Below, piece after piece: positions 1 through 51,235 of a stretch of 51,235 nucleotides of DNA (positions within the stretch are counted from its first letter, which is position 1; the number at the start of each line of letters is the position of its first letter). Both the position numbers and the translations under genes were made by a program. Origin of the DNA: Spirogloea muscicola (lineage: Eukaryota; Streptophyta; Zygnematophyceae; Spirogloeales; Spirogloeaceae); assembly GCA_009602725.1 (NCBI GenBank), contig WELB01000054.1, forward strand, positions 491,883 to 543,117, written 5' to 3'. The notes below the pieces were generated by a model that had not been told where the DNA came from, made no database searches, and saw nothing but the letters and a program-made list of their open reading frames with translations.

Positions 1-470
1 GCTGCCCGTGAAGACAGGAGGCGCTTGGTAGGGGAGGACGAGCTCGGCTCCCGCCGGGGTAGAGGAGGCCGGGGCGCCCGAGGCCGCCGCCGCGGGGCTT
101 GAAGCGTCGGGAGGAGCAGCTGTCGCTGGCGCAGGCACGGGGAACTGCTGCCCAGCCGAGGGTGACCGGGGGAACTCGGCAGCGGCGAGGCAACCAGAGG
201 GGCGGGGGCAGGGTCTGGCGCGGCCTTGAGCGTGGCGCCCGAAGAAGCCCCGGGGCCTGGCGCGGCCATGAGCTCGTCGGCGCCAGCTCGCCAGCCGGCG
301 GCAGCGGGGGGCGAAAGGACCGCCGCCGCCGCCGCGGCGGCGGCGGCGGCGGCGCGGGGGGCAAGCGCGGGCGCGCCAACGGTCGGGTTGGGGGTGGGCG
401 AAAAAGACCCAAAGGGAAAGAGACGAGAGAAAGCGGTTACTGATGCGGCTGTGAAAGCCAGCCAGGTGCG
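1..470. other. GC-rich island with CGG-type repeats, no supported gene
   Basis: This stretch is very GC-rich and carries a short (CGG)n/(GCC)n run near 320-355. Its open frames translate to alanine, glycine and arginine runs with no domain, which is expected of any GC-rich sequence. Elsewhere in this window such islands mark gene starts, so it may be the 5' end of a gene lying to the left. No exon can be supported. A stem-loop repeat copy (ggctgtgaaagccagcc) lies near 447-463. Confidence 0.5.
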
Positions 471-497
471 TTCAGAGGGAAAGCGGCGGCCTTGTCG

Positions 498-1031
498 TTA
501 GGAGGCAATGGCATATCCCCGAGTGAGCACATGCATATCTGACAAGCTATACTGAGGAGCCAAACCACCCCCACGGAAGCCATTAGCCTGGGCTAATGCA
601 CGACCAGCACGCTGGTGGATCGCGAGTGCCTGAGAGCGCTGCAGACTCAACGATAACCGCATTCTAAAGCATGCAACTATGGCTTGCGGGACGCTAGAAT
701 GGCCTAAGCTATCCGCCCGACTACGTCGGCGGGCATCGACATGCAGTGCCAGGCGATGGAGGAGGGCAGACCAATTCGTTCCGTAGCCGCCGTAGATGTC
801 CATGGCGCATGGGAAGAAGTGGTCGCCCCGGGGGTGGTCACTATAGTGCCTCTCCTTCTTCCTCTCCGCGTGATCTGTCGGAGGGAAAGAAACGGAAACC
901 GAAGAACCGTGGAGGGCGACGGCTGTGAATGGCCAGCCCAAGGAGGATATTGACCCCTTAAGCTTGCACCTATGATGGCACAAGCTTGGAATCTGGAACA
1001 TGGAACGTGGAACATGCTTACTCTTCAGCAC
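498..1031 (-). mobile_element. 3' fragment of non-LTR retroelement (endonuclease-like C-terminus)
   Basis: The minus-strand frame reads AERKK, then YSDHP, then AMDIYGGYG, then RMRLSLSLQRSQALAIHQRAG and a C-terminus close to LSDMHVLTRGY. The same order recurs in the copies at 4161-4874, 16947-17311, 26677-27365 and 40013-40369. I read it as the end of a restriction-like endonuclease domain of a non-LTR retrotransposon, 5'-truncated. Here the usual stop after RGY is lost and the frame runs four codons further. A stem-loop repeat copy (ggctgtgaatggccagcc, about 921-938) lies inside the span, and the peptide frame reads straight through it, suggesting a junction. Family membership is inferred from repeated copies in this window. 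Confidence 0.7.
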
Positions 1032-1080
1032 TAGAATATGTGTGAGATGTAAGCCCTAAGTCTTGTTGGTGGTAGAAAGA

Positions 1081-1144
1081 AAGCTCTTCCAGTAGAGGGC
1101 CAAAGACTCTGACCTGGTAGGTCAGAGTCTTTCTGGAAGAGCTT
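1081..1144. repeat. Perfect nested inverted repeat (hairpin)
   Basis: An outer 10-base arm (aagctcttcc, 1081-1090) pairs perfectly with ggaagagctt (1135-1144). Inside it, aaagactctgacc (1102-1114) pairs perfectly with ggtcagagtcttt (1120-1132) around a 5-base loop, tggta. The outer arm is the same AGCTCTTCC word that precedes many stem-loop repeat copies in the window. It is probably two abutting inverted repeat ends rather than a terminator, since no gene ends here. Confidence 0.75.
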
Positions 1145-2182
1145 GCTTGCAAGGTGCTGCGTGGACAACCGTGAAGCGCCATAACGACAGTGCTGCGGAA
1201 GGGTACACACATCAGCGAGGTGAGTTATTGTTGCGGCTAATTATCATCTATTGCCCGTCAACAACTACGTCAGGTTGTCTGAACAATCTTCCTCTCAGTA
1301 GAAATTTTCCTCTCTACAGATCTCATACATGCATCAGTCTCCGAGTTGGCCGGTGGAACACCAGGAAACACGTTGCCTGGCTTGTTTGGTCTGGCTCTAC
1401 ATTTGCATCAATGTATTTGCACAGGTGTCGTACGAGTGCGGCATAACTCTTGGTGCGAAAAAATGAGCTCTGGCGCCCTCCTGAGGATGAGTCAGGACGA
1501 GCAGCCGCCCTCACAAAGGCTGCATCGGTCAGGATACAGTATATTGGCCCTTCCTTTACCAGATGGCCTCTAAGTAATAATTGCAAGCCTTCTGTCCTGA
1601 TTTGACGGGCATACTTGTGTCTTGAGCAATGATTGTTTCCATCGAGGATGAAGCTGTTGACAAAATCTGTTTTTAAATTCCTTGACATCTCAAAGTTGAT
1701 GATAACAGACTTCGGGAATGGGCAAACTTGAGCAGTCGGGAGCATCCTGTCCTGCCAAGAAGCTCTGTACGACTGCACCGGTGCAGATCTGCGTAGGGGC
1801 GAAGTCTCACATCCTGGAAGTGCTCTATTCAACAGGCTGTGGCTGTATGGCCGACAATGTGGCCGACTGCTTGATGTCTTGGGAGACCAGCAACAAAGCC
1901 CATCGCGCACCTCTAGGAGTACGCTCACCATGCCTGTGACCTTTTGCAGGTCACTATTGTTACGGGATCCGCCTGATGGCCGCCGCACATAGATGATATT
2001 ATGGTGGCCGGCCACATTGTCGCCCATCCGTGCACTGCCTCTTGAGATTCCCTCTCCTCAGCTTCACTGAGCCGCCCATCCTACTTCGAGGTCCCTGCCC
2101 TTGTGTCAAAGCATTCTCTGCCCATATTGCCCGTAAGCACTATCCATCACTTGAAAATTGCTGTCACAGAGTAGTAGCTGCT
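1145..2182. other. Downstream flank of SCR-A; possible but unproven minus-strand exons
   Basis: No recognisable gene. On the minus strand three stretches read as exon-like frames with plausible splice sites: about 2038-1941, 1788-1560 (ending at a gtaaag donor) and 1480-1397 (ending in TAG). They have no recognised domain. Comparison with SCR-B and SCR-C indicates that SCR-A already stops at 2183, so these pieces would be 3' UTR or a separate unknown gene. Confidence 0.3.
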
Positions 2183-3522
2183 CTAATTTGTCTTGCAGTT
2201 GACTACGGCAAGCTTGTGTTGTAGCTCAAGTTGGATCAACTTTTGAAAGGACGGCAACTTGGTGCATGCCACGATGTCGGCAAGTGGAATCTGCACATAT
2301 GGTGACAGTTACTCAGTCACAGTATCGACAAGTGACATTGACTTGCGGCAAAACGATGCCTCAACAACATGTATTGCGTTCAAGTCTTCCAACTCTTAAG
2401 ATACACAAATCAGGCTACAAGACTCTGCTGCCATACATCACGTAGCTTGCATGCAGTGCATGTACTGCACTACACAAGCCATTCTCCTCAGGACTCACAC
2501 TGGCTGTTTGAATAGCAGGTGGAGCTCCACTCTTCTTGTTTGCAGCAAGTTTTGCACAGCATTGTGAGGCGTTTGGCAGAAGGCAATACTTGAGGATGAA
2601 AGCAACACTAGGTTGCAGCTGTGGCCAATATACAAAGGGGGAGATGTGGCCAGCAAAGTTCGTCAGCACTCCAGCAGTCGTGTCTGCCTAGCAAGTACTG
2701 GGCAGTCTCTATGAGGTGAATTCAGCAATTTCTCAGCATGATAAACTCGCAAGTACGTGAAAATAGACCGCACCTGCTTGTCAGTGAAAGGACACTTGCC
2801 GGGAGGCCCAGGTGGAATTGTGTCTGTGCAGGCAGCGACGCACACAGATTGTGAGCTAATAGTTTGCCAGTATCCACAATCCAAAAATGCCCTGTTGACT
2901 GTGGGTCATTCACGATGGCTGACAAGCAGAAGATGAGAAAGGAAAGGCAAATGAGTCTCTGACCACTTAGACAGATTGCCTGATTACATTGTGGGGGCGG
3001 GGTTCTCTTCTTTGCAATTGGAGGCGGCGATCTCTTCTTTGCAATTGGAGGAGGCGACTTGTGGTGGCCACCCTTCTTCTTCGTGACCGGCGCAGCAAGC
3101 ATGCGCCTCGACGACAGCTCCACTTGGGACAGATGCTGGAGGGCTCCAGCATCTCTGAGCTTCAGGCCGGTCTGTATCACTGCAACGAGCACAGTCCAAG
3201 CCCAACCGTTTAGGAGTAATTATGGCCAGGACTACTGACCGTCTCACATTCAGGGTCTCCCAGTGGCTGCCTCATAGTGACGGACGGACAGGCAAGCTAG
3301 CAACTTTCCAGGTGACAGCGCAAAGAGCTTTGTCACATACAGGCCTTAGTACACTGCCTCAGTAAAAAATAACAGAGCAAAGCAATGCAAGGCATGGCAA
3401 GGCAAGTCAAGGCGGTCAGCATGATGACAGAATGGGGACGCACGCCTAAGGGCGGCTTCCTGCGCCGAGCAGCCGGACACAGCGCAGGCCAGGGCGGCGA
3501 GAATGAGCATGAGGTGCCTCAT
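2183..3522 (-). CDS. Small secreted cysteine-rich protein with SPPP-type linker (SCR-A)
   Basis: Family not recognised. Proposed exons on the minus strand: 3522-3444, 3179-2988, 2823-2774, 2618-2499, 2290-2183, giving 182 residues with intron phases 1,1,0,0. The first exon encodes a signal peptide (MRHLMLILAALACAVSGC). The second encodes a lysine-rich, proline-rich linker with two near-identical 27-base units (about 3005-3057) encoding SPPPIAKKR. The remaining exons carry six cysteines: KCPFTDKQ, a helix-like stretch ending KYC, a CC pair, IVAC and a terminal VVNC. The spacing is C-x17-C-x7-CC-x27-C-x22-C. The x17 and x22 distances are identical in SCR-B and SCR-C. The start is the ATG at the signal peptide, just inside a GC island. 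A longer exon 3 (2898-2774) is also in phase but is not conserved in SCR-B. The six-cysteine pattern resembles prolamin/ECA1-like folds only loosely. Role is inferred as extracellular or cell-wall. Confidence 0.68.
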
Positions 3523-3579
3523 TCTGTCGCTTTGGGCAGCCCTGCACACAAGCATGAGAGGTGGTCCCAGATGAGACAC

Positions 3580-4060
3580 AGTCAGAGCCGAGGTGCCTTT
3601 GCTTCGACCTCCACGGCGCACGAAGTGTTTTCGTTCCACGACAACTCCTGGCTGAGGCTGGAGGCTTCCGAAGAGGTCACAAGCCTCGCAGCCCCGTTCG
3701 ACCGAGGCAACAAGCGTCATCCCGAGCAAGGACTTCTCGGCAGCAGGCGGCATTCGTGAGGGGCAGACTCAGAGGCACATTCAGGGGGTCTACGCGCAAG
3801 GCACCCGTGCGCACGGGCAGAAGCGAGGTGACGAGGCAGCTCTGAGCGGCGAGGCAGAGCTCGGGAGCTCGGGGCCAAGGCGTCCGAGGCACAGAGCAAA
3901 GGCAGCGAGTGCCTTGTGAGCAGCGGACGGGAAGCCGTCAGGAGGCGACAGTCGGCGACAAGCGCGGGGAGGGAGGGCCAGGCGAGCTACGCACCTGGAG
4001 CGGCGAGGGGGGAGGGGCGCCGCCGCGGCGGTGGTGGGCGTGGGGCTTGGTGGGAAAGAA
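3580..4060. promoter_or_regulatory. GC island upstream of SCR-A
   Basis: GC-rich sequence lies directly upstream of the SCR-A start on the minus strand and ends in a short ccgccgcggcgg run near 4020. Its position matches the islands at the 5' ends of the other genes here, so it probably holds the SCR-A promoter and 5' UTR. No core promoter motif could be assigned. Confidence 0.45.
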
Positions 4061-4180
4061 GAAAGCGGCTGCTGATATGAAAGAATCGGCTGTGAAATGC
4101 CAGCCAGATGCATACAGGTGTTCCTGACGGAGCCGTAGGCTAGGCAGACAGGGCGCGCCCTCAATACCCCCGTGTCAGCA
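4061..4180. repeat. 120-base dispersed repeat (copy 1)
   Basis: Begins gaaagcggctgctgatatga, contains the stem-loop core ggctgtgaaatgccagcc and ends with the minus-strand retroelement C-terminal codons (cccccgtgtcagca). A copy differing at only a handful of positions lies at 34574-34692, and a more diverged one at about 48990-49085. Copies 1 and 2 both sit immediately upstream of the GC island of a minus-strand gene (SCR-A here, the U-box gene there). Confidence 0.8.
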
Positions 4181-4874
4181 GTAGGAAGTCAGATGAGCTG
4201 AGGGGAGGAAGAGCAACCCCGCTGCGCAAGCCAGAGGCTGCTGCAAGGGCGCGACCAGCGCGGCGGTGCAAAGCAAGCGCTTGGGAGCGCTGCAGGGACA
4301 TAGACAGTCGCATGCGGTAGCAGGACACCAGACCCAAAGGCACCGAGCCACCGGGAAGGGCAGCACCCTGCTCCCGGCGCCGCTGGTCAGCTTGAGAGGC
4401 CAGCAGCGAAAGTAACGAGGACCACCGACCCCCGTAACACCCATGGATGTCCATGGCCAGGGGGTAAAAGGTATCACCCGCCGGGTGGTCCTTGTACTTG
4501 TGCAGCTTCTTCCGTTCGGCTACCTTCACAGCGTAGCCGGTCTCAGAAGTAATGGGGCCCTTCGTCCGGAAGCTGTCGGTGAGGACAACGTCCATGAGGA
4601 GCCGCTTGCCACCTCCCAGGGGGACGCCGACCAGATCGACACGCCTCGTCCGAGGGACCCCATTGCGGAGGAGGAAAGGAGCGCGGCGGGAGATGGAGGA
4701 TGCGCCGGGCCGTCGCTGCGCCGTCGCTCGGCACTTCGCCGGACGGCTTCCTGGCTCGGCTTGGCCGCCCCCTTTCGTCGAAAAGCCGGGCTCCGTGCAG
4801 AGCCCCTGCCCCTTCCGATAGGCCCTTGCCGAGACCGTCAGCCCCACGGATAATGCTCGCTTCTCTAACGCCAA
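4161..4874 (-). mobile_element. Non-LTR retroelement 3' fragment with restriction-like endonuclease domain
   Basis: A continuous 237-codon minus-strand frame. It contains MDVVLTDSF, AERKKLHKYKDHP, PLAMDIHGCYG and RMRLSMSLQRSQALALH, and ends LLLTRGY-stop. The D of DVVLTD followed by the E-x-K of AERKK fits a PD-(D/E)XK restriction-like endonuclease core, as found at the C-terminus of R2-type elements. No reverse transcriptase domain is present, so the copy is 5'-truncated. The frame is still open, which suggests recent insertion. It lies between the divergent genes SCR-A and SCR-B. Confidence 0.75.
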
Positions 4875-5640
4875 GGCGGCTCCCCCTGCACTCGGCCCAC
4901 TTTTGGAGCCCCCCCGGTCTCCTGGCGCGCGGCGCTCCGTCTCGCCCCGTTACCTGGAAGCATGGGTGGCGGGCCCGCCGGCCCTGACCCGGACGTCGGG
5001 GGCCGGCGTCCGGGGCAGGCGGGCCGTCTGTCGGGCTGTCTGCCCGCCGCACCCGCCCGCCGGCTGGCGCCGTCGTCGGCCGGGCCGGCCGAATGTCGGG
5101 CGCCAACCCGGTCAAAGGGCCGGCGGTCCGCGGCCAGCTCGGCGGCAGGATGCGTCGGGCCCCCGACGACCGCCCCCGACGACCGACGCTGCCCGACGCG
5201 AATGGTGGGGAGATTCGTTCACGGAAGCTGGCTGCAGTACGGACGCCCGCCAGCCTGCCATGTGGCACCCGCCATCCGGCCTCCCAGTGGGCCGAGCCGG
5301 TGCCCAGGCGCTTCTCACAGAGGGCCTCTGGGCGGCGCTCCCTGGCTCTCGCCTTCAGCCACCCCCTGCACCTGCACTACACTCGCCTGCGGATCGCCCG
5401 CAGCCGCCGCCGCCGCCTCCGCCGCCGCCGCCGCCGCCGCCGTGCCTTCAGGGAGTCCAGTGACGGCCACCCTCCTCACGGCGTGCTTAAGGGTGCGGTG
5501 TCGAGCCCCGGGGTCGCGGCGAAGCTGCGATCGGGCCGCACAGCCAGGCCTCCGGGGGCGCCTCGTTGATCAGCCGCCGTCTGCCGTCTCGGAAGCCCAG
5601 GCCCGTCGTGGAACATACACAGTGGAGGACGCCCAGTCGC
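4875..5640. other. GC-rich island with (CCG)n tract, upstream of SCR-B
   Basis: About 770 bases of GC-rich sequence, with a (GCC)n run at roughly 5400-5444. Long open frames occur on both strands, but they overlap one another and translate to low-complexity proline, arginine and alanine runs with no domain. The island ends about 440 bases before the SCR-B signal-peptide exon and may contain its promoter or an untranslated first exon. Confidence 0.45.
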
Positions 5641-6076
5641 TGTGAGGGTTGTTGACGTGCTGGCATCGCTTGGTGGTGTCCGTCTGCGGGGCTCCCTTTG
5701 AGGCGCTTCGACTCGAGCCGCAAGGAGTGTGTGCATCCTAGCGCCCGAGGTGCAATGTTTGCTTCTCTTGTCAAGATTGGTACCTCGCTGCATTCTATGC
5801 TTGGCCAGCGCCTTGCTGACAGGATTGTCTTGACTCTGCTCGAGGCTCTAGACTTTCTCGATACCTGGTACGAGAAGCCTTTGACATCAAAGAGAGGTCA
5901 GGTTACGTCGAGGGGCTGCACTGAAAACCAATGAACGCTACGCCAGCGGCCAGCAATGCGAGTAGCTATGTACGACGTCAACTGGTGCCGTATATTTCCT
6001 CATCAGATCGTCAACTTTGACATGCTGTAAAGCTTCTCTGTTGCACTGCAGATCCAGTCGACCATTCAAGGCTGTG

Positions 6077-7466
6077 ATGAGGATAAGAGGTCTATGGACA
6101 ATAGTGATACTTCTACTCTCCTCCTTTTCGACCTTCGCATCAGCGTATCCTGGTATGTTAGCAAGTAGCTTGGGCTGCAAATTAATCAAGATGTATATAT
6201 GCCATGCTCCAGAGTTGGGCCACTCTGGAGCTTCTCCCTAACGATGCAGAACCTGTTTGTTGGAGGGGGCAGACGAGTCAGGGCATGGGGTGCATCAGAA
6301 AGTCCCAAATGTTGTTGTCATGGATATGGGTGTGCATGTCTGTGACGTGCCTCAAGAAAGGAGGCTCCACTACGTAGATAGCAAGCCTTGAAGTACTGAC
6401 AAGGACAAGCAGAAGCCGTACTAGAGGAAAAGGTCCAGTCGATGCACATCGATGCTCTGCCTGAGGCTTCATTTGATCGTTTAGTGTTGCACAACAGATG
6501 GAGTTCTGCAATCAACCCAAAGGATAAAGACGGGAGCGAAGCATCATGCATCCTTTCCACCCCCACCATCCAAGCACAAATCCACGACAAGGAAAGTAAC
6601 ACCGCCTCACGCAAGCCAGGGGGCCAGTTCCTCCAAGAAGAGCCCTCCACCAAGCACAAAGCGAGTTCCACCAGCAGGTCTGTCTTTTACTTGTCATGGC
6701 CCTCATCAACTCAAGGTGCTGGGGAGCATTGAAGAGAGGTTGTAGTGGTATAATCAAATAGAATCAGACTTACACGTAATTTGTGGTGAACAAGCTTGGT
6801 AGAGTGACCAGCACAGAAAGTGGGCACCTGCCAGCAGCTACATTGCAGGCAAGGATCTGCACATAGTAGCACCATTGTCGTTTGCTGGGAGTCTCTGTGT
6901 GCTGACGTAAATTCTCCTTTACTTGCTGGCTCAGGAAGGAAGTACGGTCGCTGTCCAATGGATGAAAGCCAGGTATACATGTGTTTGTCAACTCTGGACA
7001 CCCAAAGTTAGGACGACATTGCAATATCCAGAGAGCTTTGGGCAGCGCCTGAGGAGAACCACTTATGCTTTGGGTGCAGGCCAAGGTGATTGTCGACAAG
7101 CTGCTACAAGTCTGCGTGAAGCGAAGCACAAAGTCTCTCTGCTGCAAGTGGCAAGCCCTTGTAACCAAGGCCTTTCCAGCTTCACAGAACGTGAGCATCT
7201 CGTACACAAACCTGTCCTCGAAGGCCATGTCTGGTCCTGCTTCTCATTCCTGCACGGTTGAAGTCTGAATCTTGATTCCTTCATATGTCTACTAGAGCCT
7301 AGTACCACATGTTGTAACTGCCATACATATCTTACACAGTGCACGTTGTCATGCTGTGTGCCAGCTCGATGCGAAAGATGCGGCAGCCTGTTTACAACTT
7401 CCATCTTTTCAGACATTGTACCAGCTTGAGTTGAAAGGCACAGTGACTATCACAAATTGCAATTGA
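6077..7466 (+). CDS. Small secreted cysteine-rich protein with proline/lysine linker (SCR-B)
   Basis: Paralogue of SCR-A and SCR-C; family not recognised. Proposed exons: 6077-6152, 6498-6677, 6935-6972, 7080-7190, 7365-7466, giving 168 residues with intron phases 1,1,0,0 exactly as in SCR-A. Exon 1 is a signal peptide (MRIRGLWTIVILLLSSFSTF). Exon 2 is a lysine/serine/proline linker with FPPPP, VTPP and KKSPPP. Exon 3 ends RCPMDESQ, matching KCPFTDKQ of SCR-A. Exon 4 has LLQVC then LCC. Exon 5 has AACLQLPSF, LYQLEL and TITNC before the stop; SCR-A has VACTKLPSF and IQLEL at the same places. Spacing is C-x17-C-x8-CC-x23-C-x22-C. Splice sites are canonical, and the exon 3 acceptor follows a pyrimidine-rich tract. 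The long overlapping frame 6442-6732 is out of phase and was not used. Confidence 0.68.
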
Positions 7467-8600
7467 GACCATTGCACATCACTTGCTTCAAACCTTTGTC
7501 TGCAAATAGAAACGCGCCCAATAGGCAGCAATCTGCTCTGCCAGACAGAACCAGCTGCCATTTAGGTATGTAAGTCAATCATGTCACATGGCAGCTTGCA
7601 TGTCATGGCAAATTTGCTTCTCGAAGATCCTCAAGAAAGTCAGAGGCGAGGTGAAGGTTATGAGCAGTATCGACGCACATCAGCACTTAGCTCAACGACC
7701 ACATCCGGTCGCAGATCCGATGCAAATGTCTCGAGTGCCATGTGATATCATCGACAACTAGGAGTTGCCAGGAGTTGCCAGGAGTTGCCAAGAGATTAGA
7801 GCGGCTCTTGCAGGGGCGATAGCTATGAATTAACTGATGACATGCTGTTGGAAAGAGATTGGAGGCTCAAGCAGAGAGAAGTGTACGCCGTTAGCCAGAA
7901 GCGCTGGCAATGTAGGACACAGTGATCTTGTGTCACCTGGACTGTTGACAAGGTAGCAAAGGTGCAGCCTCATGATCATTAGCTGCCCAATGCGCGCATA
8001 GCACATAGGCAGGAAGCTCTCAGCAAAGTGTGCATCTCATGTGAGCAAGGGTCGCCAGGCACAAACCGCAGGAAGGTGGTGGCGAGTGTTGCTCTGCTCG
8101 GAGGTACGCAGCAGGGCTCTGGATAAGCGTGTATCTGGTGATGGAGGGGCAAAGGGGCCTAAAACATATACAAAATGTGAACTGCTTGCTGCCATGTCGA
8201 CCTGCTCAGCAGCCGCTGGTCAGCTTGTTAAGGTCGCTACTCGATGCCCAAATACTGGCTGGCAGATAGTAAGCCCCACCGCCACCATGCAGAGCTTGTC
8301 CAGCTCTCCGGTGCAGACTATGAGAGCTTGAGCTAATACGCAACCGCGCAAGAACAACACAAATGCTGCCGGCAAGCGAGTCTCGACTAGAAGCACATCT
8401 TCACAACGCGCACTTCCTAGATTGAATGTGACGCTCTAAAAACAAGGTCGGAGACGAGGACTTCTGGGACCGTAGATTTAACTGCAGCTCGTAGAAGATG
8501 ATGACAGCGGAAGTAGTCGAAGTGGTGCTCAACTCAACTCGTCATGCACTACAAACAGCGTATATAGCAATTCAGGTCGAGGCTGGGGCTTCGTGCGCCT
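7467..8600. other. Interval without recognisable gene; three tandem 10-mers
   Basis: No coding frame, RNA gene or mobile element can be supported. A perfect tandem triplication of the 10-mer ggagttgcca occupies 7761-7790. The rest may include the 3' UTR of SCR-B and upstream sequence of SCR-C. Confidence 0.5.
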
Positions 8601-8960
8601 CCGTGACAAAGGAACAGCGCTTCCAAATTGACAGCGGTGGCTGTGAGAGGCCAGCCCAAAGGACAAGGTCTCCGTGACAGCCACACAGAACAAGGAATGA
8701 GGTCATCCAATGAGGTCCTCCAAGACGAGCCGTTCTATCCATATTATATATATCAGCAGCCGCATTCCTCTAAGTGTTGCTCACTCGCGGGTGCTGAGCT
8801 TACCTCTGCATCGTCTCGTGTTTTGTAGTGTAGTCCTTTTTCGACACCTCATTTCTTTGGCTTTGGACGGTGTCCATTCTTTTTGGGCTGGCTTTGCCGG
8901 CCACTCTTCTCTATGGGCGAGCACGTTCTTCTCAGATGATGGGGACACAGGTTGAGAGAA
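8600..8960. repeat. Stem-loop repeat copies and retroelement 3' UTR debris
   Basis: A forward stem-loop copy (ggctgtgagaggccagcccaa, about 8639-8660) is followed by a reverse copy (gggctggctttgccggcc, about 8886-8903). The reverse copy is followed by the ctctatgggcgagc word that flanks reverse copies elsewhere in the window. No coding part of the retroelement remains. Confidence 0.65.
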
Positions 8961-9119
8961 GGCGGCCACGGACAACAATCGGGGGAGAGCCCGCGGGCAG
9001 AATGTCGTGGACTCACCACGTCACCGATGAACAAGGGTGGTGTTGCAAGATTGGCCGTCAGCTGCACTGGTACTCTGAGATAAGGCAAGGGAGCAGGAAT
9101 CTCCTTTCGGCGTTGCTGC

Positions 9120-9560
9120 CAGTAAGCGTCGGTCAATGCCCGCCCAAGGCGGCGGGGCCTGGGGATCCACGCAATCGTTTCCAGTCGCCGTCCCAAGCGC
9201 GCCAGCCGCTCGACCCGCCGTCTGCTTCTGACGGTCCTGGCCCCATGAGAATATCTACCGAGGGTCCGTAGTTTGACTGCCGTACCGCCCCGTGGCCGCG
9301 CGACCTCGAGCAGCCGCCTGGCCAGTCCGCCGCCGCCGCCGCTCGCCGCCGCCGCCGTNGCCGCCGCCGCCGCCGTCGCCGTGTTGCGCGCACCCCTGCC
9401 CCGCCCGCTGCGACCGCGTCGCTGAGCCGCGTTGAGGGCACCTCGGCCCGCCGGGGCGCGCACTGCTCAGAGCCTCTGCACCTAAGCGTCCTCGTCGCAG
9501 CACAGCCGTGCGCCTGCAGTCGGGCTCCGCCTGCTTTGACAGCTCTTCTCGCCTCCGGCC
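9120..9560. promoter_or_regulatory. GC island with (CCG)n run upstream of SCR-C
   Basis: GC-rich block with (GCC)n near 9328-9382, including one unresolved base at 9359 that indicates difficult sequencing. It ends about 280 bases before the SCR-C start. By analogy with the other islands it is the probable promoter/5' UTR region of SCR-C. No specific motif assigned. Confidence 0.45.
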
Positions 9561-9834
9561 AGTCTATTCGGCTCCCTTCTGCAGCAGGCCAGTGTCCGTT
9601 CTTCGCTGCATTAGCTCTCGGTCCTTTGTCCAAGCTAGGAGGCAAGTCTGTTGTCAGTTATGATGATAGCTGCAGAGTAATTATGGTACTGTTGTTTGAC
9701 CTGCTGCCTTCTCATTGCATCCATATTGCAAATCGTATGAGCGCTACATGAGTGCTTCAGACATTGTTACTCACACGCCAGCATGACGATGGCGAGTTGG
9801 TGCTTCTGGTCTTCCAGCTTCCCGAAACCTCTAG

Positions 9835-10894
9835 ATGGCATCTCGGGGAGCAGTTGCTGCGGTCTTGTGCCTGCTGGCCCTGTTTGCTCTTGCCTGTAAG
9901 TCCAGTGTGGCTCACCAATTCCTCGATGTTCTGAAGACTTCAAGGTTATGCTCTTCGTTAGGTCAGCCACAGCGGTTGTGACTATTGTAAGCCGGTGTAG
10001 TGAAACGAGTATAAGCTATTTCTAACCAGGATGCACAAGAGTTGTAGGGCCACTTGGGCTGTAGATTCTGTCACGGCGTCATGTGACAGTCAAGTGATTG
10101 CTGACTTATGCTGGCAATGCCTCTGCTGCCAGATGATGCTATTATCTTGACAGTCATTGCCCTTGTCATGCAGCTCTTGAAGCAGAGGCTGCGGGACACC
10201 ATCCTGCTGGTGTAGGCCATCATCCTGTCAAACCAGGTCATCACCCCCCTGGTTCTGGTCATCGGAAGTGTCCCGTGACGGCCACTCAAGTATGTCAACT
10301 CACAGAACCTTGGTAGTGACCTTAGAGTGCTATTCAGGGTGCTTAACATTCTATCAAGCTGTCCTTCCGAGAAGGACTCTGCTTCTTTGAAAAAGATATG
10401 GCATAGCAGCCAAAAGGTCTCAGGTTGTCTGCTTTCTCACTCTGGGCCCCCCGTGTCTGAATACATGTGAATGACTTCTCTCTTACTTCTGTATTGCCAT
10501 GGCAGATTCAGCTACTTATTAACCAGGTTCTGAGCCTGTGTTTTGATCCGACCCTCAATACAAAGTGCTGCACATATATCAAAGCACAAGCGAAGGAGTA
10601 TCAAGCAGTAAGTTGGGACAGGCTGACATTGAAATACAGATGTGCATAGCTCGTTTTGGCATGAAGCATGGCATGCGCACTGCGACACCAGGCTGCTGTA
10701 CGTCGTGCAAGCAATTGTTGTTCCTCCTAAGTTTGAACCACAAACAAAGGGCCTCTATTAACACAGTATTGGCTCTTGGCTTGCAGTTCCTGACATCAGC
10801 AAGTTATGCGCCCTGCTTTCAATATCCAAATGTAATTGCGGCCTTACCAAAGCTTCTACCTTTGCAGGGCAGACTGAATGCATGTCTTAAATAG
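9835..10894 (+). CDS. Small secreted cysteine-rich protein with His-Pro-Gly linker (SCR-C)
   Basis: Third paralogue of the SCR cluster. Proposed exons: 9835-9895, 10174-10289, 10506-10607, 10787-10894, giving 128 residues with phases 1,0,0. Exon 1 is a signal peptide (MASRGAVAAVLCLLALFALA). Exon 2 fuses a short GHHP-repeat linker directly to the first cysteine motif, HRKCPVTATQ. Exon 3 contains QVLSLC, then TKCC. Exon 4 contains YAPCFQYPNV and ends LNACLK-stop. Cysteine spacing is C-x17-C-x8-CC-x21-C-x22-C. The linker is much shorter than in SCR-A and SCR-B and changes from lysine-proline to histidine-proline, while the cysteine spacing is kept. The separate small linker-to-cysteine exon of the other two genes is absent. 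All splice sites used are GT-AG. Confidence 0.65.
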
Positions 10895-12365
10895 AAAACT
10901 TGATGACCCAGCTGACTTGATGGAGAGAAGCTTTAGAGCTTATCTCAGTGTTGCATCTTTATGGACTGTTATTTAGAGCGGCTGTTGCGAAGGGTTGGCA
11001 ACAGCCAGCAAAAGTCGGACAAAGTCAATATTACATCATATCTCCTCAAAGCTTTTTGGCAAGCAGGAAGATGTTATCGCTGTTTTGAGTACTAATGTGC
11101 TACTTTGTCCTTCCACTATGCTCATCTGCATTGAGATGCTGGGCAAGCAGTGCATCCCCACATGCTGGTGGCTGTATACTGACACCAATTAAGAGCTGCT
11201 CTCTGACTGTTGACTGGACCTCCTGGCGTTGCCTCTTCCTAATCAATGGGGTAATTGTGAATCAGCGAAGTGGCTGGGGAGCCATCTCACTCAGCCCAGT
11301 AGGTTGTTGAAGCGATTCCTGTGTAATGGGGTGGCTCAGCTTGTCGTGCTCATCTTAGGCAACCATGCTTGCTCCCGTGCTCAACTATGGCTGTCACCCA
11401 CTCTTGCTGCAAGTTGAATCTGTGCTAGTCTGATCTGTGTCTGCCGCTATGATTGCATCTGCATTTGGAGAGCCAAGACGGAGCAGTCTGCTTGTCTCAT
11501 GGACAGTGGCGAAAGCCGAGCTGAGGACTCGGAGTGGAAATCGCAAGATGCCGCTTTTGGTTGAGAGTTGCAACACCGAGTGTGCCCGCCCTTGTGAAAT
11601 TGAGATGCGGACGCCGTTGGCCAGTGCACTAATGACTCATTATGGCTGGCGGTTTACAGACAGTTCTCCCAGCCTTCTCAGCACGTTGTCATCGTAGAGC
11701 GATGAGCATCTGATACTTGCCTGTCGATTACTTGGCGCCTGTATATTCACGATAGGACGGCTTCAGTGCACTTTAGCTCACGATTGGTGTTGGAACATTG
11801 CATAGAGCTTTGATGCCGTGTGGCAAACCCCTGGGTTCAGCCCAGGGCTGCAGGAGTTCGCCTGAAACGGAGGCACTGATAATGCTCTTGGACCAAGATG
11901 GCATGGTATAGTTGACCTACCCAGATGAGTTGGTGTTTGTAAGGTGGTGTGTGTGTGGTGGCGGTGTGCATATGGTGGCTGCAACTGCAACTTTTAAAAA
12001 TGGAGTGTGGTGCGCATGTTCCAAAAGGGGAGGCCAGTTTAGCTAGTGCAATGTTCAGGCAAACGCTACTGGGGGCCACACATAGCAAAGCCTCATGCTA
12101 AAGGGGTAGAGGAAGTGTGCCAAAGCCTGCTGAAGGGGGCCTTTAGTTTCCACGAGTAAGGACTGCAGATCCGACAGGCCAACTTGATCTGCGCAACTGC
12201 TGCAGCAAAGGAGCGGGCGTGAATGGCAGCTGCATGACTAGACTATGAGATTGTTCGTATGTGAGTCAGAAGTCTCGGTCTAAAAGCTGAACTCGTAATC
12301 CCCTAAACTCCTAAACCCGTACCCCCTTATCCCTAAGCCGAAGTCCTTAATTTCTAAAGCCGAAC
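10895..12365. other. Interval without supported gene
   Basis: No gene, RNA or mobile element is supported. Frames such as 11437-11697 show no domain. Around 12296-12350 a run of ccctaaac-like words (cccctaaactcctaaaccc and variants) resembles degenerate plant telomere repeats, but too few units match to call it. Confidence 0.4.
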
Positions 12366-12780
12366 AGGCTCTGGACCGTCACTCCGGCTGGGGATCGAGT
12401 TGAGGCAGACGGAAAGGCGGCGGGCCTCGCGGCAAGTGAACTGGGATCCGCAGTACCGCGGACCTACCCCGGCTCAGACGGCCTGCGTCAAAGCCGTCAG
12501 CAGGCCGGGCCGAGTGACGTCAGTTGGCAACCCGGAGCAAGCTTCCGGGGGCTCCTGCGGGCCGAGAGGCCTTCTGGGTGGCTTCGGAGGAGCCGTTTCT
12601 TCTGGATGGCTAGCTTGGGGCGGCCCCAATGGGAATGACCGGGCGCCACCGCTCGCGCCGCCCTGGCTTATGGCCCGGGTCGTTCGTAGAAGCCATAAAG
12701 CAAGCGGGAGATCCCCCTCCTCCCACTATCCGCTCCCCAATGAGTAGAAGGCTCACTGCAGCCGCTTCGTGGCGCCCCTA
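12366..12780. promoter_or_regulatory. GC island upstream of the glutathione transferase gene
   Basis: GC-rich sequence without a supported reading frame lies directly before the start of the glutathione transferase-like gene. It is the likely promoter and 5' UTR. No TATA-like or other core motif could be fixed. Confidence 0.45.
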
Positions 12781-12808
12781 GTTGCTGCTCGCTCGCAAGC
12801 GGCTGCGC

Positions 12809-14537
12809 ATGGCCGGCTCCCTGACGCAGTCTCTGCTGGCCACCTCGCTCCTCTGCGCGCTCGGCGCCCGCGCGCCGCTGCCCGCCCTCGCCAGCATTGC
12901 CACTGTTGCCGCCCGCAAGGCATCCCGCCTGCCGTGCGCCAACGCCCCTGCTGCAGCATTGCTTCATTCTGCGTCCACCTCCGCCGCCAGGTCCAAGTCG
13001 GAGGCGTGCACCTGGCCTAGAGCTCAGCCTGGCCTGTGCAGGCCAGCAGCTCTCCGCCAAGCTTCCGCCATGGCCACCGCGGATGACAAGATCCAACTAT
13101 GGTCCATGGCCACACCCAATGGGCAAAAGGTACACCCTCCACGCACTGGCAATGGCACACATCACATTTTAGACCACTGCACTACCCATCATGTCGTGGA
13201 TTGCGTCTTAACTGGTGCTTGACTGCCCCCTGTGATTGGCCGCAAGCCAGTCCCCTGCTGTGCTCAAGTTATAAGCTCTAAAGTGGCGTGCTTCTCGCAG
13301 ATTGGTATCGCCTTGGAGGAGCTTGAGCTCCCTTACGAGGCCCACCTTGTTGACATCAGGAAAGGGGACCAGTTCAAACCTGAATTTGTTGCCATCAATC
13401 CCAACTCAAAGATACCTGCTATCGTAGTGCCCGACGGGCCTGGTAAATACGCCACTACTGAGCATTTGCAGCCTGCAATACTAGTCATGTCTAAGCTTGA
13501 CGAAAGGGTTCTGTTTGAGAATGTCACACCACCAGCTTATTACATCTCCTTTGATATCCTGGAGCATTCTGACAGAAGCTATCCCGCCTTTGACGAATGA
13601 CAGGAGGCCAGCCTTTGAATATATTTGAGAGTGGTGCCATCCTCATGTATTTGGCTGAGAAGACTGGAAAGCTTTTGCCAAAAGACGAGACACGGAAGTG
13701 GGAGGCCATCCAGTGGTTGTTCTTCCAGGTAGCTCCTCTCAAGTATTTTGCCTGCACAGCCAAGCAACACAAGCATGCTAGATGATCAAGAAGCCTTAAG
13801 TCCACATAGGAGACCAGGAGCAACTAGGAGTATGGTCTGTAAGATCGAAGATGAGGCCTTGAGCACAGTAGAGCAACGTCAAGGCTTGGAGCTTTACAAC
13901 ATACAGGGCTGCTGGGATTATGATGCCTCAATGATGTTGATCCCCTTCTCTGCTCTCGTATTCAAAATTGCTATCCAGGTTGGGGGACTTGGCCTTATGA
14001 TGGGTCAACTTGGCCACTTCAATTCGCTTTCTAAAGAAAAGCTTGACAGCCCGTATCCTAAGGAGCGCTATTTGACGGAGGTCAAAAGGTGAGTCACCCC
14101 ATTTGCTAGTGATTCAGTAGGTTTAAAGTCTAATTGGTCTATTCCTTTTGGAATGGCCATGACTATGTATTGAATACTCTACCCCCTGATTAATATCTTC
14201 GTCCAAGGAGCACCAATACAAGTTGCCCCGACCAATCTTAGGTGATTGATGTGAAGCTGAGTGATGCAGATCCATGAAAATTCGGCCTGACCATGCATAT
14301 CCGTGGTCCTTGTGCAGACTCCTCACTGTAGTGGAGAAGCACCTGGAAGGTCAAGAATACTTGGCAGGCGAGTATTCCATTGCAGACATCTCTACAGCAC
14401 CTTGGGTGAATGGCCTTAATCTTTACCTGAAGGGCACGATTGAGATTAGTGACTTCCCCAACATTGCTGCCTGGCTTGAGAGGATCTATGCCAGGCCTGC
14501 TGTGCAAAAAGGCATTCTGGTCAACAAACCTGCATAA
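12809..14537 (+). CDS. Ure2p/YfcG-type glutathione transferase, probably organelle-targeted
   Basis: Exons 12809-13129, 13301-13442, 13604-13728, 13979-14088, 14318-14537; 305 residues, all phases consistent. The mature part begins near MATADDKIQLWSMATPNGQK. The thioredoxin fold has IALEELELPYEAHLVDI, the cis-proline stretch NPNSKIPAIV and the glutathione-binding ESGAILMYLAE. The helical domain follows with VGGLGLMMGQ, GQEYLAGEYSIADIS (S-x-x-D capping box) and PWVNGL. This order is characteristic of Ure2p/YfcG-like enzymes, which act as glutathione-dependent disulfide reductases or peroxidases. About 85 residues rich in Ala, Ser, Leu and Arg precede the fold and look like a chloroplast or mitochondrial transit peptide. 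An in-frame ATG at 12782 is an alternative start, and the ATG at 13071 would give a cytosolic form. The fold assignment is firm; location and substrate are inferred. Confidence 0.9.
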
Positions 14538-14879
14538 AAGTTGCAGAGTCTTTCACTAGCGGAGTTGCTGCCGCACTGGTACTACTTCATGATGCTCAAT
14601 TCGGCCCTCACATACCGCTTTACATGACGCGCGCAAGAGCTCCAATCAGACCTTTCGCAATAGAAACTACAGCTTAAGGATCGCTCTTTTGAATTGCACT
14701 CAACAACTCTTTCATGCCAGATCAGGCAGGACACGTCATTCTTTCTTCAAAAATTGAAAATGCAGGAGACATGTTGCTTTGTGCAATGTCATTGCATGCA
14801 TTCCTACCAACAATATGCTTGCCTTGCTGCGAGAAAATTTGCGAATTAGTGGATCTTAGACAGCTGTATTCTCCACTTA

Positions 14880-16945
14880 GTACTCGCCACTATACAGCTT
14901 CACTAAAAAGAAGCAGGGGCGAGGGCTGTGAAAAGCGAGCCCAGAAGAGAATAAATCAAAGAGATGCTGGCAGTGGAAGACCAGCCCAGTGGAAGCTTTG
15001 TTGCCTTCTTCAAACCACACCTTCAGGCCTCTCACAGCTATTGTCACTACTTTCTAGGGAACATTTTCTTCACTTCTAACTTCCGGCAAGCAGAGCTGGT
15101 ACTACGGTCAACAATGTCAGGAACTCTTCAGAATGATGTGGGCAATTCGAGTTTCGCAAGGAATTGAAGGCAGGCCAAATCAAGCATGGAGTAGCAGGTC
15201 AGGCAACCGCTAGTGCCAAGAATGGCGCTGCAACAGCGAAGCCCCATGCTAAGGGAGCCGAAGTGAGAGTGGAGAAGCGGGCTGAAGGAGGACTTCGGTA
15301 CCCGCTAGTGAGCATTTGCAGATGCGACAGATCAATCTGGGGAGCTGGAGTACCGCCACGGAAGCCAGTGACCTGGCATAGAGCCCACAGTGCATGTGCA
15401 TGTCTAAGTGCGTCGTCTCATTGAATTAGAGAGCTTCAGCAAGACGGTGTGCTGCGGATAGCGTCGCCATGGGGGCCCTCCTCTCACACAGTGTACTGGC
15501 TTGCTTTAGCCTCCCTTCAAACTCATGCGCACCGCGCGAATTCTGTCACAGCCATCGCCTTACAATGGAAGAGCTGTATCTTTCTGGAGGGCACGCGGTG
15601 ATGCCCGTTCAACTTTCTTGCAACAGGGTCCGTTGAACAAGGCGTTATGATTTGGTGAGCGTCCCCTGAGAGTCGGCAGGCGGCTCCTAGTGGACGTCGT
15701 CCTCACTGACAGGTGTCGTAAGCTGCATAGTACTCCGACTTGCGGCTGCTGACTCGTAAGTTACTGAGCCCCCAGTTGCTGTAGTCACTTGCATAGCTGT
15801 GTGGTATTAGCGCCTTTCGGCAAATTGGACCTTGTCCATAATTTCTGGGTTGGCTTTTTACGGCCCTCGCCCCTGTTGGAAGAGCTACTTGCCTGTTTCT
15901 TGATCTTCGTGTTACTGTATCGTCTTCTGCTCACCTTGAAACATCTACGGGTTTTACGTGGTGGTAGGTGATACTCATTACTTTCGCTGCTGGCCTCTCA
16001 AGCTGACCAGCATGGCCACGAAGAAGGTGCAGCACTTCCTGGACGCTTGGTGCCTCTGCTACTTGTGTCCTGCTATCGCATGCGTACATCGATGTCCAAC
16101 GGTTCCAAGAGCTTGCTTTGCACCGCCGAGCTGGTTGCCTTCGCAGCAGCCTCTGGCTTGCGCAGCGGGGTTGCTCTTCCTCCGAGGGAATATTGAGCAC
16201 CCAGTGGCCACTTGGGTCGCAAGGTGCTCTAGCCCTTTACTGGCCCTTCAAACAATGTTCATTCTGGGCTAGCCTCTCACAGCCATCGCCCTCTACTGGA
16301 AGCGTCTCTTCCTTCTGCTTCCTCCCCTGAGCTCATCTGACTTCCTATTGCCTTCTTCTTATTGCTGAAACAACAGCTCTCCAATTTCCGGGCTAGCTGT
16401 TCACAGCCCTTGCCTTCTTTCGGAGAGCCACTTTCCGCCATTCTTGAAGGCAGTGGCTTTGAAAGGCCAGCCCAAACGAATGAACAAGATACTATTGCTG
16501 ACACGGGGGTAATAAGAGCGCCCTGTTTGCTTAGCAAGTGGCTCAGTACGGCCATGAAACTCCCTCTGCCTGCATGCACCTGACTGGCTTCCACAACCGC
16601 TCTTCTGATGTCAGCCGGCCGCAGTCTTCCTTCGTTCGTCCGTTCCATTCCTTTGGGCTGGCCTTTCCCAGCCACCAGTCAATCTCGCTTTCTCGCTTTC
16701 GTATTATGTAGCATTGTTTAGTCTGCACTCGACTCTGCCTGAACAATGTATTGGCTTGAATTGGCCTCCCTTTCAATTCATGCGCCCCGCGCGCCTTCTC
16801 TCTCGGTCGCCGAGCTTGGCTAAGAAGAAAGTGCTCGCCCATTGAAAATAGGGGCTGGAACAACCAGCCCGAAAAAGAATGAACAGAGTACGAGAAGGGG
16901 GCCAGGGGAAGCGCTAAGTAACAGAAACAAAGCTGCTACGCGACA
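14880..16945. repeat. Cluster of retroelement 3' remnants and stem-loop copies, mixed orientation
   Basis: Forward stem-loop near 14927-14946. Minus-strand retroelement C-terminal tail near 15298-15345 (tacccgctagtgagca, then gatgcgacag). Reverse stem-loops near 15546, 15845, 16266, 16390 and 16647, and forward ones near 16450 and 16850. A diverged plus-strand tail (tccgacttgcggctgctgac) lies near 15736. The reading ctttcgctgctggcctctcaagctgac at 15980-16006 matches the complement of the endonuclease-region copy at 4387-4412. A plus-strand copy of the 3' UTR (gcattgtttagtctgcactc...) occupies about 16704-16812. There is no intact frame, so this is nested debris of one family. Confidence 0.7.
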
Positions 16946-16946
16946 C

Positions 16947-17311
16947 TCAGTAACCCCTGCTAAGCAGCCGCAGATCAGAGATGCTGGGCTCCTGGAAGTG
17001 GGTCCCCTGGCCAGAGCCAGAGGCAGCAGCGAGGGCTCTGCCGGCACGAAGGTGCAGCGCCCGGGCCATGGACCTCTGCAGCGAGACGGCCAGGCGCATT
17101 CGATACACTTGCGCCAGCGACCCGGCTGCAGGGAAGTCAACCGGCTCCCCATGGAAGCGCCGGGCGATGGTGTGGCGGGCGAGCTGGGTGAGCAGCTCGA
17201 GCCACCGAGCGCCCAGCGCCCCATGTGTGTCGATGGCCAACGGGAAGAACTCGTCTTCCCGCGGATGATCCGCGTACTTCAGCTCTTTGGCCCGAGCAGC
17301 GCAGGCGGCCG
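16947..17311 (-). mobile_element. Non-LTR retroelement 3' fragment
   Basis: The minus frame reads AKELKYADHPREDEF, FPLAIDTHGALG, YRMRLAVSLQRSMARALHLRAG, then SISDLRLLSRGY and stop. It is the same domain order as the copy at 4161-4874 but a different subfamily (DTHGALG, LLSRGY). It shares the GQGT.FQE...SDLRLLSRGY ending with the fragments at 39518-39587 (plus) and 50965-51094 (minus). The copy is 5'-truncated before the DVV motif. Confidence 0.75.
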
Positions 17312-17423
17312 CTTACCCAGCTTGGCTAAGGTGTTCCGTTGTTTGAGGATCAATTAGCGACCTCTATGTACTGACTCGTGGTTACCGAGAGGGTCAGCTT
17401 GGCAGCAGGTGCATGTACATCTG

Positions 17424-17663
17424 TCAATGTGCTGCCACAGAGAGAAGGGGCGCGGTGCGCATGAAATTGAAAGGGAGGCCAATTCTAGCCTTACAAATGT
17501 CCTGGTAACTGGGTAATGAGCTGGCTAAGGGGGACACTAAATATCCCCGAGTAAGCACATGCATATCTGACAAGCTATACTGAGGAGCCAAACCACCACG
17601 GAAGCCATTAGCCTGGGTTAATGCACGACCTGCACGCTGGTGAAACACAGTACTTAAGGCCAC
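17424..17663 (-). mobile_element. Non-LTR retroelement 3' tail immediately upstream of the ARGONAUTE gene
   Basis: The minus strand carries HQRAGRALTQANGFRG, then SLSDMHVLTRGY, followed by the 3' UTR sequence with the gcgcggtgcgcatgaaattg word (17451-17470). A copy over 90 percent similar by eye lies at 39925-40125. The fragment ends about 250 bases before the ARGONAUTE start codon, so it lies in the promoter-proximal region. Confidence 0.75.
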
Positions 17664-17915
17664 TCAGGCCCTCCATCGCTCTTTACACACTCCACATTCC
17701 TCGATATTGACGACGAAACCCGCGGCCCGTCGCTGCTCCCATTGCCAAGCCCCTGCGCCCCGACCCGGCCGCCGCCGCCGCCGTCGCCGCCGCCGCGGCC
17801 GCCGTCAGGGGCGCCGGCAGAGGGGCCTGCTCGGGCCTCCCGGAAGAGAGCCGACAGCCCGCCGCCGCCGTCGATGTCGTGAGAGCCCCTCGCTGCGGCA
17901 CCTAGGACCGGAGCA
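17664..17915 (+). promoter_or_regulatory. GC island with (CCG)n run, 5' end of the ARGONAUTE gene
   Basis: GC-rich sequence with a (GCC)n/(CCG)n run at about 17768-17800 leads directly into the ATG at 17916. The likely 5' UTR and core promoter lie here. The opposite-strand frame through this island is low-complexity and is not a gene. Confidence 0.45.
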
Positions 17916-20900
17916 ATGCCGCGGAGGCGCAAGACGCAGCCGGGAGCCGAGGCCGGCGGCGCCGAGCGCGCGCCCGGCGGCGCCGGCCAGGCGCCTCGTC
18001 CCGCTCCTCCCCAAGGTGGCAGCTCCTCTTCGCCCATGGCCATTGACGCCTTCGCCCGTCCTGCAATCACGCCCACATGGCTCCTGCTGGTGTTGCCTGG
18101 ACAGGCGTGCTTGCTTGCAGTGCCTGTTCTGACACACGCGCCGCCGAAGACGAAGCTGGCACGACTAGGCCAGCACGTTCTGATGCCATTTTGCGGCATG
18201 CGCAGCTGCCGAGGTTGCAGCTGCGTCTCCTGCCCAGCCGGCCGCGCCTCCCCAGCCGGCCGCAGCTCCCCAGCCGGCCGAGCCAGTTGTCAGGGACTTT
18301 CAGGAAGTCAGGGCTGCACCACCGCCACGACCATCGCCAGAGCAACTTGCTGCACAATTTGCAGCGCAGACCATCTCCTCAGCACCACAAGCTGCTCCTG
18401 GGTTGCCCGCGGCTGCCCCACCGCAAGCTCCACAGCAGGATATCGCTGCTTCCATTGCACCGTCGCAACAAGCTGAAGGTCCGCATCCCTTGCATCTGCT
18501 GGGCATGCATGCATGGTCTTTGAAGACATAGCTGAAGAAGGAGTTGATGAGCACACCATAGCAAGACCAGATGTGGTGCCAAAGACCCACTATTTAGCAC
18601 AAGGTGTGCTTAGTGGAAGCAACTGCTTGACCCTGTCTTAGCGGCTTCGGCACTCATTGCGGTGCCAATCTAAGTTGCTTCTGTGATGTGACCAGGGGGT
18701 CAACCCAGCTCCCTTGCTGTTGTTCCCCCTCCACGCCCTGGATATGGGACCATTGGACGTAAAGTCGTCTTGCGCGCCAATCACTTCGCAGTGAACCTGC
18801 AAGATATCACGATCTACCACTATGACGTCGCCATAACACCCTCAGTTACTTCCAAGGTCGTGTCCATCTGTAGGACATCCTGTATACCTGCTTCTCATGC
18901 AGAACAGCTTCTCCTGAAGCCTGATCCCACTTCCGTGTTGTAGACGACATTGTGTGCCTTGCGCATAGCATGCATTGTTGCCCTTTTCATGTGAGCGAGC
19001 AGATTCATGCTCCAAACTAGCTGTCAATGAGCAGGTGCACGTGTCAATACATTGTCAGCAAGCGTTGATGGGGTCAAGTCTGGGATGACGTGGCTGCTGA
19101 CTCTGCACCCAACTCTCTTGCAGGGAGTTAATCGTGCAATACTAGAGGAGCTTGCTAAAGAAGCTGGAGCTGCGGAGTTGGGCAACAGGCACCTTGCTTA
19201 TGATGCAAGCAAGAGCTTGTTTACAGCAGGACAGCTGCCTTTCACGCAGAAGACCTTCACAGTCAATCTGCCCGACAAGGACGGTTCAAGAGAAGGACGG
19301 CTGAGAACCTTCAACGTCGCCATAAAATTGGTCAACACTGTCGGTTTGGAGCCTTTGTGGCAGTTCCTACGTGGTCGGGATTTGGAAATCCCGCAGGAGA
19401 TTTTCCAGGTCAATGCATGGCTTTTGCCCCTCAAGACTACCGGTTGCTTTTGTATTGTACACTTATTCATTTGCTACAGGCACCCAACATGTCGTTGTCT
19501 GATTGGTCTATCTGGCGTCTTTACAGGCTTATGACATAGCCTTCAGAGCAAGTTCAGCGAAGTCTTACATCCCAGTAGGACGATCATTCTTCAGCGACAG
19601 CTTGGGTCAAACAGATCTGACTGGTGGGCTGCGCTGCTATCAGGGCTTCTTTCAAGTAAGCAAAGCCACCGCGGCATGAGCCTGGTCACACACTTTCACC
19701 ATCTTGACACATCCCTAGCAGAAGCTGAGACATGCTCTTCCTACTGTCTATGCTCCCCCGGTCTTCTCTCCTCTCTACTTTGGCATCCTGGTGCTCCACA
19801 AGCTATGTCATCCGTGCATCCTTGTATCTCAGGCTTTGCTCGTGACAATCACAGTATCAATTGCTGTATAGCACACTGATTGCAATGGTGGACGGCATGC
19901 AGAGCCTTAGGCCTACACAGCAGGGTCTTGCCCTCAATATTGACAGCTCAGCCACAGCGTTCTTCGAGCCGCTTCCTGTAGTCCAATTCGTTGAGAAGTT
20001 GCTTAACATGAGGGGCCCACTACGTGCCCTCCAAGATAGGGAGCGCGTCAAGGTCAGGAAGGCACTGCTTCGTCTGCAAATTACTGTCACACACCGTGAA
20101 ACGCCTCGCAAGTGAGTTAGCCAGTAATTTTGTGTGACTCTTTGTTGCCCTTGGACGACCTCTTGACGGCACGCTGCCGCATATAGTCAGGACTCTCTAA
20201 GAGATTTTTCTCTACAGGCACTCTGGCTTGCTCAAGTACATGGCAAGCCCGAGCATATTTCTTAAGGTGATTGCAAGCTGTCGCAGACCTTACATATTCA
20301 CTGAGAATCTTTTGCAATCAGGTACCGTGTAACAGGTGTGACACGTGAGCCGGCACAAGATTTACAATTTGAAGCAGATGGAGAGAATGTGTCGCTCATT
20401 GCATACTACCAGCAAAAATACAACTACAAGATCAGATTCCCACAGCTTCCATGCATAGTAGTTGGAAGCAAGAAGAGTTGGTTGCCAATGGAGGTCTGTG
20501 TGATTGCTAAGGATCAGAGGTACCTAGGCAAGCTTGGTGAAAATCAGGTACCATCACCCTTATTTACTCCTGTGTCTAGAAGGACAGCAAGTGCTTGATC
20601 TGCTTTCTGCTGGAGGTTAAGGACTGCAGCCACTGGATGCCTTTACCAAAACTGGTATTGGTTCAATGTTGCAAGACGTGCATGATGCTAGTAATATTTG
20701 GTGAGCTGCAGGTGAGGAACATGTTGAAATTCACATGCAAGAGACCACCGGATAGAGCACGCTTCATTCAGAATCTTGTGGCTGGAGCTCAATTTGACAG
20801 GTAGTGACAGCTCCAGGTATCTCTTTGCAAGTGCTGTATCAAGCATGGAATCATTACCAAAACACACCACAGGAATGCCTATGCCTAGTCTCTGTGTTTG

Positions 20901-23900
20901 CAATACTAGCCTCAGATTTCCTGCACTCCATGGTGGTTGACCTGCTTGCTCCGGTCGTGCCACAGGGACCCCATTGCACGAGATTTTGGCCTAGGGGTGA
21001 AGCCAGAGATGCTGACTGTTGAAGGCCGACTGCTTCCACCACCAAACCTCATCTATGGGGATCAGGCTCAAGTAAGAATGGCGTTGTTGTCATGGAAGTT
21101 AGCAAGATGAGCTGCACCCCTTTACTAAGACTGTCAATGATCACAATCGTAATTATTTACCCAGGAAACCTGGGTGCCTCATCAGGTCCAGCCAAAACTT
21201 GGGGCATGGAACCTCCTTCAACACAGGTTCCACGAGGGCAAACAGATTGATCGCTGGATCTTGTTGAGTTTTGCGCCACCAAATTGGGTTGACATGCAAA
21301 CTGCCAACCGTTTTGGACAAGCTCTTGCGGCACGTTGCAATCAGTTGGGTATGCGGGTAAGCAATATGGCCCCCGCTGTCATTCATGTTGCTTGATTTTA
21401 AGCACGGAGTATACTGAAACTCCAGAGTATATTTAAACTCCACAGTTATTTGCAGGTATTATATCTCTTGGTATTGCTGCCACTAAACATGCCGACTGAA
21501 TCTGTGGGAGAGGGAGTTTGATGTCACTCAAGCTCAAAGTCGCATGCAATGTCACCCATCTTATTTTACTCTGTGTTGCACTGTCAAAGATGAGGCCAGA
21601 GCCAGCAGCACCTGTGCAGCAGAGGAGATTGGACCAGCTGGAAGTGGTGCTGAAGCAGGTTGTCCAGGCTGCTGCCAAAACAGCTCCGCTCCAGCTCATT
21701 GTGATCATCTTGCCAGATAAAGTTCCAGAGTACAATGACCTCAAGCGGGTCTGTGAGACAGAGCTGGATGTTCCATCCCAGTGTTGTCTCTCAAAACATG
21801 TACCCAAGTGAGTGATGTACTGTGCATCTTTTTTACTGGATCGTCTCTGTAGCCCACCAAGAATCAGAGGACTGGTTGCTGTGTTAGCCACATTGTACAT
21901 TGTCTGATTGTGGTTAAAGCACTCGTATTAGGGCTGCTGTCTAAGCGGTGTACTTGGTGCTTTGGAGTACGAGAGTCACCGGGAGGCTTGATGAAGTACT
22001 TCTGTCCTGCAGATGCGACAGTCAGTACCTGGCAAATCTAGCCATGAAAATCAATGCAAAGGTTGGTGGGCGTAATGTGCAACTTCAACAGGAGAAGATG
22101 AGGAATCTGGCCGGTCTTTCGGAGGTGCCGACGATGATACTGGGAGCTGATGTAACACATGCGGCTCCTGGCGACGAAGAGTCAGCCTCAATTGCTGCAG
22201 TCGTGGCCAGCAAGGTTAGCATGCACTACATGCTGATGAATGGTGTCAGTCACCGTACGTGCTCCATAAGACAGATGGCACCATGACTGGGCAGCCATTG
22301 TGCATCCGACTCCTGCTTACTCTCAGGTCCAATCTGGCTACTTTGCAGGATTGGCCATGTGCCAACAAGTACGTTGCCCTCGTGGAAGCGCAGCCCCATC
22401 GTCAAGAGATCATATCTGCTCTGTACACAGAAAAGCGTAGTGCCGGTGGCCAAGTAGAACCCGGGGGCATGGTCTTGGAGCACCTGAAGAACTTTTACAG
22501 GGTCAGTCGCATGTCACACAAGAAGCCGAGGTTGCTGAATAGATGCATAAAGAAGAGCTTGAGGCATATGCACAGGAGCATGAGTCCGTTGAGAGGTCAA
22601 TGCCTGTTCTTTAGGGGTTCCCTTGTGAGGTGGCAAGCAGGTCAATGCAAACCTGCTGAAGCATGTTCAGGTCATTGTGTCTGGTTGGGCATGCAAATTC
22701 TTGGCAGGCCCCCTGCAGCCACCTCACCGTCAGTAGCTGCGTAGCATGTCTTGTCTTGTCCTCTCTCAAGGTTGCTGCTGGCTTCTGGCTTTCTGGACAT
22801 TACAGGCGACAGGTCAGAAACCTGCACGGCTCATTATGTTCAGGGATGGTGTGAGTGAAGGTCAGTTTTATCAAGTACGTACTCCTGACCATGTTCACAT
22901 GTTGAGCTGCTTGGTCATCTTTGATCAGTTGTGCATTCTCAGGTGGCTAACACAGGAACAGGATTGGGATTATTTAGGATTGTTGTCGCATTATCCATTT
23001 ACTCGTACAGCCAGCCTTGTCAGGTTTTATGCCATTGCCACGTCAGGCCTGAACTTGTGTGTAGCTTGCAACACTTTTTGGCTTGTAACTTTCAAGCTGT
23101 GGTGGGCAGGTACTATCGCAAGAGCTTAGTGCAATAAAACGAGCTTGCCTTACTCTTAAAAATAACGATGGTCGCCCCTACAATCCACGTATAACATTCA
23201 TCATTGTCCAGGTACTGCAAGTGCCAGAAAAGTCAGTCAGTGATTTACCATGCAAGCGACTGCTCAACCAACTGGAGTGCCATGTTCTCAAGCTTGACTG
23301 CACAGAGTGATATCCTGATGCATCTCACTTGACATACCTTTTGTTTGTAGAAACGGCACCATACGCGGCTATTTCCAACAGACCAGAACACTGATAGGTC
23401 AGGGAACGTGATGCCCGGAACTGTCGTTGACACCAAAATCTGTCACCCACGGGAGTTTGACTTCTACCTCTGCAGCCACGCTGGTATCCAGGTGTGTATT
23501 TAGTACTCAGTTACCACAGTCAGAGCATCATAGGGGGCAACTCAAGATCTGCTAGTGACAATTGCAACTTTTTTGGCAGGGCACCTCAAGACCAACGCAC
23601 TATCATGCGTTGTGGGACGAGAATGGCTTCACTGCAGATGCGCTTCAGCAGGTCTGCAACAGGACATTTACCACATCATTAATCCAATACATGAGCTGCT
23701 GCCTGCAGTTTCTCTGTCCTTGCTATCAGTCAAAACGCAGCAGTGATGAATTTAGCCTTGTCACACTGAGAAGCAAGACCATGACTTACCCTCTGACAGC
23801 AAGTCACACATCCTTGTTCCTCAGATGTGCAACAATCTGTGCTACACTTATGCTAGGTGCACAAGGTCAGTTTCCATTGTGCCCCCCGCATATTATGCTC

Positions 23901-24241
23901 ACCTGGCGGCATTCCGGGCCCGCCTTTATTCGGAGGGCAGCACAAGTGGGTCTGACACAGCATCCTCTGTAAGGCCACTATCCATGTCTTCTCTATTGAT
24001 ATGAAGGCCATCTCCTGTAACAGTACATGTTATACAGAAGATGTCGGTATGTTTGTGCAGTGGTTGATGTGGGTCAGCGCATGTATCAGGGGTACTTTGT
24101 GCTGCATATGCATGTCTCTCCTCGTAGTGAACCACTTCAAGTCGTTTCATGGTGCAGAAGAGCGAAGCAGGGGCCTCAGTACCTTTGCGGGGAGTGCCAC
24201 CTGTCAAGAGTACCGTAAAAGAAGGAATGTACTTTTGCTGA
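17916..24241 (+). CDS. AGO: ARGONAUTE protein, catalytic tetrad present
   Basis: Nineteen exons: 17916-18015, 18206-18478, 18696-18856, 19124-19408, 19527-19655, 19903-20111, 20322-20547, 20712-20800, 20966-21071, 21165-21356, 21590-21807, 22013-22214, 22349-22501, 22806-22874, 23110-23211, 23351-23491, 23580-23651, 23825-23968, 24158-24241; 984 residues. The first 130 residues are a proline/alanine/glutamine-rich tail with three AAPQPA-like units. The N domain starts near [18 protein letters not shown]. The linker and PAZ follow ([21 protein letters not shown]), then MID. PIWI spans about 680-984, with D709 (GADVTH), E750 (HRQEI), D795 ([10 protein letters not shown]) and the HYH histidine near 892-894. 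The protein ends KEGMYFC, as ARGONAUTEs do. The EPLPVVQFV linker favours an AGO1/5/10-like rather than AGO4-like clade. It should bind small RNAs and slice or repress targets. The exon 2 donor (gtccgc) and exon 11 acceptor (aaag) are weak, so those edges are least certain. Confidence 0.95.
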
Positions 24242-24892
24242 GATAGCTATTCTTCCAGAAGGGTCCTACTCGGGGCAAGACCAGTGGCACGAGGTGCCTC
24301 TTCTTTGGTCATTTGTTAATTGTTGCTAGTGAGCCTGTCTGTCAGCGCATGTTGCTGTTAGCCATCTGAGGCATGAACACCACTACAAACACCATTGCAC
24401 CATTACTGTGTCTTTACTTCATGAAGGTTCCTCCATGTGGCGTCTAGAAGAAGCTCCACAATACCAGTGACAGTGTCAATCTGCTGTGAAATGGTTATCC
24501 ATTCAACATCTACAGTAGTTGTATTCCGAGGCCTGTCGTCCTGGAGTTGGCACATAGTGCATGTCTGACCGTTTGCAGCACCTAGCAAGCACCACCTCAG
24601 ACGAGCCTGTGAGAGGCATCGAATGATGTAGTTCTTGCCTCCTTCCATTTAGGTGCACAGCAAAGTGTGCCATTACTTGGCAGCAAGTCGAAGTATAATC
24701 ATCCTCTCACAGAAACAGAAGAAAGAAAAAAAGTGGCTCTCATGAATGGGGCAAGGGCTGTGTACAGCCAGCCTGAAAAGAATTTGACAAGGTCCAAAGG
24801 GGCCAAAAAGCGCTTCCCCAAAGCAAAACAGAACTTACTAAAACGCAACACTCTCTGAAGATAGGGCGGTAGCTTCAATGCTATATTGTAAC
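24242..24892. other. Convergent 3' interval between ARGONAUTE and MED31
   Basis: The 650 bases between the two stop codons hold no supported gene. A forward stem-loop copy lies at about 24749-24790 (ggggcaagggctgtgtacag, then ccagcctgaaaagaatttga). It would be in the 3' UTR of whichever transcript extends this far. Confidence 0.5.
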
Positions 24893-26265
24893 TTACGGGT
24901 GTTTTCGTTTCTTCAGGTTCTCTGTGCGTTTCACATCATCCTCCACTTCAGCTTTTAGAGCTATTCCCTGCGTAGAGGCTTCAATCACCAAGGCAGCGCC
25001 TTGCATGGTGTTCATTGTCACAGAACCAGGCAGATTTCCGGAGTCAGCAGGAGGTGGAACAGCAGCAAGCAAAGCCTTCAGACGGTTGTTTCGGAAATGT
25101 TGCCAGTAAAAATATTGCTGCCTGTGTGCGAGTTCCTGGAACCACAGGACCCATCACATCACGCATATTCAGAAACTTCGAAGTAAATAGGTGCAGCTTG
25201 GGATGTTTGTCAATGTGCTCTTTGCCTGTGCAAAGCTCACCTTGCACTACATGATAGCAATTTTCCTTCGCAACACCTCGGCTGTATGCTTTACCAGATA
25301 CTATTCAGCAGGCACACCAGATAAGCCTCACAATGCTGACAAGAGTCATCAAGTTACACGGAAGCGGATGCACACCTTGCTGTGTGGGTGGGCCATTACT
25401 GACCGGAAATGCGAGCTCTGCAAAAGCTCCAGGAAGTAGAGACAGTGTGGGTACCTGGGATGGTACATGATAGTCTTTCAGCACCACATCGACCACAGGG
25501 TGCTCAACAATGCGATTGAAGGACTGTACAAAGAGGTCAAGTGATTTTATGCATAGTCAAGGACTGGGTGTCCCACGGCACTCTGATACTGCAAGAAGGC
25601 AGGAGGGAACAACTGCATAGACAGGGCTTACACTATGAAAGCGGTGTACTGAGGCCTCCTCCAGTACTGAAGGTACTTGAGATAGGCGACAAAAGCGGGG
25701 TCGTCAAAGTATCTGTTCTGTGCCAGATCTGAGGCGGGACACGGAGGAGACAACCCTCAGCCCGTCCGTCTCAGAGTTGGGGTGTAGTAAGGTGGTCAGC
25801 GTTAGAGCAAGCTCCAGAGCGAGCTGAGCGTGCAGCCAGCACCCTGTGACGAAACCCCGTGCTTCCGTCCGGAAGCACTACCGTAGCATCGCCCGAACCC
25901 GATTGATTGAGCTCCTTGGGCTCAGTCCCAGCCGGGGAGCGAGAGCGCACAGTGGATGTACGAGGGGTTGGCGAGGCACTGCACAAACTCCAGCTCCAGC
26001 AGCAGCCTCGCCCGGCCGCCGTCGCTCTCCTTGAGCACGCCGTCTTCTCTGCGCGCGGTCCCGCGGGCGCGACCGTCAGGCTTCCGAACGAGGCCGCAGG
26101 CGAGCAGCCAAAGCCCCTCGTGACTGGCAGACTCGACCACTGTGACGCCAAAGGTGCGGAATGGTGAGCACGGCGGCCTCCCAGCCGGAGGGCTCACATG
26201 CGGTACTCCACGAGCGGCTCCACCGCGGCGGCAGCGGCGGCGCCCTCCTCCGCGGCGTCCGCCAT
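24893..26265 (-). CDS. MED31: Mediator complex subunit 31 (Soh1 family)
   Basis: Exons on the minus strand: 26265-26198, 26048-25951, 25728-25632, 25454-25376, 25135-24893; 194 residues, close to the roughly 196 of plant MED31. The N-terminus is acidic and alanine-rich (MADAAEEGAAAAAAVEPL). The conserved core follows: LLLELEFVQCLANPSYIH, YLAQNRYFDDPAFVAYLKYL, QYWRRPQYTAFI, YPHCLYFLELLQ, MAHPHSK and ELAHRQQYFYWQHFRNNRL, with a charged tail ending KKRKHP-stop. MED31 belongs to the middle module of Mediator, which links transcription factors to RNA polymerase II in the nucleus. A gtaagt overlaps the stop codon, but reading through to TAA gives the expected length. The gene is convergent with ARGONAUTE and divergent from V-ATPase E. 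A retroelement with poly(A) lies about 125 bases before its ATG. Confidence 0.95.
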
Positions 26266-26387
26266 GGCGCTCGTGCGCGGGAAGCATCGAGTCAGCGACC
26301 GCTGGAGGGGCGCCGCACGGGCGACCAAGCCTCGACCCCGGCGCCGCCCCTGCGGCGACTGCCACGACCGCGACCGCCGCAACCGCC

Positions 26388-26676
<289 letters not shown>

Positions 26677-27365
26677 CGTCGAGTGTAGCCTAGATTGGCA
26701 ATGTTTTGAAGCAGAGTGTGGAAGCGAGGACCCAGACAGCCAAAGATGTCGATTGCAGCTGGCAGGAGTTGATCGCATTGGGGGTAATCGGAGTAATGCC
26801 GCAGTTTTCTTTGCTCTGCTCCGCCCACTGCATGCCCAGCAATGTGTGTTGATGCTGGGCCTTTATATGCCTCCGTAACAACAACGTCGACCAGGGCCCG
26901 TGGTCCTCCACCAGGTTGCACGCCCACAATGTCAAGTGTGCGGCGATGATGATGTCCCTGGGCGTCCGTGGTGATAGGCATGATATTGTTGACTTCCACG
27001 ACCGCACGGTAGCCGGCGTCGCGCATCAAGCCCGCCAGGGCATCGCGAAGGAGGTTGTGAATGCCCAACACTTCTGGTCCAGTGGGGCATCTCAGCATGT
27101 GAGTAGCGAGCACAGCACCCTCTGCACGGAAGCCGCACTCGCACTGGCGCACCCCAATCAGGCAATTAGGTGGGAGGCCGAGGAAGAGTTGAAGCGATGT
27201 CCGAAAGGCCTCGGAGCTGATGCTGAAGGCGTTGGCGACGGGGGGAGAGGTGATCCAGTCAGTGGCACCAGGTGTGGCCAGAGAAGTGAGTCTTGCCAAG
27301 CTCCTCGGATTGTTCTGAATCTCTGGCAGCCTCCTCCTCAACCTTATGCGGCGTTCGTCTTCCAC
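26677..27365 (-). mobile_element. Non-LTR retroelement 3' part with C-x-C...H...C motif and endonuclease domain
   Basis: The best-preserved copy of the family. The minus-strand frame reads from ATPGATDWITSPPVANAFSI through FRTSLQLFLGLPPNCLIG to a zinc-knuckle-like CECG...ATHMLRC. It continues with IHNLLRDALAGLMRDAGYR, then VDVVVTEAY, AEQRKLRHYSDYP and AIDIFGCLG. It resembles the region after the reverse transcriptase in R2-like elements: a C-x-C-x(n)-H-x(4)-C motif followed by a restriction-like endonuclease with D and E-x-K. The frame then enters the assembly gap. The upstream (5') part is missing. It occupies the spacer between the divergent MED31 and V-ATPase E genes. Confidence 0.78.
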
Positions 27366-27539
27366 TGCCGTAACAAAGAAGAGAGCGCTAGAAGTGTCTG
27401 CACAGCTTGGTGTGCCTGTTCCATTATAGAATGCGGCTCTCGCTTAGTTTGCAGCGCTCGCAAGCATTGGCTCTTCATCAACGTGCAGGGCGTGCTCTAA
27501 GTCAGGCCTCCGGCTTTCGTGGCGGCGCTCCAGCTCCCC

Positions 27540-27735
27540 AAGTTAGCTTGTCAGATTTGTTTGTGCTCACCCGTGGGTACTAATGTCATCTTAGGTACCT
27601 TGATTTAGGTCTCCGTGTTATGTAGCATTGTTTAGTCTGCACTCGACTCTGCCTGAACAATGTATTGGCTTGAATTGGCCTCCCTTTCAATTCATGCGCC
27701 CCGCGCGCCTTCTCTCTCTCTTTGCCCGTCGGGTT
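27540..27735 (+). mobile_element. Retroelement C-terminal codons plus 3' UTR, plus orientation
   Basis: Reads SLSDLFVLTRGY then stop (near 27545-27581). The 3' UTR runs from the gtcatcttaggtacct stretch through gcattgtttagtctgcactc to the cgccccgcgcgccttctctc end. Near-identical reverse-orientation copies lie at 49843-49990 and 50042-50197. This copy fixes the order of coding end and 3' UTR for the family. Confidence 0.8.
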
Positions 27736-27819
27736 CCGCAAGTCACCCGTGAGTACTACCACCACACCGTTTCCTTAGCCATCCTAGCGTGGAGCTTCGT
27801 TTCATGTAGCCCCAACTAA

Positions 27820-27920
27820 GCTTCGCCCCCTGGACTGATTGATCAGAGGGCAAGTGCGCGCCCCCCCCCCAGTGGACCAGTGAGGCCCCCTTCGATCGGC
27901 AGCCCGCGTGCCGGCAAGTA

Positions 27921-27955
<35 letters not shown>

Positions 27956-28016
27956 GCGCGCAAGACGGGGAGGAGGGTCAGGGCTCGTTGCGGGCTGAGC
28001 GGAGGGCCGGGGCGCG
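27820..28016 (+). promoter_or_regulatory. GC island with (CGG)n run, 5' end of V-ATPase E gene
   Basis: Contains a C10 homopolymer near 27861-27870 and (CGG)n at about 27921-27955, then reaches the ATG at 28017. Likely 5' UTR/promoter. A retroelement tail ends less than 300 bases upstream. Confidence 0.45.
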
Positions 28017-29435
28017 ATGAACGACTCGGAGGTGTCCAAGCAGGTGGCGCAGATGGTGCAGTTTATCCGGCAGGAGGCGGAGGAGAAGGCCAACGAGATC
28101 TCCGTCGCCGCCGAGGAGGTGCGCGCCTCCTCTGCTCCTCAGGGGCCCGCCACAGCCGCCGCCGCTGCTGTGGGCGCCCACCTGGAGAAGCCCCATGTGC
28201 TCGCGTGCCCCCGGCTCGCGTGCAGGAGTTCAACATTGAGAAGCTGCAGCTGGTGGAGGCGGAGAAGCGCAAGATCCGCGCCGAGTTCGAGCGCAAGGAG
28301 AAGCAGGTCGACGTCCGCAAGAAGATGTGAGCCCCTGCCTGGGCTGACCCTTGATGCGCCCGCTGCCACTCCGGTGGCCTGGCCCTGCCTGTGAAGCGCC
28401 GCTTCCCTGGGCCCCAACAACTGGTCGTCTTGTCGTTCAGCTGCAATGCAAGGCCGTCTTGCTGGCTGCTTCTTGTCCGTTGCGGGCTACTTTGGGCTGA
28501 GCTGGGTCTTCCCCATCTACCCCTGTTCGCAGCGACTATTCCACGCAGCTCAATGCCTCGCGACTCAAGGTCCTCCAGGCGCAGGACGACATTGTGCGGC
28601 ACATGAAGGAAGAGGCCGAGAAGAAGCTCCAGACCGTCGCTGATGACTCTGAGGCCTATGGGCGCCTCCTCAAGGGGCTCATCCTCCAGGTTGGACCCAG
28701 CATCAGCTTCTTCCTGTGCAATCTACGTTGTCAAACCGAGTACGCATTTGCTACGGTGGCTGACCTCAACAGAAACCGATGCTTGCTGGCTGGCCTTCTT
28801 CTCCTGCGTCACAGGGCTTGGACCGATTGAGCGAGTCCGCCGTCCAGCTGAGGTGCCGGGAGGATGACCTGAAGCTTGTCCAGGCGGCAGTCCACGCAGC
28901 CAAGGCTGACTATGCCTCTGCCAAGATGACGGAACCGCCAAGTATTGCAGTCGACACCACCAACTTCCTTGCCCCGTCTTCCATTGGTGGTGCATCTAAG
29001 TCGACCTGGTGAGTCTCTTTACTAGTTGGGATGTTTATGGTTCTGAACTATGTAATATAGCTTTTCCACTGAAGTTTAGCATCACCGAATTGCTGCTTTT
29101 TGCTCTGTGACGCTGTTGATGAACCCTGTACGTACTTGCCGCAGCTCGGGCGGCGTCGTCATGGCGTCCAAGGATGGCAAGATAGTCTGCATCAACACAC
29201 TCGACGCAAGACTGGACATTGTCTACAAGCAGAACCTTCCTGCGGTAAGGCCGGCATACTGTGGAGCCATTCGTTGGTGATCACTGTCTCGGTCTTCTGC
29301 GAAAGAATGTCTAATGACATTCTTTCACAGCTCTGGCCAGCTTCTCCTTTTATCTGTCAATGTTACTGAAAGCAGCTCCTCGGAATGGCTGTGCAGATTC
29401 GAAAGCAGATGTTCAAGACTTCTATTGTCACCTGA
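28017..29435 (+). CDS. VHA-E: V-type proton ATPase subunit E
   Basis: Exons 28017-28118, 28226-28326, 28533-28689, 28815-29008, 29145-29244, 29397-29435; 230 residues, the normal length for plant subunit E. Key stretches are MNDSEVSKQVAQMVQFIRQE, EEKANEIS, EFNIEKLQLVEAEKRKIR, FERKEKQVDVRKK, QLNASRLKVLQAQDD and GLDRLSESAVQLRCRE. The C-terminus has GGVVMASKDGKIVC and NTLDARLDIVY. The long charged N-terminal half is the coiled-coil that pairs with subunit G to form a peripheral stalk of the V1 sector, holding the ATPase head against rotation. It acts on vacuolar and endomembranes. All splice sites are GT-AG with consistent phases. The gene is divergent from MED31 and convergent with the U-box gene. 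Confidence 0.96.
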
Positions 29436-30622
29436 ACTCTAGGACCCCAACCTTGGCTTACAATCAAACTGGACGTGTGAGGCCCGTCAGTAACAAGCTC
29501 TTGCCATGAGACTTCCAGCCTTTGTCAGGGAGCTATCAATCTCAAATTTGACCAGCCACGGCGACAAGGAGTGGGCAGCATTGCTAGCAGCGCATCCAGG
29601 TCTTACAAGGTCACAGTCACACTCCACCTCATCCACAGCAACTAAAAGCTGCACATGCAGCTGTGGAGGTTGTGCTTTGCAATGCTACAGTTGCATTGAC
29701 CCTGCTGGTGCTGCAACCTACCTATGTTTGGCTGGGATTACGCTGCTCACCAGTGCGGTGCCTAGGGCTGCCTAAGTACTCTTAGACAGGAAGCTGCGTG
29801 CTGCTTCGAGTCCACATTTGGTGCCAATACTTCTAAGTCACCTCTTTTCATCTCGCACTCAACATTCAAAGCGACTCTGAACTCTCTGAAGGCCAGAAGT
29901 GCTGTTGTTGCGAGGAAAGTTGACAATTGGTACCTGTTTGTTGGTTGCTTCGCATCAAACCTGGGTAACTCAGCCTCTGAAACTGAGACCCCTTCCACAA
30001 AACTGCTGATCAACAAGGATAGGGGCTAGCTTTGCTACAATGTCTGACCTGGGGTGTAAAAGTCACAACGATTACAGTCTGGCTGCATGATGACTGGCAA
30101 AATAAAGATTGATGTTAGCTGGGGGAGTAGAACAAGCTCTGAGTTCGCTGCAATGTATTGCACTCAATTTATGCAATAGCTTTTTCATGTTCACATCAGC
30201 CCAGTACAACCACAAATGCGATCATGATTGAGAATAGCCTTGCCTTGGATTGGCGGGTGGGCGGGCAAATATTAGAGATTGGCAAGTGGGTGCCATCTCC
30301 TGAGTTCTTCAGGCGAGCCAGCAATATTGTGCTCGATGCTGCTCGCGTGAAGAACTCAAGGTACAGGCGGAGATCTTGTGATTTGGGCATGCTAACCTAT
30401 AGTCAGCGAGGTTGTGACGACTTTCTGTGACCTTTATACCACTGCCAGCCTCGCTGCAGACTACACCAGCAAATACTGCAGGGGCTGGCAGCTAGGTGCG
30501 AGTGCATATGCTGCAGCACCTGAGCCGCAACATGGCATTCAGAAACTGAGTGGGTGAGTAGAACCCACACCACCGCTCTAAGCTGCTACCACGTCGAGAG
30601 GCTGCCCGTTACTGGCAGCATG
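29436..30622. other. Convergent interval between V-ATPase E and the U-box gene
   Basis: About 1.2 kb between two 3' ends. Nothing recognisable on either strand; frames at 29506-29775 and 30158-30430 have no domain and no exon-like context. Presumably 3' UTRs and spacer. Confidence 0.5.
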
Positions 30623-33600
30623 TCAGACAGTGTCAGGGGTCCTCATGTGCCGCGCTAAGTAGCTGCGGGAGCAGGTCTGGCCAAGGGCAAGGTCCAGGGA
30701 GGGCCTGGGAATGTCAGTGCAGAGCTTGAGGAGCAATGATACCCTCTCCCTCCCCCGAGGGCTGCCTTCAGAAATCATCTTCATCAATAGCTGCACGGCT
30801 CCTGACTCCTGCATATGCGCCTTGAAGCGTACATTGCCCTTTCCCAGCTGCAAGTTGCCAACATATAGCAAGTCAAGATATCATACAGTCTCATAACATC
30901 CTTGCTGACTACCCCCAGAGGCTGAAACAATTGACTAACACTATGGAATGAATCAATCTGACCGGTGAGAAGGCAAGCATAAAAGGTTGGATATATGCAT
31001 GCACAATGGGATCAATATATTAATGACTGTCCAGCTGCACACGATAAAGACCACTCACCTGCAAGAGAATAGCCACAGCTGCCTGTCGGATGTCAACATC
31101 CTCAGACTTCAAAATCTTCATGATCACACCCATGCCTCCAGCATCCATAATCGCAGTCCGACCGTCAGTGCTGGCTGCCAGATTGGCTGCAAGGTACACG
31201 ACCATGCTAATCAATATATGCTACAATTGTGCACGAGCTGATGCTCAGCTTCGATGTGCATCTTCATGTACTCAGCACATCAGTCTGCAAAGATGCCCAA
31301 CTTTGTAACAGGCTGAAGAAGAAACCAAGCATCATTGGCAATTGTGGACCTACTGGTAAAAGACTAAATTCCTACACACGACACTCACCCAGGATGACCA
31401 TGGCATGTGTCAAGAGCGAGTCCGGGGCTGCCAATCGATTGGTTGACATACAATGTCAATCAGTTGATTGCCTTAAGAGATGGTGTTGCATATGCAATGA
31501 GATGTGAGACCAAGGTCCACGCCAAGGTCCATCTATGATATGTGAGACTCCTGAAATAGGACCAAGGACATGCACAAAGCTTGAAGGTGCAAAAGGAGGT
31601 TTCAAGGGACCCACCTAGAGATGGTCTCGTGGAAGTTGCCCTGCTAACAGTCGCCAACAACTGGGGCACAAGACCTGCTCTTACAAGCTTCCCTTTGTGA
31701 ATCTGTGCAAAGGAAGTGAGAAGGTAATCGATTGTGAGCAATACAATAGTCAAGGCCAGGCTGGCATAATCAAACAGAGGGAACCATAGAGTACATGACA
31801 TATGCAAACATTGGGAATTTGATAGCAGAATGCAGTCTCATTCAGCACCCCTGATGCAGCCAATGAGGTTGGTCAGGTGAGATGCTGCCTTATGCTGACT
31901 TGCAACAGTTCATGGATGCCAAAGTCACCTGGTTATGGGAGAGCTTATGCAGGGCCCTGATGCAGTCTTTGTGAGCCCTTGGACCACCGGTGATGAGAAC
32001 TTGCACCAAGGGAGGAATGGCCCCCGCAGATCCAATCATCAGTCGATTATCCTCTGACTGCAGCTAGCAAAAGAGCAAGTCATATTAGTGAGCCAGTACA
32101 ATGACAGAGGAGCAATGCTTCTTTGGTATCTCAATCAGTACCCCAATACCTTGCTGACCACTCTTTGTAAGTAAGCTTGCATGCTGTGTCCCCCAACATA
32201 TGCTGGCAGAAGGTAGGCAGCAAATGCAGGAGGGGAGGTGTACGGTCTGCTGACCTGGCAGAGGCTGAAGATTGCTCCAGCAGCATGTTCTTGCACCTCA
32301 GCGTCAGAGCACTTCAGAGCTTGCACAAGAACCGGGACAGCACCAGCTTCCGGTAGCAAGCGTTTATTCTGGTCATCAATCGATATATTGACGATGGCCG
32401 CAGCTGCATTTACCATGACTTCACGGTGCGGAACATTCAGCAGTTGCACCAGGATGCCTAAAATGACTGAAGCACCAAGGACAGCGCGGTTCTTGGCACT
32501 GTGTTTGACAAGGCGCCGGACTTCTCCTGCAGCCCAGGCCTGTCATGCGTGGAAATGTACAGCGACAATGAGAACAACTGAGGTCGCCATAGGGGTTGCT
32601 ACAAGCCACAATCAATATATAGGCTGGCGAAGGTGGCCATGACCAGACTCTAGACATGCATGTATGTCGGCATATCGATGCCAAAATGAGGAGACAAACA
32701 GGTGTTGCAAAGCAAGTACCTGATTGTCAGGGTCCTCATAGTCACTGAGGCACACAAATAAATCCTCAATGTCGTTGTCAGTCACGTCCTTCACCTGCTG
32801 GTCTTCTAGTCCACCCATCGAGACAGTCCTGGTTAAAGGACTCCTTGAAGATGAGGCAGGGGACGCTATGGAGCTCTCTGAGCATCGGCTGGGGTCGCTT
32901 GAGAGACCAATGTCTGAATACGATCGGCGCGAGTGGCCTCGCTGGTGAGCGGGCTGCAGCCAATGTGATGAACAATGTGTCAGAGCGTTGGCTGAAACTA
33001 CGTCGTGCAGTGTGCCTTACCATAAGACCACAGTTGCGCAACCATTGTCCTTGCATCAGCAGACTGAGGAGTCGGTCAGGCTTGGCTAGGCACTGACCTG
33101 CCCTGCATGTCGTACCATGACGTGGCCAGCATGATCAGGAGGGTGGACGCTGACAGTGAAACTTGCTGGTGACGAGAGAGGGGAGTCTTCTGGGATGGAG
33201 GGCGAGGTTGGGTATGAGGACGAGTCCGGAGAGCTCCCGCCACTGTCGACATCTGCACACCGGACAAAGTGCGGGAACCTGTCCCTACGAACATTCTCCA
33301 CCCTGCCTGCGTCTCTTGTCCCCGAGCCATCGTCGCACGTAACAGTGCCCTGCAAGGTCAACTCCTCCAGCCTCTGCACATGGATGGCTGGATCTGACCT
33401 CCCTGTTCCACACTTCCTGTCGTCCAGACCATATTCTGAGGGTGGCTGCGGAAGCGGGACGCCATGCTCCTCGCACCAGCCAGCAATCATAGCTTTCACT
33501 GTGTAGTTCGGCACAACGGTCATGCTTGTGAGCGGTTGCCTCGTCTTTGGACACGTGGTGTTGCCTTGAGCAAGCCATGCCTCGATGCATCTGCAAAAGC

Positions 33601-34206
33601 GCAAGGCAGAAAATGTCACGACATGCATCGTGCTTCACCTGCTGCTTGGACACAACCCCCACCTGTGCTTCCCCTACATGTGAACAGTAACTACAAGGTG
33701 TCGTCACATTCGGACGAGCATGTCAACCAGGAGTACTGCGCCCTTGAGCACTCTATCTCACTAGGTTGCTCAATCACGTCATCAAGAATGGCGGAATGAA
33801 GGGCATGCCTGCGCTCGTAAGTTTGCCCAGAAGAGACTATGACGGGATCAGCCATCAGCTCCAGCCAGATGGGACATCGCATCTCCATTGGAGGTATTGC
33901 CACGTCGGATGTCCTTGGACTGGCATATCTAGCAATTTCTCCAGGCTGCTCTGGGGACCTTGGTGCAGCAGATACCCTGTCTTGCATTCCACAGCTGCAA
34001 CTGAAAGCAGGACAGCTGCAAGGTAGCAGCTGCTTTTGCTTCGAGGTGAGCTCCGGGCCTTCGGCGGCCGCACCTAAGGTGCAATCGCTCAGTATGATGG
34101 TTGTGTCGAGCGAGCCTTTCTCCTTGCTGACACTGAGCAGGTGCGCGTCGGCCGACGTCAGGCCTCCGAGCTGGCGAGCCCGCTCGCCGGACTGAAGCAA
34201 GGCCAT
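30623..34206 (-). CDS. U-box/ARM-repeat E3 ubiquitin ligase (PUB type)
   Basis: Exons on the minus strand: 34206-33809, 33590-33098, 32953-32720, 32539-32255, 32057-31929, 31702-31615, 31427-31389, 31186-31059, 30847-30623; 672 residues. The U-box spans about residues 104-178: IPPMEMRCPIWLELMADPVI, SGQTYERR, CIEAWLAQGNTTCPKTRQPL, VPNYTVKAMIAGWCEEHGV. A serine-rich linker follows. Then come ARM repeats from about residue 375 (VRRLVKHSAKNRAVLG, VMVNAAAAIVNISIDDQNK, VQEHAAGAIFSL, GSAGAIPPLVQVL, MVILANLAAS, AGGMGVIMKIL, SGAVQLLMKMI). U-boxes recruit E2 enzymes and ARM repeats bind substrates or receptor kinases. The first intron appears to use a GC donor (cag|gcatgc), and no GT donor restores the frame. 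The N-terminus is shorter than in PUBs with a full UND region, so an upstream exon is possible. The usual serine in CPISLEL is tryptophan here. Confidence 0.92.
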
Positions 34207-34573
34207 GGCGCAGGCCCTGCTCAGCTGCCAGGACGCCCTCCCGTCGCCGTGGCCCTGCCCGGGCCGGGCCCAGAGGGGCCTTCCATGGTCGCCAGCGGCA
34301 GCCCGCTAGTGCCGCCACACGCCTCCCTCCTGACAAGGGACGCCGCACCGTCGGGGGCTCGAGCGAGAGCTTGTCACCGAAGAGCCGGCGGCGCGAGGCG
34401 GCGCGACACGAGCGCGCCCGGGCCCCGCCTGGGTGCAACGGCCAGCGCCAGGCCGAGGGTCCGCCGGCGGGGGGAAGTGCCAAGGCGATGAGATGGGTGG
34501 GGGGGGGGGGGCGGCGAGGCGGAGTGTCACGTAGCGGCTGATGATGGGGAAGAAGCGGAGAGCTCTTCCGGAA
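34207..34573 (-). promoter_or_regulatory. GC island upstream of the U-box gene
   Basis: GC-rich sequence directly upstream of the U-box gene start on the minus strand, with a G13-type homopolymer at about 34498-34510. Likely promoter/5' UTR. It could also hide an upstream coding exon, since the U-box gene's N-terminus looks short. Confidence 0.4.
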
Positions 34574-34692
34574 CGAAAGCGGCTGCTGATATGAAAGAGT
34601 AGGCTGTGAAATGCCAGCCAGATGCATACAGGTGTTCATGACGGAGCCAAAGGCTAGGCAGACAGGGCGCCCTCAATACCCCCGTGTCAGCA
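34574..34692. repeat. 120-base dispersed repeat (copy 2)
   Basis: Nearly identical to the repeat at 4061-4180, with a core of tgctgatatgaaagagtagg followed by ctgtgaaatgccagccagat. It ends with the retroelement minus-strand tail cccccgtgtcagcac. It sits immediately upstream of the GC island of the U-box gene, the same placement as copy 1 relative to SCR-A. Confidence 0.8.
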
Positions 34693-34839
34693 CCGGACGA
34701 AGAAGCCCGGGCGCCGGCGGTAGTGGTTAGCGACGGGCACACGAGGGCGGGAGGGAGGTATGCCCTTTCGGACCGATGATCCCCATCGGATGGGCCGATG
34801 AGGCTCATCTAAGGGGGGGCGGGCCATCTGCTTCCCATC

Positions 34840-35720
34840 TCTCGCCTCGCCTCCCCCATCCGGCGACGAGCCCCGGCCTGCGGGCGCGGCGCGCTGGCCG
34901 CCTCCATAGCCGCGGGCAGCGGCGGCTATGGCGCCGCGCGGGCCCGGGTGCCGCCGTGGGCCCCCCGCCCCCTGATCCGCGGCGAGACGGGCGGCGGGGG
35001 CCGGGGCGCGGCGCGGCGCGGGATCTGGGGCCCTGGGAGACGCAGCAGCCGCGCAGGGCGCAGGCACAGTGCCAGAAACAGCTGCATTGATGTGAGGCAA
35101 TGGCCGTACTTTAATGGAAGGCAATGGCCGCCGTGAGAGCCCAAAGCAACGGCCGTGAGAAGCCCAAAGCAACGAGCAACGGCACAATGCGGNGTCCCGC
35201 CCGTGCGCCCGCCCGGGCCCCCGCCGGTGCGCCGGCCCCCGCGCGCCCGGGGCCCCCTTCGCTCCCCCAATCGTACCACGGCTGGGGGCCCGCCCCCCCC
35301 CGTTGGCGCTCCGCCGTCTCGCAACCTCCGGGCCACGTCCACCTCCCAATCATTGCTGACGCTCCGGACGGCCCGCGGGCCCCCACCCGCCGCCCCGGCT
35401 CGCTTCACGGGCCCCCCGGCGCCGCCGCCTATGCCCGTGCTATTCACCTGCGCGGCGGCGCAAGACAACGAAAGGGAGGCCACAACATCGAGCGTTTTGG
35501 GGCTCCGCGGCCCCACCAAGTGGGGTATTGCTCTACCTGCCCAACGGCTTCACAGTGGCCCGTGCTGTGGCGGGTCCACCACGCGCCGCGCTGTCGTGCC
35601 ACCAGCCCCTGCCGGCTTCTCGCGCCGGCAGCAGCTGACACGCACCCCGGTGGCGCGCAGTCTCCTTCGCGTGCTCCTTAAACCCCTCGGCCTTCTGCAG
35701 TCGAGCAGCTGTCTCACCAC
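34840..35720. other. GC island without supported gene
   Basis: About 880 bases of GC-rich sequence with an unresolved base at 35193. Long frames on both strands are proline/arginine/alanine low complexity and contradict one another. By analogy it could be the start of a gene, but no downstream exon can be tied to it. Confidence 0.4.
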
Positions 35721-35929
35721 CTGCGTACGCAGTACCCCGTCGTCCGCATCGGTCTGGGGTCTGATTGGACTTTGACAACATTGATGGGCAACGCCACTGC
35801 ATGAATGCTGCCATACATCACTAGCTGCATGCGACCCCACAGGCTTTACCATCCAGCGCACTAGAGATGTTGCCATTGTGAGTCATAAGAGCCTGGCGAG
35901 CTAAAACAGAAGAGTCGACCTTCTTTGAG

Positions 35930-36030
35930 CAGCTAGTCTGTCGGATCTGAGGCTCCTCACTCGTAATTACTGAGTGATCCATCCTCCCCCTGTTTTTCCC
36001 ATCGCATCCTCAGGCCCCTTTTGTAGCTGC
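35930..36030 (+). mobile_element. Diverged retroelement C-terminal tail, plus orientation
   Basis: Reads SDLRLLTRNY then stop at about 35941-35972 (tcggatctgaggctcctcac, then tcgtaattactga). It leads into the 36040-36250 inverted repeat. The reverse complement of nearly the same tail occurs at 41749-41795. Confidence 0.65.
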
Positions 36031-36043
36031 TCAACGCTCTTAG

Positions 36044-36250
36044 GCCCCTTCGAACCTTTGTCAATTCTTTTGGGCTGGCTTTTCGCAGCCCTCACCCCCA
36101 TTGGGAGTACCACTTCTCTCTCTCTCTTTTTGAGAAAGTGTCGCATCAAAAGGCCGTGGTGCCTTGTCTGAAGAAGTGGCACTCCCAATGGGGGCAAGGG
36201 CTGCAAAAAGCCAGCCCAAAAAGAGTTGACAAAGGTTCGGAGGGGCAATT
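36044..36250. repeat. Large inverted repeat built from two opposed stem-loop elements
   Basis: The left arm, about 36044-36120, contains ccccttcgaacctttgtcaa, gggctggcttttcgcagccc and ccccattgggagtaccactt. The right arm, about 36171-36246, is its complement: gaagtggcactcccaatggg, gggctgcaaaaagccagccc and gttgacaaaggttcggaggg. The arms are about 75 bases with few mismatches, and the spacer of about 50 bases is rich in ctctct. A third stem-loop copy follows at 36312-36332. RNA from either strand would fold into a long hairpin. Confidence 0.8.
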
Positions 36251-36419
36251 GTCTGAGGTTGCAATCTTTCACTGACGTCCATGGAGAAGAAGGCTCGCCC
36301 ATAAAGAAAGAGGGGCTGGCAAAGCCAGCCCACAAAGAATGGACAATGTCCAAAGCCGAAGAATGAGAAGCCGAGGAAGGACTCCTCTACTCTACCAATC
36401 ACGACTAGGGAAGCTCAGT

Positions 36420-36536
36420 ACCCGCGAGTGAGCAACATCAGGTCCGAGTAGCTCGAGGCAGGGAAGGAGGCACTCCGCCGAGACCCGGAGGCCGCGGAGG
36501 CCATGGAGAGCCTCAAGAAGTTTTCAATGATTTGCA
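36420..36536 (+). other. Possible orphan exon after a retroelement tail
   Basis: A minus-strand tail remnant (cagtacccgcgagtgagca, 36417-36435) is followed by a plus-strand frame reading LEAGKEALRRDPEAAEAMES then LKKFSMICR. It ends at a good donor (ttgcag|gtaact, 36536). No partner exon with matching phase was found; the MutS frame downstream does not fit. It may be a gene fragment or chance. Confidence 0.25.
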
Positions 36537-37043
36537 GGTAACTTTTCTACTCCCTGTGATCAAAAGCATGTCTGTCCCTGGCAGTGCTTGTCTTGGCTAA
36601 ACAAAACAAGCTCCTCATTGCCATAGCTAAAGTCTGCCCATCCTTCACTGATCCACTTACACCTCTGGCTTTACTTACTGAAAGCATCCATCAAACTTCC
36701 AAAAAGCGCCACTGACCCGTTCTCGAAAGGGACGACAGTCTGCAGAATGCTCTTGTGCTTATACCTGAAAAGACTACTTCATTTTCCCAAGCGTAGCATG
36801 TACAAGTAATTCCATCATGAAATGTTGTTTCTGTATAGACAAATTGTGGCAGCAGTGTGACATTCCGCAATCAAATCCTCTTGCATTCTGATTATATATG
36901 ATCACTAAACAGTGGTGTTTGAGGATGGATGCAAATTTTTGGCCACTCAGGGCCTCCATTACCAATACAGTACCTTGGCATAGTGTCAATCACCCCTCCA
37001 CGTCTGTCTTATGATCGGCTCAACTAGTACAGTGCATTAGTGA

Positions 37044-37664
37044 GCAGTGTTTGTCTCACATGCGGAGCTGGATGTTTTGAAGTCTAACTTTAAGACAGGT
37101 ATGCTGTACAAATACTGCCGTCCAAAGATCGACAGTAGAGAGGGGTCTTTTATGAATGCCGAAGGTCTTAGGCACCCTATAATGGAGCGCATAGATACGG
37201 GGACAGAGTACATCCCAAATAACATAAGCATTGGGGAGGGCTACAACGGGATCATTCTGTACTCAATGAACGCAGGAGGAAAGACAAGCCTGTTAAAGGC
37301 CTGCGGGCTATCATTGGTGCTGGCACAAATAGGGAGTTTTGTACCAGCCTCGAGCTACGTCTTCTCCCCATTTAAGTGCATAATGACGCGGATATTAAGC
37401 GAAGACAACAGCCTAAAAGGGCAGTCATCTTTTGTATCAGAGATGTCAGAGCTCAGAGGTTTATTAAAGAGAGCCGACAACAACACACTCGTTCTTGCAG
37501 ACGAGATTACGCACGGTACAGAGCATACGTCCGGATCTGCAATATTTACTTCGAGTGTCATTACGCTAGCAGAGAGGGCTGTGAATTTTGTCTATTGCTA
37601 TGGATCTTCTGAAACAAAAATTAATGCCTTTGAGCAGTGGCAGCAGAAAGATCTGTCCAAGTGA
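37044..37664 (+). pseudogene. Truncated MutS-family ATPase, closest in motif to giant-virus MutS
   Basis: A single open frame of about 205 codons without introns in an intron-rich neighbourhood. It starts inside the connector (AELDVLKSN, YKYCRPKID) and continues LRHPIMERID and YIPNNISIGEG. A Walker A-like NAGGKTSLLK follows, then VLAQIGSFVPASSYVFSPF, TRILSEDNSLKGQSSFVSEM, SELRGLLKRADNNTLVL and ADEITHGTEHTSGSA (Walker B). The RIL..DN..KG.S.F..EMSEL and PASS stretches match MutS proteins of nucleocytoplasmic large DNA viruses better than plant MSH1 or MSH2-6. The 5' two-thirds are missing, and the frame loses similarity where the conserved THL.E stretch should be. No start codon is needed by the reading; it opens after a stop at 37041. 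MutS proteins recognise mismatched DNA and couple this to ATP binding. Viral origin is inferred. Confidence 0.7.
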
Positions 37665-39505
37665 GGAAGTCCGTCGAGCTTAGATGATTGCAGTCGCTAT
37701 AGCGTTCAAGATCATGTTGGCATTGATCATACAGCTCATACCAGGCATGATTAGCAATAAGTTTGTGACCAACTACAGCACATTGCAAGCTATGCTCTTC
37801 ATCCATGCTCGACACACGTCACGTATGAGTTGCTCTCTTAGAGCCAGACCGCTTGAAGTTGTAGCAGTATGCAGTATGCATCCTTCCTCCACTTGAGAAG
37901 GTCGTTTCTACTATTGAGCAATTCAAATAACCAAAGACATTCTCAAAGTACAAGTACTACTGTGAAGCGAAGCTTAGACCTTCTCTGCTAGTAAGAACGC
38001 AAGTGACCGGCGCTGTGGTGTATTCTTGAGCTATTTGAATGTGATGAATGCACTGTCTTTGTACAACAAGCTCAATGTCGGCCCACCTTCTTGAGTGCAC
38101 TAGTATCTCCATGCTTCTATGGTCACAGTCGAGTACTTCAGAGAGAGTACCTCAAGACTCACATTGTTGGGAACCCAGAATGATTTTGCTGATTCTAGTC
38201 CATTGCGATAATCTTGCAGACATGCTCAGCATCCTCCCCCCTTCAAGACGTACAGGCTTATCCCCTCATCTGCTGGTATACTCGCCAACATGTTGGGCCA
38301 GCCATCCATGCCAGCACTCATGAGTGGAGCTACTTTCTCTCGGCTACAGCACTTCGATTTCTTGAACCTCTGTGCAGGCAATTACGCAGTTGCGACCAGT
38401 CACTTATGACGTACAACGTGGCGAGGGTGTAGAGCGCGTGTCTGGCCAATTGTAGTGCAATGCGGCAACGACTTCTTGTCTGCTTATGCAATGCGTTTGG
38501 ATCTCAGGCTCGACAATGCTGTCGAGCCTGCAGGCGTTTTCAAGGCCAACTCTCTCACTCCAGGACGGATGTGAGAGATGTACCCATTGTGCTCCTCAAG
38601 GTGCCTGTTTGCTACGTCCAATAGGTCAGGGAATGAGCCTGTGTATTGAATGATGCTCCTCTTCTGTTGCACAATCATAGATCACAACTGCTCGTGAAGT
38701 TTGTCTCTTAAGTTGTGATATTGATAACATGGTGCAATCATCAGGACCTAATGACAAAGGGGCTGGGCATGTTCAGCAGTCATCATCTGCCAGCAGTTCC
38801 GCATCCATGCGGACTTTGGCCATTATTTTGGTTAAGTGCCCACCACGTCAGACCACTGACGCCCTTCGACCCGTTCTGTACAATTGGTGCAGTATTTTTC
38901 TTCCCATCGATCAGCCCTCCTATTAGAAGGTCATCATTGGTTGAAGCTGGTCATAGCAGGGCAAACCTAAGAAATCTATCCTTATGCGCTGCATAGCTAA
39001 CTATCAGTTGAGTTGCAGTTGTATATCTGCACAGGCCATCGAAGCTTAGGCCCATGGTTTCAGGGAGGACAGAAGGTAGCATGTACTATAGCTGCGCTAC
39101 CTTCTTGTGTTTGGCTGGTTGTTCAAAATAATGCAAAGTTTGCTAATAGATTTGCAATACCCTCTGTGTGCTCGATAGCCAACTTGCATGCTTGTGGCAA
39201 ATATGCGCGCGTGCGCATGTGTAGCCATGAGCTGTCATCATGAAATTGTCATCATCATCGTCTCGTTCAAGCTGCATACGATTCAGACTGTCTATGAATG
39301 ACCTTGCTGTCCGGTGCCGAGACTCTGTCACAGGCGTCAGCAGGCGGTAGCTGACCAGAGAAAGAGAAGAAACTCTGATGAAGGGCGCAAGCGCCAAAAA
39401 ACAACAAAATCACTATTCGTGACTTCATACGAATTAAAGCTAGCCGAGTGCATGCAGAGGGAATATGGAGTAGATTATGCGGAGCCGTCAGGCTGGACAA
39501 CAGTG
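37665..39505. other. Interval of lower GC without recognised genes, beside the MutS fragment
   Basis: About 1.8 kb with no recognisable exon, RNA or retroelement. Short frames such as 38484-38678 (minus) and the start of 39314-39586 (plus; lysine/arginine-rich, then YELKLAECMQREYGVDYAEP) look somewhat protein-like but match no family I know. The interval could be further remnant of the insertion that brought the MutS fragment. Confidence 0.35.
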
Positions 39506-39517
39506 CTCTTTCCTCTG

Positions 39518-39720
39518 GCCAGGGGACCCACTTTCAGGACCCTAGCCTCTCTGATTTGCGGCTGCTTAGCAGGGGTTACTGAGTGATTTGTAGCTGCTTT
39601 CTTTCTTTGTGTGCTTTTCTTAGCGCTTCCTCTGGCCCCCTTCTCGTACTTTGTTCATTCTTTCTTGGGCTGGCTTTTTCAGCCCCTATCCTCAATGGGC
39701 GAGCCTTCTTCTTCTTCCGG
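39518..39720 (+). mobile_element. Retroelement C-terminal tail and 3' UTR with stem-loop, plus orientation
   Basis: Reads SGQGTHFQDPSLSDLRLLSRGY (split here: SGQGTHFQDP, SLSDLRLLSRGY) then stop at 39585-39587. A 3' UTR follows that contains the stem-loop gggctggctttttcagcccc and the tatcctcaatgggcgagcc word. It shows the stem-loop lying about 75-120 bases after the stop codon of this subfamily, which places the dispersed stem-loops in the element's 3' UTR. Confidence 0.8.
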
Positions 39721-39739
39721 AAGAAAGAAGCAAGACTCT

Positions 39740-39985
39740 TCCAGTAGAGGGCGATGGCTGTGATTGGCCAGCCCAGAATCTGGTTCGTAGGAGCCAGAAA
39801 AGTGCTAAAAATCCCCGTGTCAGCCGTAGGAAGTCAGATAAGCCCTGACCCCATCGCACTTTGTTCAATCTTTTTACCTGGGCTGGCCTCTCCCAGCCAC
39901 CGCCCTCCCCTGGAAAGAGAGAAGGCGCGCGGTGCGCATGAAATTGAAAGGGAGGCCATTTCTAGCCTTACAATGTCCAGTTAAC
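39740..39985. repeat. Nested stem-loops and 3' UTR pieces
   Basis: Forward stem-loop at about 39758-39775 (ggctgtgattggccagccca), minus-strand tail cccgtgtcagccgtaggaag near 39812, reverse stem-loop at about 39879-39900, and 3' UTR word ggcgcgcggtgcgcatgaaa near 39923. These are fragments of at least three copies. Confidence 0.7.
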
Positions 39986-40012
39986 TGGGTAATGAGCTGG
40001 CTAAGGGGGACG

Positions 40013-40369
40013 CTAATATCCCCGAGTAAGCACATGCATATCTGACAAGCTATACTGAGGAGCCGAACCACCTCCACGGAAGCCATTAGCCTGGGCTAAT
40101 GCACGACCAGCACGCTGGTGAATCGCGAGTGCTTGGGAGCGCTGCAGACTCAATGATAGCCTCATCCTATAACATGCAACGATGGCTTGCGGGACGCGTC
40201 TCAGATAAGCTGAGAGAAGGGCCACTAGGCAAACACGCGGGCTCGGACTGGCAGCCCGCCGAAGTGCCCCGTTAGCGGAGCCGCCTTGGGCTCCTCTGTG
40301 CGCGGGGGAAAATGGAGTGTGTAGTGAGGGATGGCGGGCTTGAGTGGCCAAGTACATGAGCAAGCACAC
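40013..40369 (-). mobile_element. Non-LTR retroelement 3' fragment
   Basis: The minus frame reads VPQAIVACYRMRLSLSLQRS, then QALAIHQRAGRALAQANGFR and YSLSDMHVLTRGY, and stops. It is nearly the same subfamily as the copies at 498-1031 and 17424-17663. The upstream 60 codons (QARHPSLHTPFSP...) do not match the other copies, so the junction lies near 40200. Confidence 0.75.
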
Positions 40370-40439
40370 TGACAGATGTACACAAGTGCTTACCCTAGCT
40401 GACCCGCTCAGTAACCACGAAGTGAGTCAGCATGTAGAG

Positions 40440-40735
40440 GTCGCTAAGTGATGCCCGAACCGAGGGGGCGGTGCGGCACAGCAGAGCAATTCGTCGCGAC
40501 GTTACCGTTTGCGGCACCTGGCCAGGTGGGTCATGACGCGTGCCGCGCCGCGTCGGGCCCCTGGCGCCCGCACACAGCCGAGCGGGGGAGCCCCGGCAGA
40601 TCTCCCCGTCTCGGTTACCAGTTCCGGTGCCCCCCCGCCCGCTTGTCGCCTCCCCGAAAGTGTGGCTTTGCTGGGGTGACCGTCTGCCCCGCTCCCTTAC
40701 CTTTGCCCCCCCTGCCCCCCCCTTAGCAAAGAGCA
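40440..40735. other. Short GC-rich block without supported gene
   Basis: GC-rich, with poly(C) stretches near 40630 and 40710. It lies between retroelement pieces: minus-strand tail remnants at 40408-40440 and a forward stem-loop at about 40757-40790. No coding frame with a domain. It may be a decayed older island. Confidence 0.4.
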
Positions 40736-40739
40736 AGCG

Positions 40740-41850
40740 CGGCCAGATTGACTGGAGGCTGGGAGAGGCCAGCCCAAAAGGAATGGACAAGGACAGAAGA
40801 ATCCTGGGTGCTAAGTATTAAGATAGCAGCAAGGGGACTCTCAGTAACCTCTAGTCAGAAGATGCAAGTCTGAATAGCTAGACGGGCTTAGCAAAGGGCT
40901 TTGCGCTGTGTAGCCCCATGCTTTACTTCCATCCTCCGCTTGAGAGACAGGCGCGCGGTGCGCCTGAACTGTGTACTAGCTTGGGCTTGGCACCGCGCGC
41001 CCTCTCTTCTTCTCCCCCCCTGCCGTCCGATTAGAGGTTGCCGCTGGCGCCCCGAGGCCCGTGGACGAGGAGGCCTTCCAAATGGGGGCGATGGTGAAAA
41101 GAGCGCGGAGTCGCTCACCATCGTGGTGGAAGAAATGCGGCAGCCGGTCGATGGCGGGCCCTTGCCCATCATGACGTCGGGTGGAGAGAAGACGCGCGCG
41201 GTGCACATGGAAGTAGGAAAGGAGGCCGAGCCAAGCCAGTACACTACTGTGTGGATAGAAGGCGCGCGGTGCGCATGAAATGAAGGGTAGTAGCCAATTC
41301 AAGATAAAAGCTTCATTAGGCAAAAGCTAGTGCCGAAAGCGGAGCTACATGAAATGACTCTGCTCATTCTTACTCTGCTCGTTCTTTTTTCTGGGCTGGT
41401 AATTCCAGCCCATATCCTCAATGGGCGAGCCCTTTCATCTACATGAAACGAAGCCGCATGTGTGGTAAGAGAGAAGGCGCGCGGGGCGCATGAAATGAAA
41501 GAGCGGCCAATTCAAGCCAATACATTGTTCAGGCAGAGTCGAGTGCAAGGTAAGGAGGGAGAAAAGTAGGTGCGGAAGTGGCTGGCCCGGGTCGGCCCAG
41601 TGAGAAAGAAGAAGAAGTGGCACTCCAAATGGGGGCAAGGGCTGTGATAAGCCAGCCCAAAAAGAATTGACAAGGGTCGGAGGGGCCGACAAGCGTTTAG
41701 CAGCTACAGAGGGGCTTGAAGATGTCATGTCAGCACAGGGGGAGGATGGATCACTCAGTAGTTACGAGTGAGGAGCCGCAGATCCGACAGACTAGCTGCC
41801 GGAAAACGATCCCCCTGATAAAGGGCGCGCGGTGCACATTGCATGACAAG
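40740..41850. repeat. Retroelement 3' UTR and stem-loop cluster upstream of the receptor kinase
   Basis: Stem-loops at about 40757 (forward), 41393-41411 (gggctggtaattccagccc, perfect 7-base stem) and 41646-41666 (forward). Minus-strand tails at 40838 and 41749-41795. 3' UTR copies with gaaggcgcgcgg(t/g)gcgcatgaaa near 41258 and 41473. The gcgcgcggtgc word appears at least five times. No coding sequence survives. Confidence 0.7.
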
Positions 41851-41854
41851 CGAA

Positions 41855-42141
41855 GAAGCCAATACACCCGACGGCGGGCGAGGGCCCCCCCGTCGCCGGC
41901 GCCAGGTGCGCCGGGGAGACGTCGCTTCCACCGGCCCCTGGCCGGCTGGGGACGGCAGGTTGGCCCCCTCCTGTTCACCTGGAATAAAGCCCCCATAACC
42001 CTAGCGGCCGCCGCCGCCGCCGCCGCCGCCGCCGTTGGCCGCCCCGCTCGAGGCCGCAGCCTGCCGGCTCTCGCGGCGCGCAGCGTGGAAGGAGCGCCGC
42101 GAGCGCGGTCGGGGCGCGGCCGCCGCCCGCGCCTCCGCGGG
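41855..42141 (+). promoter_or_regulatory. GC island with (GCC)n run, 5' end of the receptor kinase gene
   Basis: GC-rich sequence with a (GCC)n run at 42007-42034 precedes the ATG at 42142. An in-frame ORF extends upstream to 41716 but is low-complexity. The ATG at 42142 is preferred because it begins a signal peptide. Confidence 0.45.
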
Positions 42142-45100
42142 ATGGCTCGCAAGTGGCCGCCGACGCTCGCCTTGGCTGCTGTGGCTGTGGCGAGCATCGT
42201 CGCTGCGGCGCTGGCACAGCCGACGAACCCGCCAGGTCTGCCACACTGGCACGGCTTCGTGGCATTGGCGGGCCATGGCGGGCTGCACGTCCCCAGTGAT
42301 GAGCACATCACTGAAGCACCATGACGGCCACGTGCTGTGCTTCATTCTTCTGACCAGCAGCCGCGCGAAGCTGGCTCACATCCCCATCACGGTGGCTCAC
42401 AAATGTGCAGGCTTCATCAGCATAGACTGCGGCCACGATTCTGGCAACTACCCTGTGGGCAACATCATTTGGCTAGATGATCAGGACTACACTGGTGGAA
42501 CGATTGGTCCTCTTATCAAGACGCCCACTGAGCAGGCGTTCATGGAGGCCACGATTCGTATCTTCCCAAGTGGCATAAAGGGCTGCTACAATATCCCCAT
42601 CTCCGAGCCCACTCGCTACTATGTGCGGCTCACCCATTGGTACAACAACTATGACTCTCTGGGCGCGCCTCCAATCTTCAACATTTCTCTTGGGAACACG
42701 TTTGTCTACCAGAATGTCATGGACGACGTTTCTATCAACACGCTAGAGTTCATATACAATGCCAACACGTCAGTGTACATCTGTCTGCTGAAGGTGTGCA
42801 TAAGCTGCTGTGTCGGATCACAACCTTTTGACTTGCCCTCCGTTCTGTCTCTCAGACAAGAGTGCGTGCATCCTTACACTGACATTGCTGTAGAAAGGCT
42901 GTGCTAAAGAACGTGTAAGGTGTCCCTCACAATCTCTAGACTTCAGGGCAACAGTGACAGAGCCAAGACTCACAGACAGAATTTCGTGACTGCCTATCGT
43001 TGGAGTGTCTGGGAAATTGTTGGGTCATTGTGTCATTGTTGCTTCTCCCATGTTGAGTGCGTCATGGAGCCCTAGAGTGCTCATCTGATGTCAGTCGCTT
43101 GCCTCTCTTCAGGTCAAAGAAGTTCCTGTCATCAGTGGTCTTGAGCTTCGCAACCTCACCTCTGCGAGCTACAACAATTCCGCTTACAGTGACCAGATAC
43201 TGTCCATGTGGTTTCGCTTGAATTGCGGGTCTGATATTTCCGATTCCAGTGGGGACGTCAAATATCCAAGTGACCCTCTGGATCGCATTTGGAGTCCCGA
43301 TGGCTCACAGTATGGGAATATCGACATCGAGCCAGCGGACGGGCTCGTTGCTTTGCATATTGCAAAGAACCTTACGGGCACTTTTGGCCCTCCAGATGAA
43401 ATTCCAGCGTTCATCATCAACACTGCGCGCTCTGTGGCTGAACCAGGCAAAAGCCTCAATTATACCTTCAATGATTTGAGCTCTCCTGCAACTTACATCA
43501 TATACCTCTATTTTGCCGAGATTGAGGAGGGAGTTGTGGCTGGTTCGCGCATCTTTGATGTACGGCTTAACGGGCAGACGGTGGCCAGTAAGTTGTTCTC
43601 ATACCATGGCCCTCTTCTCTGCAGCAAGTCTGCAGCAGGGAGAGAAAGAATACCCGCCCCTCAAATGTCGCAGATTTACTAAGCCTTTACTTGTACTAAA
43701 CCCAGCATGGAAGACTGGTGCAAAGCTTCTTACCCAAGCTCACAATTTGTCCAACATGCTCCTCTTATTGATTCTTAACCATTGGTCCTGAACAGTAGCC
43801 TTGTACTCGGTCAGGTGGCGTGGACATCTATGCCAGGGTGGGGAAGAATACGCTTTTTACCCTGTCTTTCACAGTCAGACTTGAAGAGCTCATGTTCATT
43901 GTCCTGGAGCTCAAACCCGTTGGAAAGTCGAAGCCTGTCATCAGTGGCATTGACCTTGAACAACTTGTCCCTTTGGCAAATACTACAAGCTCATCAGATG
44001 GTATGTTTGCTTGTCGGTCGTACTTCTTGATGTACTCTTGCAAGTTGGACTAGCCCCGTATTGCGCACTTGTTTCTTGCGGTCATTAAGTGCAACTCTGC
44101 AGCGCTCACACCCAAGGTTGATGTACATGAAGAAATCAACAACTTGGAGGCAATGCCTGTAGTTCGTCCCACCTGAACCAACCTTCTCGACCTGAAGATG
44201 CCAAGCTTGGCTGACCATCTTATTGACAACATCAGAAGAGAGAAGAGCACGAAGCAGTGACTGTCTAAGCTTATCCTTGATTCTTATCTCATGCAAGCAG
44301 CACAAGCGCTTCAGGATGCATATATCACATGGAGTAAGCCTGCACAGTTGCAAGATTGGATGGGTGATCCATGTGAACCTTACCCCTGGTCGGGCGTTTC
44401 TTGCAACTTCAGCACGACTCCTTATAGCGTCAATGGCCTGTGAGTTCAGCCGTTTGTTGCCAGGCCCTTCGCTACAGTAGCTACTAAGCCAAGCTTTGCA
44501 GCTTTGCACTGGTGCTTCTGGTGCCTGCTTTTTCTTCTGGATCAAGTCACTGGTCGAGGACCTCTGACATCTCAATTCTGGAGGGTTTTGCTACCTATGG
44601 AGGTAGAAATAGCAAGAGCTTCAGCCCTGACTTTTAAATTCTTGGACGCAAAACAGGAATCTCAGCAGCTACAATCTAAGCGGCAGCGTTCCCCCTGCAC
44701 TTGCAAACTTGACTCAGCTGAAGAGCCTGTGAGTTCTCCACCACATCGGTTCTTTCACCCATGAAGTGCTCATACATTCTTAAGCAGTTGGTGATAGATC
44801 AATCAGGCACTTTATGCTTCTGCCGTGCTGTGCTTTGCTTCATATACAGCAGGCAAATTTCACACGTGCAAGTAGCTGCATCTCGTCACATCTTCTGACC
44901 TTCTTGCACCTAAATGTTGGTGCATCAGCTCTCTTGATAACAACTACCTCAATGGACCTATTCCCGGAGCTCTTGGTAGCTTACCACAGCTGAAGACTCT
45001 GTAAGCTGAACCTTGGCCTCCTGCTTAGGCTCTCATTTGCCCATCATGATCTTTTTCCAGGGCCGTTGATTAGTTGTTGTCACGGTGTTCTAGGTGGTGG

Positions 45101-48099
45101 CTCCACATACTCATCAGGAAGCTGCAGGTTGTAGGAGCTAAAGCAGAGGCTAGGCAAGCCAGAAGCTATGTCTGCAGATACAAACTTGATCCCAGTCTCC
45201 CTTATGTGTTGTTTTGGCAACATGCAGCGAGCTGCAAAACAATGCATTGACTGGCCCAGTCCCTCCGGAGCTCTTCACCTCGAAAAGCTTGACAAGAATG
45301 TGAGTGGGAAGAGGTCAAGGGAGACAATAGCAGTCACATTGGCAATGAATTTGATTAGCTGGCAGATTTTCCCAGTATTCTGTGTGATCAGCAAAGCTGT
45401 TGCTGTTGTCAGGCATTAGGGTGGCTCACTTCATGCATTGTTGATTTGACGACGCAGAGATCTCAGCAACAACCGCCTCAATGGCTCAGTTACAAATAGG
45501 AGCAATCCTGGTGTCACTGTCTTGTAAGCACTAAAGTGACCTCCACTGTCCAATATGTGATGCTCGTGCATGTATGATAACAGTGTCACCTCATGACTTG
45601 TATCCTGCAATATGTCAAACTACTACTTCTATAGTCTTGACAATTTGGAATTTGATTGTCATCCAGGCTCGATGGAAATGCTGGGCTTTGCTCGACAGTA
45701 GCAGGATACAACCTGCAGAATTGCAGTGCCACACCTTCTGGAAGTCCTCCCATGGTGGCACCAACCAGCAGCAAGAGCAGCAACACCGCTGTCATCGCAG
45801 GAGTTGTATGTGGTGGCCTTGCTGTGTTTGCTATCCTCTGTGGAGCCATCATCGTCTGGCTTCTTCGCACGAAGAAGAATCGCAACATGTCGAGTGTCAT
45901 TGGATCGTCATCTCCTGGCACAAGTACACTCTTTGGATCCAAGCTCCTGGATGCTGTTGCTCCTCATGGCTCGAGTTGCTACGTTAGAAGGGACTTGACT
46001 TGGGAGTGGAATGCTGTTGCAGGCTGACAGCTTGGTTGTACATGCTGTTGACTCGTAGTTGACAGTCAATGCGATGAATCTTTTCATGATTTCTTCCATC
46101 CCTCTGCTCTTTGCTCCCGTACTTGCATGAATTGCTCTTTGAACCCCAGCATACCCCAGTGAAGTTAGTTTAGGATAGAGTGCTCATGCCATGTTCAAAC
46201 CTGCTCACTAGCATTACGTCTTACTGGCTAATTTGTTGTGCCAATCCATCGCTGCAACAGCTGAATGGGAGAAGCCCAAGGAAGGCCTTGTCATTCCCAA
46301 CGGGCCCGGAGGTATGATTGCTGCCGTCAAGGGTGGTCACATGGCGCGCCAATTTTGCCTTGAGGAAATGAATGTGGCGGCAGGAGGGTTCATGCCAATC
46401 AATCAAATAGGAGTTGGTGGATTTGGAGGCGTCTGGAAAGGCACTCTCCCAGACGGCACTGTGGTTGCTATCAAGAAACGCTCTGGCAACTCTATGCAAG
46501 GCCAGAAGGAGTTCTACAATGAGGTAGGCATTGTGAATCCTGAGCTACTAAACTAATGTCTGCGCCAGTTGTGCAGATTAAGAAATTACGCATGCTGACA
46601 GTGAGGACCTGAAAGCAATTATTATTTCGCCGTGCAGGTGGAGCTTCTTTCACGTGTCCATCACAGACATCTGGTGAGCTTGATGGGCTTCTGCAATGAG
46701 AATGAACAGCAGATTTTGGTCTACGAATACATGTCATTTGGGACAGTGCGTGACCATCTGTATGGTAAGTGGGCCTGCTCAGTCCAGCAAGGCTATAATG
46801 CTTCTGAGACCTTCATTGCTTGTCTCAATCTTCATGTGCATTATGCTCATAAGATTGTTAGTGCAGTCAATCATAAGAGTGACCTACAGACTGAGGCCAC
46901 ACAAGAGTGACCTACAGACTGAGGCCACACATATCCCTGTATCTTTGGCAGATAATGCCAGTAATCCTCTGGGTCAGCTGGAGTGGAGTCAACGTCTCAA
47001 CATTGCACTCGGCGCTGCCAAAGGTGTGTCTTGTAGCTGGATCTTTTCTTCCCATAGGATGCAAGCACTAACAATTTAAGAGATTCCTGGTGCCTAACAG
47101 GTTTGTACCTTTTTGTTGCCATGTTACTAGTGATCATGTTCTGTTGCTGTATTGGCCAGGCATTGAGTACCTGCACACTGGGAGCAACCCTTCAATCATT
47201 CATCGCGATATCAAGACGAGCAACATCTTGTTGGATGACAAGCTGGTAGCTAAGGTTGCTGATTTTGGTCTGTCAAAGACCGGACCTAATGAAGAAGGTG
47301 GACAAACGCACGTCTCCACAATGGTCAAAGGCACAGCTGGCTACCTTGACCCCGAGTAAGCCCCGTATGACGTTCCCTGTAGCTGAATGCAGCTGCCCAG
47401 GATACTCTCATATGTTTGTCGTGTCTCCATACATCCTGGATGATCATTGTCCAGAAGTACTTATGTCACAGCCCAATGCAGCTGCCAAGAGCAAAACCTA
47501 TTGTATTTTGTACTTCTTACACATGGATTGTGACCGTACAAGCATGCTATGCACTGTCACTGACCTCGGACGCAATTCTGCAGGTACTACACCATCCAGC
47601 AGTTGACCGATAAAAGCGATGTCTACAGCTTCGGCGTGGTGCTCCTTGAACTCATAACTGGCCGTGAGCCCATAAATCTAAACAGGCCTCGTCCGGAGTG
47701 GAGTTTGGTGGAATGGGTGAGCTCTTTGAGCAACCTTTCACAACTGTTGACACATACTTATCTCTCCATCACACTCACACTCACACTCACCACACTCATC
47801 ACACCCACTGTATTGTGCAGGCTCGTCCAAACTTGCAAAAAGGCAATCTCAAGGGCATCGTTGACCCAACACTCGGAGAGGACTACTCTTTGGAAGCAAT
47901 GTGGAAGGTAGCAGAAGTAGGCATCATGTGCGTGGAGCCTGTGGGAGACAATCGGCCATCAATGAGCGACGTTGTGAAGGAGCTGAAAGAAGCTGCCTCT
48001 ATTGAGCTTGGAGGCAACCGCAGCAGAGGCACCTCCAACGTCACCTTCTCAGACTCGGCAGCTTCTGACCCCGAAGTGATTGTTGTGGAGGCGAGGTGA
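42142..48099 (+). CDS. Malectin-like LRR receptor protein kinase
   Basis: Sixteen exons: 42142-42235, 42411-42793, 43113-43587, 43815-44000, 44301-44439, 44657-44728, 44929-45000, 45228-45299, 45458-45523, 45667-45923, 46261-46523, 46638-46764, 46952-47023, 47160-47355, 47584-47716, 47821-48099; 961 residues. Signal peptide 1-24. Malectin-like region about 32-380 ([28 protein letters not shown]). A DW.GDPCEP.PW.GV.C motif follows near 405-415. LRRs occupy three 72-base exons ([35 protein letters not shown]). TM about 560-585. Kinase: GVGGFG from 653, lysine 677 (VAIKK), HRDIKTSN (D776), VADFGLSK (D794), GTAGYLDPE. All catalytic residues are present, so it should be active. This is the LRR-I/malectin architecture, perceiving extracellular carbohydrate or peptide cues at the plasma membrane. 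The exon 10 donor (gtacac) is the least certain junction. Confidence 0.93.
46875..46930 (+). repeat. Perfect 28-base tandem duplication inside a kinase-gene intron
   Basis: The unit runs 46875-46902 and repeats without change at 46903-46930 (starts aagagtgacctacagactga). It lies in the intron between exons 12 and 13, ending about 20 bases before the acceptor at 46951. Its perfection suggests a very recent duplication or an assembly slip. It does not alter the coding sequence. Confidence 0.9.
47766..47812 (+). repeat. (ACTC)n-like microsatellite in the last kinase intron
   Basis: A run of catcacactcacactcacac type repeats lies just before the last acceptor (47820) and supplies its pyrimidine/adenine tract. 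Length variation could affect splicing of the final kinase exon. Confidence 0.75.
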
Positions 48100-48640
48100 T
48101 GAGCCATCTAGGCATTGAGGTGCACACGTGCTGCATGCCAGGCGCGAGGCCTCACGAACCTCAAAGAGGCAAGAAGTTGGCCAGTCACCACCTAGGTGGT
48201 GGATGCATCTGCGGATGGTGCCTACTTTGATGAGCTTGCAGCTTTCGTCTTTGCGGTTCGTGAGACTTCCAGATTGGCCTTATTGGCAAGATGTATATTA
48301 TTGCCCTTCCTTGTAGTCGCCTCTTTGATGCACTCTCCTGTGCATCAACACTATGTTCACTCGGCTTCGTTAAGGGGTTCTTAATTTATTAAAATCTTTG
48401 TCTCAACACTTGTCAGAAGTTTCCCATGGGCTGTTGAACTTTGAGAATGCATAGATCTGGTCTGCATCTGCTGCACCACTCCTTTCCAAGGGCTGCATTT
48501 TGAAAGGGCAGCAGCGCCATTTTGGTTGGTTACTATCACCCAAGCCTGGAGATATTAATAGAGAGTAGCGGAAGCCTCGATCATGCAGAGGAAGGTGCGT
48601 GGCGAAGCTGGATGCAAAGGCGCGGAGATGGAGCGCTAAT
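48100..48640. other. 3' flank of the receptor kinase gene
   Basis: No gene is supported. Probably 3' UTR and spacer; a ttaatttattaaaat stretch near 48381-48395 could serve poly(A) addition on either strand, which is only a guess. Confidence 0.4.
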
Positions 48641-49840
48641 TGGTGCTTTGGCGTAGCCCTTAGCAGCCCTCGCCCCTGCTGAAGAGCTGCTTCTACTTCC
48701 TCTTTGGCGTACTAGGATGCTTTGGTGTCCATCTCAATTTTCTATGCAGCGCGCGCCTTCTCTCTCTCTCTCTCTTGGCGTAGCTGGTCGAAGCGGCTAG
48801 CCGAGCAAGGGCCAGGCAGGGGCTGCGGGGCAGCGGCGGGGAGCAACGTGATCTGAGGAGCAGCGCCAATAGAGGGTGGTAGGGCGCAATGGCAGAAGGA
48901 ACAGCTCTGTCAATGTAAGGTGGCTGTGAGAAGTAAGCTCATCTGAAGGGAGCGAGGGCTGTGAGAGGCCAGCTCAAAGAAAGAAAGAATGTGGCTGCTA
49001 AATGAAAAGAGCGGCTGTAAAAAGCCAGCCAGATGCATACATGTATTCATAGCGGAGCCACAGGCTAGGTAGACTAAGCTAGGCTCAAAGGAGTGAACAA
49101 GGCCTGAAATAGAAAAGGACCGGAAGTCGGGCCGGGCCCGCGCAGGGCCGAGGTTGCCGGGCCAGGGCCGCGAGACTTTCAGATTGGAGAAGCCAGAGAA
49201 GAAGGTAGAGAGAAAGGCGCACGGTGCACTTTATGAGGCCAAGCCGAGCCAATTTCTATACGCAAATAGCGAAGGAATTGCAAAGGATGGGATGCAGAGG
49301 AGGCTCTTCCAGGAGAGTAAGAAAAGAGAAAGAATGTCTTGCCAACGGGGGCGACAGCTGTGAAGGCCAGCACAGAAGGTACTACTCCCAAAAAGCAAAG
49401 CAGTCTAACAGCCATGGCGTGGCTGTAGCCATCGCACGGCCATTGCCACAGCCCCCTTATGGTATAATCTCGCCTAAGAAGAAGTAGCTCTTATTAAAGA
49501 ACGAAGAGAGGCTGCTCTTCCAATTAGGGGGAGGGCTGTCAAAGGCCAGCCCACAAAGAATGAGAGAAGGCGCGCGGGCCGCATGAAATGAAAGAGAGGC
49601 CAATTCAAGCCAACACATTGTTCAGGCAGAGTCGAGTGCAAACTAAACAAGGCTACATAATACGGAGACCAATCCTAAGGTGCCACAAAGAAGGAGAGGC
49701 CAGCGTAAGAGGAAGTAGCAGCTCTTCAAAAGGGGGCGAGGGAAAGAGAGCTCTTCCCAAGTTGGGCCGATCGCTGTGAAAGGCCAGCCCGAGAGAGAGA
49801 GAGAGCCCAAGAAGAAGTGGCACTCCCAAGAGAGAGAGAG
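48640..49840. repeat. Retroelement remnant cluster with many stem-loop copies
   Basis: Stem-loops near 48660 (reverse), 48957, 49010, 49357, 49531 and 49775. Third copy of the dispersed 120-base repeat at about 48990-49085 (gccagccagatgcatacatg). 3' UTR copy at about 49564-49675 (gaaggcgcgcgggccgcatg). ctctct/gagaga runs at about 48756 and 49793. All coding frames are lost. Confidence 0.65.
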
Positions 49841-49842
49841 AA

Positions 49843-50197
49843 GGCGCGCGGGGCGCATGAATTGAAAGGGAGGCCAATTCAAGCCAATACATTGTTCAGG
49901 CAGAGTCGAGTGCAGACTAAACAATGCTACATAATACGGAGACCTAATCTAAGGTACCTAAGATGACATTAGTACCCACGGGTGAGCACAAACAAATCTG
50001 ACAAGCTAACTTGGGGAGCTGACCAAAGGGACCCGCTAGACAGAGAGAAGGCGCGCGGGGCGCATGAATTGAAAGGGAGGCCAATTCAAGCCAATACATT
50101 GTTCAGGCAGAGTCGAGTGCAGACTAAACAATGCTACATAATACGGAGACCTAATCTAAGGTACCTAAGATGACATTAGTACCCACGGGTGAGCACA
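49843..50197 (-). repeat. Near-identical tandem pair of retroelement tails plus 3' UTR
   Basis: Two copies, about 49843-49986 and 50042-50197, run from gaaggcgcgcggggcgcatg to acccacgggtgagcacaaa. I see essentially no differences between them over about 145 bases. On the minus strand each is the C-terminal codons ending LTRGY-stop followed by the 3' UTR. The fidelity contrasts with the decay of other copies, so one is probably a recent local duplication. Confidence 0.82.
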
Positions 50198-50199
50198 AA

Positions 50200-50964
50200 G
50201 CTAGACGAGAAGTGAAGTTTTTCTACCGTAAGGTAAGCCAGCGGCTCCGCAAGTGGCGAGTGCAAATGGTGCCCCTGGGAAGTAAAGAAGCAGCTCGCAC
50301 AGGTGGGCCGGGGGACTGTGGAAGGCCAGCCAACAGAAGTACGGACGAGGTCCAGTACCGGAGTCGGGGAGCAAGCCCGAGATGAAGTGGGAACAGCCCA
50401 GGAAGAGAGCAGAGAGAAGGGGAGGAAAAATTCGTGTATTTGAAACAAACGAGGAGGAAAACGACAGGCCCAGGAACAGCTCGAGAACAGCCGAGGACGA
50501 GCGGACACGGGAGGGCACGCGGCGCCAGGGGCCCCTGACCGGCTTGCGGCGGCGGCGGGCCACGGCGGATGCAGGAAAGCTCTTCCAATGTAAGGAGACG
50601 GCTGTGAGCGGCCAGTTCGACGGGATGATGTGCAACAAGGGAGCATCTTGCCAAGGAATGCGTGTGTATCAAGAGATGGAGGGCCATATGTGGCCAAGTA
50701 CAAAGGCAAGCACATTGACAAGGGGGCGAGGGGTGTGAAAGCAAGTGGCTCTCCTAATGGGGGCTGTGACAAGCCAGCCCGAGAGCACAAGGGTCTTCTG
50801 AAAAAGAAGAAGGGCTCGCCCATTGAGAATATGGGCTGGAACAGCCAGCCCAAAAAAGAATGAACGGAGTACAAGAAGAGGGGGGGGGAAGCCAGGCGAA
50901 GCCCTAAGGCGAAGCAGCAGAAATGACAAGCACACAAGAAAAAACAAAGCAGCTACTAACCACT
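50200..50964. repeat. Stem-loop-rich debris
   Basis: Stem-loop variants near 50311, 50600, 50762 (gggggctgtgacaagccagc) and 50834 (gggctggaacagccagccc). The last is preceded by ggctcgcccattgagaatat, the companion word of the second stem-loop subtype. Long frames on both strands here are out of phase with each other and show no domain. Confidence 0.6.
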
Positions 50965-51094
50965 CAGTAACCCCTGCTAAGCAGGCGCAGGTCGGAGAGG
51001 CTATGCTCCTGGAAGTATGTCCCCTGGCCAGAGCCAGAGGCAGCAGCAAGGGCTCGGCCACAAAAGGGGCTGAAAGGGGCCGCAAGGCGCACAT
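50965..51094 (-). mobile_element. Retroelement C-terminal tail
   Basis: The minus strand reads GRALAAASGSGQGTYFQEHS then LSDLRLLSRGY-stop, the same subfamily as 16947-17311 and 39518-39587. Upstream coding sequence ends abruptly near 51080, where GC-rich sequence takes over. Confidence 0.75.
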
Positions 51095-51235
51095 GGCCAG
51101 GACACTCGATCGCCATGGATGGGGCGCCGCCGACGATGGCGCTGGTGGGACGGGGCCGGCCGGCTGGCTGGCTGGCTGGTGGCTGGGCTCGCTGGCGGCC
51201 GCCGCCCGCCGGGCGCGCCGCGAGATCCGCCCCCC
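51095..51235. other. GC island at the window edge, possible gene start
   Basis: Strongly GC-rich, with a (ggct)n run at about 51162-51178 and an ATG at 51116 opening a frame that continues to the edge. In this window such islands directly follow retroelement tails and begin genes, so a gene may start here. The frame is too short and low in complexity to identify. Confidence 0.3.

Follow-up and report, generated by a model that had tools for sequence, protein, structure and literature searches.

Split genes for putative secreted six-cysteine proteins in Spirogloea muscicola

Three split genes, SCR-A, SCR-B and SCR-C, have been disclosed in a stretch of 51,235 nucleotides (hereafter the window) of the genome of Spirogloea muscicola (assembly GCA_009602725.1, contig WELB01000054.1, positions 491,883-543,117 of the forward strand), and they are confirmed as real gene models in the DNA. 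Their deduced products share the same architecture, i.e., an N-terminal hydrophobic stretch, a basic linker rich in Lys, His and Pro, and a fixed six-cysteine domain starting with C-P-x4-Q and marked by an x17 spacing, a CC pair and an x22 spacing. This architecture might be that of secreted hybrid proteins associated with the wall or the mucilage, in which a cationic tether is joined to a disulfide-stapled head, and which are perhaps lineage-restricted; to this interpretation, which is based on the sequence, we give an even chance.

SCR-A is located on the minus strand (2183-3522) and consists of five exons encoding 182 amino acids. Exon 1 (3444..3522) specifies the predicted signal peptide with its hydrophobic core, its GT donor being kept in 3/3 genomic copies; it is followed by exon 2 (2988..3179), with the basic linker made of SPPPIAKKR units, exon 3 (2774..2823), with the first cysteine in the motif KCPFTDKQ, exon 4 (2499..2618), with the second cysteine and the CC pair, and exon 5 (2183..2290), with the fifth and sixth cysteines (x22) and then the stop. 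The five exons of SCR-B (plus strand, 6077-7466, 168 amino acids) correspond to the predicted signal peptide (6077..6152), a linker rich in Lys, Ser and Pro (6498..6677), the first cysteine within RCPMDESQ (6935..6972), the second cysteine and the CC pair (7080..7190), and the fifth and sixth cysteines (x22) before the stop (7365..7466). SCR-C (plus strand, 9835-10894, 128 amino acids) has four exons: the predicted signal peptide (9835..9895) is followed by a single exon embedding both the GHHP linker and the first cysteine, KCPVTATQ (10174..10289), and then by those with the second cysteine and the CC pair (10506..10607) and with the fifth and sixth cysteines (x22) and the stop (10787..10894). 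All 11 introns are bordered by GT-AG and the reading frames are intact. The spliced models, coordinates and strands proposed in the earlier note are borne out, as well as the predicted signal peptide, low-complexity linker, six fixed cysteines and common exon plan described there. The spacing of the cysteines is 17-7-CC-27-22 in SCR-A, 17-8-CC-23-22 in SCR-B and 17-8-CC-21-22 in SCR-C; the x17 and x22 intervals are therefore exact in the three proteins, and the CC-x21..27 range is as previously given. The intron phases (1,1,0,0 in SCR-A and SCR-B; 1,0,0 in SCR-C) had been said to agree: this is the case for the phase-0 intron after C-P-x4-Q, present in all three genes, but SCR-C is devoid of the intron that separates the linker from the first cysteine in SCR-A and SCR-B.

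The cluster is present three times in the genome (C54, C5 and C41), the extra copies being collinear and the gene regions 88-93% identical; the nine copies of SCR-A, SCR-B and SCR-C keep all splice sites, frames and cysteines. A fourth gene, SCR-D, is located about 222 kb from the cluster. It likewise occurs three times in the genome, and it repeats the x17, the x22 and the intron plan of the cluster genes; it was detected via the similarity of exon 5, and its exon borders were drawn with the plan already known. SCR-A, SCR-B, SCR-C and SCR-D alike have the x17 and x22 spacings and two phase-0 introns at matching places, one following CPx4Q and the other separating CC from the fifth cysteine. 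Hence, the three-gene cluster that had been described exists, but the family is wider, with all four genes in three copies. The idea of one family seems to hold at the sequence level for SCR-A, SCR-B and SCR-D, which recognise one another: a profile of exon 5 recovers these three and a profile of exon 4 only SCR-D, but neither recovers SCR-C, whose membership rests on cysteine spacing, intron positions and neighbourhood only. The genome searches gave four family genes in all (leaving out the weak rows L065 and C326), and four further loci with weak matches (L022, L031, L040 and L047), when compared with SCR-A, SCR-B and SCR-C by tblastn, showed no acceptable second exon. In prokaryotic genomes, the only outside genomes searched, none of the 67 pattern matches for SCR-B was confirmed, and no paper on the six-cysteine SCR family appeared among the literature matches listed.

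In SCR-A, SCR-B, SCR-C and SCR-D, the 12-residue hydropathy peak is 2.33-3.03 at the N-terminus vs at most 1.63 past residue 30, and secretion is predicted from hydropathy only. With cleavage sites placed by eye, and with one extra G in the SCR-D linker sequence, the linkers of SCR-A, SCR-B, SCR-C and SCR-D have net charges of +13, +13, +1 and +8 and pI values of 11.5, 11.5, 8.4 and 10.5, respectively. The SPPP motif occurs in the linker of 6/11 intact copies, and Ser-Pro3-4 in the linkers of SCR-B, SCR-D and the window copy of SCR-A; the C5 and C41 copies of SCR-A contain no SPPP, and the latter has one extra linker unit of 27 bases (nine residues). Tyr-x-Tyr is present in two of the 11 intact copies, both of SCR-D, while the SCR-C linker consists only of Gly/His/Pro repeats, with no SPPP. 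On visual inspection, a Lys/His/Pro theme is common to the four linkers, and the visible change is in the number of repeats; to call them exchangeable, as the earlier note did, goes beyond this.

The search of Pfam, NCBIfam (a prokaryote library) and PDB sequences gave no convincing match for the SCR proteins, so that the family is indeed unrecognised by these libraries. The PDB was queried with whole SCR-B, whole SCR-C, the SCR-D head and a profile built from 10 of the 12 copies (SCR-A not alone), and most matches weaker than about E 0.1 are removed by the HMMER filters. Three PHROGs families at E 0.28-0.42 were taken as chance. Since the head matches no known family searched, the SCR proteins may represent a novel type of protein associated with the cell wall.

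Alternatively, the head might belong to the prolamin superfamily (nsLTP or ECA1 type), having diverged far and lost one of its disulfides, and be involved in lipid binding or fertilisation; the earlier note called such a relationship only suggestive, and we consider it unlikely. The spacing is near that of nsLTP1 (x25-27 vs x23-24 from the first cysteine to CC, x21-27 vs x21 from CC to the next shared cysteine, then x22 vs x22), but the second cysteine is located eight residues further on. Green-algal nsLTPs, as described in PMC9832785 (whose Table 1 includes no zygnematophyte), have several introns inside the cysteine motif; in Chlamydomonas, a Pro-rich region precedes the first cysteine and two of the genes are neighbours. 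They thus resemble the SCR proteins in being secreted (predicted for the latter) and in the several introns of the cysteine region; however, they contain the full eight-cysteine motif with CxC, whereas CxC is absent and the cysteines are just six in 11/11 intact SCR copies, which therefore lack the motif C-Xn-C-Xn-CC-Xn-CXC-Xn-C-Xn-C. Six cysteines are reported for EC1 proteins, and no introns are predicted for the cotton EC1 genes in the account of PMC8702097. These prolamin-like EC1/ECA1 proteins (PF05617) are secreted, as the SCR proteins might be from hydropathy only; yet the Pfam search of the SCR proteins returned no row for PF05617, PF14368, PF00234 or PF14547. The EC1 cysteine order is C-C-CC-C-C, as in the SCR proteins, with a spacing different from that of SCR; EC1 proteins are not known to have a basic linker. 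Aligned by hhalign, the head profile scored 13.41 (E 0.078) against nsLTP2, over 8 columns around CC only, and 9.09 against a pooled nsLTP and hydrophobic-protein profile, the latter score being within the controls shuffled with cysteines kept (median 9.22, up to 15.01). Lastly, the 13 residues before the sixth cysteine in SCR-A, SCR-B and SCR-D show strand (p 0.005) and not helix (p 0.62) periodicity, and this strand-like last segment disfavours a prolamin or ECA1 fold, as it does the nsLTP fold, in which four to five helices enclose a lipid cavity. As to the whole genome, one PF05617 match above the cut-off was rejected, another frame of the region being read as a cytochrome P450, and five PF00234 matches were all judged chance; the PF00234 match above the cut-off lies in an open frame of 73 residues and has C, CC and C but lacks CxC. 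PF14368 and PF14547 had no match, but both were also silent in the control genomes, and therefore this silence is no proof of LTP absence.

The comparison of the genomic copies bears on the other alternatives. It is highly improbable that the genes are decayed or that exons were put together into models by chance: over 12 copies (three for each gene), GT-AG is kept at 45/45 introns and the reading frame is uninterrupted in 11/12 copies, the remaining one being an SCR-D copy (C359) with an in-frame stop codon. The varying columns are 46/640, 22/640 and 69/640 at codon positions 1, 2 and 3 vs 517/3105 in introns, and positions 1 and 2 are less variable than introns (Fisher 3e-27). The constraint is weak in SCR-A, where dN/dS between copies is 0.41-0.85 and exon and intron divergence are not clearly different (Fisher p 0.12, 0.51 and 0.10), as decay would have it; in SCR-B and SCR-C, exons are less diverged than introns. 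A pooled dN/dS by domain (0.35 for signal and linker, 0.45 for the cysteine domain) was set aside because the SCR-D copy on C359 is cut at its stop. Defence peptides, with the basic linker as a propeptide or as part of a cationic antimicrobial protein, are a quite unlikely identity, even though basic linkers, a predicted signal peptide, abundant cysteines and clustered paralogues would suit them: dN/dS is 0.21-0.44 between copies of SCR-B and between those of SCR-C, the genes found are only four, and the Pfam rows include no known antimicrobial family. Being below 1 in 9/9 copy pairs of SCR-A, SCR-B and SCR-C (0.21-0.85), dN/dS also gives no sign that the family is diversifying in the sense of selection. 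Small, cysteine-rich and predicted secreted products could likewise be signals read by a receptor, and exons for a malectin-like ectodomain are present in the window at 42005-43682; this is proximity only, that gene begins about 31 kb beyond SCR-C, and we consider such a role very unlikely.

The preferred interpretation, a tether joined to a stapled head, finds its closest counterpart in the hybrid proline-rich proteins (HyPRPs). The N-terminal domains of potato HyPRPs are repetitive, alkaline mainly through Lys and His, highly variable and joined to conserved cysteine domains, and PMC2216038 gives HyPRPs as known only from seed plants as of 2007. Both groups combine a signal peptide (predicted for the SCR proteins), a variable basic N-terminal domain rich in Pro, Lys and His, a conserved C-terminal cysteine domain and clustered paralogues; in the SCR proteins, the likeness of the N-terminal part is in composition only and is weakest for SCR-C. 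The cysteine domain of HyPRPs begins with C-P, as the SCR head does. Unlike HyPRPs, the SCR proteins have no C-terminal eight-cysteine motif, but six cysteines without CxC, another spacing and introns within the cysteine domain. The Ser-Pro3-4 motifs of the SCR-B, SCR-D and window SCR-A linkers, and the Tyr-x-Tyr of SCR-D, are reminiscent of chimeric extensins; at least two SPPP, the criterion used in PMC4769139, are found in only 3/11 intact copies (the window SCR-A and two SCR-D copies, each of the latter with one of its two motifs inside the cysteine domain), and the family as a whole does not have at least two Ser-Pro3-5. The SCR protein would thus be secreted, its six cysteines pairing into three disulfides, and the cationic linker, possibly hydroxylated where Ser-Pro3-4 occurs (SCR-B, SCR-D and one SCR-A copy), would bind it to the acidic wall or mucilage, with the Tyr-x-Tyr motif perhaps contributing in SCR-D. 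The stapled head would carry out the specific work, i.e., ligand binding, interaction with a partner protein or self-assembly, so that the whole might work like a HyPRP with a head other than the eight-cysteine motif.

More tentatively, the sequences might point to a new disulfide-stapled extracellular domain in which short helices are combined with a beta hairpin at the C-terminus. Such a domain would be peculiar to an algal lineage close to land plants and borne on extensin-like basic tethers; if so, the hybrid proline-rich architecture might have preceded the eight-cysteine version known from seed plants, or have arisen independently of it. Small secreted cysteine-rich proteins encoded by split genes are easily overlooked, and the libraries searched are without the SCR family. 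If common to other zygnematophytes, these proteins would be candidate components of the wall or mucilage in the lineage closest to land plants, and they would allow testing whether wall proteins with a tether and a stapled head arose more than once.

The three-gene family of predicted secreted six-cysteine proteins described in the earlier note was confirmed and extended. Its models of SCR-A (minus strand; exons 3444-3522, 2988-3179, 2774-2823, 2499-2618 and 2183-2290), SCR-B (plus; 6077-6152, 6498-6677, 6935-6972, 7080-7190 and 7365-7466) and SCR-C (plus; 9835-9895, 10174-10289, 10506-10607 and 10787-10894) were rebuilt to the base, and the window, once read and translated, disclosed GT-AG borders in 11/11 introns. 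The encoded proteins (182, 168 and 128 residues, respectively) contain exactly six cysteines each past residue 20, the residues between successive cysteines being 17-7-0-27-22 in SCR-A, 17-8-0-23-22 in SCR-B and 17-8-0-21-22 in SCR-C, so that the x17 and x22 spacings are indeed exact. The reported agreement of intron phases holds for the first intron (phase 1 in all three genes) and for the two phase-0 introns, i.e., the one after the C-P-x4-Q motif and the one between the adjacent cysteines (CC) and the fifth cysteine, but SCR-C lacks one intron that is present in the other two.

The genome searched consists of 471 contigs totalling 153,112,186 bases; the window lies on contig C54. A stretch of SCR-A matches contig C5 at 93% and contig C41 at 88%, and collinear matches to 30 kb of each (C5:888001-918000 and C41:81001-111000; window about 900-24800) span the three genes and extend as far as about 23 kb in the window, interrupted by insertions that differ between copies. 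Identity across the SCR-B and SCR-C gene regions is 87.6-93.4%. When exon borders were transferred by alignment, all splice sites, frames and cysteines were kept in both further copies of the three genes. The exons of SCR-B and SCR-C show no indels (three comparisons each), and those of SCR-A differ by 3 and 27 bases away from the stop, plus two bases at the extreme end due to differing stop positions. The three collinear copies are consistent with a genome triplication, which is mentioned for Spirogloea muscicola in an excerpt of PMC7994812.

Elsewhere in the window, the domain search found exons for an argonaute N-terminal domain (19031-19534, plus), a U-box (33086-34305, minus), a MutS domain V (37044-37664, plus) and a malectin-like domain (42005-43682, plus). 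Three minus-strand open frames (498-1055, 4161-4949 and 26292-27443) have in common a motif like Y-x-D-x-P-x2-D-x3-P-x-A-x-D-I-x-G-x2-G and may belong to a single dispersed repeat family; Pfam gave no match at E 0.01 for the first two or for 114 residues of the third. A 121-base T run and, directly after it, a block of N occupy 26391 to about 26690 (the window has 167 N in all), and at 46875-46931 a 28-base unit is perfectly repeated in tandem, in two copies.

When the six-cysteine domains (heads) of SCR-B and SCR-A were searched as protein against the genome, the hits were their own copies, a few weak rows and three further places, at 270.6 kb on C54, 693.3 kb on C5 and 47.9 kb on contig C359. 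The first is a fourth gene, SCR-D (C54:270545-271851, minus), with five exons, phases as in SCR-A and SCR-B, spacing 17-9-0-25-22 and the CPx4Q and LPS motifs common to the family; about 222 kb separate it from SCR-A on C54, and its C5 copy is about 200 kb away from the cluster there. It was detected through exon 5 similarity rather than spacing, and its x22 is contained within one exon; its x17 is good support, though not from a blind test, since the exon borders were drawn from what the three copies conserve and from the family plan. In the C359 copy the linker exon (C359:48687-48815, minus) is interrupted by an in-frame stop codon; the other two copies are intact. Genome searches with SCR-C and SCR-D gave no further convincing member, and profiles of two exons, themselves made from the known copies, were run on the window plus 90 kb of other loci, where they recovered the 12 family copies and otherwise nothing below E 0.14. 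Because introns force exon-by-exon searching, remote members may have escaped notice.

In leave-one-out tests, the exon-5 profile ranked SCR-A, SCR-B and SCR-D each above all non-members; with the exon-4 profile only SCR-D was ahead, SCR-A and SCR-B falling behind one or more non-members. SCR-C was recovered by neither. It shares x17, x22, CPx4Q, the two phase-0 introns and the phase-1 signal intron, and it adjoins SCR-B; spacing, motif, introns and position thus argue, with less than certainty, for its homology to the others.

The comparison of copies points to constraint on codons. By simple counting (three copy pairs each), dN/dS was 0.85, 0.65 and 0.41 for SCR-A, 0.40, 0.21 and 0.33 for SCR-B, and 0.29, 0.25 and 0.44 for SCR-C. 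Exons diverge less than introns in 6/6 pairs of SCR-B and SCR-C (p 0.0098 to 5e-9) and in all three SCR-D pairs, with no clear difference for SCR-A (p 0.12, 0.51 and 0.10), which is under weak or relaxed constraint. Counting each column once over the four genes, broken SCR-D copy included, variable columns were 46/640, 22/640 and 69/640 at codon positions 1, 2 and 3, compared with 517/3105 for introns; positions 1+2 differ from position 3 (p 1e-5), and third positions are in turn less variable than introns (p 1e-4). All p values for divergence and variable columns are guides, neighbouring sites and copies being non-independent.

As for known families, Pfam searches with full proteins and heads gave no match over the cut-off where one was printed (best row overall PDGLE, E 0.013, 15.8 bits vs a cut-off of 27), the Pfam alignment scan nothing below E 0.12, and NCBIfam no match; such profile and sequence searches leave room for remote kinship, since HMMER filters discard the majority of matches weaker than about E 0.1. 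The sole match in PDB sequences, a viral fusion protein (E 5.7), was judged to be chance. With hhalign, the scores of the head profile were 8.39 for the lipid-transfer family nsLTP1, 13.41 for nsLTP2 (over 8 columns, around CC), 8.42 for soybean hydrophobic protein and 9.09 for these three pooled; cysteine-keeping controls, compared with the pooled profile alone (60 generated; how many gave a score was not printed), had a median of 9.22 and a maximum of 15.01. The method is weak at this distance, since known relatives score as low as 13.8 and 16.7 (nsLTP1 and nsLTP2 with the hydrophobic protein; 26.3 with each other). The prolamin/ECA1 relation, called only suggestive in the earlier note, found no support, there being no Pfam match over cut-off and a pooled score near the control median. 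With nsLTP1 there is a genuine though incomplete parallel in spacing: x22 is common to both, whereas in the SCR heads the second cysteine is displaced by eight residues and CxC is missing.

Periodicity was computed on four segments picked by eye, at two angles, with p uncorrected. Polarity alternates over the 13 residues that precede cysteine six (SCR-A, SCR-B and SCR-D; moment 0.59 at 170 degrees, column-shuffle p 0.005; 0.20 at 100 degrees, p 0.62; SCR-C alone at 170 degrees, p 0.07), and this final segment may be read as LPSxQ forming a short turn or helix, plus a hairpin such as QLEL-KG-TVTIT. A weak helix moment was obtained for the segment following the first cysteine (p 0.07 by column shuffle, 0.02 by row shuffle), and none of that periodicity for the one preceding the fifth (p 0.96); the test is blind to the helix in the nsLTP1 C6-C7 segment, where neither period appears (p 0.68 and 0.43).

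The linkers between predicted signal peptide and head are mostly basic (pI 11.5, 11.5, 8.4 and 10.5 and net charge +13, +13, +1 and +8 in SCR-A to SCR-D; SCR-D computed with one extra G, which leaves its charge unaffected). SPPP occurs in the linkers of 6/11 intact copies and Tyr-x-Tyr in both intact SCR-D copies. The SPPPIAKKR unit of SCR-A is encoded by a 27-base tandem repeat (window 2992-3057), and the 27-base indel is one extra such unit in the C41 copy, so that this linker changes length by repeat number; that is the change seen, and the exchange of linkers previously proposed stays hypothetical. In their basic character the linkers resemble the N-terminal domains of hybrid proline-rich proteins (HyPRPs), described in an excerpt of PMC2216038 as mostly repetitive, very variable and alkaline from Lys and His; tandem multiplication of HyPRP genes is noted there as well. 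According to part of PMC4769139, Ser-Pro3-5 is hydroxylated and glycosylated, and Tyr motifs cross-link.

The family is, as far as sequence comparison goes, new to the libraries searched here; its general kind, a secreted tether plus a cysteine domain, is already known. On the basis of the hydrophobic N-termini (hydropathy peaks 2.33-3.03, the sole basis for the predicted signal peptides), of linker charge, SPPP and Tyr-x-Tyr, and of the HyPRP and extensin descriptions, the proteins are predicted to be secreted; a cationic, partly extensin-like tether, with Ser-Pro motifs hydroxylated by analogy with the excerpted account in PMC4769139, would hold them in the acidic wall or mucilage, and a putatively disulfide-stapled head would be the working part.
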